NCBI RefSeq assembly: GCF_016894385.1
Contig: NZ_CP069811.1
Location: 286,501-350,500 of the forward strand
Reading direction: 5' to 3'
DNA length: 64,000 bases
DNA from: Cupriavidus oxalaticus
Lineage (GTDB): Bacteria > Pseudomonadota > Gammaproteobacteria > Burkholderiales > Burkholderiaceae
Of this stretch, positions 1-64,000 are shown in pieces (within the stretch, counting starts at the first letter, position 1; each line of letters starts with the position of its first letter). Made by a program: the position numbers and the translations under genes. Under the pieces are notes generated by a model. The model saw only the letters and a program-made list of their open reading frames with translations, was not told the origin of the DNA and ran no database searches.

Positions 1-90
1 CTGCGCTTCCAGCAGCTGTACCAGGCCAACGCCCGCGTGATCCAGACGGCCAGCTCGCTGTTCGACACCATCATCGGCATCGGCAGGTAA
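1..90 (+). CDS. flgK: Flagellar hook-associated protein 1 FlgK, C-terminal end only
   Basis: The first 90 bases read as an open frame of 29 codons ending in TAA at 88-90. The peptide (…YQANARVIQTASSLFDTII…) is the conserved C-terminal coiled-coil helix of FlgK, which packs at the hook-filament junction. The 5' part lies outside the window. The flgL start follows 41 bp later, which is the usual flgK-flgL order, so the two are very likely one operon. No promoter is visible between them. Confidence 0.9.
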   Translation: MRFQQLYQANARVIQTASSLFDTIIGIGR

Positions 91-131
91 GCGCCGCCGG
101 CACGTCAACGAATCCGAATAGGCTATCCATC

Positions 132-1358
132 ATGCGCGTTGCAAGCTCCACCCTGTACCAGCAAGGCCTGGCGTCGATGAACCTGCAGCAGGGCTCGCTG
201 CTGCACATCCAGCAACAGCTCGGCACCGGCCGCCGCGTCCTCACGCCGTCCGACGACCCGGTCGCCGCCACCCGCGCCCTCGGCGTCAGCCAGGCCCAGG
301 CGGTCAACGGCCAGTACGCCACGTCGCGCAGCCAGGCCAACATCGCGCTGGCGGCGGAAGAAAACGCGCTGCAGTCCGTGACCACTGTCACGCAGAACAT
401 CCAGACCTTGCTGGTGCAGGCCGGCAACGGCACCATGAGCGACGCCGACCGCGGCTCGCTCGCCACCGCGCTGGAAGGGCTGTACAACCAGCTGGTCGGC
501 CTGGCCAACTCCGATGACGGCAACGGCCAGTACCTGTTCGGCGGCACCCGCTCCGGCACGGCGCCGTTCACGCAAGCCCGCGGCGCCGGTATGTACATCG
601 GCGACACCGGCCAGCAACTGCTGCAGGTCGACGTCGCACGCCAGATGCCCGCGGGCGACAACGGCCGCGACGTGTTCATGAGCGTCACCGGCGGCGCCGG
701 CTATGTGATCAAGGGCAACAGCGCCAACACCGGCAGCGCCACCTTCGGCGCGGTCTCGATCACCGATCCCAGCGACCCGCTGCACGGCAAGTCCCTGAAG
801 GTCACGTTCCAGGCCAACGCCAGCGGCCAGATGGAATACAGCATCACCGACATGGACGCCCCGGCGCCCGCCCCGGCGCTGGCCGGCCCGACCGCCTACA
901 ACTCCCCGACGCGCATCGAACTCGGCGGCGTCACCTTCAACGTCACCGGCGAACCCGGCAACGGCGACACGCTGACCATGGAGCCGGCCCGGGAAGCGGG
1001 CACCGACATGTTCGGCAACCTGCAGACGGTGATCGACACGCTGCGCCAGCCCACCACCACCCCCAGCGACACGGCCCATCTGGGCAACGTGCTGGCCACC
1101 GCGACGCGGCAGTTCTCCAATTCGCTGGACAACGTGCTGACGGTGCGTGCCTCGGTAGGCTCGCGCATGCAGGAACTGGATGCGCTGAACGATGTCGGCA
1201 CCAACCGCGACCTGACGTATTCGCAGACGCTGTCGGGGCTGCAGGACCTGGATTATGCGGCGGCGATTACCGAGTATTACCAGCGGCAGACTGCGCTGCA
1301 GGGGGCGCAGCAATCGTTTATGCAGATTCAGGGGATGAATTTGTTTAAGTATTTGTGA
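132..1358 (+). CDS. flgL: Flagellar hook-associated protein 3 FlgL
   Basis: This 408-residue protein is the second hook-filament junction protein, exported by the flagellar type III system and placed between FlgK and the filament. Residues 1-140 form the flagellin-like N-terminal helical domain (MRVASSTLYQQG…, LYNQLVGLANSDDGNGQYLFGG). The last 80 residues form the matching C-terminal helical domain (…LQDLDYAAAITEYYQRQTAL…NLFKYL). The middle is a variable hook-facing insert. The length is at the upper end for the family. It follows flgK directly. It is the last housekeeping gene on this side; accessory DNA starts after it. Confidence 0.95.
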   Translation: MRVASSTLYQQGLASMNLQQGSLLHIQQQLGTGRRVLTPSDDPVAATRALGVSQAQAVNGQYATSRSQANIALAAEENALQSVTTVTQNIQTLLVQAGNGTMSDADRGSLATALEGLYNQLVGLANSDDGNGQYLFGGTRSGTAPFTQARGAGMYIGDTGQQLLQVDVARQMPAGDNGRDVFMSVTGGAGYVIKGNSANTGSATFGAVSITDPSDPLHGKSLKVTFQANASGQMEYSITDMDAPAPAPALAGPTAYNSPTRIELGGVTFNVTGEPGNGDTLTMEPAREAGTDMFGNLQTVIDTLRQPTTTPSDTAHLGNVLATATRQFSNSLDNVLTVRASVGSRMQELDALNDVGTNRDLTYSQTLSGLQDLDYAAAITEYYQRQTALQGAQQSFMQIQGMNLFKYL

Positions 1359-1882
1359 TGGGGCAGGGGCTGTAGCTGTCGGTGTGTGCACTCACAATAA
1401 AGTCAGCACAGATGCGCCAATAAACCTGGCACAACGGCCCGCCAATCGCTTGGAAGCCTTGTCGGGCCTAGCTATGCCGCCTTTAATGGTAAACTTGCGC
1501 AGCCGCGATCCCGCCATTTGAGGGACTTCAGTGAGACCCGAAGCTCGGCTGCATCAGCAGCATGGGTACATTGAATCCGTTGCGCTCCATTCAGGCGGAC
1601 GAGTGCACAAGTGCCGCTTCGAAATCCGAACACCAGCTCCCGGCTAGTCGCATTGCAAGCTGCCATCTAATGCGGCAGTTTACTCCTTGCCCAGCCCTTC
1701 TTGCGAAGGCTTAGTCCGCCCAGGTTGAAGGGGTGCGCATCTGGACCTCGCTGGTTCATTGACTCGCGGCCGATTGATGCACGGCTGTCACAGTCCACTC
1801 AAGTGACTGCTCGAGACAATAAGTGAGCAATCGCTATCCGAGCGCCAACCGTCTGATGGGTTGTCGAACTTAGCATTGGAGT
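1359..1882. other. Intergenic scrap, no gene recognised
   Basis: There are 524 bases between flgL and the first small hypothetical. Composition is more AT-rich than flgL. Only short random open frames occur on either strand. I see no convincing terminator hairpin after flgL, no tRNA and no repeat. Confidence 0.5.
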
Positions 1883-2206
1883 CTACCGACGCTTCCCCGC
1901 CATAACGTTGAAAGGCTGCTCGATGTTTTGCTGCGAGGACAAGTCAATGCGCTGGCGAATCGCGTCTGGCCTCATGGTCGCCTGAGCAAAATGTGCCTCG
2001 ACGCGGGCTCGTGCAGCGTCCAACTCGGCCCTAATGTCGTCCAGACGCTTCTTCCGGCGGCTGATGCGGACCGTCTCGAGAGATGACGATCCCTCCGAAA
2101 ATGCCATCTCCAATAGGAAGTTGGCCTCCTCGCACGCCTGGGCAAATGGCGATAGCTTCGCAGATGGCCGCTTTTTGTTCGGTTGAGATTTGTTTCGCTT
2201 TCCCAT
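1883..2206 (-). CDS. Small charged hypothetical protein
   Basis: The frame encodes 107 residues, rich in Lys/Arg at the N-terminus (MGKRNKSQPNKKRPS…), followed by a predicted long helix with an Arg/Lys/Glu heptad-like stretch (residues 45-75, coiled-coil-like). No family is recognised. There is no clear ribosome binding site before the ATG. It lies 27 bp downstream of the next hypothetical on the same strand, so the two may be cotranscribed. It could be real or a remnant; the charged, low-complexity N-terminus hints at a nucleic-acid-binding role but does not prove one. Confidence 0.4.
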   Translation of the reverse strand: MGKRNKSQPNKKRPSAKLSPFAQACEEANFLLEMAFSEGSSSLETVRISRRKKRLDDIRAELDAARARVEAHFAQATMRPDAIRQRIDLSSQQNIEQPFNVMAGKRR

Positions 2207-2233
2207 GTCAACACTGTCAATGCGGGCGAAGTG

Positions 2234-2482
2234 CTAGATAGATCGTTCTACTACGAGCTGGCCACATGCCATATCTAGTCGCATTAGTTCGCGCTTACCA
2301 TCTGGATGCTCGCGTACTGCGCGGCCAGGATAGCGCGGATCAGCTATGTAGATAGCACGACCTTCCCTCAGATGGCGCGCGGCCTCTCCGCCATCATCGT
2401 TGGAAATCATCATCTCAAATGCAGCAAAAAATTGTTCCTCCTCATCCGGTGAGGCGTCGTCTAGGGTTCCTATATCAACCAT
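2234..2482 (-). CDS. Small acidic hypothetical protein
   Basis: I place the start at the ATG at 2480-2482 because a GGAG motif lies about five bases upstream; an in-frame ATG 33 bases earlier lacks this. The 82-residue product is acidic at the N-terminus (DDASPDEEEQF) and contains the phrase GRAIYIADPRYPGRAVREHPDG, reminiscent of small proteins that accompany toxin-antitoxin or restriction islands, but no family is recognised. It precedes the basic hypothetical at 1883-2206 on the same strand. Confidence 0.5.
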   Translation of the reverse strand: MVDIGTLDDASPDEEEQFFAAFEMMISNDDGGEAARHLREGRAIYIADPRYPGRAVREHPDGKRELMRLDMACGQLVVERSI

Positions 2483-2710
2483 GACCGCTCCAAGGTGAAT
2501 GGCTCTCCCGAGCAAAAAGATGTAGCGAAACCAAACGTCACTCGGGAGACATAAATGTCCGGCTAAGATTGCGATGGGCGGGGAACACCCACGGGTTGGT
2601 TCGAAGAGCGATCGCGATTTTCGCGTTATTTCGGTGGCGAGTTACCAGTACCATTGGACAGAATCCTCGTTTCACGACTCGAAACCAAGGGGATTGAATA
2701 TTAGAACGGA

Positions 2711-2992
2711 TCATTCCGTAAATTGTCTGGAATTTACGTCAACAAGGAGATGCCATACTTGTTCCGCCTGCGCATTGGGTGGGCGCACATGATTCGAGAA
2801 CCAGTCGCCGCTGTCTACTTGGCACTCCAGGCCAGTAATGTCGCCACATCGCCATTCTCGAAGCGCTATTACGCGCTCCAATTGCCAAGACGGTGTACCG
2901 TTGTGATACGGCGAGATTAGTATGGAAACAGAGCCTACTCTGTTTGGTGATGATGAAAGAACGCCATGGAGGCGTTCAAAATTAGCCGACAT
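2711..2992 (-). CDS. Hypothetical protein
   Basis: The frame reads 93 residues from an ATG at 2990-2992; the frame stays open further upstream, but that part overlaps the regulator-like gene at 3039 and looks non-coding. The product (MSANFERLHGVLSSSPN…) has a mixed alpha/beta composition with several Trp residues and no signal peptide or membrane segment. It is divergent from the helix-turn-helix gene at 3039, leaving 46 bp between the starts. No family is recognised. Confidence 0.4.
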   Translation of the reverse strand: MSANFERLHGVLSSSPNRVGSVSILISPYHNGTPSWQLERVIALREWRCGDITGLECQVDSGDWFSNHVRPPNAQAEQVWHLLVDVNSRQFTE

Positions 2993-3038
2993 AATCCACT
3001 CACTGCGTACTGAGTCGTCGCAAACGTGAATTAGTTCG

Positions 3039-3323
3039 ATGAGCAGGCTTGGCCTCGCACTCGCGAAGGAAAAGCATTCCCACGCGACAGCGGGGCGGGC
3101 TAGCGCTTGGACGAATCGAAGCAGCCGCACCTATATCAGCTCGCTTGAGAGAGGTTTGAAAAGCCCCACCTTGGACAAGGTGGATCAGATAGCAACGGCG
3201 TTGGCAATCCACCCGCTTACTCTCTTGGCCTACAGCTATCTTGGGTCGAGAGATAGCGACGAGATTGATGGAATCTTGGGTCAGATGAGGGACGAGTTGC
3301 TCCAACTTGTGGGCAGGTCTTGA
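3039..3323 (+). pseudogene. XRE-type helix-turn-helix regulator, degenerate N-terminus
   Basis: The 94-residue product carries the recognition-helix half of an XRE (Cro/CI) domain: RTYISSLERGLKSPTLDKVDQIATALAI at about residues 27-54. That is followed by a short tail typical of small plasmid or island regulators. The preceding stretch has the right length (LGLALAKEKHS…) but lacks the expected 'GLSQ-LA--AG-' first helix, as if two compensating frameshifts scrambled it. It may therefore be non-functional. Its neighbours are small hypotheticals and a broken vapC, which fits a decayed mobile region. Confidence 0.5.
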
Positions 3324-3513
3324 TTGATATCAGGCTAGACGAGGCGACGGTCGACTGCTACTCCTTCGACAATCGAGTCCCGTCCAACGCCCTACGGGCG
3401 CGGCGCCGGCCCAACGCCTGCGCGGAGCTCGCGTGATCGCGTCCAATCCTAGCCAGAAGTGAACAGAGGGGGCAGCTACACGTGCAATGAGTTTGGCACT
3501 GTGCATGCTTTTC

Positions 3514-3872
3514 CTAGTTGTAAAGCCAGTTCTCAAGCTCCAAGCCGGGATAACTGGCAAATCCCCGCGTTGTTGGTGACCAGCACCGCGTCGAGGGTGA
3601 CCGCGTGCGCAGCAATCGGCTTGTCCAAGTGATTTTTCATTCGCTCGCGCGTAGCCATCACGGATGGGGCCGTGGGCTTCTGCCGCCGAAGCGTCGAGCG
3701 GCGCCACCGGCCTGTACTCGGTCAGCGCAGCCAGGTTCCGGCGTTCGCGAGCGCGGTTTGCGGACACGGCAACGCCGTACGTCTGCTCGGCATACGTGAT
3801 CGCAGACATGACCATATCGCCCACATAACTTTGCGCAAAGCGCTTTGCGAACTGTTCAGGCTGGTTCCTCAT
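3514..3872 (-). pseudogene. VapC-type PIN-domain toxin, broken by frameshifts
   Basis: The - strand carries a VapC ribonuclease in pieces. Frame one (from 3872 down) gives NQPEQFAKRF…SAITYAEQTYGV, then the ERRNLAAL and PLDASAAEAHGPIR stretches of the PIN fold. The text then continues in a second frame (LDKPIAAHAVTLDAVLVTNN, about 3620-3550) and ends in a third frame as GLELENWLYN with a stop at 3514-3516. The N-terminal 'LDTN' strand, which carries a catalytic Asp, is missing. At least two frameshifts plus the 5' loss make it inactive. No VapB partner is visible. Confidence 0.75.
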
Positions 3873-3884
3873 GGAGGGTTGGCC

Positions 3885-4000
3885 GCAATTCGTGAAAAAT
3901 CCGCCACATCTCCGCTAACCAACTGATTTTGATAAAAAATCAGCCGTTCGTGATGCGCGGGAACGGGCGCTGTGAGCGCGAAGACAGGCCCTGCGAAGCA
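3885..4000 (-). repeat. Degenerate repeat, copy 1 (direct repeat of 16755-16862)
   Basis: The + strand text AAAAATCCGCCACAT…CCAACTGATTT…AAAATCAGCCGTTC recurs at 16755-16862 in the same orientation with scattered differences. Read on the - strand, both copies encode the same protein tail, PA(H/Q)(H/Q)ERLIFY(Q/T)NQ(L/W)V(S/V)G(D/H)VADF, so this is a remnant of one coding element, not a random match. The parent element is not recognised. The two copies sit just outside the 4.2-16.5 kb catabolic module. Confidence 0.6.
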
Positions 4001-4114
4001 AGCGTTGCCACCGACAGCGAAAGCCCGAGCAGTGGCAGCGCCGGCGCTAGAACATAGGGGGCGCGTCAGAAAATATTGCACGCTCAGCCATGGGAACCCT
4101 AGGCCAGGCGCCGG

Positions 4115-4222
4115 TTACCGGGCCGCGAAGGCCTGATTCATCTGGCGTGCCCGCTTGACCTCGTCGCTTTGCAGATAGATCGAGGTGTGGCCACTGAAGC
4201 GTGACGAAGGTTGTAGGGATCT
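4115..4222 (-). pseudogene. Tyrosine recombinase (phage-type integrase) C-terminal remnant
   Basis: On the - strand, LRHASVAT is followed, after loss of one base, by SIYLQSDEVKRARQMNQAF and a stop (4115-4117). This is the 'H-x-x-(tx)TxxIY' box of tyrosine recombinases, with the catalytic Tyr in SIY, followed by their typical tail. Only some 35 residues remain. It is likely the relic of an integrase that once moved this region. It lies just upstream of the promoter of the first porin. Confidence 0.6.
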
Positions 4223-4234
4223 CGGGGAAAACCA

Positions 4235-4258
4235 CTATTTGATAGCATGTCAAAAATA
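4235..4258. promoter_or_regulatory. Putative operator 1 of the TetR-regulated module
   Basis: The site reads CTATTTGA-TAGCATG-TCAAAAATAA, an imperfect palindrome matching the TTATTTGA-N7-TCAAATAA site at 5587-5609. It lies about 150 bp before the porin start at 4411. The TetR gene at 13335 is the obvious candidate reader. Confidence 0.55.
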
Positions 4259-4410
4259 AATACATTATTGGCATGGTCTCAAATAAATTCAGTAGAGGCG
4301 GATCCTTTTCCTGGTCAACAGGGGGGGCGCGGCTGCAAATCATGAGACCGCACGCCCCGGGGAGACGTCGAGACTGCTCCGGCGGCGCCATTCCCAACAC
4401 CGGAGGAGCC

Positions 4411-5475
4411 ATGAAAAGAATCCTGTCCATCGCGGGCGCCATGCTCGCGGCGGCGGCAACGCACGCCCATGCGCAGTCGTCGGTCACGCTGTATGGCGTG
4501 GCCGATGCCGGCATCGAATATCTCAACCACGTCCCCAATGCGGCTGGGCAGGGCGAGAACCTGTTCCGCATGACCTCGGGCAATATCGCCGGCAGCCGCT
4601 GGGGCATGCGTGGCGTCGAGGACCTTGGTGGCGGACTGAAGGGCGTGTTCGTGCTGGAAGGCGGCATGGTGCTGGACTCCGGCATGGCATCGCAAGGCGG
4701 GCGGATCTTCGGGCGCAAGGCCTATGTCGGGGTGGACAGCAGCACCTTTGGCCAGTTCACCATGGGCCGGCATCACAACCTGATGTTCGACCTGATCATC
4801 ACGTTCGACCCGATGTATTTCGCGCCCAAGTACTCGTCCTTCAGCCATGACCCGTGGCTGGCGGGGCGGGTCGACAATGCGGCCAAGTACACGGGCAAGT
4901 TCGGCGGCCTGACGGTGGCCGGGCTGTACAGTTTCGGGGTCGATTCGACCGTCGCCAACGGCTCGGAGGTGCCCGGCAACAGCCGCGTCGGCCGCGACAT
5001 GAGCGCGGGCTTCAGCTATCAGGCGGGCAAGTTCCGCGTTGGCGGTGTCTATGACCAGCTCAATGGCAATTCGGCGGCCAAGGCGGGGCTGACCGAGCGC
5101 CGCTATGTCGGTGCGGCAGCGGTGGATATCGGCCCGGTGACGGCCTACCTGGGCTACCGGCGCCTGGTGAGCCAGTTGCTCGCGTCGATGACGCGCACCG
5201 ACCTGATCTGGACCGGTGCGAACTGGAATATCTCGCCCAGCCTGGCGTTGACCGGGGCGGTGTACAAGACCAACGACCGTACCTCGGCCAAGGACCCGGT
5301 GTCGTTCGTGTTGTCGGCCGACTACCGGCTGTCGAAGCGTACCGATGCGTACGTGACGGCTTCGTATACCAAGAACAAGGGTGGATCAGCGCTTGGGGCG
5401 AACGGGTATGACGGTTCGGTGCTGCCCGGTGCAAACCAGATCGGCGCCGTGATCGGCATGCGCCACAGCTTCTGA
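4411..5475 (+). CDS. Outer-membrane porin, Gram-negative trimeric type
   Basis: The start is the ATG at 4411, preceded by GGAGGAG at 4402-4408; upstream in-frame ATGs have no such site. The 354-residue product has a signal peptide cut after THAHA (residues 1-21), then the family hallmark QSSVTLYGVADAGIEY. It contains the porin motif SRWGMRGVEDLGGGLKGVF and ends in the C-terminal Phe of the beta-signal (GMRHSF). It should form a 16-strand trimeric general-diffusion pore. A motif shared with the hydrolase operon and the Bug gene lies upstream, so it probably admits the substrate of the 5.6-16.5 kb pathway. A hairpin terminator follows. Confidence 0.92.
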   Translation: MKRILSIAGAMLAAAATHAHAQSSVTLYGVADAGIEYLNHVPNAAGQGENLFRMTSGNIAGSRWGMRGVEDLGGGLKGVFVLEGGMVLDSGMASQGGRIFGRKAYVGVDSSTFGQFTMGRHHNLMFDLIITFDPMYFAPKYSSFSHDPWLAGRVDNAAKYTGKFGGLTVAGLYSFGVDSTVANGSEVPGNSRVGRDMSAGFSYQAGKFRVGGVYDQLNGNSAAKAGLTERRYVGAAAVDIGPVTAYLGYRRLVSQLLASMTRTDLIWTGANWNISPSLALTGAVYKTNDRTSAKDPVSFVLSADYRLSKRTDAYVTASYTKNKGGSALGANGYDGSVLPGANQIGAVIGMRHSF

Positions 5476-5522
5476 ACCAGAATCCTCTCGTTGTCTTCTG
5501 TGCGGCGTAACCGTACTTTGGC

Positions 5523-5555
5523 GGCACGCGCCGGGCGGCGCGTGCCCCTTCTTTT
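5523..5555 (+). terminator. Rho-independent terminator after porin
   Basis: A 10-bp perfect stem GGCACGCGCC/GGCGCGTGCC with a GGGC loop (5523-5546) is followed by CCTTCTTTTCC. It separates the porin from the hydrolase operon, so the latter needs its own promoter. Confidence 0.75.
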
Positions 5556-5586
5556 CCGGCGGCGCCGGGACCATGCAAGGTTTACC

Positions 5587-5609
5587 TTATTTGACTAGCT
5601 ATCAAATAA
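5587..5609. promoter_or_regulatory. Putative operator 2, perfect palindrome before the catabolic operon
   Basis: TTATTTGA (5587-5594), a seven-base centre CTAGCTA, then TCAAATAA (5602-5609) form a perfect 8-bp inverted repeat. It lies 44 bp upstream of the hydrolase start. The same half sites recur before the porin and the Bug gene. The size and symmetry fit a TetR-family dimer site. Confidence 0.65.
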
Positions 5610-5652
5610 AACCTAAATTATTGAGATGGTAGCATTTACCACAGGAGACATC

Positions 5653-6906
5653 GTGACAGACCAAGACAAGGGGCAGGTAACAGCAGGGATGCGAGGCGCA
5701 TCATGGGACGCGCGCCTGATGTCCCGCCCTTACCAGATGGTGCCTTATGCACTCGGCACGGCAGACGGGCAGCGCACGCTTGGCTTCCTGTTCACGTTGA
5801 CAGGCAAGGAAAAGACCGTGGTCTCGCTGATGCATCCGCGCGAGATGGCGATCACGCACTACCTGGTGCCGTTCGTGCTCGATGCCGGCTGCGCCTGCTG
5901 GGTGCAGGGCCCGCGCTCGATCGGCAACGACCTGCGCCTGGAGCATGAGCTGGCGCTGCTCGACGTGGCCGCCGGCATGACGCACCTGCGCGAGCTGGGC
6001 TACGAGCGTATCGTATTGCTGGGCAATTCCGGTGGCGCGGGGCTCTATACCTTCTATAACCAGCAGGCCCAGATGCCGCCCGAACAGCGGATCGCGCGGA
6101 CCCCGGGCGGCCGCCCGACCAACCTTGCCGAGGCGCAGATGCCGGAGGTGGACGGCATGATCCTGGTCTCGCCGCATCCCGGCCAGGGCAAGCTGCTGAT
6201 GAGCGGCGTCGATCCTTCCGTGACCGACGAAGACGACCCCATGCAGACCGATGCGTCGCTGGACCCGTTCTCCGCGGCCAATGGCTTTGATGCCGCCAGC
6301 GGACGCGGCCAGTACGCGCCGGCGTTCATCGAGCGCTACCGTGCGGCGCAGGTCGAGCGCGTGGCGCGCATCGATGCGCGGGCGAAGCAGATGCTCAAGG
6401 CAAAGCATGAAGCGCGGCAGCGCATCAAGACGGGTACGGGCTCCGATGCGGACCGCCGCGTTGCCGCCCATGCGCCGATCTTCCAGGTCTGGCGCACCGA
6501 TGCGGACCTGCGCTCGTGGGATATTTCGCTCGATCCATCGGACCGCAAGACCGGATCGCTGTGGGGCAAGGACCCGTTCGTGTCGAACTGGGGCAGCGTG
6601 GGCTTCGGACGCGTGGTGACGCCGGAATCGTGGCTGTCGACCTGGTCAGGGCTCTCGTCCAACGCGGCGCTCGACAAGACCCTCGGCGCGCTGCACCAGC
6701 CCACTCTGTTGTTGGAATACACCGGCGACCAATGCACGTTCCCGGCGGATATCGATGCGATCTACCGCCAGATCCCGAGCGAGCGGAAACAGCATATCCG
6801 CGTGCGCGGCAATCACCACGGCATGGCACTGAGCCGGGACGAAGAGCCCGGCCAGCGCATCGCCGGCCGCCACATCATCGAATGGCTGCGCGCAAACATG
6901 GTGTAA
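5653..6906 (+). CDS. Alpha/beta hydrolase, first gene of the aromatic-CoA operon
   Basis: I choose the GTG at 5653 because AGGAGA lies five bases upstream; an ATG at 5626 in frame has no such site. The product is about 417 residues and has no signal peptide, so it is cytoplasmic. The nucleophile elbow is GNSGGAG (about residue 122), with Ser as nucleophile. The C-terminal His candidate is in RGNHHGMAL, and an acid candidate is in LLEYTGDQCTF. The body is larger than a minimal hydrolase, with a long insert after the elbow. In context it may hydrolyse a ring-cleavage product (for example maleylpyruvate to maleate and pyruvate) or a substrate ester. This is inference. Confidence 0.75.
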   Translation: MTDQDKGQVTAGMRGASWDARLMSRPYQMVPYALGTADGQRTLGFLFTLTGKEKTVVSLMHPREMAITHYLVPFVLDAGCACWVQGPRSIGNDLRLEHELALLDVAAGMTHLRELGYERIVLLGNSGGAGLYTFYNQQAQMPPEQRIARTPGGRPTNLAEAQMPEVDGMILVSPHPGQGKLLMSGVDPSVTDEDDPMQTDASLDPFSAANGFDAASGRGQYAPAFIERYRAAQVERVARIDARAKQMLKAKHEARQRIKTGTGSDADRRVAAHAPIFQVWRTDADLRSWDISLDPSDRKTGSLWGKDPFVSNWGSVGFGRVVTPESWLSTWSGLSSNAALDKTLGALHQPTLLLEYTGDQCTFPADIDAIYRQIPSERKQHIRVRGNHHGMALSRDEEPGQRIAGRHIIEWLRANMV

Positions 6907-6993
6907 GCGCGTCGAATACAAAGCAACAGAGCGGGGCGCCGTCCCCCCCGACATTGCCGCGCGCTGCTCCATGACAGAGAAGGGTAGACACAC

Positions 6994-8694
6994 ATGTTGC
7001 AGAACCACACCGTACGCCCCCCGCAGTTGCTGGCCGGGGTCCGATATCCCGATGAAGACCGCCTGCGCCAGTATGTCGCCGAAGGCGTGCTGACCGGCGA
7101 GTCGCTGGCCGGCGCGTTCCAGGCGTCGTTCCGCCGCCATGCCGACCGTCTGGCGCTGGCCGGGCCGGAAGGCGAGCTGACCTACAGCGACCTCGACGAG
7201 CAGACCGACCGCCTGGGCGCCGCGCTGCTGGCACTGGGCATGAAGCCGCTGGACCGCGCGGTGTTCCAGTGCGGCAACTGCAATGAGTTGTTGCTGACCT
7301 TCTTTGCCTGTTTGAAGGCCGGCATCATCCCGCTGTGCTCGCTGCAGGCGTTCCGCAAGCTGGAGATCGGCTACCTGGGCAACCTGTGCGAGGCGCGGCT
7401 GCATCTGGTGCAGGGCGACGACCCCAAGTTTGACGACGTGGCGTTCGCACAGGAGATGCAGGCAGAGGTGCCAAGCCTTGCCTATATCCTGCAGGCCCGC
7501 GGCGAGCGACGCGGCAACGCGGTCTTGCTGGCCGACCTGATCCGCGACATGCCGCTGGACCAGGCGCGCGCGCTGCTGGCCGAGGTCAGCCACGATCCCT
7601 TCCAGGTGGCGGTGTTCCAGCTCTCCGGCGGCTCCACCGGCGTGCCCAAGATCATCCCGCGCTTCCAGAACGAGTACCTGTACAACATGCGCGCGGTTGC
7701 GGCATGCAACGGTTACACGCAGGACGACGTGCTGTTCTTCCCCACGCCGTGCATGCACAACCTGAACATGGGCTGCTTCTTCGGCCCGTTCCTGCTCAAT
7801 GGCGCCGCCGTGACCGTGACGCCGGATATCGGCGAGGAAAACCTGCAGCGGCTGGTGCGGGACTATCGCCCGACGTGGTTCGGTGTGGCCGGCCCCATCC
7901 TCACGCGCATTGCGCCGGAGCTGGCCAGGGCCGATGCCGCCGGGCGCGCCCGCCGCAACTTCGTTGCACCCAAGAACGCGGCCGGGTTGACCCGGCTGAC
8001 CGGCTCGCCCACGCACCATATCTTCGGCATGACCGAAGGGGTGATCATGTTTGCGCGCCGCGACGACCCGCAGGAAATCCGCGATACCTCGATCGGCAGC
8101 CCGGTATCGGCCTGGGATGAGGTCAAGATCGTCCATCCAGGTACGGAAGATCCGGTTGCCGACGGCGAGGCGGGCGAGGCGCTGTTCCGCGGCCCCTACA
8201 CCATCCGCGGCTACTACAAGTCCGAGCAGGAAGACGTCACGCGCTTTACCGCCGACGGCTTCTACCGCTCCGGCGATCTGATGTCGTCGCGCGTGGTCGA
8301 TGGCAAGCGCTACTACTTCTTCTGCGGGCGCATCAAGGACGTGGTCGACCGCGGCGGCGAGAAGATCAACGCCGAAGAGCTGGAAAACGTCATCAACCTG
8401 CATCCCGCGGTGCTGGCCTCGGCCGTCGTGGGGATGCCGGACCGCGTATACGGCGAGCGCGTTTGCGCCTTTATCGTGCCCAAGCCGCCCGCCACCGGCC
8501 TGACGCTGCCGCAGCTCACCGAATACCTGCAGCAAGCCGGCCTGGCCAAGTTCAAGTGGCCGGAGCGGCTGGAAGTCATCAGCGAATTTCCGCTGACCGC
8601 TTCCGGCAAGCTCAGCAAGGCGCTGTTGCGCCAGCAGATCATCCAGCTGCTCGAGACCGAAGCGGCTCGCAGCACCACCACTGAAGGGAAGTGA
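6994..8694 (+). CDS. AMP-forming aryl-CoA ligase (2,3-DHB/salicylate-AMP ligase type)
   Basis: The 566-residue product belongs to the ANL superfamily and should activate an aromatic acid with ATP and load it onto CoA. The P-loop is LSGGSTGVPKIIPRF near residue 210. The adenine-pocket motif is FGMTEG (about 344), the hinge region is YRSGDL (about 423), and the catalytic Lys lies in TASGKLSKALL (about 538). The N-terminus (ADRLALAGPEGELTYSDLDEQ) and the SGGSTG form are closer to 2,3-dihydroxybenzoate or salicylate-AMP ligases (DhbE/EntE) than to fatty acyl-CoA ligases. It is followed with a one-base gap by the VOC gene, so the genes are translationally linked. Confidence 0.85.
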   Translation: MLQNHTVRPPQLLAGVRYPDEDRLRQYVAEGVLTGESLAGAFQASFRRHADRLALAGPEGELTYSDLDEQTDRLGAALLALGMKPLDRAVFQCGNCNELLLTFFACLKAGIIPLCSLQAFRKLEIGYLGNLCEARLHLVQGDDPKFDDVAFAQEMQAEVPSLAYILQARGERRGNAVLLADLIRDMPLDQARALLAEVSHDPFQVAVFQLSGGSTGVPKIIPRFQNEYLYNMRAVAACNGYTQDDVLFFPTPCMHNLNMGCFFGPFLLNGAAVTVTPDIGEENLQRLVRDYRPTWFGVAGPILTRIAPELARADAAGRARRNFVAPKNAAGLTRLTGSPTHHIFGMTEGVIMFARRDDPQEIRDTSIGSPVSAWDEVKIVHPGTEDPVADGEAGEALFRGPYTIRGYYKSEQEDVTRFTADGFYRSGDLMSSRVVDGKRYYFFCGRIKDVVDRGGEKINAEELENVINLHPAVLASAVVGMPDRVYGERVCAFIVPKPPATGLTLPQLTEYLQQAGLAKFKWPERLEVISEFPLTASGKLSKALLRQQIIQLLETEAARSTTTEGK

Positions 8695-8695
8695 T

Positions 8696-9568
8696 ATGAC
8701 CGAAGCGACGAACCCGGGCGCAGTGCCGTCCGTGCAGCTGCATGGTGTCCACCATACCGCGCGGCCGACCTGGAAGCTGGCCGAAACCGTGCATTTCTAC
8801 CGCGACCTGCTGGGCCTGCCGCTGGTGCACGCGATCTCGGCCAAGGGCTGGGGCCCGGACAACCATGCCGATTTCCTGCACTTCTTCTTCGACAGCGGCA
8901 ACGGCAGCACCATCGCCTTCTTCTACTATATCGGCACCGAGCGGCCTGACTGGCTGACCGTGCGCGAGCACTACCAGGACCGCGCCACCCATACCGCCTG
9001 GCGCGTGCGCGACGAGGCCGAGCTGCTGCTGTGGCGCCAGCGCGTGGAGGCAGTGGGCATTCCGCTGCGCTACCAGATCCGCCACGAGGTGATCGAGTCG
9101 ATCTACTTCAACGACCCCAACGGCTACCCGATCGAGATCACATGGCAGGTGCGTCCGTTCAGCGAAGCCGACGCCCTCGACGCGAAGCTGACCGTCGACG
9201 CCGCCATCGCGCTGGAGAACGAGTCTGGGGACGGCAAGCCGTTCGGCTCGATCGAGCCGGTGTGGCAGCGCAAGGCTGCCACGATCGGCACGGCCGCGCA
9301 GGCCGCCGGCAAGGCGTCGGTGTTCGTGCTGGACGTGCCGGAGTTTGGCGCGCTGATCGACGTGGCGGGCAAGACCGAGGGCTACACCACCACCGCACTG
9401 GGCAACGGCTACGTGCGCATCGACGGCAACCCGTGCATCAGCTTCCGGCGCAAGGCGCTGGGCTTCAAGCCGGCGGTCTGGTACGGCGCGCTCACCGGTG
9501 GCCTGGCCGGACGCATCGAGCAGTTCGACATGGACGCACTGGTCATTTCTCCCGGGGACACAAAATGA
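8696..9568 (+). CDS. VOC-family extradiol-dioxygenase-like protein with extra C-terminal domain
   Basis: Residues 14-155 form a vicinal-oxygen-chelate domain (GVHHTARPTWKLAETVHFYRDLLGLPLVH … THTAW … PNGYPIEITWQ). Plausible metal ligands are His20, His99 and Glu147. The 290-residue length is about twice a simple glyoxalase. The second half (residues 190-290, …ASVFVLDVPEFGALIDVAG…FDMDALVISPGD) is not an obvious second VOC repeat and I do not recognise it. In the pathway it is the best candidate for the ring-cleaving dioxygenase. Its stop overlaps the monooxygenase start as ATGA at 9565-9568. Confidence 0.75.
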   Translation: MTEATNPGAVPSVQLHGVHHTARPTWKLAETVHFYRDLLGLPLVHAISAKGWGPDNHADFLHFFFDSGNGSTIAFFYYIGTERPDWLTVREHYQDRATHTAWRVRDEAELLLWRQRVEAVGIPLRYQIRHEVIESIYFNDPNGYPIEITWQVRPFSEADALDAKLTVDAAIALENESGDGKPFGSIEPVWQRKAATIGTAAQAAGKASVFVLDVPEFGALIDVAGKTEGYTTTALGNGYVRIDGNPCISFRRKALGFKPAVWYGALTGGLAGRIEQFDMDALVISPGDTK

Positions 9569-10723
9569 AGATCGCCATCATCGGGGGCGGGCCGTCGGGC
9601 CTGTTCCTGTCGATCCTGCTCAAGGAGCGGCTGGCTGAGGTCGACATCGACATCTACGAGCAAAACCCGGAAGACGCCACCTTCGGCTTTGGCGTGGTGC
9701 TAGCCGATACCGGCCTGTCCAGCCTGCGCGCCGCATCGCCGACGGTGGTTGACGAGCTCGCCAGGGCGATGCGCTTCAGCGACCGCCACTCCATCGTCAG
9801 CCACGAGTTCCCGATCACGATGAAGCGGCCCGGCGCCGGCGGCGGCGCCATCCCGCGCATCCGCCTGCTGCAAATCCTGCAGGCGCGTGCGCGTGAACTG
9901 GGCGTGCGCGTCACCTACAACCAGCGCATCAGCGATTTCTCGGCGATCGAGGCAGACCTGGTGGTGGGTGCGGATGGGGTCAACTCGCTGCTGCGCGGTG
10001 CTAACGAAGCGGGCTTCGGCACCCGGCGCCACAGCCTGACCAACCACTTCGCCTGGTATGGCGTGGAGAAAAGCCTTCCCGAACCCGGCGCTGGTGTTCC
10101 GCAAGCACGAGGGCGGTTACTTCGTCGCGCACTATTACCCGTATTCGGACTCGATGAGCACCTTCGTTGCGGAATGCGACCACCAGACCTGGGTCGATTT
10201 CGGCATGGAGTCGATGACGCAGGAACAGCGCCAGGCGCTGTTCGAGCGGGTCTTTGCCGCCGAGCTGGGCGGCTACCGGCTGGTGTCGAACAACTCGGCG
10301 TGGCGCCAGTTCCCGGTGGTGGTCAACGATACCTGGCATGTCGGCAACCAGGTGCTGATCGGCGATGCGCTAACCAGTGCGCACTTCTCGATCGGCTCCG
10401 GCACGCGCATCGCCATGGAGGATGCGATCGCGCTGGCCGATGCCATCGTTGCCTTCCCGGACGACGTGCAGGCGGCACTGCGCCGCTACGACACCGTGCG
10501 CCGTCCCGAGAAGGCAAAGCTGATCCGCGCCTCGGAGGCCTCTTACAACTGGTATGAGCGCATCCGTGAATGGATGGACCTGGCCACGCCGCATGAGTTT
10601 GTGTTCCGCTTCATGACCCGCACCGGCCGCGTCGACCTGAACCGGCTCAAGGAACAGTACCCGAACCTGCTGGCCGAGCTGGCGGCGGCCGGCGTGCCGC
10701 TGGCGGCGGGGCAGCAGCCATGA
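9565..10723 (+). pseudogene. FAD-dependent aromatic-CoA monooxygenase (salicylyl-CoA 5-hydroxylase-like), frameshifted by one base
   Basis: The N-terminal half starts at ATG 9565 with the dinucleotide fold MKIAIIGGGPSGLFLSILL, then FGFGVVLADTGL and VVGADGVNSLLR. That frame derails after NHFAWYGVEK. The second half continues one frame over (AFPNPALVFRKHEGGYF … IGDALTSAHFSIGSGTRIAMEDAIALADAI) and stops at 10723. The break sits in an A run, AAAA at 10069-10072; removing one A restores a single protein of about 385 residues, the family length. The fold resembles the N-terminal part of 2-aminobenzoyl-CoA monooxygenase and SdgC-type salicylyl-CoA hydroxylases. It may be a true inactivation or a sequencing error. 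Confidence 0.8.
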
Positions 10724-11169
10724 TCCGCGCGACCGAGTATGTGCTGAGCGACGAACCCTTCGTGGTGCGCCGCACGGTGCGCTGGGGCGACTGCGACCCG
10801 GCCGGCGTGGTCTACACGGGCCGGTTCACCGACTACCTGCTGGGCGCGGTCGGCCTGTTCTCTGACCATATCGCCGGCGGCGCCGGCCGCCTTGGCGCAT
10901 TGCACGGCGTGGGCACGCCATGCAAGGCCATGCGCTTCGAGTTTATCGGCACGCTGTGGCCGGATGACGTGATCGACATCGAGTGCTGGGTGGAGTCCAT
11001 CCGCACGCGGTCCTACGACATCCGCTGCACGGCCCGGCGCCCGGACGGCTCGCCGGTGTTCGAGGCGACCTTCTCACCCATCTGCGTGCGGCTCGACGAG
11101 CGCGTCGGCACCCCCATCCCGGACTCGCTGCGCACGGCGCTGTCGGCCTTCCTGCGACCCGCCGCATAG
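10720..11169 (+). CDS. 4-hydroxybenzoyl-CoA-type thioesterase
   Basis: The 149-residue product has a single hot-dog domain. The motif VRWGDCDPAGVVYTGRFTDY (residues 20-40) contains the Asp that acts as catalytic base in 4HBT enzymes. It would release the free aromatic acid from the hydroxylated CoA thioester, for example gentisyl-CoA to gentisate. Its start overlaps the monooxygenase stop (ATGA at 10720). Length and motif spacing are normal for the family. Confidence 0.82.
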   Translation: MIRATEYVLSDEPFVVRRTVRWGDCDPAGVVYTGRFTDYLLGAVGLFSDHIAGGAGRLGALHGVGTPCKAMRFEFIGTLWPDDVIDIECWVESIRTRSYDIRCTARRPDGSPVFEATFSPICVRLDERVGTPIPDSLRTALSAFLRPAA

Positions 11170-11192
11170 CGCGGTTCTTCCCGCAAATCATC

Positions 11193-11948
11193 ATGCAATA
11201 CAGAATCGGACAGATTGTTCCCAGCTCCAACATCACCATGGAGCGCGAGGTGCCGGCCATCTTCGCCGGCCGCATGCAGGTGCTGCCTGAACGCTTTTCC
11301 TTCCACTCCAGCCGCGTGCGCATGCACCGGGTGGTGGCCGAGGAGCTTGAGAAGATGAACCGCGACATGGGCCGCTGCGCGCAGGAGCTGGCCGATGCGC
11401 GCGTCGACATCATGAGCACGGCGTGCCTGGTGGCCACCATGTGCATGGGCAAGGGCTACCACCGCCAGGTGATCGAGGACCTGAACGCGGCCATCGACGG
11501 GGTGCCTTACCAGCCGGCGATCATGACCTCGGCCGGCGCGCTGGTGGAGGAACTCAAGGACTTTGGCGCAAAGCGCATCGTACTGCTCGCGCCGTACAGC
11601 GACGCACTGACGAAGACTGTGGTCGAGTACATCGAAAGCGAAGGCATTGCGGTCAAGGATGCCATCAACTTCTCGATCCTCGACAACCTCGACGTCGGCG
11701 CGCGCGACCCGATGCAACTGCTGGAAGACGTCAAGCGGCTGGATACCGCCGGCGTTGACGTGGTGGTGCTGTCCGCCTGCGTGCAGATGCCGTCGCTGCC
11801 GGCGATCGAGCAGGCCCAGCTGGCACTGGGTCTACCCGTGACATCGACCGCGGTCTGCACCGCGCGCCAGATGATGCGCCGCCTCGGCATCCGCGCCGAG
11901 GCGCCCAATGCCGGCGCGTTGCTCGGCAGCAAGGCCGGACTGGCCTGA
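11193..11948 (+). CDS. Maleate cis-trans isomerase-like Asp/Glu racemase superfamily protein
   Basis: I place the start at ATG 11193 (251 residues, MQYRIGQIVPSSNITMEREV); an upstream in-frame extension runs antisense-like through the thioesterase. The two half-domains each supply a Cys: Cys78 in STACLVA and Cys196 in LSACVQM. This matches the Cys pair of maleate isomerase and arylmalonate decarboxylase relatives. PSSNITME at the N-terminus is also typical of maleate isomerase. Turning maleate into fumarate is the expected last step after a gentisate- or hydroxypyridine-like ring cleavage, and this is the strongest clue to the pathway product. Alternatives are racemase or decarboxylase activity. 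Confidence 0.8.
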   Translation: MQYRIGQIVPSSNITMEREVPAIFAGRMQVLPERFSFHSSRVRMHRVVAEELEKMNRDMGRCAQELADARVDIMSTACLVATMCMGKGYHRQVIEDLNAAIDGVPYQPAIMTSAGALVEELKDFGAKRIVLLAPYSDALTKTVVEYIESEGIAVKDAINFSILDNLDVGARDPMQLLEDVKRLDTAGVDVVVLSACVQMPSLPAIEQAQLALGLPVTSTAVCTARQMMRRLGIRAEAPNAGALLGSKAGLA

Positions 11949-12013
11949 ACGTAGCGCTGGCGCCATGACCGCCGCCCGCAGAGGCGGCTCGTATCCTGGA
12001 ACGGAGACAACCC

Positions 12014-13276
12014 ATGCAACAAGCCCTCCAACCGGCGCCCCCCGCCGGCAGATGGACCTATGCCGCCGTCATTCTCGGCGCGGCGCTGGGAATGCTGGCG
12101 GGCTATGCCCCGCTGTTCAACGCCACCGCGGGCGTGTTCGTACAGCCGCTGGCCGCGGAGTTCGGGTGGGGGCGCTCGGAAGCGTCGCTGTCCTATGCGG
12201 CTTCGATGTTCGGGCTGGCGATCGTCAGCCCGCTGGTCGGTACCATGATGGACCGCTTCGGCATCCGCCGGGTGATTTCCGTGTCCGCGCTGGTGTTCGG
12301 GCTGGCCACGGCGTGCATGGCGCTGCAGAACGGCAGCAAGGCGCTCTGGGTCAGTCTGTCGGTGGTGGTCGGCGTATTCGGCGCGGCGACGTCCGTGCTG
12401 GGCTACCTGGCGGTGCTGCCGCAATGGTTTGACCGCCGGCTGGGCCTGGCGCTCGGCATCGCCATGTGCGGGCTGGGTGCCGGCACGGTGCTGATGCCGG
12501 CGACCGCGCAGTATCTGGTGACCGGCTACGGCTGGCGCACCGCCTATGTGGCGCTGGGGATCGGATCGATCGTGCTGTCGCTGCTGGCCTGCGCGCTGTT
12601 GCGGGAGCGGGGCGGGGCTGGTGCGGCCCGGACCAGGGCGCAGGCGACGGCCGCGGACGGCGTTCCGCTCAGGCAGGCTATGCGCAGCTATCGCCTGTGG
12701 GCGATCTGGGCGGTATTCGTGCTGGGGTCCTCGGCTACGCTGTCGCTGGGCCCGCACTTGCCGGCGATGTTCGCCGACAAGGGCTTCAGCCCCGCCGATG
12801 CGGCCCGCAGCGCTTCGATGGTCGGTGTCGGCCTGCTGATCGGCCGCCTCCTGACCGGCGTGCTGATCGACCGCATCCATGCGCCGTTCGTCGCCTGTGT
12901 GTTCTTCTTCGGCGGCGCAGTGGGGATCTATTTGCTTGGCGTGACCAATGACTACCAGATGCTGCTGGTGGCCACCACGCTGATTGGCCTGACCATCGGC
13001 GCGGAAGGGGACCTGATCTCCTTTCTGGTCCGCTCGTACTTCGGGCTGCGCTCGTTCGGCGCGCTGTTCGGCATTGCGTTCTCGGGCTACGGCTTTGGCG
13101 CGGTGATCGGGCCGGTGGGGCTGGGCCTGTGGTTCGACCGCCATGGCAGCTATGGGGTGCCACTGCTGGTGCTGCCGTGCATGCTGCTGCTGGCCGGTGC
13201 GCTGACTTTGTCGCTGGGCCGCTACCGGCGCCACGGCGCAAGCGCCGCCAGCCTGCCAGAGCCGGCGGGGGCGTGA
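12014..13276 (+). CDS. MFS transporter, OxlT/monocarboxylate-like
   Basis: The 420-residue product has 12 predicted membrane segments, in two blocks of six with a short basic loop at about residues 196-215. The loop-2 motif is GTMMDRFGIRR (residue 76 region), and the matching loop 8-9 has GVLIDRIHAPF. The start ATG has GGAGA ten bases upstream. It lies 65 bp after the maleate isomerase gene in the same direction, so it probably carries the aromatic acid or an organic-acid product across the inner membrane. The overall pattern resembles the oxalate/formate antiporter clade. Confidence 0.8.
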   Translation: MQQALQPAPPAGRWTYAAVILGAALGMLAGYAPLFNATAGVFVQPLAAEFGWGRSEASLSYAASMFGLAIVSPLVGTMMDRFGIRRVISVSALVFGLATACMALQNGSKALWVSLSVVVGVFGAATSVLGYLAVLPQWFDRRLGLALGIAMCGLGAGTVLMPATAQYLVTGYGWRTAYVALGIGSIVLSLLACALLRERGGAGAARTRAQATAADGVPLRQAMRSYRLWAIWAVFVLGSSATLSLGPHLPAMFADKGFSPADAARSASMVGVGLLIGRLLTGVLIDRIHAPFVACVFFFGGAVGIYLLGVTNDYQMLLVATTLIGLTIGAEGDLISFLVRSYFGLRSFGALFGIAFSGYGFGAVIGPVGLGLWFDRHGSYGVPLLVLPCMLLLAGALTLSLGRYRRHGASAASLPEPAGA

Positions 13277-13310
13277 TTTTCCGAACGCGGGCGTGGCGGG
13301 GTAGAATTCC

Positions 13311-13337
13311 CATGGCCGCAATTTCCTTGCGGCCATG
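13311..13337 (+). promoter_or_regulatory. Perfect 11-bp hairpin spanning the TetR start codon
   Basis: CATGGCCGCAA (13311-13321), loop TTTCC, TTGCGGCCATG (13327-13337). The right arm contains the ATG at 13335 taken as the TetR start. In mRNA the hairpin would bury that start codon, so translation may be controlled or may begin at the in-frame ATG at 13359. On DNA it could be an autoregulatory operator. No T-run follows, so it is not a normal terminator of the MFS gene. Confidence 0.5.
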
Positions 13338-14174
13338 CCTTCGAACGGTCAACCCAAAATGCCTGCCGCCCGCAAATCCCCAGCCGCTGCCAGCAAGACG
13401 CCCTCATCGCTGACTGCGCCGAATGCGCCACGCCGCCGTGGCCGGCCGCCCAAGACGGATTCGCCGATCGGCGCCGAGCCCATGCTCAGCCGCGTGGCCA
13501 TCCTCCAGCACGCGATCAGGCTGACCAAGAGCGTACCGCTGGACCAGATTTCCATGGTGCAGCTGGCCAAGGATTTCGGTGTCGCGCCTGGCTTGATCCA
13601 CTATTACCTGGGCGGCCGCGACCAGCTCGTCTCCGGTGTGCTCAACGACTACTACCGCCAGCGCGTCGGGCGCCTGCCTTCGCTGACGGGCGACTGGCGT
13701 GCCGATGTGGAGGGCATCGCCCGGCTGAGCTTCGAAGTGGCGATGGAGAACCCCGGCGTCAGCATCTATGTCGCGTCACACAACCGGTTCCGCCTGTTCC
13801 AGGATGTCGAGCCGGGCGAGACGGACTACGGCATGGAGTTCTTCAATCGCATGACGTCGGCCATCATGCAGGGCGCCTTCACGGCAGAGCAGGTGGCGCT
13901 GGGCTACCACCTGATTGCGCAGTACCTGGTTTCCGCCAGCATGGCGGAAGCCTCGCGCCAGCTGCCGGCCTATCACCAGAGCTTTATCGAAAAGAAGCTG
14001 GATTCCGCCTCTGAACTCCAGTATCCCGGCGCGCGCTTTGTCAGCAAGGCCTTCTCCCGGCTGTCTTCCGATACCGCGTTCGAAGAGGGCCTGCGCATCA
14101 CGCTGGATGGCATCGAGGCGTGGAAGCAGGACAAGCGCCAGCCCGCACGCAAGCCGCGCAGCAAGGCTGCCTGA
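13335..14174 (+). CDS. TetR-family transcriptional regulator of the aromatic-CoA module
   Basis: The 279-residue product has a basic, proline-rich tail (residues 1-45, RRRGRPPK, an AT-hook-like patch), then the TetR helix-turn-helix (ISMVQLAKDFGVAPGLIHYYLGGRDQL, about residues 73-100) and an all-helical ligand domain. The start could be 13335 or the ATG at 13359. It sits between the MFS gene and the Bug gene, same strand. It is the most plausible reader of the TTATTTGA/TCAAATAA operators at 4235, 5587 and 14272-14325. A CoA thioester or the aromatic acid itself may be the inducer. Confidence 0.85.
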   Translation: MPSNGQPKMPAARKSPAAASKTPSSLTAPNAPRRRGRPPKTDSPIGAEPMLSRVAILQHAIRLTKSVPLDQISMVQLAKDFGVAPGLIHYYLGGRDQLVSGVLNDYYRQRVGRLPSLTGDWRADVEGIARLSFEVAMENPGVSIYVASHNRFRLFQDVEPGETDYGMEFFNRMTSAIMQGAFTAEQVALGYHLIAQYLVSASMAEASRQLPAYHQSFIEKKLDSASELQYPGARFVSKAFSRLSSDTAFEEGLRITLDGIEAWKQDKRQPARKPRSKAA

Positions 14175-14271
14175 GGCCAATCCCCATATCCCTCCGACCG
14201 ATCAGGCGGTGCGCCGCATGACGCGCGCCTGAGGCGTCCGTTCTGCGCCAACAACCCGTAGTGGTAAGTCC

Positions 14272-14325
14272 TTATTTGATATGTAGGCAATTAATCTAAA
14301 ATTAATTGTCGCTATATCAAATAAA
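14272..14325. promoter_or_regulatory. Putative operator 3, two outward half sites before the Bug gene
   Basis: TTATTTGATAT (14272-14282) and ATATCAAATAAA (14315-14325 region) are the same half sites as in the 5587 operator, but some 30 bp apart with an AT-rich core (TTAATCTAAAATTAATTG). They may be one split site or two degenerate ones. The Bug gene starts about 50 bp downstream. Confidence 0.5.
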
Positions 14326-14374
14326 AATCGCCACGCCGCCCCCGGCAGGCCATGCACTACATACGGGAGACAAC

Positions 14375-15343
14375 ATGAAACGTCGCGCCTGCCTCGGGCT
14401 GCTTCTTCTGGCCGGGCTGACTGCCACGGCTTCTGCCAACGCTGCTGCATATCCGGACAAGATGGTGCGCATCGTCGTGCCATCGATCGCGGGCAGCGCG
14501 CCCGACATCATTGCGCGGCAGGTCGCCGAGCGCCTGACCGCCGCCTGGAAGCAACAGGTCATCGTCGAGAACAAGCCCGGCGGCAACGGCATCGTCGCCA
14601 TGAGCGCGCTGCGGCAATCGGCGCCGGATGGCTACACCCTGGGCCTGTTCCACGCCGCCGCTGCCGTGATCACGCCGATGATGTACAAGGAGGCGAAATT
14701 CGATATCCAGCGCGACACGGAAGTCGCCTCGACGCTGGCCTACACCCCAATGATGTTCGTTGCCGACCCCAAGGCCGGCTACCAGAGCCTTGCCGATGTG
14801 CTCAAGGCCGGCAAGGCCAGTCCCGACGACATCGCCATCGGCAGCCCGACGCGCGGCTCGGTGCCCCACCTGACCGCCGAGATGATGGGCCAGTTGCAGA
14901 AGACAAAATTCCGCCAGATCGGCTTCAGCGGCACCACGCAGGCGATACAGGCCGTGGTGAAGGGCGATGTGCCGGTCTATGTCGACGGCATCGCACCGCT
15001 GGTGCCGCTGGTGCGCAGCGGCCGGCTCAAGGCGCTGGCGGTCACCTCGGACACCGCGCTGCCGGGGCTGGACGGCATCCCGCTGGCGAAAGACATGGCG
15101 CCTGGCCTGGTCGTCAAGGGCTGGTTCGCGCTGTTTGCGCCCAAGGGCACGCCCGCCGCGGTGCTTGATGAGGTCAACGCTGCGGTCAGCCGCACCCTGG
15201 CGCAGCCCGCCTTTGTCGAACGGCTGAAGGAGCTTGGCACCTATCCGATGGCGCAGGGCCGCGAGCCGAGCGCACGGTTTGTGCAGGCGGAGAAGATGCG
15301 ATGGGAGCGGGTGATCCAGGAGGCGGGCGTCAAGCCTGAGTAA
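14375..15343 (+). CDS. Bug (TctC-type) periplasmic binding protein 1
   Basis: The start is ATG 14375 with GGGAGA upstream; the frame is open further 5' but without a site. The 322-residue product has a signal peptide (MKRRACLGLLLLAGLTATASANA), then YPDKMVRIVVPSIAGSAPDIIARQVAERL and ENKPGGNGIVAM, the two loops that bind the carboxylate in Bug proteins. No TctA/TctB membrane partner is in the window. It should capture the pathway's acid substrate in the periplasm. It is 25 bp before the next gene. Confidence 0.88.
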   Translation: MKRRACLGLLLLAGLTATASANAAAYPDKMVRIVVPSIAGSAPDIIARQVAERLTAAWKQQVIVENKPGGNGIVAMSALRQSAPDGYTLGLFHAAAAVITPMMYKEAKFDIQRDTEVASTLAYTPMMFVADPKAGYQSLADVLKAGKASPDDIAIGSPTRGSVPHLTAEMMGQLQKTKFRQIGFSGTTQAIQAVVKGDVPVYVDGIAPLVPLVRSGRLKALAVTSDTALPGLDGIPLAKDMAPGLVVKGWFALFAPKGTPAAVLDEVNAAVSRTLAQPAFVERLKELGTYPMAQGREPSARFVQAEKMRWERVIQEAGVKPE

Positions 15344-15368
15344 TTTAACCAACGAGGACGTGCTAACA

Positions 15369-16541
15369 ATGAATCGAAACGGAATGCGTGTCTCCTGGCG
15401 ACGGGCGTCATCTGCGGCGCTGCTCGCCGCCTGTGCGACGATCTGCGTCTTTTCCCCTACTGCAGCCGCGCAGCAAGCCAGCGCACCGGCCGGTGCCAGG
15501 GCCGGGGCCCACCTTGTCCTGCTGGGCACGTCTGGGGGGAGAACTTCCTGGCGCGGCGTGCAGGCTGCCGGCATCTCGTCGGCCGTGGTGGTGAATGGCC
15601 AGGTTTACCTGGTGGACTTCGGCGCGGGCTGGCTCCGGCGCTATTTCCAGGCAGGGCTGGGTGCGCCGCCGCCCGCGCGCGGCCTGGAATCGCTGCGGGC
15701 TGCCTTCATTACCCACCTGCATGCGGACCACGTGGTGGACTACCCGTCGCTGGTACTGTTTGGCGCCTCGGACGGGCTGAGCGAGCGCAAGACGCCCGTG
15801 CGCGTGTTCGGGCCTGGCGCTCGCGGAAAGCTCCCGCCTGTCAGCGGCAGCACGTCCGGTGTCTCGGCGATCGTCTCACCGGAAAGCCCGACTCCCGGTA
15901 CCCTCGCCATGACCGAGTCGATGTACCGGGCGTTTGCAACTGACATCAACGACAACATCCTGGAAAGCCGCAAGCCCAACCCGCATACGCGGGTCGAGGT
16001 GCAGGACATTGCCATTCCCGCGCAGGCCGACATCGATCCCAACACCAACCCGGCGCCGGACATGGCACCGTTCCCGGTCTACCAGGACGAGAACGTCAAA
16101 GTCACCGCGACGCTGGTCAGCCATCCTCCAGTGTATCCGTCATTTGCCTTTCGCTTTGATACCGCAGAAGGATCGGTCGTCTTCTCCGGCGACACCAGCC
16201 CCAGCCGCAACCTGATCCGGCTGGCTCAGGGCGCGGATGTGCTGGTGCACGAGGTGATCGACACCGCGTGGGTCGACGCCTTGTATCCGAAGCCGCGCAA
16301 TGCGGCGCAGGAGGCCAAGGCGCACCACCTGGTGCATTCCCATACCGCGGTGGAGGATGTAGGCGCGGTCGCGCAGGCTGCCAATGTGAAGGTACTGGTC
16401 CTGTCGCACCTGGCGCCGGCCGACAACGCGGAGGGACGCTGGGCGAGGGCGAAGGAGGGATTCAGCGGAGACGTCCTGGTAGGGAAGGATCTGCAGTGGA
16501 TTCCCTTGCGCGCGAAATCACGAACCAACGCGGAACAATAG
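15369..16541 (+). CDS. Exported metallo-beta-lactamase-fold hydrolase
   Basis: Of two close starts I prefer ATG 15369, ten bases after GAGGA; GTG 15360 is too close to it. The 390-residue product has a long signal peptide ending near AAAQQASA (residue 40). The metal-binding HxHxDH is THLHADHVVDY (about residue 118), and further ligands are likely in FSGDTSPS and LVLSHLAPAD. The arrangement resembles the arylsulfatase/RNase Z-like MBL clade. It follows the Bug gene directly and is probably periplasmic. It could hydrolyse an ester, lactone or sulfate to feed the pathway; the substrate cannot be told. Confidence 0.75.
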   Translation: MNRNGMRVSWRRASSAALLAACATICVFSPTAAAQQASAPAGARAGAHLVLLGTSGGRTSWRGVQAAGISSAVVVNGQVYLVDFGAGWLRRYFQAGLGAPPPARGLESLRAAFITHLHADHVVDYPSLVLFGASDGLSERKTPVRVFGPGARGKLPPVSGSTSGVSAIVSPESPTPGTLAMTESMYRAFATDINDNILESRKPNPHTRVEVQDIAIPAQADIDPNTNPAPDMAPFPVYQDENVKVTATLVSHPPVYPSFAFRFDTAEGSVVFSGDTSPSRNLIRLAQGADVLVHEVIDTAWVDALYPKPRNAAQEAKAHHLVHSHTAVEDVGAVAQAANVKVLVLSHLAPADNAEGRWARAKEGFSGDVLVGKDLQWIPLRAKSRTNAEQ

Positions 16542-16754
16542 GGGAATCCACCGGGCGTCAGCGCTGCCGGCGCTGACGCAGAAGATTGGCGTCGACGCGG
16601 CGGCGAGGCGCGGCAGCTGTTGCCCTCGAAAGGCTCGATTCCATAGCTATGCCGAAACGCGGTTTCGACATGCAGGATCTCTTGATCCAGTTCGCAAATT
16701 TGCTCCTCCAGGATCTTGTTGTAGTGTTTCAGCCGATCTTTAGGGTTGACCGCT

Positions 16755-16862
16755 ATTCGCAAAAATCCGCCACATGTCCGACAACCCACTGATTTGTATA
16801 GAAAATCAGCCGTTCTTGCTGCGCAGGAACGGACGCTGAGGGTGCCAAGGCAGGCTCCGACG
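16755..16862 (-). repeat. Degenerate repeat, copy 2 (direct repeat of 3885-4000)
   Basis: It is the same element as at 3885-4000 and in the same orientation, with scattered mismatches. Here the - strand frame reads SVPAQQERLIFYTNQWVVG, then HVADFCE and a stop. Together with copy 1 it brackets the 4.2-16.5 kb module. Confidence 0.6.
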
Positions 16863-17466
16863 CCAGTCGCACATGGTTGGGAGAAGATCTAGGCAGTCGT
16901 GTCGCAAAGCTCTTCGCCGAAGGACTTTGGCTACCTCAGGAAGGACTTTCTCTCGAGAGACTGTTGTCTGACGAATTGCGGACGCACGAGCCTGAATCGG
17001 CGGAAGGCTAACGCAGAATCGAGAAGGGGTGGCGGCGAAGAGGGCGCCTTCCGACATCCAAAACTTCGAATTGACTAGAGGCCAGTCGCCGATATGAGAG
17101 AGTTGTTGGCTTAGGCGCTGCAGACGGGCGAGAAGGAGGAGCAGAGCGAACTCACGGCAGCCGCTGCCGGGCTGCAGGCGTATCGGAATTTCCAATGCGC
17201 CATGCTCCATCCAAGGGCACGAGGCTCGTCCCGCTCTAGGGCCGTTGATTCGGAGACTACCTTGCCTCGAACGACTGACTTTCCCAGACCATTGAATTCT
17301 CTGAATTTATTGTCGCAAAGCGGAATGTGGTATTTGAGCCGCTTGTTGTATCGCACGTGGTGCGGGATGCGAGATAAGCCATGGATTTATAAGGGTATTG
17401 TTGAGTCTTCGCTTTTTTTGTACGGATTTCCCAAGCTTTATTGTTACGCATCAGTGAGATGCCGAC

Positions 17467-17569
17467 GGACAATATAGTTGCCTAAACGCGTACAACATAG
17501 TTAGTAAAATCACTGTTCCGACTCACCTGAAACCCTTGCGGGGCAACGGTTTGGCCGACTATATTGTCC
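17467..17569. repeat. Inverted repeat pair, possibly a small MITE-like remnant
   Basis: GGACAATATAGT (17467-17478) and ACTATATTGTCC (17558-17569) are perfect 12-bp inverted copies, and the match extends imperfectly inward (TTGCC versus TCGGC). They enclose about 79 bp without coding capacity. No flanking duplication is visible. Confidence 0.4.
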
Positions 17570-17904
17570 ACGCATACTGCCGCCATCCGAGCGTTCTCCG
17601 ATAAAATTAGACCGCTCGAATTTGTCATCTTGGCACGGCGGAGATTCGCACCCTCAATCGCAAGGATCGTCGCTATCGCGCGCTTGCTTCGACCTCGCAA
17701 TCAATCGCGAACCTCGCAGAGCTGCGCGGCTACCGCTCGATGTCTTGGTAGACAGAATAGCAGTCTTCCGGACCTGTACAAGTGATGCGTTTCGCGTCGC
17801 GAGCCCTAGCACCGCTTGGGTAGAAGACGAACGTCATCCCGGGCCGCCGACGGGATGATGCCGCAGGGCTTCGTTGAGAATCTCCAAATACTGCTGACGC
17901 TTAA

Positions 17905-19235
17905 CAGGCTGCTGAAATACCTCCAGCGGAAGTCAGCGCGACAGCCGGGTGAAGCGTTGATTTGAGGATCCCATCCAACCTCACATTTATGCGCGGCGCA
18001 GACACCTTCTCCGAAAGCCTGTTCACCATGCGGAGGCTGGATGATTTCGTGCCAAAGTCCCACCCGCTGCGCTCGATCCGCACTATGGCCAACCTGGCGC
18101 TGGTGAAGATGAACCGGTTGTTCGCGCAGATGTACGAGGCCGACATTAAGGGCGGCCGGCCCAGCATCGCGCCGGAGAAGTTGCTGCGGGCCATGCTGCT
18201 GCAGGTGCTCTACAGCATTCGCTCCGAACGCCAGCTCATGGAGCAGACGCAATACAACCTGCTGTTTCGCTGGTTCATCGGGCTGTCGATGGACGATACA
18301 GTTTGGGTGCCCACGGTCTTTACCAAGAACCGCGAACGGCTGATCAAGCATGATGCGGTGATCGAGTTCTTCAACGAAGTGCTGGCCATCGCGCAGAAGA
18401 AGGACTGGCTGTCGGGCGAGCACTTCAGCGTCGACGGCACGCTGATTCAAGCGTGGGCGGGCCACAAGAGCTTCGTGCGCAAGGATGGCGGCGACGAAGA
18501 CGACAACGACGGCGCCAACTTCAAGGGTCGCAAGCGCGGCAACGACACGCACGAGTCCAAGACCGATCCCGATGCCAGGCTCTACCGCAAGGGCAAGACC
18601 GCCAGTGCACTGCGCTACATGGGTCATACCCTGAGCGACAACCGCCACGGCCTGGTGGTGAGCGCGATGGTCACCAATGCGGACGGACATGCCGAGCGCG
18701 AGGCCGCCAAAGTCATGCTAAATGATGCCAGGCAGGTGGCTGAGGACCTGGATGTGGAAGTCACCGTGGGCGCGGATAAGGGCTACGACGCCGAAGAATT
18801 CATTCAGGCATGCCTGGAGATGAAGGTGACGCCCCACGTGGCACAGAACACCTCGGGGCGGCGCTCGGCCGTTCCGGACGAGATCGCCAACAGCACCGGT
18901 TATGCGATCTCGCAGCAGAAGCGCAAGTTGATCGAACAAGGCTTTGGCTGGGCCAAGACCGTGGGGCGCATGCGCCATGTGATGGTGCGCGGCCTGAAGA
19001 AGGTTGACCAGATGTTTGTGCTGAGCATGGCCGCCTACAACCTCGTGCGCATGCGCTCGCTGGGACAAATCCGTCCGCAGTTGCCGTAATCGCGGTAATG
19101 AGGCCGGAATCAGGTACCAAATCGCTGATAAAGTCGATGCAGTGACGTTCGGCTTCCGGATTGTGAAAAATCACAAACCAATCAGCCTTGCAGGGGAAGC
19201 TTCGCCGCTTGCGCGGCGAGTACTTCAGCAGCCTG
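17905..19235 (+). mobile_element. IS5-family insertion sequence, complete
   Basis: The element is 1331 bp with terminal inverted repeats beginning CAGGCTGCTGAA (17905-17916 and, inverted, 19224-19235); the match continues with one mismatch then TAC. It is flanked by TTAA on both sides (17901-17904 and 19236-19239), which fits the YTAR-type 4-bp duplication of the IS5 group. One transposase gene fills it. The intact ends, duplication and gene mean the insertion is recent and probably still mobile. Confidence 0.85.
17962..19089 (+). CDS. IS5-family DDE transposase
   Basis: The 375-residue product starts MRIPSNLTFMRGADTFSESLF; an internal ATG near FTMRRLDDFVPKSHPLR is the more conserved family start. 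The DDE catalytic residues are in FSVDGTLIQAW (first Asp, about residue 158), GADKGYDAEEF (second Asp, about 275) and LIEQGFGWAKTVGRMRHV (Glu, about 330). The N-terminal domain has the IS5 pattern GGRPSIAPEKLLRAMLLQVLYSIRSERQL. No frameshift is present, so it should be active. Confidence 0.92.
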   Translation: MRIPSNLTFMRGADTFSESLFTMRRLDDFVPKSHPLRSIRTMANLALVKMNRLFAQMYEADIKGGRPSIAPEKLLRAMLLQVLYSIRSERQLMEQTQYNLLFRWFIGLSMDDTVWVPTVFTKNRERLIKHDAVIEFFNEVLAIAQKKDWLSGEHFSVDGTLIQAWAGHKSFVRKDGGDEDDNDGANFKGRKRGNDTHESKTDPDARLYRKGKTASALRYMGHTLSDNRHGLVVSAMVTNADGHAEREAAKVMLNDARQVAEDLDVEVTVGADKGYDAEEFIQACLEMKVTPHVAQNTSGRRSAVPDEIANSTGYAISQQKRKLIEQGFGWAKTVGRMRHVMVRGLKKVDQMFVLSMAAYNLVRMRSLGQIRPQLP

Positions 19236-19770
19236 TTAAAGACGTGACGTGCCATTGCATCCTCTTATGGAACGATGAGGCTGAACGAGACCTGAGCTGC
19301 GTAGAAGCAAGCGTCATCAGACGCAATACTGAAGCATTTGCACCTGTAAGGTACTCCACTTCTGTAACGTACCCGTAGAGTTGGTGCAGCGTCAGCGCGA
19401 TTGCGCACGACCTCGAATACCCGCCTTCACAGTGCACCACGATAGTTGTCACCTGTGCCGGTAACTCCCGCACGAACTCCCGAATCGCTTCGGTATGCTC
19501 CGGCCGGAAGGCATATGCGAGTTTCTCCATCCTCCTAGCCGAAAGCTCCGGGCTCATGAAGTCGACATCCGCGAAACAGAGCCGCAAAGCCCGCTCGAAT
19601 CCATCTAGGCTAGCCAACGGACGTTCAGGCGCAGTCACCGAGATGACAGCCACCGACTCCAATCGCGGCAGCCTCTCGGCCACGCCCCTCGACACAGCCA
19701 ACACCTGGCGTGTTCCGTCCTTCGGCGGGCGGTACAGCTTGTCGATGGCATCCTTCAGTTGAAGCGGCAC
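19225..19770 (-). CDS. Protein tyrosine phosphatase-like protein, 3' end altered by IS insertion
   Basis: The start is GTG 19770 with GGAGGG eight bases upstream. The 181-residue product contains the cysteine phosphatase signature VVHCEGGYSRSCAIAL (about residues 112-127), a CX5R loop with Cys and Arg in place, and a general-acid candidate in FADVDFMSP. The frame now ends inside the right end of the IS (stop at 19225), so the last ~15 residues are IS-derived. Similar phosphatase-like genes occur in mobile elements next to small hypotheticals; the gene upstream (19795-20112) is such a partner. Confidence 0.6.
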   Translation of the reverse strand: MPLQLKDAIDKLYRPPKDGTRQVLAVSRGVAERLPRLESVAVISVTAPERPLASLDGFERALRLCFADVDFMSPELSARRMEKLAYAFRPEHTEAIREFVRELPAQVTTIVVHCEGGYSRSCAIALTLHQLYGYVTEVEYLTGANASVLRLMTLASTQLRSRSASSFHKRMQWHVTSLTGC

Positions 19771-19794
19771 GCGACGCCCTCCTTGGTTGCCCGC

Positions 19795-20112
19795 TCAGGC
19801 CTGCAGCAGCACGCCGAGCCGCCGGATAAGCCAATCCAACTCTTCCTCTGAACACTAGCCCTCCTGAGACACGGAGATGCGCACCCGCCTGAGCGTCTGT
19901 TCGCGTGAATGCTCAGGATGCTTCCTGGCGTCCTTTTGCGCGACAAGAAGGAGTTGTTGCGCCAGGTCTTCGCAGATGTCCCAGCGCTCAAACCGCTCTT
20001 CCTCGGTCTGGCCGACGACATATCGCCCGTCTACCTCGCGAGCACATATCTTGGGCTGAGCACCCGTAACTACGGCGGGGATCTTGATTCGAGGGCAGTC
20101 CTCGGGAACGTC
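19795..20112 (-). pseudogene. Conserved-looking hypothetical protein, stop codon and 5' truncation
   Basis: The - strand reads PRIKIPAVVTGAQPKICARE, then VDGRYVVGQTEEERFERWD, DLAQQLLLVAQKDARKHPEHS and LRRVRISVSQEG. There follows a TAG (19855-19857), then CSEEELDWLIRRLGVLLQA and TGA (19795-19797). The continuous sense across the TAG shows one protein with a nonsense mutation. The phrase GxxxVCxRxxDGxYVVGQTEEERxERWDxCEDLA looks like a family of element-borne hypotheticals, but I cannot name it. Its 5' end is cut at 20112 where reverse-transcriptase sequence begins. Confidence 0.55.
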
Positions 20113-20760
20113 ATCTACAGAAGCGCTTCGGAGACGACGGCATCATCCGTCTGATCCGGGCGTATCTGAACAGCGGGCTGATGGATGGTGGGGTGGTGCT
20201 GCAACGGTACGAGGACACACCGCAGGGCGGTCCCCTGTCGCCGTTGCTGGCCAACGTGCTGCTTGATGAGGTGGACAAGGAGTTGGAGCGCCGAGGCCAT
20301 TGCTTCGTGCGCTATGCCGATGACGCGAACGTGTACGTACGCAGTCAGCGGGCAGGCGAGCGAGTGATGGCGTTGTTGCGGCGGCTGTACGGCAACCTGC
20401 GTTTGAAGGTCAACGAGGCAAAGAGCGCGTTTGGCCGCAAATTCCGCGACTACAGCTTCTGGGTGGCCGCAGGTGTGGTCAAGCGGAAAGTGGAAGTTAA
20501 GCCGCTGCTGACATTCAAACAACGCATCCGCGAACTGACCCGCCGCTCAGGCGGGCGGAGTCTGCAGGAAGTGGTGGACCGGCTGCGACCCTACGTTATG
20601 GGCTGGAAGGCCTACTCCCGCTTGGCGCAAACACCCAAGGTCTTGCGAAAGCTAGACGAGTGGATGCGGCACCGGCTGCGGGCCATCCAGCTCAAGCACT
20701 GGCGACCCTTCGCGAGTTCGATGAATGACTTGAGGTCGCTCGCCGGGAGACTCGGAGAGC
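20112..20760 (+). pseudogene. Group II intron reverse transcriptase/maturase, 5'-truncated
   Basis: From 20112 the + frame reads LQKRFGDDGIIRLIRAYLNSG, then the RT motifs TPQGGPLSPLLANVLLDEVD and FVRYADDANVYV (catalytic YADD). The maturase X/GIIM region follows (RPYVMGWKAYSRLAQTP … RLRAIQLKHWR, up to 20705). After that the sense degrades. The first third of the RT (domains 0-2a) and the intron's 5' RNA domains are missing, so it cannot move. It cuts into the hypothetical gene on the - strand at 20112. Confidence 0.85.
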
Positions 20761-20873
20761 CCACTAGCACGGACACTGGCTTGGCCACCGGCGTAATGGG
20801 CGTGAAATCGGTCTTCGTGTTGTACTCTCCAGCAGTTCTGTGTCATAGGCTTATGGCCTCGGTGGTCGGTCGT

Positions 20874-21863
20874 TCATTCCAGCGGGTAGCGCCTAATAAG
20901 TGCACCGAGACGATCGCTGTCCTCGCGTACTTGGGCCGCGAAGGCGGCTGGGTCGTTCACCACCGGCTCCGCACCCGAGCTGGCGATGGTCTGGCGTACG
21001 TCGGGATCCTTTACGGCCTCGCGCAGTGCGGCCACGATGCCCTGCTGGATCCGTACGGGCGTGCCCTTGGGCGCGAAGAGGCCAAACCAGGTCACCGATT
21101 GGAACTGCGGGTATCCTGCCTCCGCAGTTGTGGGCACGTCGGGGAGCGCGGCGGCACGCTGGCGGCCCTGAGTCGCCAGGATGCGCAGGGTGCCGGCCTT
21201 GTGGTGCGGCAACGCGGCGGTGATTCCGGTGAAGGCGAAGTTCACGTTGTTCGCAATCATGTCTGTGACGATTGCGCCCGTGCCGCGGTAGTTGACTGTG
21301 ATGAGACCGGGCAGCGGCACCTCGGCCGCGATCTGCTTGGCACTCACCTTGGCAAGCGTCTCGCCGCTGCCAATGGCGCAGGGCTTCGGTGCCTTCTGGC
21401 AGTACTGGAACAGCTCGGACAGCGTCTTCACCGGCAGCTTTGCGCTAGCGACAATAGCCGCCGGCGATTGCGACACGGCCGTTACGGGGGTCAGCTGCGA
21501 GAGGGGGTCGATGCCCTTGAGCCCCGGTGTGTACTTCGTGAGCACAATTGCCGGCACCTGGAGCAGCAGCGTGTAGCCGTCAGGCTTGGCCTCCATCACG
21601 CGGCGCGTGCCGATGAGGCCATCGGCGCCGGGCAGGTTCTCGACCACCACCGGCTGCTTCCACAGTACGCCGAGCTGCTTGGCCACGGCGCGCGCCGTCG
21701 CGTCCGTGCCGCCGCCGGCGGCGTAGGGGACGATCAGGCTCACAGGCCGGTCTGGCTGCCAGGGGGCGGTCTGCGCCAATGCGGTATTCGCTATGAAAAA
21801 AATCGCAGCTCCCGCAAGCAGGGCGGGTACTGCAGTCCGATTTGACTTGAAAAGCTGAGGCAT
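20874..21863 (-). CDS. Bug (TctC-type) periplasmic binding protein 2
   Basis: The 329-residue product has a signal peptide ending NTALAQ (about residue 31), then WQPDRPVSLIVPYAAGGGTDATARAVA and VENLPGADGLIGTRRV, the Bug carboxylate-binding loops. It is the last gene of the icl-leuC-leuD-like operon, 59 bp after the small-subunit gene. It should bind the pathway's di- or tricarboxylate in the periplasm; no membrane partner is present here. Confidence 0.88.
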   Translation of the reverse strand: MPQLFKSNRTAVPALLAGAAIFFIANTALAQTAPWQPDRPVSLIVPYAAGGGTDATARAVAKQLGVLWKQPVVVENLPGADGLIGTRRVMEAKPDGYTLLLQVPAIVLTKYTPGLKGIDPLSQLTPVTAVSQSPAAIVASAKLPVKTLSELFQYCQKAPKPCAIGSGETLAKVSAKQIAAEVPLPGLITVNYRGTGAIVTDMIANNVNFAFTGITAALPHHKAGTLRILATQGRQRAAALPDVPTTAEAGYPQFQSVTWFGLFAPKGTPVRIQQGIVAALREAVKDPDVRQTIASSGAEPVVNDPAAFAAQVREDSDRLGALIRRYPLE

Positions 21864-21922
21864 GTCTGTCTCCGTGGGCGATGCCCTTGTTGTTCTCGTC
21901 GTTGTCGACGGTGGTTAGTGGC

Positions 21923-22549
21923 TCAGGGCCGCGGACGCCCCGAGGGCCAGGCCCATGGCCGACGCTGCCGGTCGCTGGCTTGCCATTCGCGAATCAGTTC
22001 GTCGTCCTTAAGGGTGAGGCCGATGTCGTCCAGCCCGTACAGCAGCGCCTCGCGGCGCAGCGGGTCGATGGTGAACGGCGTGATGTTGCCGTCGGGCGCG
22101 GCGACAGTGCGGGCCTTGAGGTCCACCGTGATTGCCGCACCGTTCGCGCACCGTGTGGCTAGCGCCTGCACCTGCGAAATGGGCAAGGTGATGGGCAGCA
22201 CGCCATTCTGGAAGCAGTTGTTCCAGAAGATGTCGCCATAGCTTGGCGCGATCACGCAGCACACGCCGATGCCCTGCAGGGCCCACACCGCGCCTTCGCG
22301 CGAGGAGCCGCAGCCGAAGTTCTCGGCCGCGAGCAGCACGGGCGCGTCGCGAAAGCAAGGAGCATTCAGCACGCAGTCCGGATCCTCGCTGCCGTCGGGC
22401 CGGCGGCGCAGTGCTTCGAAGGCATAAGGGCCGAGCTCGGTTTTGTCTAGCGTGGTCAGGCGCTCGATGCGGATGATGACGTCGGTGTCCACGTTCGGCC
22501 GCATCAGCGGCACGGCGGGGCCGGTAATGGTGGTGAAAGGAGTATTCAT
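21923..22549 (-). CDS. LeuD-like small subunit of an aconitase-family hydro-lyase
   Basis: The 208-residue product has the swivel-domain signatures TDVIIRIERL and ENFGCGSSREGAVWAL (the GSSRE loop that binds substrate carboxylate). The length matches LeuD. Its start overlaps the large-subunit stop (ATGA). The Fe-S cluster is in the partner. Because leucine biosynthesis genes do not normally sit with a lyase of the isocitrate-lyase superfamily and a Bug protein, I expect a catabolic substrate such as a methyl- or dimethyl-malate rather than isopropylmalate. Confidence 0.8.
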   Translation of the reverse strand: MNTPFTTITGPAVPLMRPNVDTDVIIRIERLTTLDKTELGPYAFEALRRRPDGSEDPDCVLNAPCFRDAPVLLAAENFGCGSSREGAVWALQGIGVCCVIAPSYGDIFWNNCFQNGVLPITLPISQVQALATRCANGAAITVDLKARTVAAPDGNITPFTIDPLRREALLYGLDDIGLTLKDDELIREWQASDRQRRPWAWPSGRPRP

Positions 22550-23949
22550 GCCAGGATCCTCGCATCAGTGATGCGGCCAGTAATCGCCGCCGCAGCAGCC
22601 ATAGCAGGACTGGCCAGATGGGTGCGCGAGCCTGGTCCCTGGCGGCCAACGAAATTACGGTTGGAGGTTGAAACGCATCGCTGCTGCGACGGGATCTGTT
22701 CGCCGTTTGCAGCTACACACATGCTGCAGCCCGGTTCGCGCCACTCGAAGCCGGCCGCGACGAACAGCTCATGCAGGCCCTCGGCCTCAGCGGCGCGCTT
22801 TACGGCTTCTGAGCCCGGCACAACCCAGGCGCGCACGCCATCGGCGACGTGGCGGCCGCGCGCGATCTCGGCAGCTGCGCGGAGGTCCGTGAGGCGTGAG
22901 TTTGCGCAGGAGCCAATAAACACCCAGTTCACCGGCGTGCCAGCAATTGGTTCGTTGGCCGCCAAGCCCATGTAGTTGAGGGCGATGCCCCAGGCCTCGC
23001 GGTCGGCGGTAGTGGCTGCTGTCAGTGGGTCGGGGATGGCGCCATCGATGGCAATGGCGTGCTCGGGGCTGGTGCCCCACGTGATGGTGGGAGCGACAGT
23101 GCGGACGTCGACGTACACCTCATGGTCGAAGGTGGCATCTGAATCGGTGGCGAGGCTCCGCCAGTACTCCGCTGCAACCTCGAATGCCTCGCCGTCGGGT
23201 GCCCGAGTCCGGCCGCGCACCCAGTCGATCGTCTTCTCGTCAGGGGCGACAAGTCCAAAACGGGCACCCAACTCCACGCTGAGGTTACAGAGAGTAAGCC
23301 GGTCCTCGACATCTAATGCCTCCACCGCGGCGCCAGCAAACTCGATGGCGTTCCCTACACCTGCAGCAGCGCCTAGCCTTCCGATGAGGTGCAGTGCCAA
23401 GTCCTTGGCCGTCACGCCCCGCGCCAATTGGCCGTCGCATCGAATGCGCATGCGCTTAGGCTTTTTCTGCCGCAGCGTCTGAGTGACAAGCGCGTGAGCA
23501 CTTTCTGAAGAGCCGACGCCAAACGCCATCGCCCCAAGGCCGCCATTGGTACACGTGTGGCTGTCGCCACAGATCACGCTGAGGCCGGGGAGCACAATTC
23601 CCTGCTCCGGTCCCATCACGTGGACAATGCCCTGGCCGGGCTCCCCAAGGTCAAACAGTTCTATGCCCATGGTGCCGGTAAGTTTCTTCAGACCGGCATG
23701 CAGTCTGCCACCCAGCGGGAACGTGGTGGCTACGCGGCCCGGTTGGCTCGAGACAGCATGATCGGGGGTGGCAAATACCAGTTCGGGGTTGTGCAGGGAT
23801 CGGCCTTGCATGCGGACAGCGTCGAGTGCGGGTGGCCCCGAGAGGTCATGCAACAGGTGGCGGTCGATGTGCAGCAGCGCCCAGCCGTCACCAAGTTCCC
23901 GAATGACGTGGGCATCCCATAGCTTGTCGAAGAGTGTGCGGCCCGGCAT
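22546..23949 (-). CDS. LeuC-like large subunit of an aconitase-family hydro-lyase
   Basis: I set the start at ATG 23947-23949 (MPGRTLFDKLWDAHVI), the usual LeuC beginning; a longer in-frame start would overlap the upstream gene. The 467-residue product carries the [4Fe-4S] ligands in VFIGSCANSR and EPGCSMC, plus GDSHTCTNGGLGAMAFGVGSSE. It would reversibly hydrate/dehydrate an alpha-hydroxy dicarboxylate together with the small subunit. One base separates it from the lyase gene, so the three are tightly coupled. Dimethylmaleate hydratase (DmdAB) is a well-known relative in an equivalent context. Confidence 0.82.
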   Translation of the reverse strand: MPGRTLFDKLWDAHVIRELGDGWALLHIDRHLLHDLSGPPALDAVRMQGRSLHNPELVFATPDHAVSSQPGRVATTFPLGGRLHAGLKKLTGTMGIELFDLGEPGQGIVHVMGPEQGIVLPGLSVICGDSHTCTNGGLGAMAFGVGSSESAHALVTQTLRQKKPKRMRIRCDGQLARGVTAKDLALHLIGRLGAAAGVGNAIEFAGAAVEALDVEDRLTLCNLSVELGARFGLVAPDEKTIDWVRGRTRAPDGEAFEVAAEYWRSLATDSDATFDHEVYVDVRTVAPTITWGTSPEHAIAIDGAIPDPLTAATTADREAWGIALNYMGLAANEPIAGTPVNWVFIGSCANSRLTDLRAAAEIARGRHVADGVRAWVVPGSEAVKRAAEAEGLHELFVAAGFEWREPGCSMCVAANGEQIPSQQRCVSTSNRNFVGRQGPGSRTHLASPAMAAAAAITGRITDARILA

Positions 23950-23950
23950 G

Positions 23951-24865
23951 TCACACAACCTTTTCTGACAATAGCGCTTCCATCGTCGCGCCAGCATTGA
24001 AGCGCGAGCGTAGAGCATCCCATTCGTCGGCGCCGAAGCGGCGGAAGGTCTGCGCTACAGTGGTGCTGGTAGTCGGCGCCTTCATTGTGGCCTGGACCTC
24101 TGCCAGCGCAGCGTCGCCAGCCTGGATCGCTGCCTTGAGCATCAGGCCTGGCAGGATCGCCAGCTTGTAACCCATCTCCTCGGCCTGCCGCAGGTCGTCT
24201 ATCGGGGTGCGGCCACCGGGTACCACGTTTAGCAGGCAGGCGCCTTTCACGCGCCGCGGCACCAACGCGGCCTCCTCGACGGACTGCGTGGCTTCGACGA
24301 AGACCATGTCGGCGCCGGCGTCAAGGGCGGCCTCAGCGCGCCAGATTGCCTCCTCTAGGCCCAACATGGCTCGGGCGTCGGTCCGGGCGATGAGCAGGAA
24401 GTCCGGGGAGCGGCGAGACTCGACGGCGGCGCGGATCTTGGAGACGAACTCCTCGCGCGAGACTACTTCCTTGCCGTCCAAATGGCCGCAGCGTTTCGGT
24501 GAGACCTGATCCTCAATGTGAATCGCCGCTACGCCGCGGGCTTCGTACTCGCGAACAGTGCGGACGACGTTCAGTTCATTGCCATAGCCTGTGTCAGCAT
24601 CGGCAATCAGCGGGATGGCGATGGAGCGCGCCATAACAGCCGCGTTCTCAACCATCTCGCTCATCGTTAGCAAACCGAAGTCGGGAAAGCCGCGTGCGGC
24701 CGAGGTGCCTGCGCCGGTCATGTAGCAGGCGCCGAAACCCGCCTGCTCGATCAAGCGTGCGCCAATGCCGTCGTAGGCACCGGGGACAATCAACATGCCA
24801 GGCGCGGCAAGCTGTTGACGCAAGCGAGCGCCGGCGCTCTTTGGCGAAGAAACAGAGCTATTCAT
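23951..24865 (-). CDS. Isocitrate lyase/PEP mutase superfamily lyase (dimethylmalate- or methylisocitrate-lyase-like)
   Basis: The 304-residue TIM-barrel product has GAYDGIGARLIEQAGF, the metal-binding ADADTGYGN, and the catalytic-Cys loop QVSPKRCGH (K-R-C-G-H form). Length and motifs fit short members such as 2-methylisocitrate lyase, 2,3-dimethylmalate lyase or oxaloacetate decarboxylase; full isocitrate lyases are longer. First gene of the operon, divergent from the GntR gene, with a palindrome in between. With the aconitase-type pair it suggests hydration of an unsaturated diacid, then aldol cleavage to pyruvate plus a short acid. Confidence 0.8.
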   Translation of the reverse strand: MNSSVSSPKSAGARLRQQLAAPGMLIVPGAYDGIGARLIEQAGFGACYMTGAGTSAARGFPDFGLLTMSEMVENAAVMARSIAIPLIADADTGYGNELNVVRTVREYEARGVAAIHIEDQVSPKRCGHLDGKEVVSREEFVSKIRAAVESRRSPDFLLIARTDARAMLGLEEAIWRAEAALDAGADMVFVEATQSVEEAALVPRRVKGACLLNVVPGGRTPIDDLRQAEEMGYKLAILPGLMLKAAIQAGDAALAEVQATMKAPTTSTTVAQTFRRFGADEWDALRSRFNAGATMEALLSEKVV

Positions 24866-24896
24866 GGTGTGTATCCGTGGAAGGCTGCAATCGACA

Positions 24897-24934
24897 GTGT
24901 TTATGTTGTTATAAGAGTATCACAACATAAACAC
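24897..24934. promoter_or_regulatory. 13-bp-arm palindrome, likely GntR operator
   Basis: GTGTTTATGTTGT (24897-24909) and ACAACATAAACAC (24922-24934) are perfect inverted copies around a 12-bp AT-rich centre. The site lies 32 bp before the lyase gene and about 50 bp before the GntR gene, so one dimer pair could control both divergent promoters. Confidence 0.75.
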
Positions 24935-24982
24935 ATGTCAACGAGTATGCTAGTGGTTGTTTATCCCCCCTCACAATTTCGG

Positions 24983-25804
24983 ATGAAGCCTTCGAACGAC
25001 ATGCTTAGCGTCGATGCACGGGTGCCGCGTGCACGAGGCACCTCACTGCACCGGCAACTCTTCATGGTCCTGCGCGACGAAATCTTGCGCGGCTCCTACC
25101 CTTCGGGCCTGTTGCCGAAGGAGGAGGCGTTGTGTGAGCGCTTCGATGTTTCGCGCATCACGGTACGGCGTGCGCTGGCCGATCTCGCTGCCGAGGGGCT
25201 GGTGGAGAGCCGCCATGGCCGCGGCACGTTCGTGCGCGAGGACAGGCTACCGATGGCGCGCGAGCGTCCGAGCTTGAGCCTGATTGACAGCCTGCGTCAG
25301 GCCGCAATTGACACCAATGTTCAGGTGCTGCAAGTGGAGCAGGTCGAAGCACCGCTAGACGTGGCTTCGATGCTGCAACTCGTGCCCGGCGAGAAGGCGG
25401 TGCATGCATTGCGTCTGCGTAGCATTGACGACACGCCGGTGATGCTCACTGATGCGTGGGTACCCACCCGCTTTGGGAAGCAGGTGACGGCTGCTTCGCT
25501 CCGCAAGCACGCGCTCTACGAGATCTTGCTGGCTCAAGGAGTGAAGTTTGGCCGGGTTATCCAGGAAATCACAACGCAGGTGTGTGACCCACTGAATGCG
25601 CGCCTCATGAAAACTGAGGTGGGCATGCCGCTGCTTAGAGTTGTACGCGTAATCCACGACCAGGAGTCGCGGCCGGTGCAGTACATTGCCGTCACCATGA
25701 CACCAGAGCGAAGCCGCATCCTGATGGACATTCCGGGCGACGCGGTGAACACCCTGAGTGCAGGGCAGTTCGTACACGACATCACGAAGCGAATTTCGGA
25801 GTAG
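24983..25804 (+). CDS. GntR-family regulator, HutC/UTRA subfamily
   Basis: The likely start is ATG 24983 (273 residues); the frame opens further upstream but through the palindrome. The winged helix is at about residues 15-80 (SLHRQLFMVLRDEILRGSYPSGLLPKEEALCERFDVSRITVRRALADLAAEGLV, then GRGTFV). A UTRA ligand domain follows (…LYEILLAQGVKFGRVIQEI … YIAVTMTPERSRI). It is divergent from the lyase-hydratase-Bug operon and almost surely regulates it in response to the acid substrate. Confidence 0.88.
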   Translation: MKPSNDMLSVDARVPRARGTSLHRQLFMVLRDEILRGSYPSGLLPKEEALCERFDVSRITVRRALADLAAEGLVESRHGRGTFVREDRLPMARERPSLSLIDSLRQAAIDTNVQVLQVEQVEAPLDVASMLQLVPGEKAVHALRLRSIDDTPVMLTDAWVPTRFGKQVTAASLRKHALYEILLAQGVKFGRVIQEITTQVCDPLNARLMKTEVGMPLLRVVRVIHDQESRPVQYIAVTMTPERSRILMDIPGDAVNTLSAGQFVHDITKRISE

Positions 25805-25991
25805 GGGCTTGTCCCGTAGCGTGTTCGAGCGATGAGCGACCAACCGCTCCGCTGATTGCGGTGCCGATCCACCGCAATTCCCGTCCAAGCCTCGATTAGG
25901 CCTGGTCAAAGCAATCCCCTTGCTGACGCCTTCAGCGTCGCTGCGGCGCGCTAGCATTCAAGCTTTCGGAACACAATCTCGAGGTGGGTGG

Positions 25992-26297
25992 CTAAGGTAT
26001 TTGTGCTAAGCGCAATTCCCGCGCGGCCTCCTTATTGGCTGCTCCTCGTGAAACTGTGCGCAACACGTCAAGCCCACGTGGCGATAGAGGGGCACTATCC
26101 CTCGGGCTATTCAAAGTTCGACGGGCCAAAGTCATGCCGTCGGAGGGCAAAGCATTGACTGATTTGCCGCACAAGCTACCTCTCGCGACCTCATCGCGCA
26201 GCTTTCGAGCCGACGCCAGCGCCCGCTCGCGCACGTAGGGTTCCTCCGACATGCCTAGCGCGTGCTCGGCAAGGTACCTCGAAGACTCAAGTTCCAA
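25992..26297 (-). pseudogene. LuxR-type regulator remnant
   Basis: The 101-residue frame ends with LSPRGLDVLRTVSRGAANKEAARELRLAQ, the first two helices of a LuxR-type C-terminal HTH, and stops before the recognition helix finishes. Preceding text (YVRERALASARKLRDEV) resembles the linker of MalT/LuxR-like regulators. The large N-terminal part and the DNA-recognition end are missing, so it is a fragment. The rest of 25805-26441 shows nothing else coding. Confidence 0.5.
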
Positions 26298-26340
26298 CCG
26301 AGGGTTTGCACTAGCACCTCACAAGCTTTACATTCGTCTA

Positions 26341-26362
26341 GTTGTAATCATAATATAACGAC
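26341..26362. promoter_or_regulatory. Possible second GntR-like operator
   Basis: GTTGTAATCAT-AATATAACGAC is an imperfect palindrome whose half sites (GTTGTAAT and, inverted, GTCGTTAT) resemble the GTTGTTAT half of the 24897-24934 site. It lies 80 bp before the Sua5-like gene. Confidence 0.35.
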
Positions 26363-26441
26363 ATGATGACTAGCCGGCCTCAACTTCAGGTCGTCGAAGA
26401 TCCAAAGAATTCAACAACCGTCAACACGAAGGAGACACGCA

Positions 26442-27176
26442 ATGCCCACTCTCGACATCGCCGGCGACGCTCGGCGCACCATTGACGTCATCAAGCAAGG
26501 TGGCATCGCCCTGGTGCCGAACCAGACCGGCTACGCGATGACCGGCGCGATGCTGGACCCGCTGCAGAAGATCTACGACACCAAGCGCCGCGGTAGCCAC
26601 AAGCGCAACGCGATGGCAGCTGACCTGGAGACACAGCGCGAGCTGATGACGCTCGGCAAGCGCGAGCAGGAGATGGTCGAGGCCATCACCGTCGATCACG
26701 ACTTGCCGCTCGGCGTAATCGGCACCTTTCGCGCGGACCATCCGCTGCTCGTCAAGCTGGGCAGCGAAGCCTTGAAGGCCTCGACGGCCGGCGGCACCAT
26801 CGGCAACTTGCTCAACGCCGGCCCGTTCCATAAGGAACTGACGCGGCTCTCGCGCGAAGAGGTAGTCCCGCTGTTCGGATCGTCGGCCAACCTGTCGGGC
26901 ACCGGAACGAAGTTCGCCGTCGAGGACATCCAGCCCGAGCTGCTCGCCATTGCGGACATCACGATCGACTACGGGCTGTGCCGCTATCACACTTACCGGC
27001 GGGCTGGCACGCTGATCAACTTTTCGACAATGCAGGTGGTTCGCATTGGCGCGTGCTACGAGTTAATCTCCGGCGTGCTCAAGCGGTGGTTCGGTGTTGA
27101 ACTGCCGGCCGACCCCGGTTTGGACGTGCTGCCGTCAGGCCATCTGAACGAGTACGCGCTGAAGAACGTTCAGTGA
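26442..27176 (+). CDS. Sua5/YciO/YrdC-family protein in a catabolic operon
   Basis: The start has AAGGAG upstream. The 244-residue product has the YrdC fold signatures: ALVPNQTGYAM (nucleotide-pocket strand), YDTKRRGSHKRNAM (the KxR site) and PLFGSSANLSGTG (SANLSG loop). Canonical members make threonylcarbamoyl-AMP for tRNA t6A. This one diverges (Asn-Gln-Thr instead of the usual PTDT-like start) and sits first in an operon with a Bug protein and an acyl-CoA ligase. It may therefore perform a related acyl/carbamoyl-adenylate reaction in metabolism rather than tRNA modification. Confidence 0.75.
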   Translation: MPTLDIAGDARRTIDVIKQGGIALVPNQTGYAMTGAMLDPLQKIYDTKRRGSHKRNAMAADLETQRELMTLGKREQEMVEAITVDHDLPLGVIGTFRADHPLLVKLGSEALKASTAGGTIGNLLNAGPFHKELTRLSREEVVPLFGSSANLSGTGTKFAVEDIQPELLAIADITIDYGLCRYHTYRRAGTLINFSTMQVVRIGACYELISGVLKRWFGVELPADPGLDVLPSGHLNEYALKNVQ

Positions 27177-27183
27177 GCCGGCC

Positions 27184-28173
27184 ATGACCGAGAACGTGAA
27201 CCTTCGTCGGCGGGCCTTGCTCCAAGGCGGCGCCGGCCTGGCCCTGTCGTCGCTCGTGGTTCACGGTGCGGCACAGACCTGGCCCGCCCGGCCGATTCGT
27301 CTGCTGACCGGCTATGCGCCGGGCGGTTCGTCCGACATCACGGCGCGTGCGATCAGCGCGCCGCTTGCGCGGCTGCTCGGCCAGCCAATCGTCGTCGACA
27401 ATAAGCCCGGCGCGAGCAGCGCGTTGGCGGCCGCCGAGGTCGCGCGTGCCGCTCCCGACGGCTACACGCTCGGCCTGCTCGACAATGCCCCGATGACGAT
27501 CGTGCCGTCCCTGCGTAACCCAGGCTATGACCCGCTAACCGGCTTCACGTCGATCTCGATGGTGACGCAGATGCCGCAAGTACTGGTCGCGGCGCCGACG
27601 CTGCCCGCGAACAGCGTGCGCGAGCTTATCGAGTTGATGAAGAAGCAACCGGGCAAGCTGAACTACGGATCCGGTGGGTCAGGCAGCGTGGGGCATCTTT
27701 GCGCCGAACTTCTGAAGTCGCGTAGCCAGACGGTCGCGGTGCACGTGCCCTACCGCGGTGCTGCTCCGGTGGTGACCGCACTGATGGCCGGTGAAATCCA
27801 GTTCGCCTTCCTGACCTACACCGGAACGGCAGCGTTCCTCAAGTCTGGCAACCTCAAGGCGCTTGCCGTGAGTTCGACGACACGCTTGCCGACCTTGCCC
27901 CAGGTGCCAACGATCGCCGAGAACGTCCTGCCCGGCTTCGACGCCCCGGGTTGGTTCGCGCTGTTGGCCCCGGCCGGCCTGCCAGCGGGTATCGTCGCTA
28001 TCCTCAACAAGGCGCTCGCTGACACGATGAAAATGCCGGCAATCGTGTCGCGGATGGAGGAGCTCGGGCAAATCATTGCCACGGGCAAAGTGGATCCGAA
28101 GCAGACCATCCCGACTGAGCTGGAGCAGTGGAAACGGTTGATAACGGAACGCAAGATCGTCGTCGATGGCTGA
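27184..28173 (+). CDS. Bug (TctC-type) periplasmic binding protein 3
   Basis: The 329-residue product begins MTENVNLRRRALLQGGAGLALSS, an 'RRR' start resembling a Tat-type signal (RRxLLQGGAGLAL), then WPARPIRLLTGYAPGGSSDITARAI and VDNKPGASSALAAAEV. It is seven bases after the Sua5-like gene and followed by the ligase, so all three form one operon. The twin-arginine-like start differs from the Sec signals of the other four Bug proteins in this window. Confidence 0.87.
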   Translation: MTENVNLRRRALLQGGAGLALSSLVVHGAAQTWPARPIRLLTGYAPGGSSDITARAISAPLARLLGQPIVVDNKPGASSALAAAEVARAAPDGYTLGLLDNAPMTIVPSLRNPGYDPLTGFTSISMVTQMPQVLVAAPTLPANSVRELIELMKKQPGKLNYGSGGSGSVGHLCAELLKSRSQTVAVHVPYRGAAPVVTALMAGEIQFAFLTYTGTAAFLKSGNLKALAVSSTTRLPTLPQVPTIAENVLPGFDAPGWFALLAPAGLPAGIVAILNKALADTMKMPAIVSRMEELGQIIATGKVDPKQTIPTELEQWKRLITERKIVVDG

Positions 28174-28219
28174 CCGGCCAGCCATCCTCTCTAGAGTACC
28201 CCCCACCGAGGCACATTTG

Positions 28220-29857
28220 ATGAACGGCTTAATGCAGGACCGTCCCCTGCTCATTTCCCACCTGATAGACTTCGCGGAACGACACAACGGCAGCACCGAG
28301 ATCGTCTCGCGCCGTGTGGAAGGCGACATCCACCGCAGCACCTGGGCAGAGTGCGCGAAGCGAGCCCGCCGCGTCGCACACGCACTCGACGCAGAGCGGC
28401 TGCAGCGCGCGGACCGTGTGGCCACCCTGGCGTGGAACGGCTACCGCCACTTGGAGCTCTACTACGGCGTGAGCGGTTCCGGCCGGGTGCTGCACACGCT
28501 GAACCCGCGCCTGCACCTCGATCAGATCGCATGGATCGTCAACCACGCCGAAGACCGCATCCTGTGCTTCGACCTGAGCTTCCTGCCGCTGGTGCAGGCA
28601 ATCCACTCCCGATGCAGCACCGTTGAGAAGTGGGTGGCGTTGTGCGACGTCGATAGGCTGCCAGCTGACAGTGGCATCCCGAACCTCGTGAGCTACGAGG
28701 ACTGGATCGGCGGTCGGTCGTCGACTTACGAATGGCCGACGTTCGACGAAAACACCGCCTCGAGTCTCTGCTATACAAGCGGGACGACCGGTAACCCCAA
28801 GGGGGCGCTTTATAGCCACCGCTCCACCGTGCTGCATGCTTACGGCTCGGTGCAGCCCGACATGATGGGGCTGTCCGCGCGCGACTCAATCCTGCCCGTG
28901 GTACCGATGTTCCACGTCAATGCCTGGGGCCTGCCTTACTCGGCGGCTATGGTGGGCTGCAAACTGGTGTTCCCCGGCCCGGCGTTGGACGGCAAATCCG
29001 TCTACGAGTTGATCGAGGCGGAACAGGTCAGCTTCGCAGCTGGTGTGCCGACGGTGTGGAAAATGCTCCTGACTCATCTGCAGACCGGCGGCCTGAAGTT
29101 CTCGACCCTGGAGCGCACGGTGATAGGAGGCGCGGCCTGCCCGCCTGCCATGCTGCGCGCCTTCGAGCAACAGTATGGCGTGCGCGTGCTGCACGGTTGG
29201 GGCATGACCGAGATGAGCCCGCTGGGCTCGGTCTGTTCGCTCAAGAAGCAGCACGCGGCACTGCCAGATGAAGCGCGTTGGCGCGTACTGGAGAAGCAGG
29301 GCCGCGCGGTCTACGGCGTCGAGATGAAGATCGTCGGCGGCGATGGCCAGGCGTTGCCGTGGGACGGCCGGTCAGCCGGCGAGCTTCTAGTCCGCGGTCC
29401 CTGGATCGTCCGCGCCTACTTCAAGGGTGAAGGAGGTGACCCGCTCGTCGACGGATGGTTTCCCACCGGCGACGTTGCCACCATCGACCCCGACGGTTAC
29501 CTCCAGATCACCGACCGCAGCAAGGACGTGATTAAGTCCGGCGGTGAGTGGATCAGCTCAATCGACATCGAGAACATCGCGATGGCGCACCCTGCGGTTG
29601 CCATGGCAGCCTGCATCGGCGTGAAGCATCCCAAGTGGGACGAACGCCCCGTCGTCGTGGTGGTCTGCAAGCCAGGTGTCGAGGTCTCGCGCGACGAGTT
29701 GCTCCAGTTCTACGCTGGCAAGAACGTGGCTAAGTGGCAGCGGCCCGACGATGTCGTCTTTCTCGACGCGATTCCACTGGGCGCAACGGGCAAGATGCTT
29801 AAGACCCGTCTGCGCGAGCAGCTTAAGGACTATCGGCTGGCGGACACCTCGGCCTGA
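28220..29857 (+). CDS. AMP-forming acyl-CoA ligase, FadD/AlkK-like
   Basis: I prefer ATG 28220 (MNGLMQDRPLL, GAGG upstream) over 28166, which overlaps the Bug gene. The 545-residue product has SLCYTSGTTGNPKGALYSHRS (P-loop, about residue 184), GWGMTEMSPLGS (about 325), FPTGDVATIDPDGYL (about 414) and the catalytic Lys in GATGKMLKTRL (about 523). The pattern is that of medium- or long-chain acyl-CoA ligases. As the last gene of the Sua5-Bug-ligase operon it would activate the imported acid. Confidence 0.88.
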   Translation: MNGLMQDRPLLISHLIDFAERHNGSTEIVSRRVEGDIHRSTWAECAKRARRVAHALDAERLQRADRVATLAWNGYRHLELYYGVSGSGRVLHTLNPRLHLDQIAWIVNHAEDRILCFDLSFLPLVQAIHSRCSTVEKWVALCDVDRLPADSGIPNLVSYEDWIGGRSSTYEWPTFDENTASSLCYTSGTTGNPKGALYSHRSTVLHAYGSVQPDMMGLSARDSILPVVPMFHVNAWGLPYSAAMVGCKLVFPGPALDGKSVYELIEAEQVSFAAGVPTVWKMLLTHLQTGGLKFSTLERTVIGGAACPPAMLRAFEQQYGVRVLHGWGMTEMSPLGSVCSLKKQHAALPDEARWRVLEKQGRAVYGVEMKIVGGDGQALPWDGRSAGELLVRGPWIVRAYFKGEGGDPLVDGWFPTGDVATIDPDGYLQITDRSKDVIKSGGEWISSIDIENIAMAHPAVAMAACIGVKHPKWDERPVVVVVCKPGVEVSRDELLQFYAGKNVAKWQRPDDVVFLDAIPLGATGKMLKTRLREQLKDYRLADTSA

Positions 29858-31378
29858 CGGCTGCGGGCGCGGTCAACGGCTTGTATACCGAAATAGCGTG
29901 CGCAGGGTTCACTGATCACCACTGTGTGGCCATGGGCGAACTGTTCGAGGAACTGGGAATCAAGGAAAGTTCGCCTCTGTACCTGTCCGCCCTGGCTGCC
30001 CGACCGCGAAGCGGTCAGCTCCTCCAGACGTATTGATATACTCGCTTCCCATGCTCGCGAAAGCGCACGCATGCATCTGGTTATTCCCAGATTTTGATGC
30101 AAACCTATGTACATGAACTGGAATAACCTACTACCCTCAATTGAGGATCTTCTTACATTGTTCCGGTGAGCATATCATTCCTTTAGGGTAGAAAGGACAA
30201 GCCGAAGGCCCCTGACTCTGTTAGAGCAGGGACCCTTCAATCAACCAAGGGTGGCTGACTCCGACAGTCTTTTCGAGTCATGCGCTATCTTCGCCCGCAT
30301 GCTGGCCGTCTCAACTCTTCCCCCACAGCGACCAGTTTCCCCTCGCCGCTGCCGTATTCAACCGACCAGCGAGGCGGTCACCACCGAAGCCTTTCAATGG
30401 AAAGGGCGGCCCTCCCGTCGGGCGCCTTGTGGTCGGCCGACGTGTGACAATAGAATATATCGCGGCGTGGATGTGATGATTTAGAATGATTTGTTATAGC
30501 TGGTGTGGAACGTTTCGGCGAAGAATATATAGTAACGATTTACTTGGGGAGGGCTGATTCAATACGTGTGAATGCCTGTAATCCACGAGCCAAGAGTAAT
30601 TGGCGCTGGTCACCTGGTTAGCTATCGCGGGCGCTTCTCGTTAGTCGCTGTAGGTGTACGGGAAGACGTTGATTCGTTGCTTCTATGGCAAGGGCATGCC
30701 TTGTTCTCTCTTGCTGAGCCTCGTCCACGTTCAATGACATTCCAATCCGGACCCGCTCACGCGTTCACAGCAGTGGCCAGAATCGCCACGCCGGTTAGCA
30801 GTGTGGCAGTCTTATTCATGACTCCCTCTCGGGAGTTGATGCTGAATTGGCATATGTGGTGGTGCCGGCGAGCCGGCAGCACGATCCAGTGATTTATGCG
30901 CCGATCTCGGTTGCGATGGTCGGGGTAGGTGACACCACACACCGCTGAGATCCACGCCTGCGAAGTTCAGCCGAGCTGCAGTACCGTGCGCTCCGTCAGT
31001 GAAAGGGTCCGGAGTGCGCGTTCCATGGGCGCTATCGGTGAAGGGGTTTCGCTTGTTGGTGACATGGGAACCGTCACAAAACGGATTCTTGCACCGACAT
31101 GAACCCCATCGCTGTACATCTCATATTCATAGGACCGCCCCCATTTGCGGCCATCTAAAGGTGGGAGTATCTTCTCCGCGCCACAACCAGAGCAGTCTCC
31201 CCCGGAGGGCTAGTCGGGGCCCTGCCGTTGGAGCGCCGAAGACGTCCCTGGAAGCGGTGTGAAGCCGCTTTTCTCGCACAAAAAGTCAACAGGGCTGTTC
31301 CAAAAATTCGATGGGATGTACAAGGGCGAGTCTTTAAGCTTCCAGGCACATGCACAAATCTGTGTGCGGAGAAACGGA
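29858..31378. other. Long non-coding or decayed region
   Basis: About 1.5 kb without a clear gene. A hairpin-like text CCCTGACTCTGTTAGAGCAGGG lies near 30210, but has no T-run. A - strand frame without start (30967-31209) reads PPLDGRKWGRSYEYEMYSDG… and ends MERALRTLSLTERTVLQLG; it could be a gene remnant. A + frame after 29880 (GFTDHHCVAMGELFEELGIK) also looks gene-like. I recognise none of these. Base composition shifts to lower GC here. Confidence 0.4.
30757..30819 (-). CDS. Short signal-peptide-like ORF or remnant
   Basis: ATG 30817-30819 is preceded by GAGGGAG and encodes MNKTATLLTGVAILATAVNA then TGA, 20 residues. It has the n-, h- and c-regions of a Sec signal peptide ending in a cleavable A-x-A-like motif, but no mature protein follows. 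It is either a remnant of an exported protein gene or a tiny membrane peptide. Confidence 0.3.
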   Translation of the reverse strand: MNKTATLLTGVAILATAVNA

Positions 31379-32620
31379 ATGCTTGGAGAGAGCTTGGAGG
31401 GACTGAAAGTCCTTGATTTTTCACACGTACTTGCAGGGCCTGTGGCTTCGATGACGCTCGCGGACCTTGGCGCACATATCGTCAAGGTAGAGCCGATCGA
31501 GGGAGAAATCGGCCGCCATATCGGTCCGCCGTGGATCAATGGGCAAAGCCCGACGTTCATGAGTGTCAATCGCAACAAGCATAGTCTTGCCGTTGACCTC
31601 AAATCTCGCGAAGGACGTGAGGCCATCCATCGGATGGCCCTCGGCGCCGACGTGGTCATCGAGAATTTCCGCCCTGGAGTCATGGAGAAGCTGGGACTGG
31701 GATATGGGTCGTTAGCTCAGAAGAATCCCCGTCTCGTCTATTGTTCGATCTCGGCTTTTGGCCAGAAAGGTCCACTAAGTTCGCGGCCTGGTGTTGACGG
31801 CATCATCCAGGCAGTGAGTGGGCTGATGAGCACCCTTGGTCAGCATTCATCTCCGCCGGCCAAAGTCCCGGTTCCAATCGCCGACATGTTGACGGGATAT
31901 CTGGCTGCAATTGCGGTTCTTGGTGCTCTACATCGCGTCCGGATTGGCCGTGGGGGGCAACATCTGGACGTTAGCCTCTATAACGCGACCGTCATGTTGC
32001 AGCAGGTCAGCTTTGCGGCGTATTTCGCGTCTGGCAAAGAGCCCGAGAAGTCCGGAAGCGCCGCCCCCTACGCGTGTCCGAACGAAGCCTATCCCACGAG
32101 AGATGGTTGGATGATGGTCGTGGCTTACCATCAGTCCAGGTGGGAAACACTTTGCAACCTTCTCGACTTTGCCAGTCTTGCTTCAGATGATCGGTTTTCG
32201 ACGAATGACAGTCGTGTGGCGAACCGGGAAGTCTTGCACCAAATTCTTTCAGAAAAGTTCTTAACGCGAGACACATCCGAGTGGCTTGAACTTCTTTCCT
32301 CTCAAGACGTCATCTGCGCGCCGGTTTTGAGCTACGACCAGGTCATGACGTCGCCGGAGTATTCGTCTAGTGGCCTGACATGCGTAGTTGATCATCCAGT
32401 AGCGGGACGAATGCGTACGCATCGTTTCGCGTTGGAAGCCACAGATGGGTCGGAGGATCCACCAATGCCTGCTCCGGTCGTGGGGCAGCACACATCTGAA
32501 GCGCTGAGTCTATACGGCATGACGGATGATGAAATCGAGAAGCTAATCCGATGTGGAGTCGTTCGTGACGCATCGGTGAACGTCGCAACGCTCAATGAGA
32601 ATCAAACGGAATACCCATGA
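31379..32620 (+). CDS. Type III CoA-transferase (CaiB/BaiF family)
   Basis: The start is ATG 31379 with GGAGA upstream; the frame extends 120 bases further but without a site. The 413-residue product has LEGLKVLDFSHVLAGPVASMTLADLGAHIVKVE at the N-terminus, the family hallmark, then FMSVNRNKHSLAVDLKS and GADVVIENFRPGVMEKLGLGY. The catalytic Asp is expected in PVPIADMLTG. It would transfer CoA onto a carboxylic acid. Its stop overlaps the first hydratase start, so CoA loading and hydration are coupled. Confidence 0.9.
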   Translation: MLGESLEGLKVLDFSHVLAGPVASMTLADLGAHIVKVEPIEGEIGRHIGPPWINGQSPTFMSVNRNKHSLAVDLKSREGREAIHRMALGADVVIENFRPGVMEKLGLGYGSLAQKNPRLVYCSISAFGQKGPLSSRPGVDGIIQAVSGLMSTLGQHSSPPAKVPVPIADMLTGYLAAIAVLGALHRVRIGRGGQHLDVSLYNATVMLQQVSFAAYFASGKEPEKSGSAAPYACPNEAYPTRDGWMMVVAYHQSRWETLCNLLDFASLASDDRFSTNDSRVANREVLHQILSEKFLTRDTSEWLELLSSQDVICAPVLSYDQVMTSPEYSSSGLTCVVDHPVAGRMRTHRFALEATDGSEDPPMPAPVVGQHTSEALSLYGMTDDEIEKLIRCGVVRDASVNVATLNENQTEYP

Positions 32621-33393
32621 CTACTTCCATCATCAGACTGCCGCCGCATGACCGAATCGTGCTGCTTCGCCTCGCCTCCAGCAACTCACTTAACCCGCTA
32701 ACGGATGAGTTGGTCGATGCGTTGGTGGGTGAGTTGCTCAAGAATGAAGCAGATCCGGATGTGTCCGTCACCATCATAACGGGAACGGAGCGGGCCTTTG
32801 CAGCCGGTGCCGATATCGCTGCGATGTCGCAACTGGACTATCCCACGGCGTTCCAATTGGACTACATCGGCCGCAACTGGGACATCCTGCGGACGCTAAG
32901 AAAGCCCTTGATTGCTGCGGTTGACGGCTATGCATTCGGAGGCGGGTGCGAGTTGGCAATGATCTGCGACATCGTCATTGCTTCGGAAGGTGCCACATTC
33001 GGGCAGCCTGAAGTCAAGCTCGGAATTGTACCTGGGGCTGGCGGTACCCAACGACTCCCGCGAGCCGTGGGAAAGTCCTCAGCGATGCTCATGTGCTTAT
33101 CCGGCGACCCAATTTCCGCCCACGATGCGATGAGCATGGGCCTCGTCTCCAAGGTGACGCTACGGGAGGCGTTGGTGCCGGAGGCCATTGAAGTCGCGAA
33201 AGCGATTGCGAGGCACTCTCTACCCGTTGTGATGGCAATCAAGGAAGCTGTGAACAGGTCGTTTGAGAGCTCCTTGTCCGAGGGACTTCTATTTGAGCGA
33301 CGAACGTTTCAGGCTGGCTTTGCCTTGGCCGACCAGAAGGAAGGCATGTCAGCATTCCTCGAACGGCGGGCGGCTACTTTTACTGGGCGCTGA
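32617..33393 (+). CDS. Enoyl-CoA hydratase/isomerase family protein A
   Basis: The 258-residue crotonase-fold protein has AFAAGADIAAMSQLDY (oxyanion-hole loop), VDGYAFGGGCELAMICDIVIASE and FGQPEVKLGIVPGAGGTQRLPRAVGK. Both catalytic Glu positions of enoyl-CoA hydratase are present (E in GGGCELAM region and E in QPEVKLG), so true hydratase activity is likely. The start overlaps the CoA-transferase stop. Confidence 0.9.
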   Translation: MTTSIIRLPPHDRIVLLRLASSNSLNPLTDELVDALVGELLKNEADPDVSVTIITGTERAFAAGADIAAMSQLDYPTAFQLDYIGRNWDILRTLRKPLIAAVDGYAFGGGCELAMICDIVIASEGATFGQPEVKLGIVPGAGGTQRLPRAVGKSSAMLMCLSGDPISAHDAMSMGLVSKVTLREALVPEAIEVAKAIARHSLPVVMAIKEAVNRSFESSLSEGLLFERRTFQAGFALADQKEGMSAFLERRAATFTGR

Positions 33394-33431
33394 TTTTGCG
33401 CAACACCTATACAGAACTGGGAAAGAACGAA

Positions 33432-34256
33432 ATGACCTCCATCAATGAATCAGGAGATGGGCGCGTTCTATGCGCGCTCGAATCCGGCGTCCTCACCTTA
33501 ACGTTGAACAGCCCGTCCGACGGAAATGCCCTCAACATCGCGATGACGGAGAGCCTGTCCGATGCACTCGAGAGCGTAAATGGAATGGCGGACGTCCATT
33601 GTCTATTGATCCGCTCGTCCGGGCGCCACTTCTGTACAGGCGGGAACGTCAAGGACATGCAGCAGGGCAGTGATTTGATGGCCGGAAGCGTGACGGAGGT
33701 CCGGGAGCGGCTTCGTAACGAACTTCATCGTATTACGCGGGTCCTGGACAATCTGGAGGTGCCCTCCATATGCGCGGTCAATGGTGCAGCCGTTGGCGCG
33801 GGCTGTGATCTCGCGTTGATGTGTGACATTCGAGTTGCGGGGGAGGGTGCTACTTTTGCTGAGAGTTTTCTACGTCTCGGTCTGGTGTCCGGCATCGGTG
33901 GGGCATGGTTTCTCACGCGGATGGTCGGGCCTTCAAAGGCACTTGAGTTGACGTTGACCAGTGAATTCATCAACGCGGAGGAAGCCCAGCGACTTGGGAT
34001 CGTGACGCGAGTGGTGGCCGATGCGGATCTGACTTCGAGTTCATTTGCGTTGGCCTCGGAAATTGCGCGTAAGCCTCCACACGCGCTGCGGATGGCGAAG
34101 CGACTCGTACGAGAGTCTGCCGGTTCGTCTTTGCCGGCGGCGCTTGAGATGGCCGCCTCGATGCAGGCCATTCTGCTTTGTGGCAGCGAGCACAAACAAG
34201 TTGTGCAGGATTTTCTGGAGAAGCAAGCTCGAGCGAAGCAAGAAGCTGCGCTGTAG
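33432..34256 (+). CDS. Enoyl-CoA hydratase/isomerase family protein B
   Basis: I choose ATG 33432 (274 residues, GGGAAAG upstream) over a TTG 36 bases earlier. The crotonase fold is clear: HFCTGGNVKDMQQG, VNGAAVGAGCDLALMCDIRVAGE and FAESFLRLGLVSGIGGAWFLTRMVG. The first catalytic Glu of hydratases is replaced (GAGCDLAL has Asp), while AESFLRLGL retains a Glu, so it may be an isomerase or hydrolase rather than a second hydratase. It lies 38 bp after hydratase A in the same operon. Confidence 0.87.
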   Translation: MTSINESGDGRVLCALESGVLTLTLNSPSDGNALNIAMTESLSDALESVNGMADVHCLLIRSSGRHFCTGGNVKDMQQGSDLMAGSVTEVRERLRNELHRITRVLDNLEVPSICAVNGAAVGAGCDLALMCDIRVAGEGATFAESFLRLGLVSGIGGAWFLTRMVGPSKALELTLTSEFINAEEAQRLGIVTRVVADADLTSSSFALASEIARKPPHALRMAKRLVRESAGSSLPAALEMAASMQAILLCGSEHKQVVQDFLEKQARAKQEAAL

Positions 34257-34267
34257 CGCGTGGGTGG

Positions 34268-35033
34268 CTAGTGGGATGAGACGTACATCGAACCGGGATG
34301 GGCCGCGGGAATGGCGAAGGACTCCTTCATGCGTCTCACTTCATCGACCGGGCTTCTGCCGAACAGGCGCTTGAACTCTCTGCTGAATTGGGACGGGCTT
34401 TCATAGCCGACCTCGCTGCTGGCGCGGGCTGCGGACATCTCATTACGAAGCATGAGCAGCCGCGCGTGATGCAGGCGCGTCGACTTCAGGTACTGCATCG
34501 GGGATGTGTTTGTGACAGCCTTGAAATGCGAGTGGAACGTCGCGATACTCATACCAGCTTCGTTTGCCATCCGTGTAACATCCAAATCAGTGCTAAACGT
34601 GGCATGAATGCGTCGTAGCACACGAGCGATCTTCCCGAATTGGCCTTGCCTGACAGACGATAACGATGCCTGGATCGTACAAGACAGGGGTGGCCGCGAG
34701 AGGGCGGTTAGAGCGGAGGAAGCGAACATCCGGCATTGCGCACAGGTTATATCCCTCGCTTGGGGCTAGCCGAGAGAGAAGGGCAACCATGCGTTGCTGG
34801 AGAGTCTTCCTGCCGGCGTCGTAATTTTTGGCTTTGCTCACGGATGATGTTCCGTCATAGAAATAGGCAAGAACGCGAGACGCTGCGCCATCGATTCGAT
34901 GAAACTTGCGAACTATTATACAAGCCGACCCACTCGACGCGGATTTGAATTCTAGCTTCAATGGCATCGGAATCCCGGCTGGAAAACCCGATGTCAAAAA
35001 CCCAACACGCCAGCCCCTTTCTCGGACTTCCAT
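34268..35033 (-). pseudogene. AraC-family regulator with internal deletion and frameshift
   Basis: The N-terminal part (from about 35033 to 34650) reads RMVALLSRLAPSEGYNL, then DVRFLRSNRPLAATPVLYDPGIVIVCQ, the start of an AraC_N (PF06719-type) sensor domain. It then runs into a second frame where the C-terminal double HTH begins abruptly (GQFGKIARVLRRIHATFSTDLDVTRMANEAGMSIATFHSHFKAVT … VGYESPSQFSREFKRLFG, ending at 34268). Roughly 120-150 residues of the sensor domain are missing and the frames do not match. It is therefore dead, and presumably once controlled the flanking CoA-transferase/aldehyde dehydrogenase genes. Confidence 0.75.
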
Positions 35034-35036
35034 ATC

Positions 35037-36416
35037 ATGATTCAGGTATTCAACCCCGCCGATGGATCCATCGTCGGTGAAGCCCCCGAAATGTCTCTTG
35101 ACCAGGTCAAACAGGCAGTGGAGCGGATATGTGCCGCATTTCCTGCATGGTCGCGCAAGCTCGCGAAAGAACGTAGCGACATCCTTCGTCGCTGGTTCGA
35201 GCTTGTCAGAGATGACAAGCAGGTGTTTGCAGAAATTATGGTGAGAGAAAACGGAAAATGTCTTTCTGAGGCGCTAGGCGAAATCGATTACGGCCTCGGG
35301 TTCATTGAGTGGTACGCGGAGGAAGCCAAGCGTGTCTACGGCGACACGATACCGTCCCACGCAAGCAACGCAGCGGTTGTCGTGACGAAGGAGCCAGCAG
35401 GTCCTACAGCAGCCATCACCCCCTGGAACTTTCCCTTCATGATGATCGCGCGCAAGGTGGCCACTGCGCTTGCCGCCGGATGTACGATGATCATTAAGCC
35501 CTCCGAAGAAACGCCTCTCACTGCCTACAAGCTCCTGGAGTACGCACGCCTGGCGGGCATTCCCGATGGCGTACTGGAAATGGTCACTGGCAATCCAGCG
35601 GAGATCGGGAAAGTCTTCACAGGAGATGACCGTATCCGAAAGATTTCGTTTACCGGATCTACCGCAGTAGGCAAGCTGTTGGCCGCTGCGAGCGGACAGT
35701 CCCTCAAGAAGATGACGCTAGAACTTGGCGGTAATGCACCGTTCATCGTTTTCGACGATGCCAACTTCGAGCAGGCGGTTGCTGCCTTGGTTGCGGCGAA
35801 GTTGCGCAATTCCGGCCAGGTATGCATTTCGCCTAATCGCATCTACGTTCAAGACAGCATCTATGAACACTTCTTGGAAGCTATTGCTGCGAAGGTATCG
35901 GAAATCCGTGTCGATCAAGGATTTCAAGAGGAATTTGTTGTCGGTCCGCTTGTCAACAAGGTTGGATTCGACAAGGTGGTTGAACTGGTTGACGAGGCCA
36001 AGTCACATGGTGCACGGGTCGTGCTTGGTGGCAAGGCACATTCAAAGGGTGGGTTGTTTTTCGAACCGACGATTCTCGCCGATCTTCGTGATGAGATGCG
36101 AATCGCCCGCACCGAAATCTTCGGTCCAGTGTTTCCGATCTACCGTTTCAGCACGGAAGAGGAGGTCGTGAATCGGGCCAACAGCACGGAATACGGTCTT
36201 GTGGCCTACGCCTTTACACGTTCCCATGGTCGAGCTCAACGCCTGAGTCGCGCTATCGAGGCGGGTATGGTTATACTGAATTCGGGCTCTGTGGGTACCG
36301 CATCCGTCCCGTTCGGTGGCATCAAGCATTCCGGGTATGGCCGGGAAGGCAGCTACTATGGAATTGAGGAGTACGTTGAAGTGAAGTACGCGCTGATGGC
36401 GGGACTCGACGACTAG
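35037..36416 (+). CDS. NAD(P)-dependent aldehyde dehydrogenase (succinate-semialdehyde type)
   Basis: The 459-residue product has the full aldehyde dehydrogenase set: AITPWNFPFMMIARKVATALAAG (cofactor loop), IIKPSEETPLTAYKL, FTGSTAVGKLLA, the catalytic Glu in LELGGNAPFIVFDDA and the catalytic Cys in SGQVCISPNRIYV. The C-terminal substrate loop SVGTASVPFGGIKHSGYGREGS is typical of succinate-semialdehyde dehydrogenases. It is divergent from the broken AraC gene. It may finish the pathway started by the CoA-transferase and hydratases. Confidence 0.9.
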   Translation: MIQVFNPADGSIVGEAPEMSLDQVKQAVERICAAFPAWSRKLAKERSDILRRWFELVRDDKQVFAEIMVRENGKCLSEALGEIDYGLGFIEWYAEEAKRVYGDTIPSHASNAAVVVTKEPAGPTAAITPWNFPFMMIARKVATALAAGCTMIIKPSEETPLTAYKLLEYARLAGIPDGVLEMVTGNPAEIGKVFTGDDRIRKISFTGSTAVGKLLAAASGQSLKKMTLELGGNAPFIVFDDANFEQAVAALVAAKLRNSGQVCISPNRIYVQDSIYEHFLEAIAAKVSEIRVDQGFQEEFVVGPLVNKVGFDKVVELVDEAKSHGARVVLGGKAHSKGGLFFEPTILADLRDEMRIARTEIFGPVFPIYRFSTEEEVVNRANSTEYGLVAYAFTRSHGRAQRLSRAIEAGMVILNSGSVGTASVPFGGIKHSGYGREGSYYGIEEYVEVKYALMAGLDD

Positions 36417-36428
36417 GAACGGTTTGCG

Positions 36429-36464
36429 CCCGCACAGTGCAACTAGCGAGATGCACTGTGCGGG
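36429..36464. terminator. 13-bp hairpin between convergent genes
   Basis: CCCGCACAGTGCA (36429-36441) and TGCACTGTGCGGG (36452-36464) form a perfect 13-bp stem with a 10-base loop. It lies between the converging aldehyde dehydrogenase and Bug 4 genes. No T-run follows on either strand, so it is a strong transcript-end hairpin but an imperfect Rho-independent terminator. Confidence 0.55.
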
Positions 36465-36563
36465 GAAGTCCACGCAGTTTCGGCAAGCGCCGCGTTTGGT
36501 AGCCGAAAGGATTCGGACGAAGGGAAGCGAAACGCGATAGCTGCATCGTCCCTTCCGACGGTC

Positions 36564-37526
36564 TTATTCTGGCTCGATCCCGGCGGCCTTAATCACGCGT
36601 CCCCATTTTTCCGACTCAGTCTTCTGAAATGCAGCAAGTTCGGCGGGAGTCGTAGTCCACGACTGGGTCGCCGTCATCTGGAAGAACGATGCCGCCTGCT
36701 TGTCGCCAACAGCATGGACAAGCAGGTCTCTGAGCTTCTGAGCGATGGGAGTGGGGGTGCCCGCCGGTAGATATGCGGCGAACCAGTAGCCGATTTCATA
36801 TCCCTTGATACCCGCTTCCTGCATTGTCGGTACATTGGGCAACTGTGGAAGACGCGTTGCGGTTGTCGCAGCCAACGGCCTCAGCTTTCCCGATGCGATA
36901 TGCGGGAGTCCAACGACAGTGTCGACAAGCATCGTCTCGATGTGGCCGCCTAAGAGATCGTTCATCGCATTGGGGTTGCTGTTGTAGCCGACCCAAGTAA
37001 TGTCTACCTTTGCCAACTGCTTGAGCATCTCGCCTGCAACTCGGCTGGAGGAGTTTCCGCTGCCAAAGGTAAGTTTTCCGGGGGCTTTTCGCGCTTGCGT
37101 GAGCAACTCACCGATATCCTTGTATTTGGAATCCGAACGTACAACGAGGACCTGACCGCCGCGTCCCAGCGCGGTGACAGGTTGAAAATCTGTCACGGGG
37201 TTATACGGCAGCCTCTTGAACAGGTGGGGATTCGCAGCCTGCGTCGTGTTGGTCGTGATGAGGACTGTGTATCCGTCGGGGGCAGCACGGGCAACATGCT
37301 GGGCGGCAATAATGCCCGAGGCGCCGGGCCTGTTTTCAACGACGATTGCCTGTCCAGTCTTTGCCGTGATGGAAACACCTAGTGCACGGGCCAGTTGGTC
37401 GGTGGCACTTCCCGCCGCAAAGGGCACCACAAAGCTGACGGGTTTCGAAGGGTACTCGGCTGCACGGACCGCTGTTGCGGCGAATAAAGCACAAGTAATT
37501 GCAGCCGCAATCGGGCGCTTGATCAT
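36564..37526 (-). CDS. Bug (TctC-type) periplasmic binding protein 4
   Basis: The 320-residue product has a signal peptide (MIKRPIAAAITCALFAATAVRA), YPSKPVSFVVPFAAGSATDQLARALGV and VENRPGASGIIAAQHVA. The start has GGAGAC upstream. It lies downstream of the LysR gene on the same strand (131 bp gap) and converges on the aldehyde dehydrogenase. It probably belongs to the 31.4-36.4 kb module. Confidence 0.88.
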   Translation of the reverse strand: MIKRPIAAAITCALFAATAVRAAEYPSKPVSFVVPFAAGSATDQLARALGVSITAKTGQAIVVENRPGASGIIAAQHVARAAPDGYTVLITTNTTQAANPHLFKRLPYNPVTDFQPVTALGRGGQVLVVRSDSKYKDIGELLTQARKAPGKLTFGSGNSSSRVAGEMLKQLAKVDITWVGYNSNPNAMNDLLGGHIETMLVDTVVGLPHIASGKLRPLAATTATRLPQLPNVPTMQEAGIKGYEIGYWFAAYLPAGTPTPIAQKLRDLLVHAVGDKQAASFFQMTATQSWTTTPAELAAFQKTESEKWGRVIKAAGIEPE

Positions 37527-37657
37527 CGTTTCGTCTCCAATGTGGCCTGGGAATTGGCTTCCCTACCGTTTTTCATGATGCGAGGATACGAACCGGTTCA
37601 CGCCTGGACAATCGACTTTGTATGCCTAGACCTTTGATTTTTTGTAAAGGTGTCTGT

Positions 37658-38545
37658 TCAGTCTTTGACCGTCGAGGACAACCACTGTCGAAACGCCTTC
37701 AGTGCGCCGGATTCAGGCCGATCTGTTGCCCAGGCGAAATAGTAGGTATGGTCGCCTCTATCCAGTTCGAGGTCGAATGGCGTCACGAGGGTTCCTTCCG
37801 ACAAATCTTTGGCGACAAGTTCTTTTTGGGCCATTGCCACGCCGTGACCCTCCGCAGCCGCCTGGTATGCCAACAGTGATGTTTCATATTTCATCCCGCG
37901 AGATGGATCGATGTTGCGCAGCCCAGCCGCTTCCAACCAAAGTACCCAATCGTCAGGGCGCGCGAGTGAATGAAGCAAGCTGTGCTTCCCAAGATCTCGC
38001 TTGGATCGAATCTGCAATGAGGGTGCTGCGACTGGGACCAGGACGTTCGGTATCAGTTGGAGCGTGCTAAGTCCGGGCCAACGACCCGTGCCGAGCTGAA
38101 TCCCGGCATCAATGTCTTCTCGTTGAAAATCTAACGGCTGAAACGACGTGGTGAGCTGGACATCGATATCCTTATGCCGCTGGTGAAAGCTCGCCAAACG
38201 CGGTATCAGCCAACGGACCGCAAAGGTCGCCGGAGAACGGATACGCAGGGTATTACCGCCATATCGGCTCCCTGTTACTGCCAGGGTTGCTTCTCGCAAG
38301 CTAACGAAGAGCGGCATAAGCTCGGACAGATAACGGGCGCCGGCAGGGGTCAGCTGCATGCGACCACCGGGTGCCCTCTCCAGGAGAGTCGTTCCCAGAT
38401 AGGCCTCCAAAGTCCGCACCTGGCGGCTGACAGCTGCCGGCGTAACGCTGAGTTCCTCAGCTGCTTTGGAGACACTCAGAAGTCTGCCAGTAGCTTCGAA
38501 AGCTCGGGCTGGATTCAATGGTGGAAGTAAGTTACGCCGGGCCAT
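37658..38545 (-). CDS. LysR-family regulator, GcvA-like
   Basis: The 295-residue product has the LysR winged HTH in residues 9-66 (LNPARAFEATGRLLSVSKAAEELSVTPAAVSRQVRTLEAYLG). The inducer-binding domain starts near residue 95 (NTLRIRSPATFAVRWLIPRLASFHQRHKDIDVQL), in the pattern of the GcvA clade. It precedes Bug 4 and may regulate it and the CoA-transferase operon. After loss of the AraC gene it may be the only working regulator of this module. Confidence 0.88.
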   Translation of the reverse strand: MARRNLLPPLNPARAFEATGRLLSVSKAAEELSVTPAAVSRQVRTLEAYLGTTLLERAPGGRMQLTPAGARYLSELMPLFVSLREATLAVTGSRYGGNTLRIRSPATFAVRWLIPRLASFHQRHKDIDVQLTTSFQPLDFQREDIDAGIQLGTGRWPGLSTLQLIPNVLVPVAAPSLQIRSKRDLGKHSLLHSLARPDDWVLWLEAAGLRNIDPSRGMKYETSLLAYQAAAEGHGVAMAQKELVAKDLSEGTLVTPFDLELDRGDHTYYFAWATDRPESGALKAFRQWLSSTVKD

Positions 38546-38921
38546 AAGCGTGAAAGGCGTGGACGATGTTTAGGCCTCGCAGTTTAGCGCAGCTTAGCGA
38601 GCACTTTCGATTGTGCCAGCGTGATCGAAGCAAGGCCCGCTGTTGAAGCGGAACCTGTGTACAGTAATGTGAGGTATCAGTTCCCTCCACATTGCTACTG
38701 GGGATGGCAACGCCAAGAGCATCGGCTTGCTGTGACGGGTTTAATGCAAAGACGCAGTGAGATTCAAAGCCAGAGAAGCTCGCACCCTAACGGTTGAGAA
38801 GAGCGGATGAATCGCCCCGAAGCCCAATCCTCGTAAGGACTCCTCAACCTTTCGCCGCGCTGGTCAGTGCGGGAAAACCCTCCTTTGACAGCATCCAAGC
38901 CATCCGACTATAGTTCCCTCA

Positions 38922-38940
38922 ACTGGTCATACCAGTATGG
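38922..38940. promoter_or_regulatory. FadR-type operator before the ABC importer operon
   Basis: ACTGGT-CAT-ACCAGTATGG: a 6-bp inverted repeat with a 3-bp centre, followed by ATGG. It matches the sites at 48389 and 51302. It lies about 42 bp before the binding-protein start. Confidence 0.65.
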
Positions 38941-38981
38941 CCGGCATGACAATTCAAGACATTCCAAAGGGAATACAGAGC

Positions 38982-40541
38982 ATGAAACGACTTCGCGGCA
39001 GTCTGGCAGGCCTCTCCATCCTTTGGAGCTGTATCTCACCGATTGCCGCAGAGGCCAAGCCCGCGGACGGAACGCTTGTTGCGGCGGTGGCGCGAGAAAT
39101 CCTCGTCCTGGACAACTTCAACGCCACCTCGCGCGAGAACGAAATCCTCAGCCTGCTGATTGACGATTCGCTCTTCTACATCGACCCCGCCACGCAGCAA
39201 CCGACGCCCTTGCTGGCAAAGAGCTTCAGATATCTCGAGCCGACGGTGCTTGAAGTCACGCTGCGTGACGACGTCCAGTTCCATGACGGCAGTAACGTGA
39301 CAGCCGACGATGTGGTCTACACGTTCCAGTCCATCATCAACCCCAAAAGCACGGCCAAGAAGGGGGATCAGTTCACGCGATGGCTTGCGAAAGTAGAGAA
39401 GGGCGAAGCGCCTGGCACTGTGGTGTTCCGGATGAAGGGCGCCAATCCTTTGGCACTGCATTTCCTGGCAACGACAGGTCGGGTGGTTAAGCGTGGCACT
39501 TACGACAAGGCGGGCACGCCGAGCGGCCTGGACGTCGAGGCGCAGTCCCGAAAAATGGTAGGGACCGGCCCCTACAAGGTCATGTCGTTCCTGCCGGGCC
39601 GGGAAGTCGTGCTGGAAAGATTCGCCGGTTACCGGAAGGATTCCCCGAAAGGCACGCCGGAAATCCCTCGCATTCGCATCAAGGTCATTCCGGACTATGC
39701 AACCCAGGTAGCCGAGGTGCTTTCCGGTGGTGTGCATTGGACATACAACATTCCCACGGACATTGCCAATGAGGTGGCAAGTACCAGGCAAGCCGTCTTT
39801 GTGGCATCGCCGTCCATGCGCATCGGGTTCATCGTGATGGACGCGGCGGGGCGCACCGGCAAGGACAACCCTTTTACCAAGCTGAAGGTACGACAGGCTC
39901 TGAACTACGCCGTGGATCGGGATGCGCTTACCAAGCAACTCATTCGCGGACGTTCGGCACCCGCCTATACCCCATGCCTGCCGATACAGTTTGGCTGCGC
40001 CCAGGATGTCACCAGGTACAACTACAACATCGAGAAGGCTAAACAGCTTCTCGCCGAGGCGGGCTATCCGAACGGCGTCCAGTTCGATCTTTGGGCATCG
40101 CGTGAGAAGGAAACGCTGGAAGCCGTCGTCGCGATGTGGCGAAAGGCTGGGATCCATGCCAATCTGCGCGTTGCCAAATCGCCCGCCGTGGTCAAGGCGC
40201 GCGACGAAAACCAGATTTCAGCGTACTTCGAGAACAACGGCTCCTTGGGCGTGGCGGACGCCGGGGCGCTCTTGCCCAATTTGTTCGGGAAGGGCTCGCC
40301 CAGTGACTTCCATCACGACCAACGACTGTACTCGACTCTCGAACAGTTCCTGTCCACCACGGATGTCCCCGCGCGCAAGGCGCTCGGACGGGAGGCGGTG
40401 AGCCGCATTCTGGACCAGGCGTACTGGGTGCCTCTCTTTGAATTTACCCAGAACTTCGTTCTGGCGCCGGATCTGAACTTTCCGCAGGCCGCCGATGGCA
40501 TGCCACGGCTCTATCTGGCCAAGTGGAAGGCCGCGAAGTGA
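38982..40541 (+). CDS. Dpp/Opp-type periplasmic binding protein
   Basis: I take ATG 38982 (519 residues); in-frame ATGs 36-45 bases upstream overlap the operator. The signal peptide is MKRLRGSLAGLSILWSCISPIAAEA. Then comes the SBP_bac_5 fold (FRYLEPTVLEVTLRDDVQFHDGSNVTADDVVYTFQSI, VRQALNYAVDRDALTKQL, AKQLLAEAGYPNG). This family binds peptides, nickel, or small amides. With the ureide genes downstream the ligand is probably a ureide or its conjugate. First gene of an operon with two permeases and a fused ATPase. Confidence 0.9.
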   Translation: MKRLRGSLAGLSILWSCISPIAAEAKPADGTLVAAVAREILVLDNFNATSRENEILSLLIDDSLFYIDPATQQPTPLLAKSFRYLEPTVLEVTLRDDVQFHDGSNVTADDVVYTFQSIINPKSTAKKGDQFTRWLAKVEKGEAPGTVVFRMKGANPLALHFLATTGRVVKRGTYDKAGTPSGLDVEAQSRKMVGTGPYKVMSFLPGREVVLERFAGYRKDSPKGTPEIPRIRIKVIPDYATQVAEVLSGGVHWTYNIPTDIANEVASTRQAVFVASPSMRIGFIVMDAAGRTGKDNPFTKLKVRQALNYAVDRDALTKQLIRGRSAPAYTPCLPIQFGCAQDVTRYNYNIEKAKQLLAEAGYPNGVQFDLWASREKETLEAVVAMWRKAGIHANLRVAKSPAVVKARDENQISAYFENNGSLGVADAGALLPNLFGKGSPSDFHHDQRLYSTLEQFLSTTDVPARKALGREAVSRILDQAYWVPLFEFTQNFVLAPDLNFPQAADGMPRLYLAKWKAAK

Positions 40542-40562
40542 ACGAACCAGGGAAACGACATC

Positions 40563-41480
40563 GTGCTTAGATTCGTTACGCAGAAGATCCTGTTGGCAAT
40601 CGCCGTGGCCCTGACGGCGTCCATTGTCACCTTTGCGCTGCTCAACTTCGCCGTGGATCCGGCGGCGGCCATTGTTGGGGATACCGATGATCCAGCCCTG
40701 ATCGCGCAAGTTCGCTCAGACCTCGGGTTGGACAGGCCGGCATCGGAGCGGTATGTGACATGGGTGGGCGGGCTACTGAAAGGCGACCTGGGCGTCAGCT
40801 ACGTGATGAAGCAGCCGGTCATGGAGATCATCCTCGAGCATGCACCGGTCACCATCCGGCTGGCGCTGAGCGGAATGCTGGTTACCCTGCTGATTGGCCT
40901 GCCTCTCGGCATCGCTGCCGCGCTGCGGCCAGGCAGCTGGATTGACCGCACCGCGCTTTCCGTCGCAGCCGCGATCCAGGCCGCCCCGAATTTCTGGGTG
41001 GGACTGCTGTTCATCCTGTTCTTTGCCGTTCACCTCGGATTGCTTCCGGTCTCCGGCGACGACTCGTGGCAGAGCTACATCATGCCGGCGGTGATTCTCG
41101 GTAAAGGTGCGGTGCCGAATGTCATGCGGCTGACCAGGTCGGGGCTGATGGAAGTGCTTTCGGCCGACTTTATCCGGACCGCAAGAGCAAAAGGGTTCTT
41201 CGGCTGGAGCCTCCTGCGTCGCCACGCATTGCGTAATGCGATCCTGCCGGTAGTGAGCGTGCTGGCCATCGAACTCGGAAACAAGCTGGGCGGGTCGGTC
41301 GTTACCGAGGTTGTCTTCGCCATGAATGGATTGGGCCGGTTGGCGCTGAACTCGGTGCTCACCGGCGACATCCCCACATTACAGATGCTGGTGCTTGTCT
41401 TTGCGGTGATGTTTGTGCTGATGACCTTTCTCTCAGACGTCCTCAACGCCTGGCTTGACCCACGAATTAGGCTTGCATGA
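40563..41480 (+). CDS. Dpp/Opp-type ABC permease 1
   Basis: The GTG start follows the binding protein by 21 bp. The 305-residue product has six membrane segments, with the DppB pattern LLIGLPLGIAAAL and the coupling motif DFIRTARAKGFFGWSLLRRHALRNAILPVVSV (EAA loop). One base separates it from permease 2 (ATG at 41482). Confidence 0.9.
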   Translation: MLRFVTQKILLAIAVALTASIVTFALLNFAVDPAAAIVGDTDDPALIAQVRSDLGLDRPASERYVTWVGGLLKGDLGVSYVMKQPVMEIILEHAPVTIRLALSGMLVTLLIGLPLGIAAALRPGSWIDRTALSVAAAIQAAPNFWVGLLFILFFAVHLGLLPVSGDDSWQSYIMPAVILGKGAVPNVMRLTRSGLMEVLSADFIRTARAKGFFGWSLLRRHALRNAILPVVSVLAIELGNKLGGSVVTEVVFAMNGLGRLALNSVLTGDIPTLQMLVLVFAVMFVLMTFLSDVLNAWLDPRIRLA

Positions 41481-41481
41481 G

Positions 41482-42384
41482 ATGACCGAAATTGCTCTGA
41501 CTACGACAGCGAATGCTCCAGCGGATCCAGAGAATCGCGAGAGCCTGCCAACACGGATCTTTCGTAACCGAAGCGTGCGCATTGGCGGTGGCGTTGTACT
41601 TGCCTACATCATGGTTGCGCTTTTCGGGCCGCTCATCTGGACGACGGACCCCTATGCACAGGACCTGATGATGCGCCTGCGCCCGCCGGCGTGGGATGCC
41701 AGGGGCACGCTCCAGCATCCACTCGGCACGGACCAGTTGGGCAGGGACGTTCTGGCACGCCTTCTCGAGGGGGCGCGGGTGTCGCTCACCATTGGCTTCT
41801 GCGCGGCATCCATCGGCGCCGTCATTGGCATCACGTTGGGATCGATTGCCGGATACTTCGGCCGCCTGGTTGATCACGCCGTCATGTTTGGCCTGACATG
41901 CAAGCTTGCGCTGCCCAGCTTGCTGCTGGCGATGACCCTGATTTATTTCATCCAGCCGTCGCTTACGACTGTCGTCTGTGTCATCGGGCTGATGCACTGG
42001 ACGCTCTACCTGGTCGTAACACGTAGCGCAACACAGCGGATTCGGGAGCTGGACTATGTCAAGGCGTCGAAGCTGGCCGGCGCCAGTGCGCGCCAGATCA
42101 TCGTCTGGGACATCCTGCCTAACCTGGCTGGCTCGCTGCTGGTCGTATTTACCGCGGAGGTGGCGGTTTCCATCCTGGCGGAAGCATCACTGTCGTTCCT
42201 CGGCGTCGGTGTGCCCTCGCCCATCCCTTCCTGGGGGCTGATGATTTCGGAAGGCAAGGCCGTGATGTTCCTGAACCCATGGATTGTCCTGCTGCCAGGC
42301 GTATCTCTCTTCCTGCTCGTGATAGGCGTGAACCTGCTCGGCGACGGCTTGCGCGATGTTATCCAGCCACAGACTCGGGATTGA
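41482..42384 (+). CDS. Dpp/Opp-type ABC permease 2
   Basis: ATG 41482 follows the permease 1 stop by one base; an earlier in-frame ATG overlaps that gene. The 300-residue DppC-like product has an N-terminal helix (GGGVVLAYIMVALFGPLIW), GTDQLGRDVLARLLEGARVSL and the EAA loop YVKASKLAGASARQIIVWDILPN. A Dpp permease pair with both subunits in order is complete. Confidence 0.9.
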   Translation: MTEIALTTTANAPADPENRESLPTRIFRNRSVRIGGGVVLAYIMVALFGPLIWTTDPYAQDLMMRLRPPAWDARGTLQHPLGTDQLGRDVLARLLEGARVSLTIGFCAASIGAVIGITLGSIAGYFGRLVDHAVMFGLTCKLALPSLLLAMTLIYFIQPSLTTVVCVIGLMHWTLYLVVTRSATQRIRELDYVKASKLAGASARQIIVWDILPNLAGSLLVVFTAEVAVSILAEASLSFLGVGVPSPIPSWGLMISEGKAVMFLNPWIVLLPGVSLFLLVIGVNLLGDGLRDVIQPQTRD

Positions 42385-42389
42385 ACACC

Positions 42390-44444
42390 ATGCTCCTTGA
42401 AGTAAAGAACCTCAGCATCAAGCTGCCGCTTGAGAACGGTCTCACACTGCATGCTGTTCGTAACGTCAACTTCGAAATCGACAAGGGAGAATGCCTCGGG
42501 GTAGTCGGTGAGTCAGGTTCCGGCAAGTCCCTCACCGCACTTTCGATCCCGCGACTGCTGCCACGGCGCGCACAGTGCTCGGCCGACACGCTGCGCGTCA
42601 ATGGCCTGGACCTGACCAGCATGTCCGAGTGCGACCTGGCGAGCACGGTGCGAGGGACTCAAGTGGGATACATCTTCCAGGAGCCAATGACAGCGTTGAA
42701 TCCCGTCTATAGCATCGGCCGACAGTTGACGGAGACAATGCGGTGCCATCAGGCAGTGACCGGCGACCAGGCCCACAGGCGCGCGATCGAGCTTCTGGAA
42801 AGAGTCGGCATTGCCTCGCCGGCCAAGCGCATGGCGTCGTTTCCGCACGAGTTCTCCGGGGGGCAGCGCCAGCGCATCATGATCGCCATGGCGCTGATGA
42901 ATCGCCCCCAGCTGCTCATTGCCGACGAGCCCACCACGGCACTCGATGTCACGGTCCAGAAGCAGATTCTGGACTTGCTGGATGACCTGCGCCGGGAGCT
43001 CGGCATGGGATTGCTGTTGATCTCCCATAATTTGGGGGCGGTCGCATCCGTCGCCGACAATGTCGCGGTCATGTACGCCGGAGAGATTGTAGAGTCCGCA
43101 CCGACAGGCACACTCTTCGGCGCTTCGCGGCATCCCTATACGCAGGGCCTGCTGCAATCGATTCCGGATCTGGGGAAGCATGAGGCTGGCACCCTGCTTC
43201 CTACGCTGCCTGGCACCGTCCAGTCTTTCTATTCGCAGCCAGGTAGCTGTGTTTTCGAGCGGCGGTGCAAGTACGCGTTTGCCAGATGCGGCCTCGAAGC
43301 GCCAAAATTCCGCGCCTACGACAGGAAGCATGCTGGCGCCTGTCATCTTGCCAGTGCGCCGCAACCCGAAATGGTTGAAACACCCAAGGCCATGCTGCGA
43401 CGGCCTGCGGGAGATGTCCTGCTGGAGGCGAAGGGCATCTCCATGACGTACTCGGTCCGCGGTGGCCTGTTCAAGCCGCGTCTTCCGCTCAAGGCGGTGG
43501 TTGACGTGTCCTTGCTTCTCAAGAAGGGCCGGACACTGGCCATCGTGGGAGAGTCGGGATGCGGTAAGTCCACACTTGCTCGAATGCTTCTTGGGTTGGA
43601 ACAGCCGGTTTCAGGCGAGGTGTTTCTCGATGGACGTGATATTGGAGCGTATGAACCGGCGCAGCGGGCGGCGCTTGTGCAGACCGTATTTCAGGACCCG
43701 TACTCATCGCTCAATCCGAGTCGCAGGGTCAGCGAGATTGTAAGGCGGCCGCTTGACCTGTCTGCGGCCATGCCCGCAGCGCAACGTGACGCGCATGTGG
43801 CCAGCTTGCTCGAGAAAGTCGGCCTGCCAACACGGCTACACCATGCTTCACCCGGCCAGCTTTCCGGCGGCCAGCGCCAACGCGTGGCAATTGCACGTGC
43901 CCTGGCAACCAACCCGGCTCTGATTGTCTGCGACGAGCCGACATCGGCCCTGGATGTCTCGGTTCAAGCGCAGATCCTGAACCTTCTGCTGCAACTCCGA
44001 AAGGAGTTTTTGCTGACGCTGGTGTTCATCAGCCATGATCTCGCTGTGGTGGGCCACATGGCGGACGAGATTGCGGTGATGTACCTGGGCGAGGTCGTCG
44101 AATACGGTCCCGCTGAGCAGATCCTCAGGAATCCGGTCCATCCGTATACCAAAGCGCTGCTCGCAAGCACGCCGACCCTGGAGCGGCGGGAACCCGATGA
44201 AGCGAATCGGATCTTGCCGGGCGTCGCGAACCCGATGCAAAGGCCGCAAGGCTGCTGCTTCTCCTCCCGGTGCCCATACCGGTCGGATGTTTGCGGTGAA
44301 CGACCGGCGTTGAGCGAGTATGAGGGCGGGCGTTCGGTTCGGTGCCATGTTGCGAACTCACTGGCGGAGGCCGGTGCCACTGCGAAGAGGGAGATCGGTT
44401 CACGCAATGGCATGAAGACGGAGACCATGGCCATGCGGGCATGA
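42390..44444 (+). CDS. Fused DppD-DppF ABC ATPase
   Basis: ATG 42390 is five bases after permease 2. The 684-residue protein carries two full ATPase units. First: Walker A GESGSGKS (about residue 40), signature FSGGQRQRI (155), Walker [12 protein letters not shown] (175). Second: GESGCGKS (387), LSGGQRQRV (491), [12 protein letters not shown] (514). Each ends with the oligopeptide-family C-terminal segment, rich in Cys ([28 protein letters not shown]). In most genomes DppD and DppF are separate genes; here they are one polypeptide. The stop overlaps the MFS start. Confidence 0.92.
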
Positions 44445-45643
44445 GAGTTCTTCGCCAGCCGCGGGTCGCTGCATATTACCTGGTGCATACCTGGGCGCAG
44501 ATCGGGACATGGGTCCAACAGGTGGTCGTGGGATGGTTCGCTTGGGAGCAGACCCATTCGGAAGTGCTGCTCGGCTTCCTGATCTTTGTTCAGTTCGCGC
44601 CGTCGTTCGTCATATCTCCGCTCGCGGGAATACTGGCCGACCGGGGGAAGGTGATGCAGGTTGTCGTCATCTCTGACGCGATCTGTGGCCTGACGTCCCT
44701 GGGCATGGCAGCGCTGGCTTTTACGGGAAACCTGACGACCCTTGCGTTGATTGGGTGCGCGCTGCTCGTGGGGATATGCGGGAGCTTTTCGCAACCGGCC
44801 CGCCAGGTACTGCTCACCAGGCTCGTCGAGAAGAGCGAAATCGCCAGTGCTGTATCGGTGAACTCCGTGTCGATGAATATCGCGCGATCGGTTGGACCGC
44901 TTGGCGCGGCATATTTGATAACGAACGACCTCTCCTATTTTGCGTTTGCGTTGAGTGGCGTCGCCGCACTTGCGGATGCCATGTTTGTGCGAGCCTTCTT
45001 CCGCAAGGGCGCGGGAACGGTGCCGATAGCGCCTTTGCGGCGGGAATCTCTCATCGTTACGCTGAAGGGGGCATTCACCGTGGTCCTTGACGACCCGTCC
45101 ATGCGTTTGGTTTTTCTGGTCTACCTCGCCTACGCGCTGCTCGGTCGTCCCGTTATCGACATGCTGCCGGCAATCGTCGACAGTATTCTGCGACAGGATG
45201 CAAGGGTGCTCGGCAATATCAACGCATTGTTCGGCGTTCTTGCTATTGCGGCTGGCCTCTTGCTTTCGCTTGTCAGTCATGCTCGGGCCTTGCTGAAGGT
45301 TCTGGTGGCTTCGCTTGTCTTCCTTGCCGCTGGCACGGCAATGCTTTCGCTGTCGTCCTCGGAGCTGGGCGGTTATTTCGCCATCGGCATTTTTGCGCTC
45401 GGCCAGGCGGCTGTGAACATCTGCTCAAGTGCCTTCGCTCAGATGCAGGCCGTTGAGACGCACAAGGGGAGGGTGGTCGCGCTCCATGTCATGACGTTCC
45501 GCGCCGGCGCTGCCGTGGGCGGCTTGCTCGTCGGATATGTGGCAGGGCTGATGGGCCTGGCGAACGTCATGATAGCCATTGCAGCCTGCCTTTGCGTCGT
45601 GTTCGCATGTGCCATTGGGAGTGCCATGCGATTCCGCGGTTGA
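44441..45643 (+). CDS. MFS transporter, MFS_3/enterobactin-exporter-like
   Basis: ATG 44441 overlaps the ATPase stop (ATGA). The 400-residue product has about 12 membrane segments and begins RVAAYYLVHTWAQIGTWVQQVVVGWFAWEQT, typical of the MFS_3 group that often exports. The loop-2 motif is GILADRGKVM. Its position inside the ureide operon suggests export of a by-product or additional uptake; the direction cannot be told. Confidence 0.82.
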   Translation: MRVLRQPRVAAYYLVHTWAQIGTWVQQVVVGWFAWEQTHSEVLLGFLIFVQFAPSFVISPLAGILADRGKVMQVVVISDAICGLTSLGMAALAFTGNLTTLALIGCALLVGICGSFSQPARQVLLTRLVEKSEIASAVSVNSVSMNIARSVGPLGAAYLITNDLSYFAFALSGVAALADAMFVRAFFRKGAGTVPIAPLRRESLIVTLKGAFTVVLDDPSMRLVFLVYLAYALLGRPVIDMLPAIVDSILRQDARVLGNINALFGVLAIAAGLLLSLVSHARALLKVLVASLVFLAAGTAMLSLSSSELGGYFAIGIFALGQAAVNICSSAFAQMQAVETHKGRVVALHVMTFRAGAAVGGLLVGYVAGLMGLANVMIAIAACLCVVFACAIGSAMRFRG

Positions 45644-45691
45644 TGTTCTTCCACTGGCCGGGTTCAGGTCAGTGCCTCTGCATGCAAGTTT

Positions 45692-45712
45692 GCGTATCGC
45701 GTATCGCGTATC
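45692..45712 (+). repeat. Three tandem GCGTATC units in a leader
   Basis: GCGTATC is repeated three times without gaps, ending one base before the GGAGA that serves the DUF3830 gene. A short tandem repeat next to a ribosome binding site could vary in copy number. Confidence 0.5.
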
Positions 45713-45722
45713 CGGAGACAGT

Positions 45723-46148
45723 ATGGAAATCGAATTGAAGGCGGGTCCCTTTTCATTTCTGGCAAGGCTTGAGCAGGACATCTCGCCAGCAGCATGTGGC
45801 TGGCTGATGGAAAGGCTGCCGGCTCATTGGGAGTTCCTGCAAGGGCGCTGGAGCGGCCATGCCGTTTTCGCCAGGCTGAACGGAACCGCAAGGCATATCG
45901 GCCAGGGTGGCATATCACGGCCAGACGCTGGCCAGATTCTGCTTTGCGCAGGGGATGACCGTGAAGGCGGAGAGCTTTTGATTCCTTACGGGCCCACGCG
46001 CTTTGCCTGCCCCAGCGGCGAACTGTTTGGCCACCACGTGCTTACGGTGACGACGGGGCAAGAGCGGCTTGCCGATCTCGGCACACTCATTCATGAGCGG
46101 GGAAGCCTTTCCATTTCGTACCGGCGCTGTTCTACGCCCTGGCGCTAG
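45723..46148 (+). CDS. DUF3830 cyclophilin-like protein
   Basis: The start ATG 45723 has GGAGA five bases upstream; the open frame before it is not coding. The 141-residue product (MEIELKAGPFSFLARLEQD…PAACGWLMERLPAHWEFLQGRWSGHAVFARL … PDAGQILLCAGDDREGGELLIPYG) fits DUF3830, a cyclophilin-like beta-barrel family without known function that accompanies catabolic transport genes. It lies between the MFS and allantoicase genes, so an auxiliary role in ureide breakdown is plausible. Confidence 0.78.
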   Translation: MEIELKAGPFSFLARLEQDISPAACGWLMERLPAHWEFLQGRWSGHAVFARLNGTARHIGQGGISRPDAGQILLCAGDDREGGELLIPYGPTRFACPSGELFGHHVLTVTTGQERLADLGTLIHERGSLSISYRRCSTPWR

Positions 46149-46233
46149 CGCCGTCAGGTATCGCTGCATGCCCGCTCTGAGCGGGTGCGGCAGATTCAAC
46201 CAGTCTGTATTGCAGACATTTCCACGGAGGCAG

Positions 46234-47289
46234 ATGATGGCAGGCGGCAGTAATGACAGAACCATGATTCGACAGCGTTCGGAACCTTCGGAAGCGTTTC
46301 TTCGCAGTGAACGGGCGTACGTGGACCTGGCGGACGAGCGTTTGGGTGCGATCGTCGTAGCGGCGTCTGACGAGTGGTATGCGCCGGCATCGCGCATGCT
46401 TAACCCGAAAGCGGCGAACTACTACTACCATGATGACGAAGGAATGCGCTGGGTAGACGGGTGGGAGACTTCTCGCCGACGCAAGGCTGGCAACGAATGG
46501 TGTGTCATCAAGCTTGGCCGGCCGGGCCAGATCACTGCGGTAGGCTTCGACACCAGCTTCTATACCGGCAACTATCCGCTGGCCGCGTCGGTGCAAGCCT
46601 GCGCCGTTTCGGCGGATAACGATATCGCTGATGCCGAATGGACCGAGCTAGTGCCCGCTACCGAGCTTGCAGGCGACAGCCAGCGACTGGTTCCAGTCAA
46701 CGCGAACCGGGTCTTCACACATGTTCGGCTGAACATTTTTCCGGACGGCGGGATGGCTCGCTTTCGTGTCTTCGGGCTGGTCCAGTTGCCGCAGTCGTTC
46801 AGCGCCGCTGGCCAGCGCGACCTGGCGGCACTGGAGAACGGCGCCCGCGTTGTCGGCTGCAGCGATACGCACTTCGGCGCAGTACGGGCCATGATTGCCC
46901 CCGGTCCCTCAGTGGAGTGGGGCAAGGGCTGGGAAACCAGGCGTCTGAGGAAGCCGGGTCATGACTGGGCTGTGATTGCCTTGGCGGCACCGGGGACGCT
47001 GGAGCGCGTCCTGGTCGATACGACCTACTACACGGGCAACTTTCCAGCCGCCTTTTCGTTGCAAGGCGCATGCCTTGAGCATGCTCCCGATGAGGTTGTC
47101 CTGAACCAGGCGATGCACTGGCCGGAACTGGTCGGGCGCAGCGATCTGAAGGGTGGCTGCCAGAACACCGTCGAGCTCGGCGCGGCGCATCGGGATACGC
47201 TCGTCACCCATGTCCGACTGAATATCTACCCCGACGGCGGCGTGACAAGACTCCGGATCCTGGGAGCGCCTGGACTGATGGCGCGCTAA
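46234..47289 (+). CDS. alc: Allantoicase
   Basis: ATG 46234 has GGAGG upstream. The 351-residue product shows the two-fold repeat of allantoicase: WVDGWETSRRRKAGNEWCVIKLG … FDTSFYTGNYP in the first half and WGKGWETRRLRKPGHDWAVIAL … VDTTYYTGNFP in the second. THVRLNIFPDGGMARFRVFG and THVRLNIYPDGGVTRLRILG end each repeat. It converts allantoate to (S)-ureidoglycolate and urea. Downstream lies a strong hairpin shared with the converging formamidase-like gene. No allantoinase is visible in the window. Confidence 0.93.
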   Translation: MMAGGSNDRTMIRQRSEPSEAFLRSERAYVDLADERLGAIVVAASDEWYAPASRMLNPKAANYYYHDDEGMRWVDGWETSRRRKAGNEWCVIKLGRPGQITAVGFDTSFYTGNYPLAASVQACAVSADNDIADAEWTELVPATELAGDSQRLVPVNANRVFTHVRLNIFPDGGMARFRVFGLVQLPQSFSAAGQRDLAALENGARVVGCSDTHFGAVRAMIAPGPSVEWGKGWETRRLRKPGHDWAVIALAAPGTLERVLVDTTYYTGNFPAAFSLQGACLEHAPDEVVLNQAMHWPELVGRSDLKGGCQNTVELGAAHRDTLVTHVRLNIYPDGGVTRLRILGAPGLMAR

Positions 47290-47307
47290 CCGCAGCCATT
47301 TCGGAAC

Positions 47308-47335
47308 CCCACTTCGCCAGGCCTGGCGAAGTGGG
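47308..47335. terminator. Bidirectional hairpin between allantoicase and amidase genes
   Basis: CCCACTTCGCCAG and CTGGCGAAGTGGG form a 13-bp perfect stem with a two-base centre between convergent genes. There is no T-run, but the stem is strong on both strands. Confidence 0.65.
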
Positions 47336-47344
47336 CACCCGTCA

Positions 47345-48328
47345 TTATGCTTGCCGCGGAGGCGGGTGTCCGGCCATCGTGCCATCCTTTATGAGGACTT
47401 CATCTTCCCAGGGCAGGCTGTACTGCCCCGTGACCAGGTCTTGCATATACGTATACGGGCAGTCGTTCGCGCCGCCACGAACCGCTACGAAGCCTCTGTG
47501 GCCCAGCTGGTAGATATTGTTTTCAGCACCCCATGTCCGGCGTGCCTCGCGCACCAGGTCCGGTCGGATTTCGGCGGTAATCAATTCATCTTCCTTGTTG
47601 CTGCCATAGCGGATGGGCACCCCATCGAACCCCACGACGATGGCTTCGCCCATCCCGCCAAACGGGCCTGTCGCCGAGCATCCGCAAACGCTTGCCGTGT
47701 ACATCAGGTTGCAGAAGGCGTCGGCCTGTGCAGTCAGATGCCATTGATGACGCAGTGACGAGGAATACCCGGCGATGCGAATCATCAACTCCGCCCCCTT
47801 GTAGGCGCACTCCCGAGCGACCTCGGGAAACATCGCGTCGTGGCAGATGGCCACGGCAATCCTGGACCCCTTGGGTCCTTCACACACCGGTATGCCCAGG
47901 TTGCCCGGCTCCCACGGCTCTGCGGGAACCCACGGGTGAAGTTTGCGGTAGTGCAGGCAGATCTGGCCTTCATTGTTGACCAGAACTGCCGAGTTGTATG
48001 GATTGCCGTCCGGGTTGAGTTCCATGAAGGAGAAGCATGCCCATACATTGGCCCGGCGGCACGCATCCCGAAGCGCGCCAACATGCGGCCCGTCCACGGT
48101 GCACTGGAGTTCAGCGCTCAATGCCTTCGATGCCCCATTGAGCGAGTACTCCGGAAAGACAATGATGTCGACGTTTGGACGCCCTTTCTTTACCTGGTGC
48201 ACGAAAGACGCGAGCCTGTCAGCAGAGAGGCGCAGGTCCTCCGGCGTTGCGATGTCGGCTTTTCGAAGCTGCAGCAGGCCCACGATGACCCCGTTCTCCG
48301 TCTGATTCAGCCCGCCCAGTCCGTTCAT
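47345..48328 (-). CDS. Formamidase-like nitrilase-superfamily amidohydrolase
   Basis: The start is ATG 48326-48328 with GAGGAGAGG upstream. The 327-residue product has the E-K-C triad: Glu in IIVFPEYSLNG, Lys in HYRKLHPWVPAEPWEPG and Cys in VAICHDAMFPEVAREC. The sequence tracks AmiF formamidases closely (PVCEGPKGSRIAVAICHD, TWGAENNIYQLGHRGFVAVRGG, LPWEDEVLIKDG). It releases ammonia from formamide or a short amide. Divergent from the porin, with a FadR-type operator between. Why a formamidase is needed for ureides is unclear. Confidence 0.87.
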   Translation of the reverse strand: MNGLGGLNQTENGVIVGLLQLRKADIATPEDLRLSADRLASFVHQVKKGRPNVDIIVFPEYSLNGASKALSAELQCTVDGPHVGALRDACRRANVWACFSFMELNPDGNPYNSAVLVNNEGQICLHYRKLHPWVPAEPWEPGNLGIPVCEGPKGSRIAVAICHDAMFPEVARECAYKGAELMIRIAGYSSSLRHQWHLTAQADAFCNLMYTASVCGCSATGPFGGMGEAIVVGFDGVPIRYGSNKEDELITAEIRPDLVREARRTWGAENNIYQLGHRGFVAVRGGANDCPYTYMQDLVTGQYSLPWEDEVLIKDGTMAGHPPPRQA

Positions 48329-48388
48329 CAACCTCTCCTCGTCAGTCGCAAGTGTGCTTGACTCTGTCAGCCCGTGTGAGTATCGTAT

Positions 48389-48409
48389 CATACTGGTATG
48401 ACCAGTATG
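48389..48409. promoter_or_regulatory. FadR-type operator in the amidase/porin divergent promoter
   Basis: CATACTGGT-ATG-ACCAGTATG is a perfect palindrome with 9-bp arms and a 3-bp centre, the best copy of this motif. It sits 20 bp before the porin start and 61 bp before the amidase start. Confidence 0.75.
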
Positions 48410-48429
48410 ATAACACCAACGGAGGAGAC

Positions 48430-49557
48430 GTGAGACGTGGACTAATAGGCGGTGTCCTGTGGGCACTGACCGCAAGCGCCGCAGCGCAGGGCAGCGTGAC
48501 ACTCTACGGCGTGGCGGACGCCGCGGTCGATTACGTAAGTGCCAAGGGCGCGGCCGCGGGCTCGGCGGCTGACAAGCCGGGGCTCACCCGGCTGAGTTCG
48601 CAGGGATCGTACTGGGGTATCCGTGGTTCGGAAGACCTGGGCGGCGGCCTGGATGCCGTCTTCCAGCTGGAAGGCAACTTTTCGATTGATTCTGGCGCGT
48701 CCAGCACGCCCTTTTTTAATCGGGATACGTTCGTAGGATTGCGGCATCGACCGGTGGGGACTCTCACACTGGGTGTGAACACCACCAGCGTTCGTGCACT
48801 GGGCAACGCCCTTGATCTTACGCCGGGTGCAAATACAGGCATCGGGGCGTTGCAGTCGTTGGTCTCGAGCATGAACGGAATTTCAACCGACCACGACTCA
48901 CGGCTGCAAAACTCGGTGCGCTACCGATCCGCCTCCTTCTATGGGGTCGAGATAGGCGCGCAGTATGGCTTTGGCGAGGCACGCGCCGAGGGGACTGGCC
49001 GTAACGACTACGTCATTGGTGCTGGGCTTGCTTACTCAAGCGGTCCCCTCTACATCGCTTACGCATACGAAGACCGGCACGACAAGAACAAGACCGGGCT
49101 GGCACAGGCCAATGGCCACGACGAAAAGCATCGCGTCGGCGTGAAGTACCAGGTGACTGAGCAGTGGCTCATCGGCGCACTGTATGACCGGTCGGCCAGC
49201 AATGGCCAGTTCTCAAATGGTGATGGCCGCCTGCGCCGGGATGCATGGGCTCTTGTTACCGAATATGACTGGGGTGTCCACGAAATCTATGCCATGTATG
49301 CACGTGCAAGCGACATCAGTTGCCAGGGGGCCACTGCAGGCAACGGAGTCAATTGTGGTTCCAGTAGCCAGACAGGCGCACAGCTGTGGACCTTCGGCTA
49401 CAACTACAACCTGAGCAAGCGAACAATGATTCGCACAACGATTTCGAAGATCTTCAATCAGGCGGCGGCCAAGTACGACTTTTCCAACGGCCGTACCGGA
49501 GCGGCTGCTGGTGCCGACCCATTCGGCGTTTCGGTTGGACTGCGCCATCGCTTCTAA
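48430..49557 (+). CDS. Outer-membrane porin of the ureide module
   Basis: I place the start at GTG 48430, four bases after GGAGG. The 375-residue product has a short signal peptide (RRGLIGGVLWALTASAAA), then QGSVTLYGVADAAVDY, SYWGIRGSEDLGGGLDAVF and a terminal Phe (GLRHRF). A loop holds a disulfide-like Cys pair (DISCQGATAGNGVNCGSS). Its operator links it to the FadR-type regulator at 50440, so it is probably a ureide-induced pore. Confidence 0.9.
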   Translation: MRRGLIGGVLWALTASAAAQGSVTLYGVADAAVDYVSAKGAAAGSAADKPGLTRLSSQGSYWGIRGSEDLGGGLDAVFQLEGNFSIDSGASSTPFFNRDTFVGLRHRPVGTLTLGVNTTSVRALGNALDLTPGANTGIGALQSLVSSMNGISTDHDSRLQNSVRYRSASFYGVEIGAQYGFGEARAEGTGRNDYVIGAGLAYSSGPLYIAYAYEDRHDKNKTGLAQANGHDEKHRVGVKYQVTEQWLIGALYDRSASNGQFSNGDGRLRRDAWALVTEYDWGVHEIYAMYARASDISCQGATAGNGVNCGSSSQTGAQLWTFGYNYNLSKRTMIRTTISKIFNQAAAKYDFSNGRTGAAAGADPFGVSVGLRHRF

Positions 49558-49610
49558 CCCTCAAGCACCGCGCCATTGGTGCTTCCCTCATCTACCAAGG
49601 AGTTCGAAAA

Positions 49611-50384
49611 ATGACGAAGCGACAAATTCAGCCCCCCGGTGTATTCGCTCACCATCGTGCGGCCGTAACCACCCACTATGCGGTGATGCCGCCCGAGGGC
49701 ATTCTGGAAAGCCGCATTCCTGGCATCGAGAAGACCACCATCAGCGTCCAGGCTACGCCTGGGCTGGGCGCGAAGTTTGCTCAGTTACTGCTGCAAATCC
49801 AGGGTGGCGGCGGAATGACGGCCGTGCGTAACGACGGTATGCAGGCCTTCTTCTACGTTGTCTCCGGCAATGTGTCCCTGGAACTGGAAGGCAAGACGCA
49901 CGAACTGAAGGCGGGCAGCTTTGCCTATGCGCCTGCAGGAACTGGCGTGCGCGTGTACAACCCCGGCGCGGACGAAGCGCGCGTCGTATGGATCAAGAAA
50001 CCGTACGAGCGCCTTGACGGTGTGGAAGCCCCGGCCGCCCTGGTCTCACACGAGCAAGATGTCGAGAAGGTGAACAAGCACACCAAGGGCCGCACCTGGC
50101 AGCATCTGTTGCCCGACGAGAATCCGGCGTTCGACTTCGCCATCAACATCCTGAGTTTCGAGCCTGGCAACTACTTTCCCATGGTGGAAACGCATGTCAT
50201 GGAACATGGTCTCTATATGCTCGAAGGGCAGGGGATGTACCTGCTGCAGAATGACTGGCACGAGTGCTGGGCCGAGGACTTCATCTACATGGCACCGTTC
50301 TGTCCGCAGTTCTTCTATGCGACGGGTTGGTCCAAGGCGACGTACCTGCTTTACAAGAACGTGAATCGCGATTTCACCTTCTAA
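49611..50384 (+). CDS. allE: (S)-ureidoglycine aminohydrolase, bicupin
   Basis: ATG 49611 with AAGGAG upstream. The 257-residue product has two cupin domains (residues 55-125, 170-240), with metal ligands expected in the second: METHVMEHGLYMLEGQGMYL … DFIYMAPFCPQFFYATG. This matches ureidoglycine aminohydrolase, which turns ureidoglycine into ureidoglycolate and ammonia. That substrate comes from allantoate amidohydrolase, which is not here, while allantoicase is. It lies 53 bp after the porin on the same strand. Confidence 0.87.
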   Translation: MTKRQIQPPGVFAHHRAAVTTHYAVMPPEGILESRIPGIEKTTISVQATPGLGAKFAQLLLQIQGGGGMTAVRNDGMQAFFYVVSGNVSLELEGKTHELKAGSFAYAPAGTGVRVYNPGADEARVVWIKKPYERLDGVEAPAALVSHEQDVEKVNKHTKGRTWQHLLPDENPAFDFAINILSFEPGNYFPMVETHVMEHGLYMLEGQGMYLLQNDWHECWAEDFIYMAPFCPQFFYATGWSKATYLLYKNVNRDFTF

Positions 50385-50439
50385 CGCATACCGCGGCCGT
50401 TGGGCGGGTAACGTCCCGCCTACGGCATGCGGTTGTGCA

Positions 50440-51237
50440 TCAAGGCAGCTGATGCACGTGATCAGGCAGCTCTACCTGGACACGCTTTGCGCTGCGCAGG
50501 ACGTGGTTGCGCATGGCCATTTGGGCCAGGCTCGGATTGCGCGTTGCCAGGGCTTCCACGATTTCTCTGTGTTCCTTGACCCGGCTGCTGAGGAACGCCG
50601 TGTCGGAGAGACGGGGGGCGCCCATTTCTTCCTCCGAGAAAATCGGGGCGAGCAGTGCGCGAATCAGTCGGTTGCCGCAGCAAGCTGCTATCAGCGAGTG
50701 AAATTCAAAATCCAGCTGATTCAAATGAGTGACGTCATGATTCTTTACAGTTATCTCCATTTGCCCCAGCAGCTTTCGTAGCGTTGCAATATCGTCATCT
50801 GTGATATGGATGGCTGCCAGCGCGGCGGCCCAACCCTCCATCAAGAGACGTGCTTCGTAAAGCTCGCTCGGCGTATGGTCGATTTGATGAACTTCAGAGT
50901 TTCTGCCGACCGCAGCTTGCTGCTCGAGCGATGCAACAAACACGCCTCTGCCGGGCTCTACACGCACCAGTCCCATCCCCTCCAGGGACGAGATCGCCTC
51001 GCGCAATGAAGAGCGGCTTACGCCGAGCAGCTCCGCCAACTCGCGCTGCGAAGGGATCTGGCTGTCCGCCGCCCATTCGCCGCTGTAGATCAATGTCTGC
51101 ATTCGCTCCAAGGCGTGCTGGGTGACTGGCGTGCGCAATGCGACAGGTGGCCGCCGTCCAGGCGGGGTAGGAGAAGTCAGCGTCGCTTTGGATGCCAAGG
51201 CAGCGGAAGTCGCTTTCATAGTCTGTGCAGGTGACAC
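50440..51237 (-). CDS. FadR-subfamily GntR regulator of the ureide module
   Basis: The 265-residue product (GTG start, or ATG 51219) has a GntR winged helix at about residues 40-105 (LERMQTLIYSGEWAADSQIPSQRELAELLGVSRSSLREAISSLEGMGLVRVEPGRGVFV). An FCD ligand domain with metal-binding residues follows (LDFEFHSLIAACCGN, SRVKEHREIVEALATRN). FadR-type proteins bind TGGT-N-ACCA palindromes, exactly the motif found here. It sits between aminohydrolase and ureidoglycolate lyase genes and faces the latter. Confidence 0.88.
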   Translation of the reverse strand: MSPAQTMKATSAALASKATLTSPTPPGRRPPVALRTPVTQHALERMQTLIYSGEWAADSQIPSQRELAELLGVSRSSLREAISSLEGMGLVRVEPGRGVFVASLEQQAAVGRNSEVHQIDHTPSELYEARLLMEGWAAALAAIHITDDDIATLRKLLGQMEITVKNHDVTHLNQLDFEFHSLIAACCGNRLIRALLAPIFSEEEMGAPRLSDTAFLSSRVKEHREIVEALATRNPSLAQMAMRNHVLRSAKRVQVELPDHVHQLP

Positions 51238-51240
51238 TTC

Positions 51241-51323
51241 ATACTGGTCTGATAATTTTCACATTTAACACTTGACCCCGCATTCTTGCAAGCCTACAGT
51301 TATGACTGGTCATACCAGTATGG
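51241..51323. promoter_or_regulatory. Two FadR-type sites in the regulator/allA intergenic region
   Basis: A degenerate site ATACTGGTCTGAT (51241-51253) abuts the regulator start. A better one, ACTGGT-CAT-ACCAGT followed by ATGG (51305-51323), lies about 43 bp before allA. They could serve autoregulation and allA control. Confidence 0.65.
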
Positions 51324-51365
51324 CCGCGAACGATAGCGCAACGCTAATAAGCATAAAGGAGACCT

Positions 51366-51914
51366 ATGCGCATCACCCTTAAGCTAGAACCTTTGACCAA
51401 GGCGGCCTTTACGCCGTTCGGAGAGGTCATTGAGGCCTGTGCGGGCGCTTTCCACCATATCAACGAAGGGATGGTCGAACGCTACCATGACCTCGCCGTG
51501 GTCGATGCACTGGCGCTTGGCGGGAAGGCCGGCATCAGCATCATGCGTGCAAAACCGTATGTGTTGCCGTTGGAAGTGGTGTTTCTTGAGCGTCACCCGT
51601 TGTCGAGCCAGGCCTTCATTCCCATGAAGCCGACCAGCTTTATCGTAGTGGTCGCTCCCCGCGGCGCTTCGGTGGAGGCAGGCGAGATTCGCGCATTCAT
51701 CGCCAAGCCCGGACAAGGAATCAACTACGCCCCAGGGGTATGGCATCACGTGCTGCTGCCCACCGAAGCGTGTGACTTCGTTGTGGTTGACCGGATCGGC
51801 TCCGGTCCGAACTGCGACAAGTTTGTGCTTTCAGAGGACGTGCGACCCGTCATTCCCGCGTTCGGGCAGGGAATGGATCATGCAATCTTCGATTGCAGCG
51901 CCGCAGAGAAATAA
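51366..51914 (+). CDS. allA: Ureidoglycolate lyase
   Basis: The 182-residue product matches the AllA cupin family: LTKAAFTPFGEVIEACAGAFHHINEGMVERYHDLA, LEVVFLERHPLSSQAFIPM, and KPGQGINYAPGVWHHVLLP. It splits ureidoglycolate into glyoxylate and urea. AAGGAGA precedes the ATG. Together with allantoicase it completes allantoate to glyoxylate plus two urea. First gene of a run with dctA and a Bug protein. Confidence 0.93.
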   Translation: MRITLKLEPLTKAAFTPFGEVIEACAGAFHHINEGMVERYHDLAVVDALALGGKAGISIMRAKPYVLPLEVVFLERHPLSSQAFIPMKPTSFIVVVAPRGASVEAGEIRAFIAKPGQGINYAPGVWHHVLLPTEACDFVVVDRIGSGPNCDKFVLSEDVRPVIPAFGQGMDHAIFDCSAAEK

Positions 51915-51977
51915 GGAACAGCAGCGAAGACTCGTCGGAGTCAATGATGGCTTCGGGGTGGATGGTGGAGATAAATT

Positions 51978-53285
51978 GTGTTTAAGCAACTAAAGAAGTT
52001 ACATATCCAGGTTCTCCTGGGGTTTGCAGTTGGCGCGCTTATTGGCTTCGTGTACCCGTCCTTCGGGGTACAACTGCTGCCGCTGGCAGAAGGGTTCATC
52101 AAGCTCATCAAGATGATGCTTGCGCCTATTGTGTTCTGCTTTGTCGTAACCGGGATTCTGCATGCCGGGGATCTGAAGACCGCGGGACGTGTAGCGCTCA
52201 AGACAATTATCTATTTTGAAATTGTCACAACAATTGCGCTACTGATCGGGGTCTTCATCACGTACGTCTTGAAGCCTGGCGTGGGTATGAATATCGATGT
52301 GTCCACCTTGGATCCGAAGTCGATACAAACCTTCGTTGAGAATGCCTCTCACGTTTCGGACGTAAAGAGCTTCTTGCTGAACATCATTCCATCCACTTTC
52401 CTGTCGGCTTTTGCGAAGGGCGACATTCTGCAGGTGCTTTTGATTGCAGTCCTGTTCGGCTGCGCGCTTCAGGTTGCCGGTGAAAAAGGAAAGATGGTTG
52501 GTCAACTGATGGACAGCCTCTCCGAAGTCCTTTTCCGTGTCGTTGGCTTCATCGTCCGTCTGTCGCCGCTCGGCGTTGCAGGGGCGATGGCGTTCACGGT
52601 AGGAAAATTCGGCTTCGCGACGATTCAACAGCTCGGTCAGCTGGTCCTGACGTACTACGTAGCGTGCGCAATCTTCCTCTTCCTGGTCCTGGGGGTGGTG
52701 ATGCGCCTTTCCGGGCTCAGCCTGTTCAAGTTCATCGCATACCTGAAGAGCGAAGTGCTCATTGCCCTGGGCTCCAGTTCGTCGGATGCTGTGATGCCGC
52801 TCGTGATGGCAAAGCTTCGCCACCTCGGCGTGAAGGAAACTACGGTCGGGCTTGTGATTCCGACAGGATATTCGTTCAACCTCGACGGCTTTTCGATTTG
52901 GCTGACGTGCGCCGTTATTTTCATTGCGCAGGCGACCAACACGCCGTTGGAAGGCGGAACCCTGGCTCTGATTCTTCTTGTCTCGCTGTTGACGTCCAAG
53001 GGCGCGCATGGAATCCCCGGGTCAGCGACCGTCGTGCTCGCAGCAACGTTGACTGCCATTCCTGCAATCCCCGTACTGGGCGTGGCGCTGATCTTGTCGG
53101 TGGACAAGCTGATGGGCTTCTTCCGGGTGGCACTTAACCTGATCGGCAACTGCGTAGGGGCTGTAGCCATTGCTGCATGGGAAGGCCACCTCGACCTTGC
53201 GAAAGCACGCAAGGTATTGGAAGGCGATGACGCATTCGTAAGCGAGAACAACGAAGAGATGCCAGTCTTGAGGAATATCTCCTGA
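51978..53285 (+). CDS. dctA: DctA-type dicarboxylate:cation symporter
   Basis: GTG start with GGTGGAG upstream. The 435-residue product belongs to the DAACS family with eight membrane segments and two re-entrant loops (ALGSSSSDAVMPLVMAKL; GYSFNLDGFSIWLTCAVIFIAQ; SKGAHGIPGSATVVLAATL). It should import C4-dicarboxylates or a similar small acid. It follows allA by 63 bp, so its natural load here may be a ureide-related acid. Confidence 0.9.
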   Translation: MFKQLKKLHIQVLLGFAVGALIGFVYPSFGVQLLPLAEGFIKLIKMMLAPIVFCFVVTGILHAGDLKTAGRVALKTIIYFEIVTTIALLIGVFITYVLKPGVGMNIDVSTLDPKSIQTFVENASHVSDVKSFLLNIIPSTFLSAFAKGDILQVLLIAVLFGCALQVAGEKGKMVGQLMDSLSEVLFRVVGFIVRLSPLGVAGAMAFTVGKFGFATIQQLGQLVLTYYVACAIFLFLVLGVVMRLSGLSLFKFIAYLKSEVLIALGSSSSDAVMPLVMAKLRHLGVKETTVGLVIPTGYSFNLDGFSIWLTCAVIFIAQATNTPLEGGTLALILLVSLLTSKGAHGIPGSATVVLAATLTAIPAIPVLGVALILSVDKLMGFFRVALNLIGNCVGAVAIAAWEGHLDLAKARKVLEGDDAFVSENNEEMPVLRNIS

Positions 53286-53464
53286 AGGGAGAAAACGGTG
53301 GGAAATGTTAGCGGCATGTACCTGTGCCGATCACATTTCCTATCCCTCCAAGTGGTAAGCCAGGGAAGGCAAGCAAGGCTGCGCCCTGCATGATATTTAA
53401 TTTAAAGTATCTGACGTAATGCGAAATCACGACCGCGTGAAGCAGACATAAAGGAGTAGCGATC

Positions 53465-54457
53465 TTGAAGAACCTTGGTTCCCTGCCTGCCACCGCCCTC
53501 GCATGCTTGCGCAAGGTTGCCGTCGCTGTGGCCGCCGCAATAGTTTCGCTTCCTGCATTTGCGTATCCAACAAAGGCAATCACCGTCATCGTGCCGCAGG
53601 CCCCCGGAGGGGCAAACGATGCGGTGGCGAGGCTGGTTCTGCAGAATCTCTCGGAGCGGATCGGACAGTCGATCATTGTTGAAAACCGGCCTGGCGCGGG
53701 TGGCAATATCGGCATCCAGGCCGCTGCGAAAAGCCCCGCAGACGGGTATACGCTACTCCTGACGGTGGGAAGTTCGCTCACCATCAATCCGGCCATCTAC
53801 AAGAATATTCCATTCGACCCCAGGAAAGACTTCGAACCGATCGCGCTGGTTGCCACAGCGCCTTATGTCTTGGTGGTGAACCCATCGTTGCCGGTATCGT
53901 CCGTCAAGGACCTAATTGCGATGGCGAAGCAAAAGCCTTCCCAGATCGATTATGCGTCTGGGGGGAATGGCACACCCAACCACCTGTTCGCGGAGATGTT
54001 CAACCTCAAGGCGGGGGTCAAACTGAACCACGTCCCCTACAAGGGCGCGGCGGCGGCCGCCACCGACGTGGTCAGTGGCCGCGTCCCTGTAACGTTCGGA
54101 AGTTTGCCTGGCGTGATGCCCTTTGTTAAGGCCGGGAAGCTGAAAGCCTTGGGGGTCGCAACGGAGAAGCGATCACCGCTCTTGCCAGGCGTGCCGGCAA
54201 TTGGCGAGACAGTGCCCGGTTATGCTGCAACGTCCTGGTATGCCCTGTTTGCACCAGCAGGAACCCCGAAGGATGTTGTCGCAAAGCTGCAGGTGGAGAC
54301 AAACAATGTGCTGAGGTCGAAAGCAGTCCAGGAAAAGCTTGCGTTGCAGGGTGCTGAAGCGGCAGGCGGTACACCAGAACAGCTTGCCGAGCTGGTCAAC
54401 CGGGAACTGGTTCAATGGGCGAAGGTCGTCAAGGAATCGGGGGCATCCTTGGATTGA
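53465..54457 (+). CDS. Bug (TctC-type) periplasmic binding protein 5
   Basis: TTG start at 53465 with AAGGAG about eight bases upstream. The 330-residue product has a signal peptide ending ASLPAFA-like (about residue 38), YPTKAITVIVPQAPGGANDAVARLVLQNL and VENRPGAGGNIGIQAAA. It lies 179 bp after dctA. It may be part of the ureide module or stand alone. No TctA/B in the window. Confidence 0.87.
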   Translation: MKNLGSLPATALACLRKVAVAVAAAIVSLPAFAYPTKAITVIVPQAPGGANDAVARLVLQNLSERIGQSIIVENRPGAGGNIGIQAAAKSPADGYTLLLTVGSSLTINPAIYKNIPFDPRKDFEPIALVATAPYVLVVNPSLPVSSVKDLIAMAKQKPSQIDYASGGNGTPNHLFAEMFNLKAGVKLNHVPYKGAAAAATDVVSGRVPVTFGSLPGVMPFVKAGKLKALGVATEKRSPLLPGVPAIGETVPGYAATSWYALFAPAGTPKDVVAKLQVETNNVLRSKAVQEKLALQGAEAAGGTPEQLAELVNRELVQWAKVVKESGASLD

Positions 54458-54527
54458 CAGAGTCAAAGTCGGGGTTGGCCTGAATGCTCGCGCATGCGGT
54501 AACCCATGCGGTAACTGTTACCCGGCT

Positions 54528-55853
54528 TTAACCATGATGCGCCAGGATTGCTTGGGCGATTGCGTTGCCGCTCGCACAAGCGCCGGTCAGGAGTGCCTGG
54601 GACAGGTAGTCGCCACAGTAGTAGACGGATCTACTCTCCTTAGCTTGCCAAGCGAGAAACTCGACCACCTTCCGACAATACCCCGGGTAGAAAACCGGCA
54701 GTTTGTATGGAATCCACTGGTTGACAACAGTGTGCACCCGGCCATCGAAGCGGGGAATGCGCTGCCTGATTTCCGGCCGGATAAGGGTGTCGAGCGAATC
54801 GGAGAGGCCGAGGCGCTGCGCTTCCTCGGCCGCCTCGGGTGTCAGCTGACAGTAGAGTTGCGCGTGCGAACGTCCCGCTTCGGGGGCTGCCGGCAACTGT
54901 TGCCAGGTCGCAATGCGAGTCGTTGACTGGCGGCCCGAGAACTCCACCTCGGCGGGAATATCGCCGTCCAGCGCGTAGTGGACGACCCCCAGCTTGTTAT
55001 ATCGTACTGCATCGAGCATTGAGCGCTCCGCGTCCAGGGGATCGACAATCAGCTTGCCCGCGTGGGCGCCCTCCGTGGCGCAGACGACGACGTTCGCCCG
55101 CAACGCATGCGCTTTTCCGAGGCGCTGATAACGTACGACGCATTCACCGTCGGCGCGCCGTTCGATGGCATAGACCGTTGCGTCGCAAAGAACCGGCACC
55201 CGCCGGGCCAATTCCTGCGTCACCTGGCCCATGCCATTTGCCAGCGTGTAGACGGTGTCTTTGCCGAGCAGATGCGGCATGGTACTCACGTAGAATGCTG
55301 CCGAAATTTCCTCGGGATTCCAGCTGCGCGTTCCGCGGAAGATGGGTTCGATGAGTTGCTTCAGTACGGCAGGTGTGGTGGTTCGGCTGATGTAGTCCGC
55401 CAGCGTTTCGGTGTCGCCCGCCAGGTATGAGGCCGCGGCGTCCGGGTCGGTGCGCGAGCGCAGGCGCGCGAGGCTGACGCCAGCCGCGATCATGCGCAGC
55501 CGGCTACGCCAATCCAGGCCGGGCGTCATGAGGGTGCGCGGACCAGGCATCAGCTCGACGCGGTAACGATTGCCGCCGACGGAGGTGTTCGCGCCGAGCT
55601 TGCGTAGCGGTACAAGCGCACGCGTCAGGTCCAGTTCGGCGAGCAAGGAATGGAATGCCTGGCCAAACGGGTAAATCAGGCGGGCACCGGTATTGTATGA
55701 AATGGGACCCTCGCGCCGTTGTGCCATTCGCCCACCCACAGCCGATTGGCTTTCCAGGACCTGAACGGTGAAGCCGGCGGCCGAGAGCCGGTACGCTGCA
55801 GTGAGTCCGGCAATGCCGGCACCAACGACGACGATGGAAATGGGTTTGTTCAT
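54528..55853 (-). CDS. FAD-dependent amine-oxidase/protoporphyrinogen-oxidase-like flavoprotein
   Basis: The 441-residue product has the dinucleotide fold ISIVVVGAGIAGLTAAYRLSAAG…VLESQSAVGGRM at the N-terminus and the C-terminal flavin contact VYYCGDYLSQALLTGACASGNAIAQAI. The middle resembles COG1232-type oxidases/desaturases. It overlaps the ThDP-enzyme stop as ATGA, so the two are translationally coupled. It could oxidise the product of the ThDP enzyme. The substrate is not predictable; heme synthesis is unlikely in this setting. Confidence 0.75.
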   Translation of the reverse strand: MNKPISIVVVGAGIAGLTAAYRLSAAGFTVQVLESQSAVGGRMAQRREGPISYNTGARLIYPFGQAFHSLLAELDLTRALVPLRKLGANTSVGGNRYRVELMPGPRTLMTPGLDWRSRLRMIAAGVSLARLRSRTDPDAAASYLAGDTETLADYISRTTTPAVLKQLIEPIFRGTRSWNPEEISAAFYVSTMPHLLGKDTVYTLANGMGQVTQELARRVPVLCDATVYAIERRADGECVVRYQRLGKAHALRANVVVCATEGAHAGKLIVDPLDAERSMLDAVRYNKLGVVHYALDGDIPAEVEFSGRQSTTRIATWQQLPAAPEAGRSHAQLYCQLTPEAAEEAQRLGLSDSLDTLIRPEIRQRIPRFDGRVHTVVNQWIPYKLPVFYPGYCRKVVEFLAWQAKESRSVYYCGDYLSQALLTGACASGNAIAQAILAHHG

Positions 55854-57514
55854 TCGGGCTTCGCTACGGTGTCGGGTACGGAAATCTCTATCATGGCCGG
55901 GCCGGTCCCATTCAGGGCTCGCTTCAGCGCCGGCAGGAAATCCGCGGTGGTCTGAACTCGCTCCGCGAGGGCGCCGAAGGCCGTGGCATAGGCGACGAAA
56001 TCCGGGTTGCGCAAGGCGGTGCCGACAGGGCGTCCGAACTGCCGGAGCTGGGCACTCCGGATAGCGCCGTATCCCTGGTTATTGATAACGATGACGATGA
56101 TGCGCAGGTTCTGCTGGACTGCCGTCGCCAGCTCTTCGCCATGCATGAGCAGGCAGCCGTCGCCGGCTACGGCTACGACCAGGCGATCCGGCCGCACCAT
56201 CGCTGCGCCAATGGCGGCCGGCAATCCATACCCCATGGCACCGCTTTCGGGTCCAAGCATGGTGCCGGCCTGACGGAATGCGAGGTAGCGATGCAGCCAG
56301 ACAGCGTAGGCACCGGCGCCAACGGTAAAGATTGTGTCGTCGGGAAGCCGTTCTCGCAGCGCCGTAAAGACTTTTCGCAGGTCGACCGGTCCTGGACAGC
56401 CACCCTTGCCGATGAACGCCTCGCGCGCCAGGCGAAAGCCTTCTGGCCATTCGGCATCGGACGAAGGCGCAGGCGTCGCAGCAAGGGCGCCTGAGAGGGC
56501 ATCAAGAAAGGGCGCAGGCGCGGCCTGGATCGCGACATCGGCGCGATAAACCCGGTTGAGTTCGTCGGCGCCGGCATGCACGTGCACCAGGCGTTGGGCC
56601 GGCCGCGGGGCATCGAGCAGACGGAATCCGCCAAAGCCGCCGGTGCCGAACGTATTGATCTCGCCGAGGCGAATGTTGATGGCGAGTATCAGGTCGGCTT
56701 GCGCTATCCGCTCTGCCAGCATCGGATCGAGACCGATACCGAGTTCGCCTGCATAGTGCGGGTCGGCGTTGTCGAAAAGATCTGCACGCCTGTAGCCAGC
56801 GACAACTGGCCAGTTGTGGGCCTGTGCCAATGCATGCAGGCGTAGCCGCGCCGCGTCGTTCCAACCGCTGCCGCCTGCCAGCACCAGCGGGCGACGGGCT
56901 TCGCGCAGCAGGGCTGCAGCCGCTGCGACCTGCTCTGGTGCCGGAGCCGGCTCTGGCAAGGATGGCGCGGGCAGGGGAGCGCAGGTGGTATGCTCGCGCC
57001 ACACATTCTCGGTGACAACCAAGACCACCGGCCCGGGCCGGCCGCTGCCTGCCTTGCACCATGCGCGCATCATCCCTTCCTGCAGCCGCGTGGCGGTGGT
57101 CACGGTGATGACGTCCTTTACGAGCGGGCGCAACGCCTGCTGCAGATCAAAGCCCGACATCGGGTCCCGCTCAGCCTCTGCGGCCGCCGGCTGCCCGACG
57201 ACCAGGATCATCGCCGCGCTGTCCGTATCGGCGGTATGCAGTGCCAGGGCCGTGTTCAGCGCGCCCGGGGCGCGGCCAGCCATGCAAAGGGAAGGGCGGG
57301 CGCCGAGCCGCGCATAGGCCTGCGCGGCGTAGGTCATGCCCGCCTCGTTGCGGAAGGTGACGAGGCTGATTCCGGGATGGCGGGTGGCAAGGGCATCCAG
57401 TGGCTCGAGGATGCCCTCGCCAGGGATCTGGAAGACGTGCCGGTGCCCGTATTCCTGGATCAGGTCGGCAAGAATGGCGGCCCCGGAGCGGGCCGACTTG
57501 GTTTCATGATTCAT
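55850..57514 (-). CDS. ThDP-dependent enzyme, acetolactate synthase/benzoylformate decarboxylase-like
   Basis: I prefer ATG 57512-57514 (554 residues, MNHETKSARSGAAILADLIQEYGHRHVFQIPGEG); a frame extension to 57580 is also possible. The ThDP-activating Glu is in VTFRNEAGMTYAAQAYARL (about residue 57). The ThDP-metal motif is GDG…NN: VAGDGCLLMHGEELA … IVINNQGYGAIR. This puts it among acetolactate-synthase-like enzymes that form or cleave C-C bonds next to a ketone. Leader of a two-gene operon with the flavoprotein; the porin follows upstream in the same direction. Confidence 0.85.
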   Translation of the reverse strand: MNHETKSARSGAAILADLIQEYGHRHVFQIPGEGILEPLDALATRHPGISLVTFRNEAGMTYAAQAYARLGARPSLCMAGRAPGALNTALALHTADTDSAAMILVVGQPAAAEAERDPMSGFDLQQALRPLVKDVITVTTATRLQEGMMRAWCKAGSGRPGPVVLVVTENVWREHTTCAPLPAPSLPEPAPAPEQVAAAAALLREARRPLVLAGGSGWNDAARLRLHALAQAHNWPVVAGYRRADLFDNADPHYAGELGIGLDPMLAERIAQADLILAINIRLGEINTFGTGGFGGFRLLDAPRPAQRLVHVHAGADELNRVYRADVAIQAAPAPFLDALSGALAATPAPSSDAEWPEGFRLAREAFIGKGGCPGPVDLRKVFTALRERLPDDTIFTVGAGAYAVWLHRYLAFRQAGTMLGPESGAMGYGLPAAIGAAMVRPDRLVVAVAGDGCLLMHGEELATAVQQNLRIIVIVINNQGYGAIRSAQLRQFGRPVGTALRNPDFVAYATAFGALAERVQTTADFLPALKRALNGTGPAMIEISVPDTVAKPE

Positions 57515-57592
57515 CACATTGGGTGCAACAGGTGGGCGGGGCTGCCGCAAGGCGGGGTCATCCACCCGCCTTGCCGTCATGCCTGGCCCCGG

Positions 57593-58768
57593 TTAGAAGA
57601 CGTGGAAAATACCCGCCAGCAACATGAGCTGCCCGCTTGTGCTGGACGCGCCGCTGCTGCCGAACAGCAGGTAGGCATTCTGTGCGTCCCCCGCCGCGCG
57701 TTGGTACGCAACGGCGGCCTGGAGAATGGTTCGCTTGGAGAGAAAATAATTGCCCACGGCATTGACCTGGTGGTATTTCGGCGTGAATCCGGTGGGATGC
57801 ACCTTTCCGGCCGTGTATGTGTACCCCAGGCCGAATTGCAGGGCAGGCGTCACGCTGTAGGTGCCATTGACGTCGATATTGTTGAAGCGCACATCGCCGT
57901 CGGTCAGCCCGTCCGCGGCGTCGCCCAGGTCCTTGTAGCGGCTCTGGGTAAATGACACGGCGAGCTTGAGCTTGTCCAGGTCGTACTGGCCGGCAAGCGC
58001 GGCAACCGACATGCTGGACGGGCTGATGCGATTGGGCTGCAGTGGAGAGGTGGGTGAAACGGCTGGGAACAGGATGGTGTTCCAGTTGCCTTCCGGGACT
58101 GCGCTTGCGGGATTGTCGATGTGCAGGTAAGCCGCGGCGGCGCGAAAACGTCCGCCGGCGTACGTGACGCCAAAACTCATGGTCGAGTTGCGGTGACTGT
58201 CGCCGGCAACTTCGCCGAAACCATACATGGCGCCGGCCTGGAAGCCGCCGAAGCTCGGTGTCACATACTTGACCGCGTTATTGATGCGGAACTGCCAGTT
58301 GGTGTTGTCATTGTCGCCGACGTGCGCCATGTAGCCATTCCACTTGCCAGGCGGCGTGAACGGCGCGATCCACTCCGCCACCAGGTCATACTGGCGCCCC
58401 AGTGTCAGCGTGCCTGCGGAACTGTCAGACAGCCCGACATACGCCTGGCGGCCAAAGAGCCTGCCGCCCTGCCGTGAATTTCCGGTGCTCATGTCGAAGC
58501 CGCTCTCCAGCGTGAACACACCGCGCAATCCGGAGCCGAGGTCTTCCTGACCTCTCAAGCCCCATCGCGATGGGCCGGTTGCCAGGCCGGTCACGTGATT
58601 GCCACCGCTGTTGTTCACGTAACGCAACCCGCTGTAGATGAACCCATAAAGCGTGACGCTGCTCTGGGCGAGCGCGCTCCCCGCGCATCCGCTCAGCACG
58701 GCGGCAGCCAACGTGGCCTGCCCTACCTTACGCACTTTGCCAGTGCTTTCTCCCCGCTTCGACTGCAT
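57593..58768 (-). CDS. Outer-membrane porin, third copy
   Basis: ATG 58766-58768 with GGGGAGAG upstream is the start; the long frame before it is not coding. The 391-residue product has a signal peptide (…QATLAAAVLSGCAGSALA), QSSVTLYGFIYSGLRYVNN, SRWGLRGQEDLGSGLRGVF and a terminal Phe (AGIFHVF). It precedes the ThDP-flavoprotein pair on the same strand (78 bp), so it may form one unit with them. Confidence 0.9.
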   Translation of the reverse strand: MQSKRGESTGKVRKVGQATLAAAVLSGCAGSALAQSSVTLYGFIYSGLRYVNNSGGNHVTGLATGPSRWGLRGQEDLGSGLRGVFTLESGFDMSTGNSRQGGRLFGRQAYVGLSDSSAGTLTLGRQYDLVAEWIAPFTPPGKWNGYMAHVGDNDNTNWQFRINNAVKYVTPSFGGFQAGAMYGFGEVAGDSHRNSTMSFGVTYAGGRFRAAAAYLHIDNPASAVPEGNWNTILFPAVSPTSPLQPNRISPSSMSVAALAGQYDLDKLKLAVSFTQSRYKDLGDAADGLTDGDVRFNNIDVNGTYSVTPALQFGLGYTYTAGKVHPTGFTPKYHQVNAVGNYFLSKRTILQAAVAYQRAAGDAQNAYLLFGSSGASSTSGQLMLLAGIFHVF

Positions 58769-59187
58769 CGACTCTCCCCTTTTTCCGTGCCACGTCGCGG
58801 TCCGGTGCCGGCGCAATGGAGCCGGGCTTGACAACACGGGCAGCACGAGGCTAGCGCAGCCTAGGCCAGAGCCATTGTGTGTACAAGCAGGCCGGGCGGC
58901 TCTGAGCGGAATTCCTAGCAATCGGTATTCGATTGCCACAATCGGGAGCATTGACAGCGTGCGTGGACGCGGTTGGGGTCAGCATTTTCCCTTAGCCGGT
59001 CCGGCACCGCGGGCGGCTGGTCCAGGCAAATTGAGGCGAAACGGCTGAAACATTAAGGTGATCGGAAGTTGTCCACCGGGGCGGGAAAAACCGCGCGGAA
59101 TCGGTGCTAAAAAAGTTCCTGGCCGGCACGGCGTTGCTCGCCTTGTTCATACAGCTCCGATGGTCCTTTCCATGCCCTGGGATACCC
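58769..59187. promoter_or_regulatory. Divergent intergenic region, porin versus ABC importer
   Basis: There are 419 bp between divergent starts. It contains CAATCG-GTATT-CGATTG (58919-58935), a small inverted repeat followed by a second AATCG, possible regulator sites. An alternative in-frame start for the binding protein (GTG 59104) lies inside. No other gene is seen. Confidence 0.4.
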
Positions 59188-60177
59188 ATGCCACGTCACA
59201 ACAAATTCCTGCTGCATACCTTATCCTGCGCCGCCGTTGCGGGTGCCGTGCTGGGTATCGCGCCCGCTGTCCATGCGCAAACCGTGATCGGGATTGCCAA
59301 CCTTGGCCCGCACCCGTCCATCTCGCAAACCATCGCCGGATTCAAGGAGGAAATGGCGCGCACCGGCTACGTGGAGGGCAAGAACACCACCTATGTCTAC
59401 GGAGACGCGAACTTCACGCAAGCCTTGATGCCCCAGATGCTCACGCAGATCGCATCGAGGAAGCCGGCCGTGATCCTGACGCTGACGACGTCGGTATCGC
59501 AGACGGCACTGTCCGCGGTGGCCGACCGCAAGCTGCCCATGGTCTTCGCCATGGTCACCGACCCGGTCGCCGCGGGACTGGTCGAAGGCTGGGACCACGG
59601 CAGCAGCCGCTTTGTGGGCGCCTCGGACATGCAGGATTTCGATGCGGTGCTGGTCTTCGCCAAGAAGCTGTTTCCGAATGCCAGGTCGTTCGGCACGCTG
59701 TACAACCCCGGCGAAGCGAACGACGTGACCACCACCCGCAAGCTCGAGGAGGCGGCCAGGCGGGCCGGGCTGAAATTCAAGCCGATCAGTGTCGACACGG
59801 CCGCCGATATCCCGCAGCGGGCGGAGATGCTGCGCGGCACCGACTTCATGTACGCGACCGGCTCAAACCTGGTGCAGTCAGCCATGCCGGCGGTGGCGTC
59901 CGTGACCAACCGGCTGAAGGTCCCGATCCTGAGTTCGGAAACCGAGTTTGTAAAGAGCGGCATCGCCGCGGCCAACTATGCGGTTTCCCTTCGCTCAATT
60001 GGCGTCAATGCGGCGACGCTGGCAGCGCGCGTGCTCAAGGGCTCCGCGCCGGCCGCGCTTCCGGTGCTGACACCCTCCCCGGCGGACTACGTTTCCACGA
60101 TCAACACCACCAAGTTCAAGCAACTCGGGCTGACCGTTCCGCCCTCGATGGAGTCATGCCAATGCTTTATCAACTAA
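59188..60177 (+). CDS. ABC substrate-binding protein, TrpX/COG2984 type
   Basis: I prefer ATG 59188 because it opens a clean signal peptide (MPRHNKFLLHTLSCAAVAGA…APAVHA); GTG 59104 would put another hydrophobic stretch in front. The 329-residue mature fold reads QTVIGIANLGPHPSISQTIAGFKEEMARTGYVEGKN … FAMVTDPVAAGLVEG … TLYNPGEAND, typical of the ABC_sub_bind family (PF04392). Partner genes for ATPase and permease follow, so the importer is complete. Known members take up aromatic amino acids or are uncharacterised. Confidence 0.88.
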   Translation: MPRHNKFLLHTLSCAAVAGAVLGIAPAVHAQTVIGIANLGPHPSISQTIAGFKEEMARTGYVEGKNTTYVYGDANFTQALMPQMLTQIASRKPAVILTLTTSVSQTALSAVADRKLPMVFAMVTDPVAAGLVEGWDHGSSRFVGASDMQDFDAVLVFAKKLFPNARSFGTLYNPGEANDVTTTRKLEEAARRAGLKFKPISVDTAADIPQRAEMLRGTDFMYATGSNLVQSAMPAVASVTNRLKVPILSSETEFVKSGIAAANYAVSLRSIGVNAATLAARVLKGSAPAALPVLTPSPADYVSTINTTKFKQLGLTVPPSMESCQCFIN

Positions 60178-60197
60178 CTGCCAGGCGCGCCAGCAAC

Positions 60198-61010
60198 ATG
60201 TCTCAGTCATCTGCCCATTCGGCCTCCATGTTGCAGGTAGAACGCCTGCGCAAGACGTTCCACGCCGGCACCCCTGACGAACGGATCGCGATCGACGGCG
60301 TGTCACTCGAGTTGAAGCCCGGGGATTTCGTCGTCGTGGTGGGAGGCAACGGGGCAGGCAAGTCGACGCTGCTCAGCATGCTCGCCGGCGAAGTCCTGCC
60401 TGAGGCGGGCAGCATTCGGGTCAATGGCGTGGACGTGACCTCGCTTGGCACGCATTTGCGTGCCAAGTACATCGCCAGAGTGTTTCAGGATCCGTCGATC
60501 GGTACTGCCGCGGCGCTCAATATCGAAGAAAACCTTGCCGTTGCCGCCTTGCGCGGGCAGCGCAGAACCTTCGGCCGTGGCCTGACCTCCGCACAGGCAC
60601 GCGAGTTTCAGGAGCGGCTCGGCAGCTTCGGCCTGGGCCTGGAGAACCGGATGAAGGCGCAGGCGGGACTGCTCTCCGGCGGCCAGCGCCAGGCGCTGTC
60701 GCTGCTGATGGCGGTGCTCCGTGAGCCACGGTTGCTGCTGCTGGATGAACACACCGCGGCGCTGGACCCGCGCACCGCCGAAGCCGTGATGCGAGTGACC
60801 TCGCAAGTGGTCGACCAGGCCGGGCTGACGACGCTGATGGTCACGCACAACATGAACCATGCATTGCAGTACGGAAACCGGCTGATCATGATGCGGCATG
60901 GCGCCATTGTTGCCGACCTGTCCCTGGAGCAGAAACGACGCATGACAGTTGAAAAGCTGATTGCCGCTTTCGACGACGAAAACCCCTCCCTTCGCATGGT
61001 GAGCGCATGA
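60198..61010 (+). CDS. ABC importer ATPase
   Basis: ATG 60198 gives 270 residues. Walker A is GGNGAGKSTLLSMLAG (about residue 54), signature LLSGGQRQALSLLMAVLRE (about 158), Walker B LLLLDEHTAALDP (the usual Pro after Glu is a His here, DEHTAALDP), typical of the COG1101 partners of COG2984 binding proteins. It overlaps the permease start (ATGA at 61007). Confidence 0.9.
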   Translation: MSQSSAHSASMLQVERLRKTFHAGTPDERIAIDGVSLELKPGDFVVVVGGNGAGKSTLLSMLAGEVLPEAGSIRVNGVDVTSLGTHLRAKYIARVFQDPSIGTAAALNIEENLAVAALRGQRRTFGRGLTSAQAREFQERLGSFGLGLENRMKAQAGLLSGGQRQALSLLMAVLREPRLLLLDEHTAALDPRTAEAVMRVTSQVVDQAGLTTLMVTHNMNHALQYGNRLIMMRHGAIVADLSLEQKRRMTVEKLIAAFDDENPSLRMVSA

Positions 61011-61924
61011 ACCTGTTCGATACATTTCTCAACCTGGTGCCGATGGGCCTGATGCAGGGGCTGATCTACGCCCTGATCGCCATTGCGGTGATGATCCCGT
61101 TCCGGATTCTGAATTTCGCAGACATGACCGGTGAGGGAACCCTTGCCTTTGGGGCATGCGTGACCGCGAAATGCCTGAGCCTCGGCCTGGAACCCGTGTC
61201 GTCACTGCTCATCGGTGCCGCAGCGGGTTTCCTGGGAGGAAGCGCCACCGCATACATTCACGAGAAGGTGAAGGTAAATACCCTGTTGTGCGGCATCCTG
61301 GTGCTGTCGATGCTGTATTCGATCGATATCCGGGTCATGGGCCAGCCCAACACCGCCTTGTTCACCTTCCCGAATCTCTTCCAGTACCTGCCTGGCGACG
61401 ACGGCACCCTGACAAGCCGGATTGCATTGCTGGCGGTGGTTGATATCGCGCTTATCGCCCTGATCTTCTGGTTTCTGGGGACACAGCACGGGATGGCCAT
61501 GCGCTCGCTTGGCTCCAGTGTGGCGATGGCCAAGGCGCAGGGCATCAATATCAAGGTCTATGTGCTCGTGGGGCTCGGGCTGGCAAACCTTATCGCGGCG
61601 CTTGGAGGCGGTTTACTCGCGCAGAACCAGGGTTTTGCTGACGTCAATATGGGCTTCGGCACGCTGATCAACGGCCTGGCATCGCTGCTGCTCGGCGAGG
61701 CGATCATCGGGAACCGGACGATCCTGCGGCAGGTGGCAGCGCCGGTGCTCGGCTCGGTTGTGTATTTTCAACTCATTTCGGTCGTGCTCGCCTTCGGATT
61801 CCAGCCGTCGGACCTGAAGATGGTAACGGCCGTTTTTGTACTGATCACGCTGCTTATCCTTGCCAGGCGCAAACCAGGGAAGTCACGCAAGGCGATGCAG
61901 GAACGCGTTGCACGGGCAGCCTAA
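61007..61924 (+). CDS. ABC importer permease, COG4120 type
   Basis: The 305-residue product has about eight to nine membrane segments (LMQGLIYALIAIAVMIPFRILNFADMTGEGTLAFGA … ARAQGINIKVYVLVGLGLANLIAALGGGLLAQNQGF), matching the BPD_transp_2 family. Last gene of the importer operon; a strong terminator follows. Confidence 0.88.
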   Translation: MNLFDTFLNLVPMGLMQGLIYALIAIAVMIPFRILNFADMTGEGTLAFGACVTAKCLSLGLEPVSSLLIGAAAGFLGGSATAYIHEKVKVNTLLCGILVLSMLYSIDIRVMGQPNTALFTFPNLFQYLPGDDGTLTSRIALLAVVDIALIALIFWFLGTQHGMAMRSLGSSVAMAKAQGINIKVYVLVGLGLANLIAALGGGLLAQNQGFADVNMGFGTLINGLASLLLGEAIIGNRTILRQVAAPVLGSVVYFQLISVVLAFGFQPSDLKMVTAVFVLITLLILARRKPGKSRKAMQERVARAA

Positions 61925-61981
61925 TCCAGGGCGGATCATGTAGCGGTTCCACAAGCGGGTGTCTCCGTCCGCAACTTGCCA

Positions 61982-62007
61982 GCCGTCCTTCGGGACGGCG
62001 TCTTTTT
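61982..62007 (+). terminator. Rho-independent terminator of the ABC importer operon
   Basis: GCCGTCC-TTCG-GGACGGC (7-bp stem with a stable UUCG tetraloop) is followed by GTCTTTTT. Between the converging permease and UbiX genes. Confidence 0.85.
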
Positions 62008-62081
62008 GTGTTTGGAACATGGTGTCTTGGACAGCGGAGCGGCGCTCCCTTGGTGCGCTGCCCACGTCGAATTGGGCGCGG

Positions 62082-62714
62082 TCAGGCGTGCACCACGGTG
62101 AGGTCGTCCGATTGCGCACGCACTGACCGCATGTGTGCCCGCATGCCTTCCCAGCGCTGGTAGGCGGATTCCGAAGCGAGACCCAGCTGATCCAGCACCC
62201 GCCACACGGTATGGCCAACCAGGTCGTCGAGCGTCCTGGGCAGCGCATAGAAGGCCGGCACCGGGGGCATGATGACGGCGCCCATCTCGGCTGCTGCCGT
62301 CATATTGCGGAGGTGGGCGAGAGTCAGTGGCGTTTCCCTTGCGAGGAGTACCAGCGTCCGCCGTTCTTTCAGGGTTACGTCCGCAGCGCGGGTCAGCAGA
62401 TTGTCGTTGAAGCCGTGGGCGACCGCGGCCAGCGTTCGCATGGAGCACGGCGCCACGACCATACCCTGGTGCCGGAACGAGCCGCTTGCCAGCGTGGCAC
62501 CGATATCGCGGATGTCGTGGGCCACGTCGGCGAGCGATCGCGCCGCTTGCCGGTCTATGCTGCATTCCTGCTGCAAGGTCAGCCAGCCCGATGCCGACAC
62601 CACCAGATGGGTTTCGACATCGAGCAGCCGCAAGGCCTCCAGCAGCCGGACACCGTAGATGGCGCCGGTGGCGCCGCTGATGCCAACGACGATGCGGGTG
62701 CGGTCCCTGGCCAT
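62082..62714 (-). CDS. ubiX: UbiX/Pad1-type flavin prenyltransferase
   Basis: The start is ATG 62712-62714, two bases after the UbiD gene ends; the longer frame overlaps that gene. The 210-residue product has VVGISGATGAIYGVRLLEAL, VVSASGWLTL, VVAPCSMRTLAAVAHGFNDN and LLTRAADVTLKERRTLVLLARETPLT, all UbiX signatures. It makes prenylated FMN, the cofactor the adjacent UbiD-type decarboxylase needs. The dedicated copy suggests a catabolic decarboxylase rather than ubiquinone synthesis. Confidence 0.92.
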   Translation of the reverse strand: MARDRTRIVVGISGATGAIYGVRLLEALRLLDVETHLVVSASGWLTLQQECSIDRQAARSLADVAHDIRDIGATLASGSFRHQGMVVAPCSMRTLAAVAHGFNDNLLTRAADVTLKERRTLVLLARETPLTLAHLRNMTAAAEMGAVIMPPVPAFYALPRTLDDLVGHTVWRVLDQLGLASESAYQRWEGMRAHMRSVRAQSDDLTVVHA

Positions 62715-62715
62715 G

Positions 62716-64000
62716 TCAGCGCACCTCCGAGGCAAAGGCGGGCAGATACTTGCCGAGTTCGATTTCCGCTTCGCCTGGAATGCGCTTTCGTTCAAACTCC
62801 GCTTCGCGGCCCCAGGGTTTCGTCGCATCAATGGCAAGGCGGCCCCAGTGATCCTTGTGCGGATCGCGGTAGAAGCCTGGTACATTGTTCAGCACCATGG
62901 TCCGGGTGTCCGCGCGTCCCCGCGTCACGAACGCCCAGATCACTTCATCGAGGTTATAGATGTCGACGTCCTCGTCCACCACCATGCAAAGCTTGTTGTA
63001 GTCCAGATGCGCGCCCATTGCCGCGAGCAGCGCATGCTGCGCGTGCCCCTCGTACTGCTTCCTGAGCTTGATGACGGTGTTCATTACCGTGGGCTTGCAG
63101 GACACATCGATGATGCCCGGCACCTGTCCCTTGATGGCGCGATAGATGCGCGCAGCGGTGGCAGCCTCGAGCGGACGCAGGTCTTCGTCGGAGCCGCAGA
63201 TCAGGCCGTGGAAGATCGCACCCTTGCGCCACGAGACATGCGTGACTTCGAACACGTGGTTGTCGCCCACCTCGACGTAATAGCCCATGAATTCGCCGAA
63301 GGGACCTTCCGGGCGGCGCACGTTCGGAAGGATCCTGCCTTCAATCACGATGTCGGTGGCGGCGGGAACGCAGAGATCGATGGTCTGGCACCGGCGCGTG
63401 CGCAAGGGGCCGCCCCGCATCGCGGCCGCCAGGGCCAGCTCGTTTGCCTGCGGAGGCAGCGAGACGCAGGCTGACATGAAGACCTCGGGCGGGGCGCCGA
63501 TCAGGATGGCGGCTTCCAGCGCCTTTCCCTGCTGCTCGGCAGCGGCCTGATAGCGGGCGAGATCGTGCGAGCTTCCGAGGCGGATGCGCAGCTCGTGGTC
63601 GGAAATCACCATCGAGCGGTGGAACGACAGGTTAGGCACGCCCGTGTCGGGGTCACGTGCGAGAAAGACGCCGGAGGTGATGTAAGGCGCGCCGTCCCGC
63701 TCGTGGTAAGTCAGGATCGGCAGGTCGCTGAGCTTGCCGCTTTCGAGGCGCTCGGGCTGTGAGTCCTCTTCCGCATAGGTCTGCAGGGTTGCCGCGACGT
63801 CGATTTCCTCGTCCAGCCGCTCGCAGAAGGTGCGCGTGCCACAACGGATCATTTCGCGCAGGCGTTCATGGTCGCTGTAGAGATTCATGACGACCGGAAG
63901 TGCGGAACCCCGCACGTTCTTGAAAAGCACGGCCTGGTTCGAGACACGTTGCAGCCGCCTTGCGATAGCGGCTGCTTCAAAACGGGGATCGACTTCGCGC
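62716..64000 (-). CDS. UbiD-family prFMN-dependent decarboxylase, 5' end outside window
   Basis: The frame is open to the window's right edge (first codons at 64000 read REVDPRFEAAAIARRL), so the N-terminus is missing. 427 residues are present. Family marks: FKNVRGSALPVVMNLYSDHERL, HRSMVISDHELRIRLG, AIVIGAPPE-like VFMSAC, RPEGPFGEFMGYYVEVGDNHVFEVTHVSWRKGAIFHGL and AFVTRGRADTRTMVLNNVPG. It decarboxylates (or carboxylates) an aromatic or alpha,beta-unsaturated acid. Two bases before ubiX, so they are coupled. Confidence 0.92.
   Translation of the reverse strand, partial: REVDPRFEAAAIARRLQRVSNQAVLFKNVRGSALPVVMNLYSDHERLREMIRCGTRTFCERLDEEIDVAATLQTYAEEDSQPERLESGKLSDLPILTYHERDGAPYITSGVFLARDPDTGVPNLSFHRSMVISDHELRIRLGSSHDLARYQAAAEQQGKALEAAILIGAPPEVFMSACVSLPPQANELALAAAMRGGPLRTRRCQTIDLCVPAATDIVIEGRILPNVRRPEGPFGEFMGYYVEVGDNHVFEVTHVSWRKGAIFHGLICGSDEDLRPLEAATAARIYRAIKGQVPGIIDVSCKPTVMNTVIKLRKQYEGHAQHALLAAMGAHLDYNKLCMVVDEDVDIYNLDEVIWAFVTRGRADTRTMVLNNVPGFYRDPHKDHWGRLAIDATKPWGREAEFERKRIPGEAEIELGKYLPAFASEVR

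What the first reader, a model, noticed from the sequence alone, without database searches (positions are those of the whole stretch)
4235..16541. Candidate complete aromatic-acid-to-fumarate route through CoA thioesters
In order: porin, alpha/beta hydrolase, DhbE-like aryl-CoA ligase, VOC protein, SdgC/ABM-like FAD hydroxylase, 4HBT thioesterase, maleate-isomerase-like racemase, MFS, TetR, Bug protein, exported MBL hydrolase. The chemistry fits: acid to aryl-CoA, ring hydroxylation on the thioester, thioesterase release (e.g. gentisate), ring cleavage by the VOC protein, hydrolysis to maleate and pyruvate, and maleate to fumarate. The SdgABCD salicylate route of Streptomyces is a known analogue, but the VOC-plus-hydrolase-plus-maleate-isomerase ending differs from its cupin gentisate dioxygenase. 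This may be a variant pathway; all steps after the ligase are inferred from family and order.
Basis: partly seen in the sequence, partly recalled or inferred. Interest (0 to 1): 0.75.

Follow-up and report, generated by a model that had tools for sequence, protein, structure and literature searches.

The report
Salicylate-type acid degradation gene cluster
A conserved block of Cupriavidus genes looks built to break down salicylate-like aromatic acids through CoA-linked intermediates, with an unusual ring-cutting enzyme and an unusual hydrolase, although one gene, the ring hydroxylase, is frame-broken in this particular genome.

Summary
The eleven genes are present in the stated order, but the FAD hydroxylase (9565-10723) is frameshifted near 10060-10070, so this copy is not a complete route. 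The gene is one open frame in 33 of 33 named relatives' loci, in a sister cluster of the same genome, and in two near-identical database proteins.

The proposed chemistry gains support. The ligase is DhbE-like with two pocket residues typical of salicylate ligases. The VOC protein keeps an H-H-E metal site; its best solved relative is titled a homogentisate 1,2-dioxygenase. The racemase-like protein matches solved maleate isomerases, both cysteines kept. In eight other loci a related hydroxylase sits beside a cupin gentisate-type dioxygenase; five also show a maleate isomerase. That is the same logic with other cleavage enzymes.

Best reading: a CoA-linked, salicylate-type route ending in VOC ring cleavage, alpha/beta hydrolysis and maleate isomerisation; a new variant of a known kind. 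Substrate and all activities are inferred. Against it: the hydrolase's structural matches are esterases and lipases, and nine loci lack the isomerase in the cluster.

The parts
4411..5475 (+). porin (Porin_4); accessory, rarely conserved with the cluster
   Evidence: Pfam PF13609 E 1.4e-50; in 4 of 33 named loci at 75% identity or more
5626..6906 (+). alpha/beta hydrolase, no Pfam or NCBIfam family; proposed ring-cleavage-product (maleylpyruvate-type) hydrolase
   Evidence: No Pfam or NCBIfam match at E 0.001; predicted alpha/beta-hydrolase fold, best matches lipases and esterases; S135, D368, H398 in 33 of 33 named loci
6994..8694 (+). DhbE-family aryl acid adenylating enzyme / CoA ligase
   Evidence: 6e8o E 5.9e-90, salicylate ligases 5wm2 E 2.5e-89 and PchD 7tyb E 5.4e-85; pocket N-L/M-C-I-T-I in 32 of 33 named loci, the 33rd (L051) fragmented
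8696..9568 (+). VOC protein, proposed para-diol ring-cleaving dioxygenase
   Evidence: PF00903 E 6e-12; 9u42 by sequence E 3.4e-14 and by Foldseek E 4.9e-10; H20, H99, E147 in 33 of 33 named loci
9565..10723 (+). FAD aromatic hydroxylase (SdgC/VioD-like), frameshifted between about 10060 and 10070
   Evidence: intact homologues; C-terminal piece VioD 3c4a E 3.4e-33 and NF006101 178 bits
10720..11169 (+). hotdog-fold aryl-CoA thioesterase (4HBT_2)
   Evidence: PF13279 E 2.6e-15; 2oaf E 3e-13, 4-hydroxybenzoyl-CoA thioesterase 1bvq E 2.4e-5; DCDPAG motif, D24 and D26 in 27 of 27 loci that have the gene
11193..11948 (+). maleate cis-trans isomerase
   Evidence: 4fq7 E 6.3e-67, 2xec E 1.2e-50, both cysteines aligned; both cysteines in 23 of 24 loci, the 24th (L051) a fragment
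12014..13276 (+). MFS transporter, proposed uptake of the acid
   Evidence: PF07690 E 1.2e-40; 23 of 33 named loci
13335..14174 (+). TetR-type regulator
   Evidence: PF02909 E 1.4e-7; 32 of 33 named loci, upstream of the hydrolase on the opposite strand in Paraburkholderia, Caballeronia, Variovorax and Burkholderia Bp9142/Bp9143 loci
14375..15343 (+). Bug-type periplasmic binding protein with signal peptide (named by reading; no NCBIfam match)
   Evidence: NCBIfam none; 18 of 33 named loci
15360..16541 (+). exported metallo-beta-lactamase-fold hydrolase; accessory
   Evidence: PF12706 E 2.5e-12; 6 of 33 named loci

Best explanation
The cluster encodes a CoA-dependent route for salicylate or a ring-substituted salicylate. 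The DhbE-like ligase makes the aryl-AMP and then the aryl-CoA; the FAD enzyme hydroxylates C5 on the thioester; the hotdog thioesterase releases gentisate (or its derivative); the VOC enzyme opens the ring in the gentisate 1,2 manner; the alpha/beta hydrolase splits the maleylpyruvate-type product into maleate and pyruvate; the isomerase turns maleate into fumarate. MFS and porin would take up the acid and TetR would regulate. Shown by sequence: families, catalytic residues, gene order, conservation. Inferred: every substrate, every activity, one ligase doing both half-reactions. In this strain the hydroxylase reading frame is broken (real mutation or assembly error), so this copy cannot run alone as read; the intact sister cluster at C1:1.376-1.383 Mb could supply the enzyme.
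Confidence: 0.55

Rival explanations
1. Same enzyme logic, other ring acid: anthranilate, aminosalicylate or a hydroxypyridine carboxylate is activated, hydroxylated, released and cleaved, giving maleate or a maleamate-type product.
For: The hydroxylase family includes 2-aminobenzoyl-CoA enzymes (recalled). The parallel clusters carry a nitrilase-family gene and a cupin also matching 5-aminosalicylate dioxygenase. Two pocket positions of the ligase are unlike known salicylate and DHB ligases. A third cluster in this genome has a different pocket, N-A-Y-L-T-L. A ligase-hydroxylase-thioesterase trio for citrazinate is recalled; two searches found no paper on it.
Against: None of the eleven genes is an amidase or deaminase by family; Cys240/Ile337 as in the salicylate ligase PchD.
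Confidence: 0.2
2. The alpha/beta hydrolase is an esterase that frees the aromatic acid from an ester before activation, and the ring-cleavage product is handled elsewhere.
For: Foldseek list of lipases, cinnamoyl and feruloyl esterases; it is the first gene of the operon; the cell also has canonical gentisate enzymes such as a cupin dioxygenase at C1:910020.
Against: Conserved VOC-hydrolase pairs without the ligase and hydroxylase in L075, L076 and L081; no signal peptide is apparent in the translation (by reading).
Confidence: 0.15
3. In this strain the cluster is a decaying pseudo-operon made redundant by its sister cluster.
For: Frameshift in the hydroxylase only in this copy; intact sister cluster L060 at 78-86% identity for hydrolase, ligase, VOC, hydroxylase C-part, 4HBT and isomerase.
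Against: The other eight coding stretches tested keep dN/dS 0.04-0.16 and are open; two near-identical proteins elsewhere are intact, so the break is recent, or an assembly error, which cannot be told from this assembly.
Confidence: 0.4
4. The VOC protein is not a dioxygenase but an epimerase, isomerase or thiol transferase of the same fold.
For: Methylmalonyl-CoA epimerases have the highest Z in the second structural look (11.4); fosfomycin thiol transferases are among the sequence hits.
Against: Best sequence and Foldseek match is 9u42, homogentisate dioxygenase; the route has no other ring cleaver in the cluster, and 5 of 13 congeners lack the cupin enzyme.
Confidence: 0.12

Closest known systems
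SdgABCD salicylate-to-gentisate route of Streptomyces sp. WA46 (paper not held; SdgC role from passages of PMC13215587; the rest recalled)
   Same: DhbE/EntE-like ligase, SdgC-like FAD hydroxylase acting on the CoA ester, gentisate as the expected intermediate
   Different: One ligase instead of two proteins (recalled); VOC instead of cupin dioxygenase; own hydrolase and maleate isomerase; thioesterase in the operon
gtd/nag gentisate route (C. necator H16 gtdA-maiA, PMC11603403, passages)
   Same: Gentisate to maleylpyruvate; that paper also states the glutathione-independent alternative, maleylpyruvate hydrolase giving maleate and pyruvate
   Different: H16 uses a cupin dioxygenase, a maleylpyruvate isomerase and fumarylpyruvate hydrolase; here VOC, alpha/beta hydrolase and maleate isomerase
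Fused salicylyl-CoA 5-hydroxylase/oxidoreductase (NF006101; 2-aminobenzoyl-CoA monooxygenase/reductase, recalled) clusters L087-L094
   Same: Hydroxylase relative, cupin gentisate-type dioxygenase adjacent, 4HBT upstream (L087, L090 looked at), maleate isomerase in 5 of 8
   Different: Those hydroxylases carry a reductase domain (L090, Oxidored_FMN), cupin and FAH enzymes; L090 also has a nitrilase-family gene and TPP/POR-type oxidoreductase genes; no DhbE-like ligase was seen near them
VOC-fold homogentisate 1,2-dioxygenase 9u42 (Acinetobacter)
   Same: Fold, H-H-E positions, para-diol acid substrate class
   Different: 182 residues, single domain, matched stretch about 26% identical; the window protein has an extra C-terminal domain
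Maleate isomerases NicE/Iso (4fq5, 4fq7) and 2xec
   Same: Sequence over the whole length, two cysteines, PSSN motif
   Different: In an aromatic-acid CoA cluster rather than a nicotinate cluster
Gentisyl-CoA thioesterase BH1999 of Bacillus halodurans (PMC516016, passages)
   Same: Hotdog thioesterase in a gentisate pathway cluster
   Different: Not compared by sequence here; other phylum

Membership tests
Maleate isomerase | Full-length similarity to solved maleate isomerases | tested here: met
   4fq7 E 6.3e-67 over residues 3-245 of 251; arylmalonate decarboxylase only E 2.2e-4
Maleate isomerase | Two catalytic cysteines | tested here: met
   C78 and C196 aligned; both in 23 of 24 loci with the gene, one locus fragmentary
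DhbE-type aryl acid adenylating enzymes | Family similarity and pocket Asn (DhbE 235; numbering recalled) | tested here: met
   but below the NCBIfam equivalog cut-off for DHB-AMP ligase (364 of 724 bits)
Salicylate-specific ligases | Cys at DhbE 240 and a larger aliphatic at 337 (role recalled) | tested here: met
   Cys and Ile as in PchD; 5wm2 has Cys and Leu; DHB ligases 6e8o, 1md9 and EntE 3rg2 have Ser and Val
Salicylate-specific ligases | Aromatic residue at DhbE 236 | tested here: not met
   Leu or Met in all 32 readable named loci; Tyr or Phe in the five solved ligases aligned
Sdg (WA46-type) pathway | SdgC-like FAD hydroxylase | tested here: inconclusive
   Family match of the C-terminal piece and of the intact sister to NF006101, under its cut-off; SdgC itself was not available; the window copy is frameshifted
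Sdg (WA46-type) pathway | Cupin gentisate dioxygenase in the cluster | tested here: not met
   VOC protein instead; the genome's cupin enzyme is elsewhere, C1:910020
Fused salicylyl-CoA hydroxylase/oxidoreductase (NF006101) | C-terminal reductase domain and score over 1078 bits | tested here: not met
   Intact sister is 390 aa, 322 bits, FAD half only
Type I extradiol (VOC) dioxygenases | 2-His-1-Glu metal site in a VOC fold | tested here: met
Gentisate 1,2-dioxygenase activity | Cleaves gentisate | not testable with these tools
   needs enzyme assay
Maleylpyruvate hydrolase | Hydrolyses maleylpyruvate | not testable with these tools
   Ser-Asp-His conserved, substrate unknown
4-hydroxybenzoyl-CoA-type thioesterases | Hotdog fold with the catalytic Asp of the DCDPAG motif (PMC516016 names Asp17) | tested here: met

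The most novel reading that the evidence does not exclude
A widespread, undescribed Burkholderiales pathway in which CoA-linked salicylate catabolism is finished by two enzyme families not known for these steps: a two-domain VOC gentisate-type dioxygenase and a Pfam-less alpha/beta hydrolase acting as maleylpyruvate hydrolase, with a NicE-type isomerase borrowed from nicotinate catabolism. The VOC-hydrolase pair would be a movable module that replaces the cupin-FAH pair in otherwise parallel clusters.
Probability: 0.45. Interest if true: 0.65.

Novelty: new variant of a known kind. Interest (0 to 1): 0.5.

Why it matters
If true, it gives a gene-level account of a CoA-linked salicylate route in many soil and plant-associated Burkholderiales, where salicylate is also a plant defence signal. 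It would explain how congeners without a cupin gentisate dioxygenase over the cut-off could still open the ring, and it would correct automatic annotation: the hydrolase has no Pfam or NCBIfam model, and the VOC and hydroxylase rows that carried names had mostly generic ones. It also shows a clean non-homologous replacement: cupin plus FAH exchanged for VOC plus alpha/beta hydrolase in the same logical position.

Tried and rejected
Considered and set aside. Arylmalonate decarboxylase for the racemase-like protein: Pfam calls it Amdase, but the solved maleate isomerases win by more than 60 orders of magnitude in E-value. Fatty-acid ligase: weaker models only. Fused aminobenzoyl-CoA monooxygenase/reductase: no reductase domain.

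Led nowhere. Literature searches for this gene set or a VOC gentisate dioxygenase listed no paper seen to describe it; the library holds open-licence papers only, so this is weak evidence of absence. DsmD of Rhizorhabdus dicambivorans is cited as a gentisate dioxygenase (reference lists); I recall it as possibly VOC-type, but the paper is not held. No paper on 9u42 was found. I looked at the genes around the cluster in four named loci (L038, L041, L042, L058), three of them without the isomerase, and saw no obvious replacement (read by eye, no family scan). VIA-align gave no row for 9u42 among the 50 shown and covered mainly residues 4-166, so the C-terminal domain of the VOC protein is untested.

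Mistakes mended. In one search I translated the hydroxylase N-piece in the wrong frame, so its FADn column is void; redid it. In one search the 'GDO' query was an antisense ORF; its hits mark the right place on the wrong strand, and one search identified the real cupin protein in L090. The pocket tally counted overlapping loci more than once; one search recounts the 33 named loci. The 33 loci were selected by the hydrolase, so its count says nothing about conservation. The eight parallel clusters were chosen because they had gentisate-dioxygenase hits (8 of 20 stretches fetched show the fused hydroxylase), so they show association, not frequency.
Full report
What is there. The window lies in a 6.69 Mb two-contig genome. 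Its nearest named relatives are Cupriavidus (C. lacunae hydrolase 95% identical), so the organism is inferred to be a Cupriavidus. Ligase, VOC, hydroxylase, thioesterase and isomerase are spaced by 1, -4, -4 and 23 bases.

The broken gene. The hydroxylase reads as two pieces in two frames. Blasted apart, the first 165 residues and the C-terminal piece match one continuous frame in each of the 33 named loci and in the unnamed relatives examined; only the window's own copy is split. Two database proteins, P0164 and P0169, match the N-piece at 165 of 165 and the C-piece at 217 of 220 and 215 of 217 residues and are whole; P0164 lies on a contig of the same listed length as one carrying the VOC protein at 100%, so a sister strain with an intact gene probably exists. 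Both pieces still show strong purifying selection. The break is therefore recent or an assembly error. 'Complete route' does not hold for this copy as sequenced.

Copies in the same genome. A sister cluster (L060, C1:1368000-1387000) has hydrolase 86%, ligase 83%, VOC 83%, hydroxylase C-part 78%, 4HBT 79%, isomerase 83%, TetR 75% and Bug 78%, with no MFS hit and only a partial MBL. A third, divergent cluster (L061) has hydrolase 58%, VOC in two ORFs, ligase 37%, isomerase 67% and hydroxylase 46%, with no thioesterase hit; its ligase pocket is N-A-Y-L-T-L, so it probably takes another acid.

Conservation. One genome-contig scan by the hydrolase gave 33 loci in Cupriavidus (12), Burkholderia (3), Paraburkholderia (5), Caballeronia (2), Achromobacter (4), Pigmentiphaga (2), Variovorax (2), Candidimonas (1) and two less-placed Burkholderiales. 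Ligase, VOC and hydroxylase accompany it in 33 of 33, TetR in 32, thioesterase in 27, isomerase in 24, MFS in 23, Bug in 18, MBL in 6, porin in 4 (thresholds 40-75% identity; some loci end early). The core is hydrolase-ligase-VOC-hydroxylase; the thioesterase and isomerase are common but not constant. In four loci read by eye (L038, L041, L042, L058), three of which lack the isomerase, no obvious replacement was seen.

Ligase. Its best solved relatives are 2,3-dihydroxybenzoate and salicylate AMP ligases. At DhbE positions 235, 240 and 337 (numbering and roles recalled) it has Asn, Cys and Ile. PchD (salicylate) has Asn, Cys, Ile; 5wm2 (salicylate) Asn, Cys, Leu; DhbE, 6e8o and EntE Asn, Ser, Val (alignments). 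At 236 it has Leu or Met where these have Tyr or Phe, and at 333 Thr for Ala. The signature is constant in the 32 named loci that can be read. This favours a salicylate-type acid and leaves room for a substituted one. That one enzyme makes both the adenylate and the thioester is inferred.

Hydroxylase and thioesterase. The intact sister protein scores best against the bifunctional salicylyl-CoA 5-hydroxylase/oxidoreductase model (322 bits, FAD half only, cut-off 1078), then violacein VioD; some database entries name relatives salicyloyl-CoA 5-hydroxylase, which is annotation, not test. The thioesterase matches 2oaf (E 3e-13) and 4-hydroxybenzoyl-CoA thioesterase (E 2.4e-5) with the DCDPAG aspartate. 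A hotdog gentisyl-CoA thioesterase in a gentisate cluster is on record (PMC516016, passages).

Hydrolase. It has no Pfam or NCBIfam family; Ser135, Asp368 and His398 are constant. The model (pLDDT 78.7) matches lipases and esterases. Its role on the ring-cleavage product rests on its partnership with the VOC protein, including distant VOC-hydrolase pairs without the ligase and hydroxylase in L075, L076 and L081.

Isomerase. It matches solved maleate isomerases over its length with both cysteines. The same genome has two further relatives (53-54%) in clusters that I read by eye as nicotinate-type (L083, L084).

Parallel clusters. In eight Cupriavidus stretches (L087-L094) the fused hydroxylase relative lies beside a cupin; the one scanned (L090) scores best as gentisate 1,2-dioxygenase (322 of 442 bits) and then 5-aminosalicylate dioxygenase (276 bits), and is followed by an FAH hydrolase, a nitrilase-family gene and a maleate isomerase, with a 4HBT upstream. 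The isomerase appears in 5 of the 8; the other 3 stretches stop at a contig end. The logic is the same and the cleavage enzymes differ. The nitrilase gene hints that the acid there may carry nitrogen.

Need for an own ring cleaver. Of 13 congeners with a VOC relative of 83% identity or more, 8 have a cupin gentisate dioxygenase over the family cut-off and 5 do not (G012, G020, G023, G030, G035). If gentisate is the intermediate, those five need another enzyme. The window's own genome has one cupin enzyme elsewhere (C1:910020).

Known ground. CoA-linked conversion of salicylate to gentisate by SdgC is cited in PMC13215587 (passages). The C. necator gentisate operon uses cupin, isomerase and fumarylpyruvate hydrolase, and the same paper names the maleylpyruvate hydrolase alternative (PMC11603403, passages). 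A standard scheme puts gentisate dioxygenases in the cupin class (PMC4250580, passages). Each step is thus known; the combination and two of the enzyme families are not in anything I could find (searches listed under Tried and rejected).

Verdict. A well-conserved, very probably real catabolic cluster whose most likely job is a CoA-linked salicylate-type route to fumarate and pyruvate, with a VOC plus alpha/beta-hydrolase ending. It is a new variant of a known kind, with its hydroxylase broken in this assembly.

Noticed in passing
L061 (C1:2364000-2383000) and L071, L072, L073, L074: In the divergent third cluster type the VOC protein is encoded by two adjacent ORFs in all five loci seen, as if the two domains had been separated.
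   Followed up: partly
L075, L076, L081: Distant VOC (30-36%) and hydrolase (30-33%) pairs without the ligase and hydroxylase of this cluster; L075 also has an FAH-like and a Bug-like gene.
   Followed up: partly
L083 and L084 (own genome, C2:858000-877000 and C1:735000-754000): Two further maleate isomerase genes in what look by reading like nicotinate (nic) clusters.
   Followed up: no
window 17962-19089: Transposase-like ORF just downstream of the cluster (named by reading).
   Followed up: no
window 30259-30376, - strand: Rfam Betaproteobacteria-1 RNA, 84.8 bits against a gathering score of 49.4.
   Followed up: no
L090 3152-6884: Large TPP-enzyme and POR-domain oxidoreductase genes stand at the head of the parallel cluster with the fused hydroxylase; an aryl-pyruvate or indolepyruvate-type substrate upstream is possible.
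   Followed up: no
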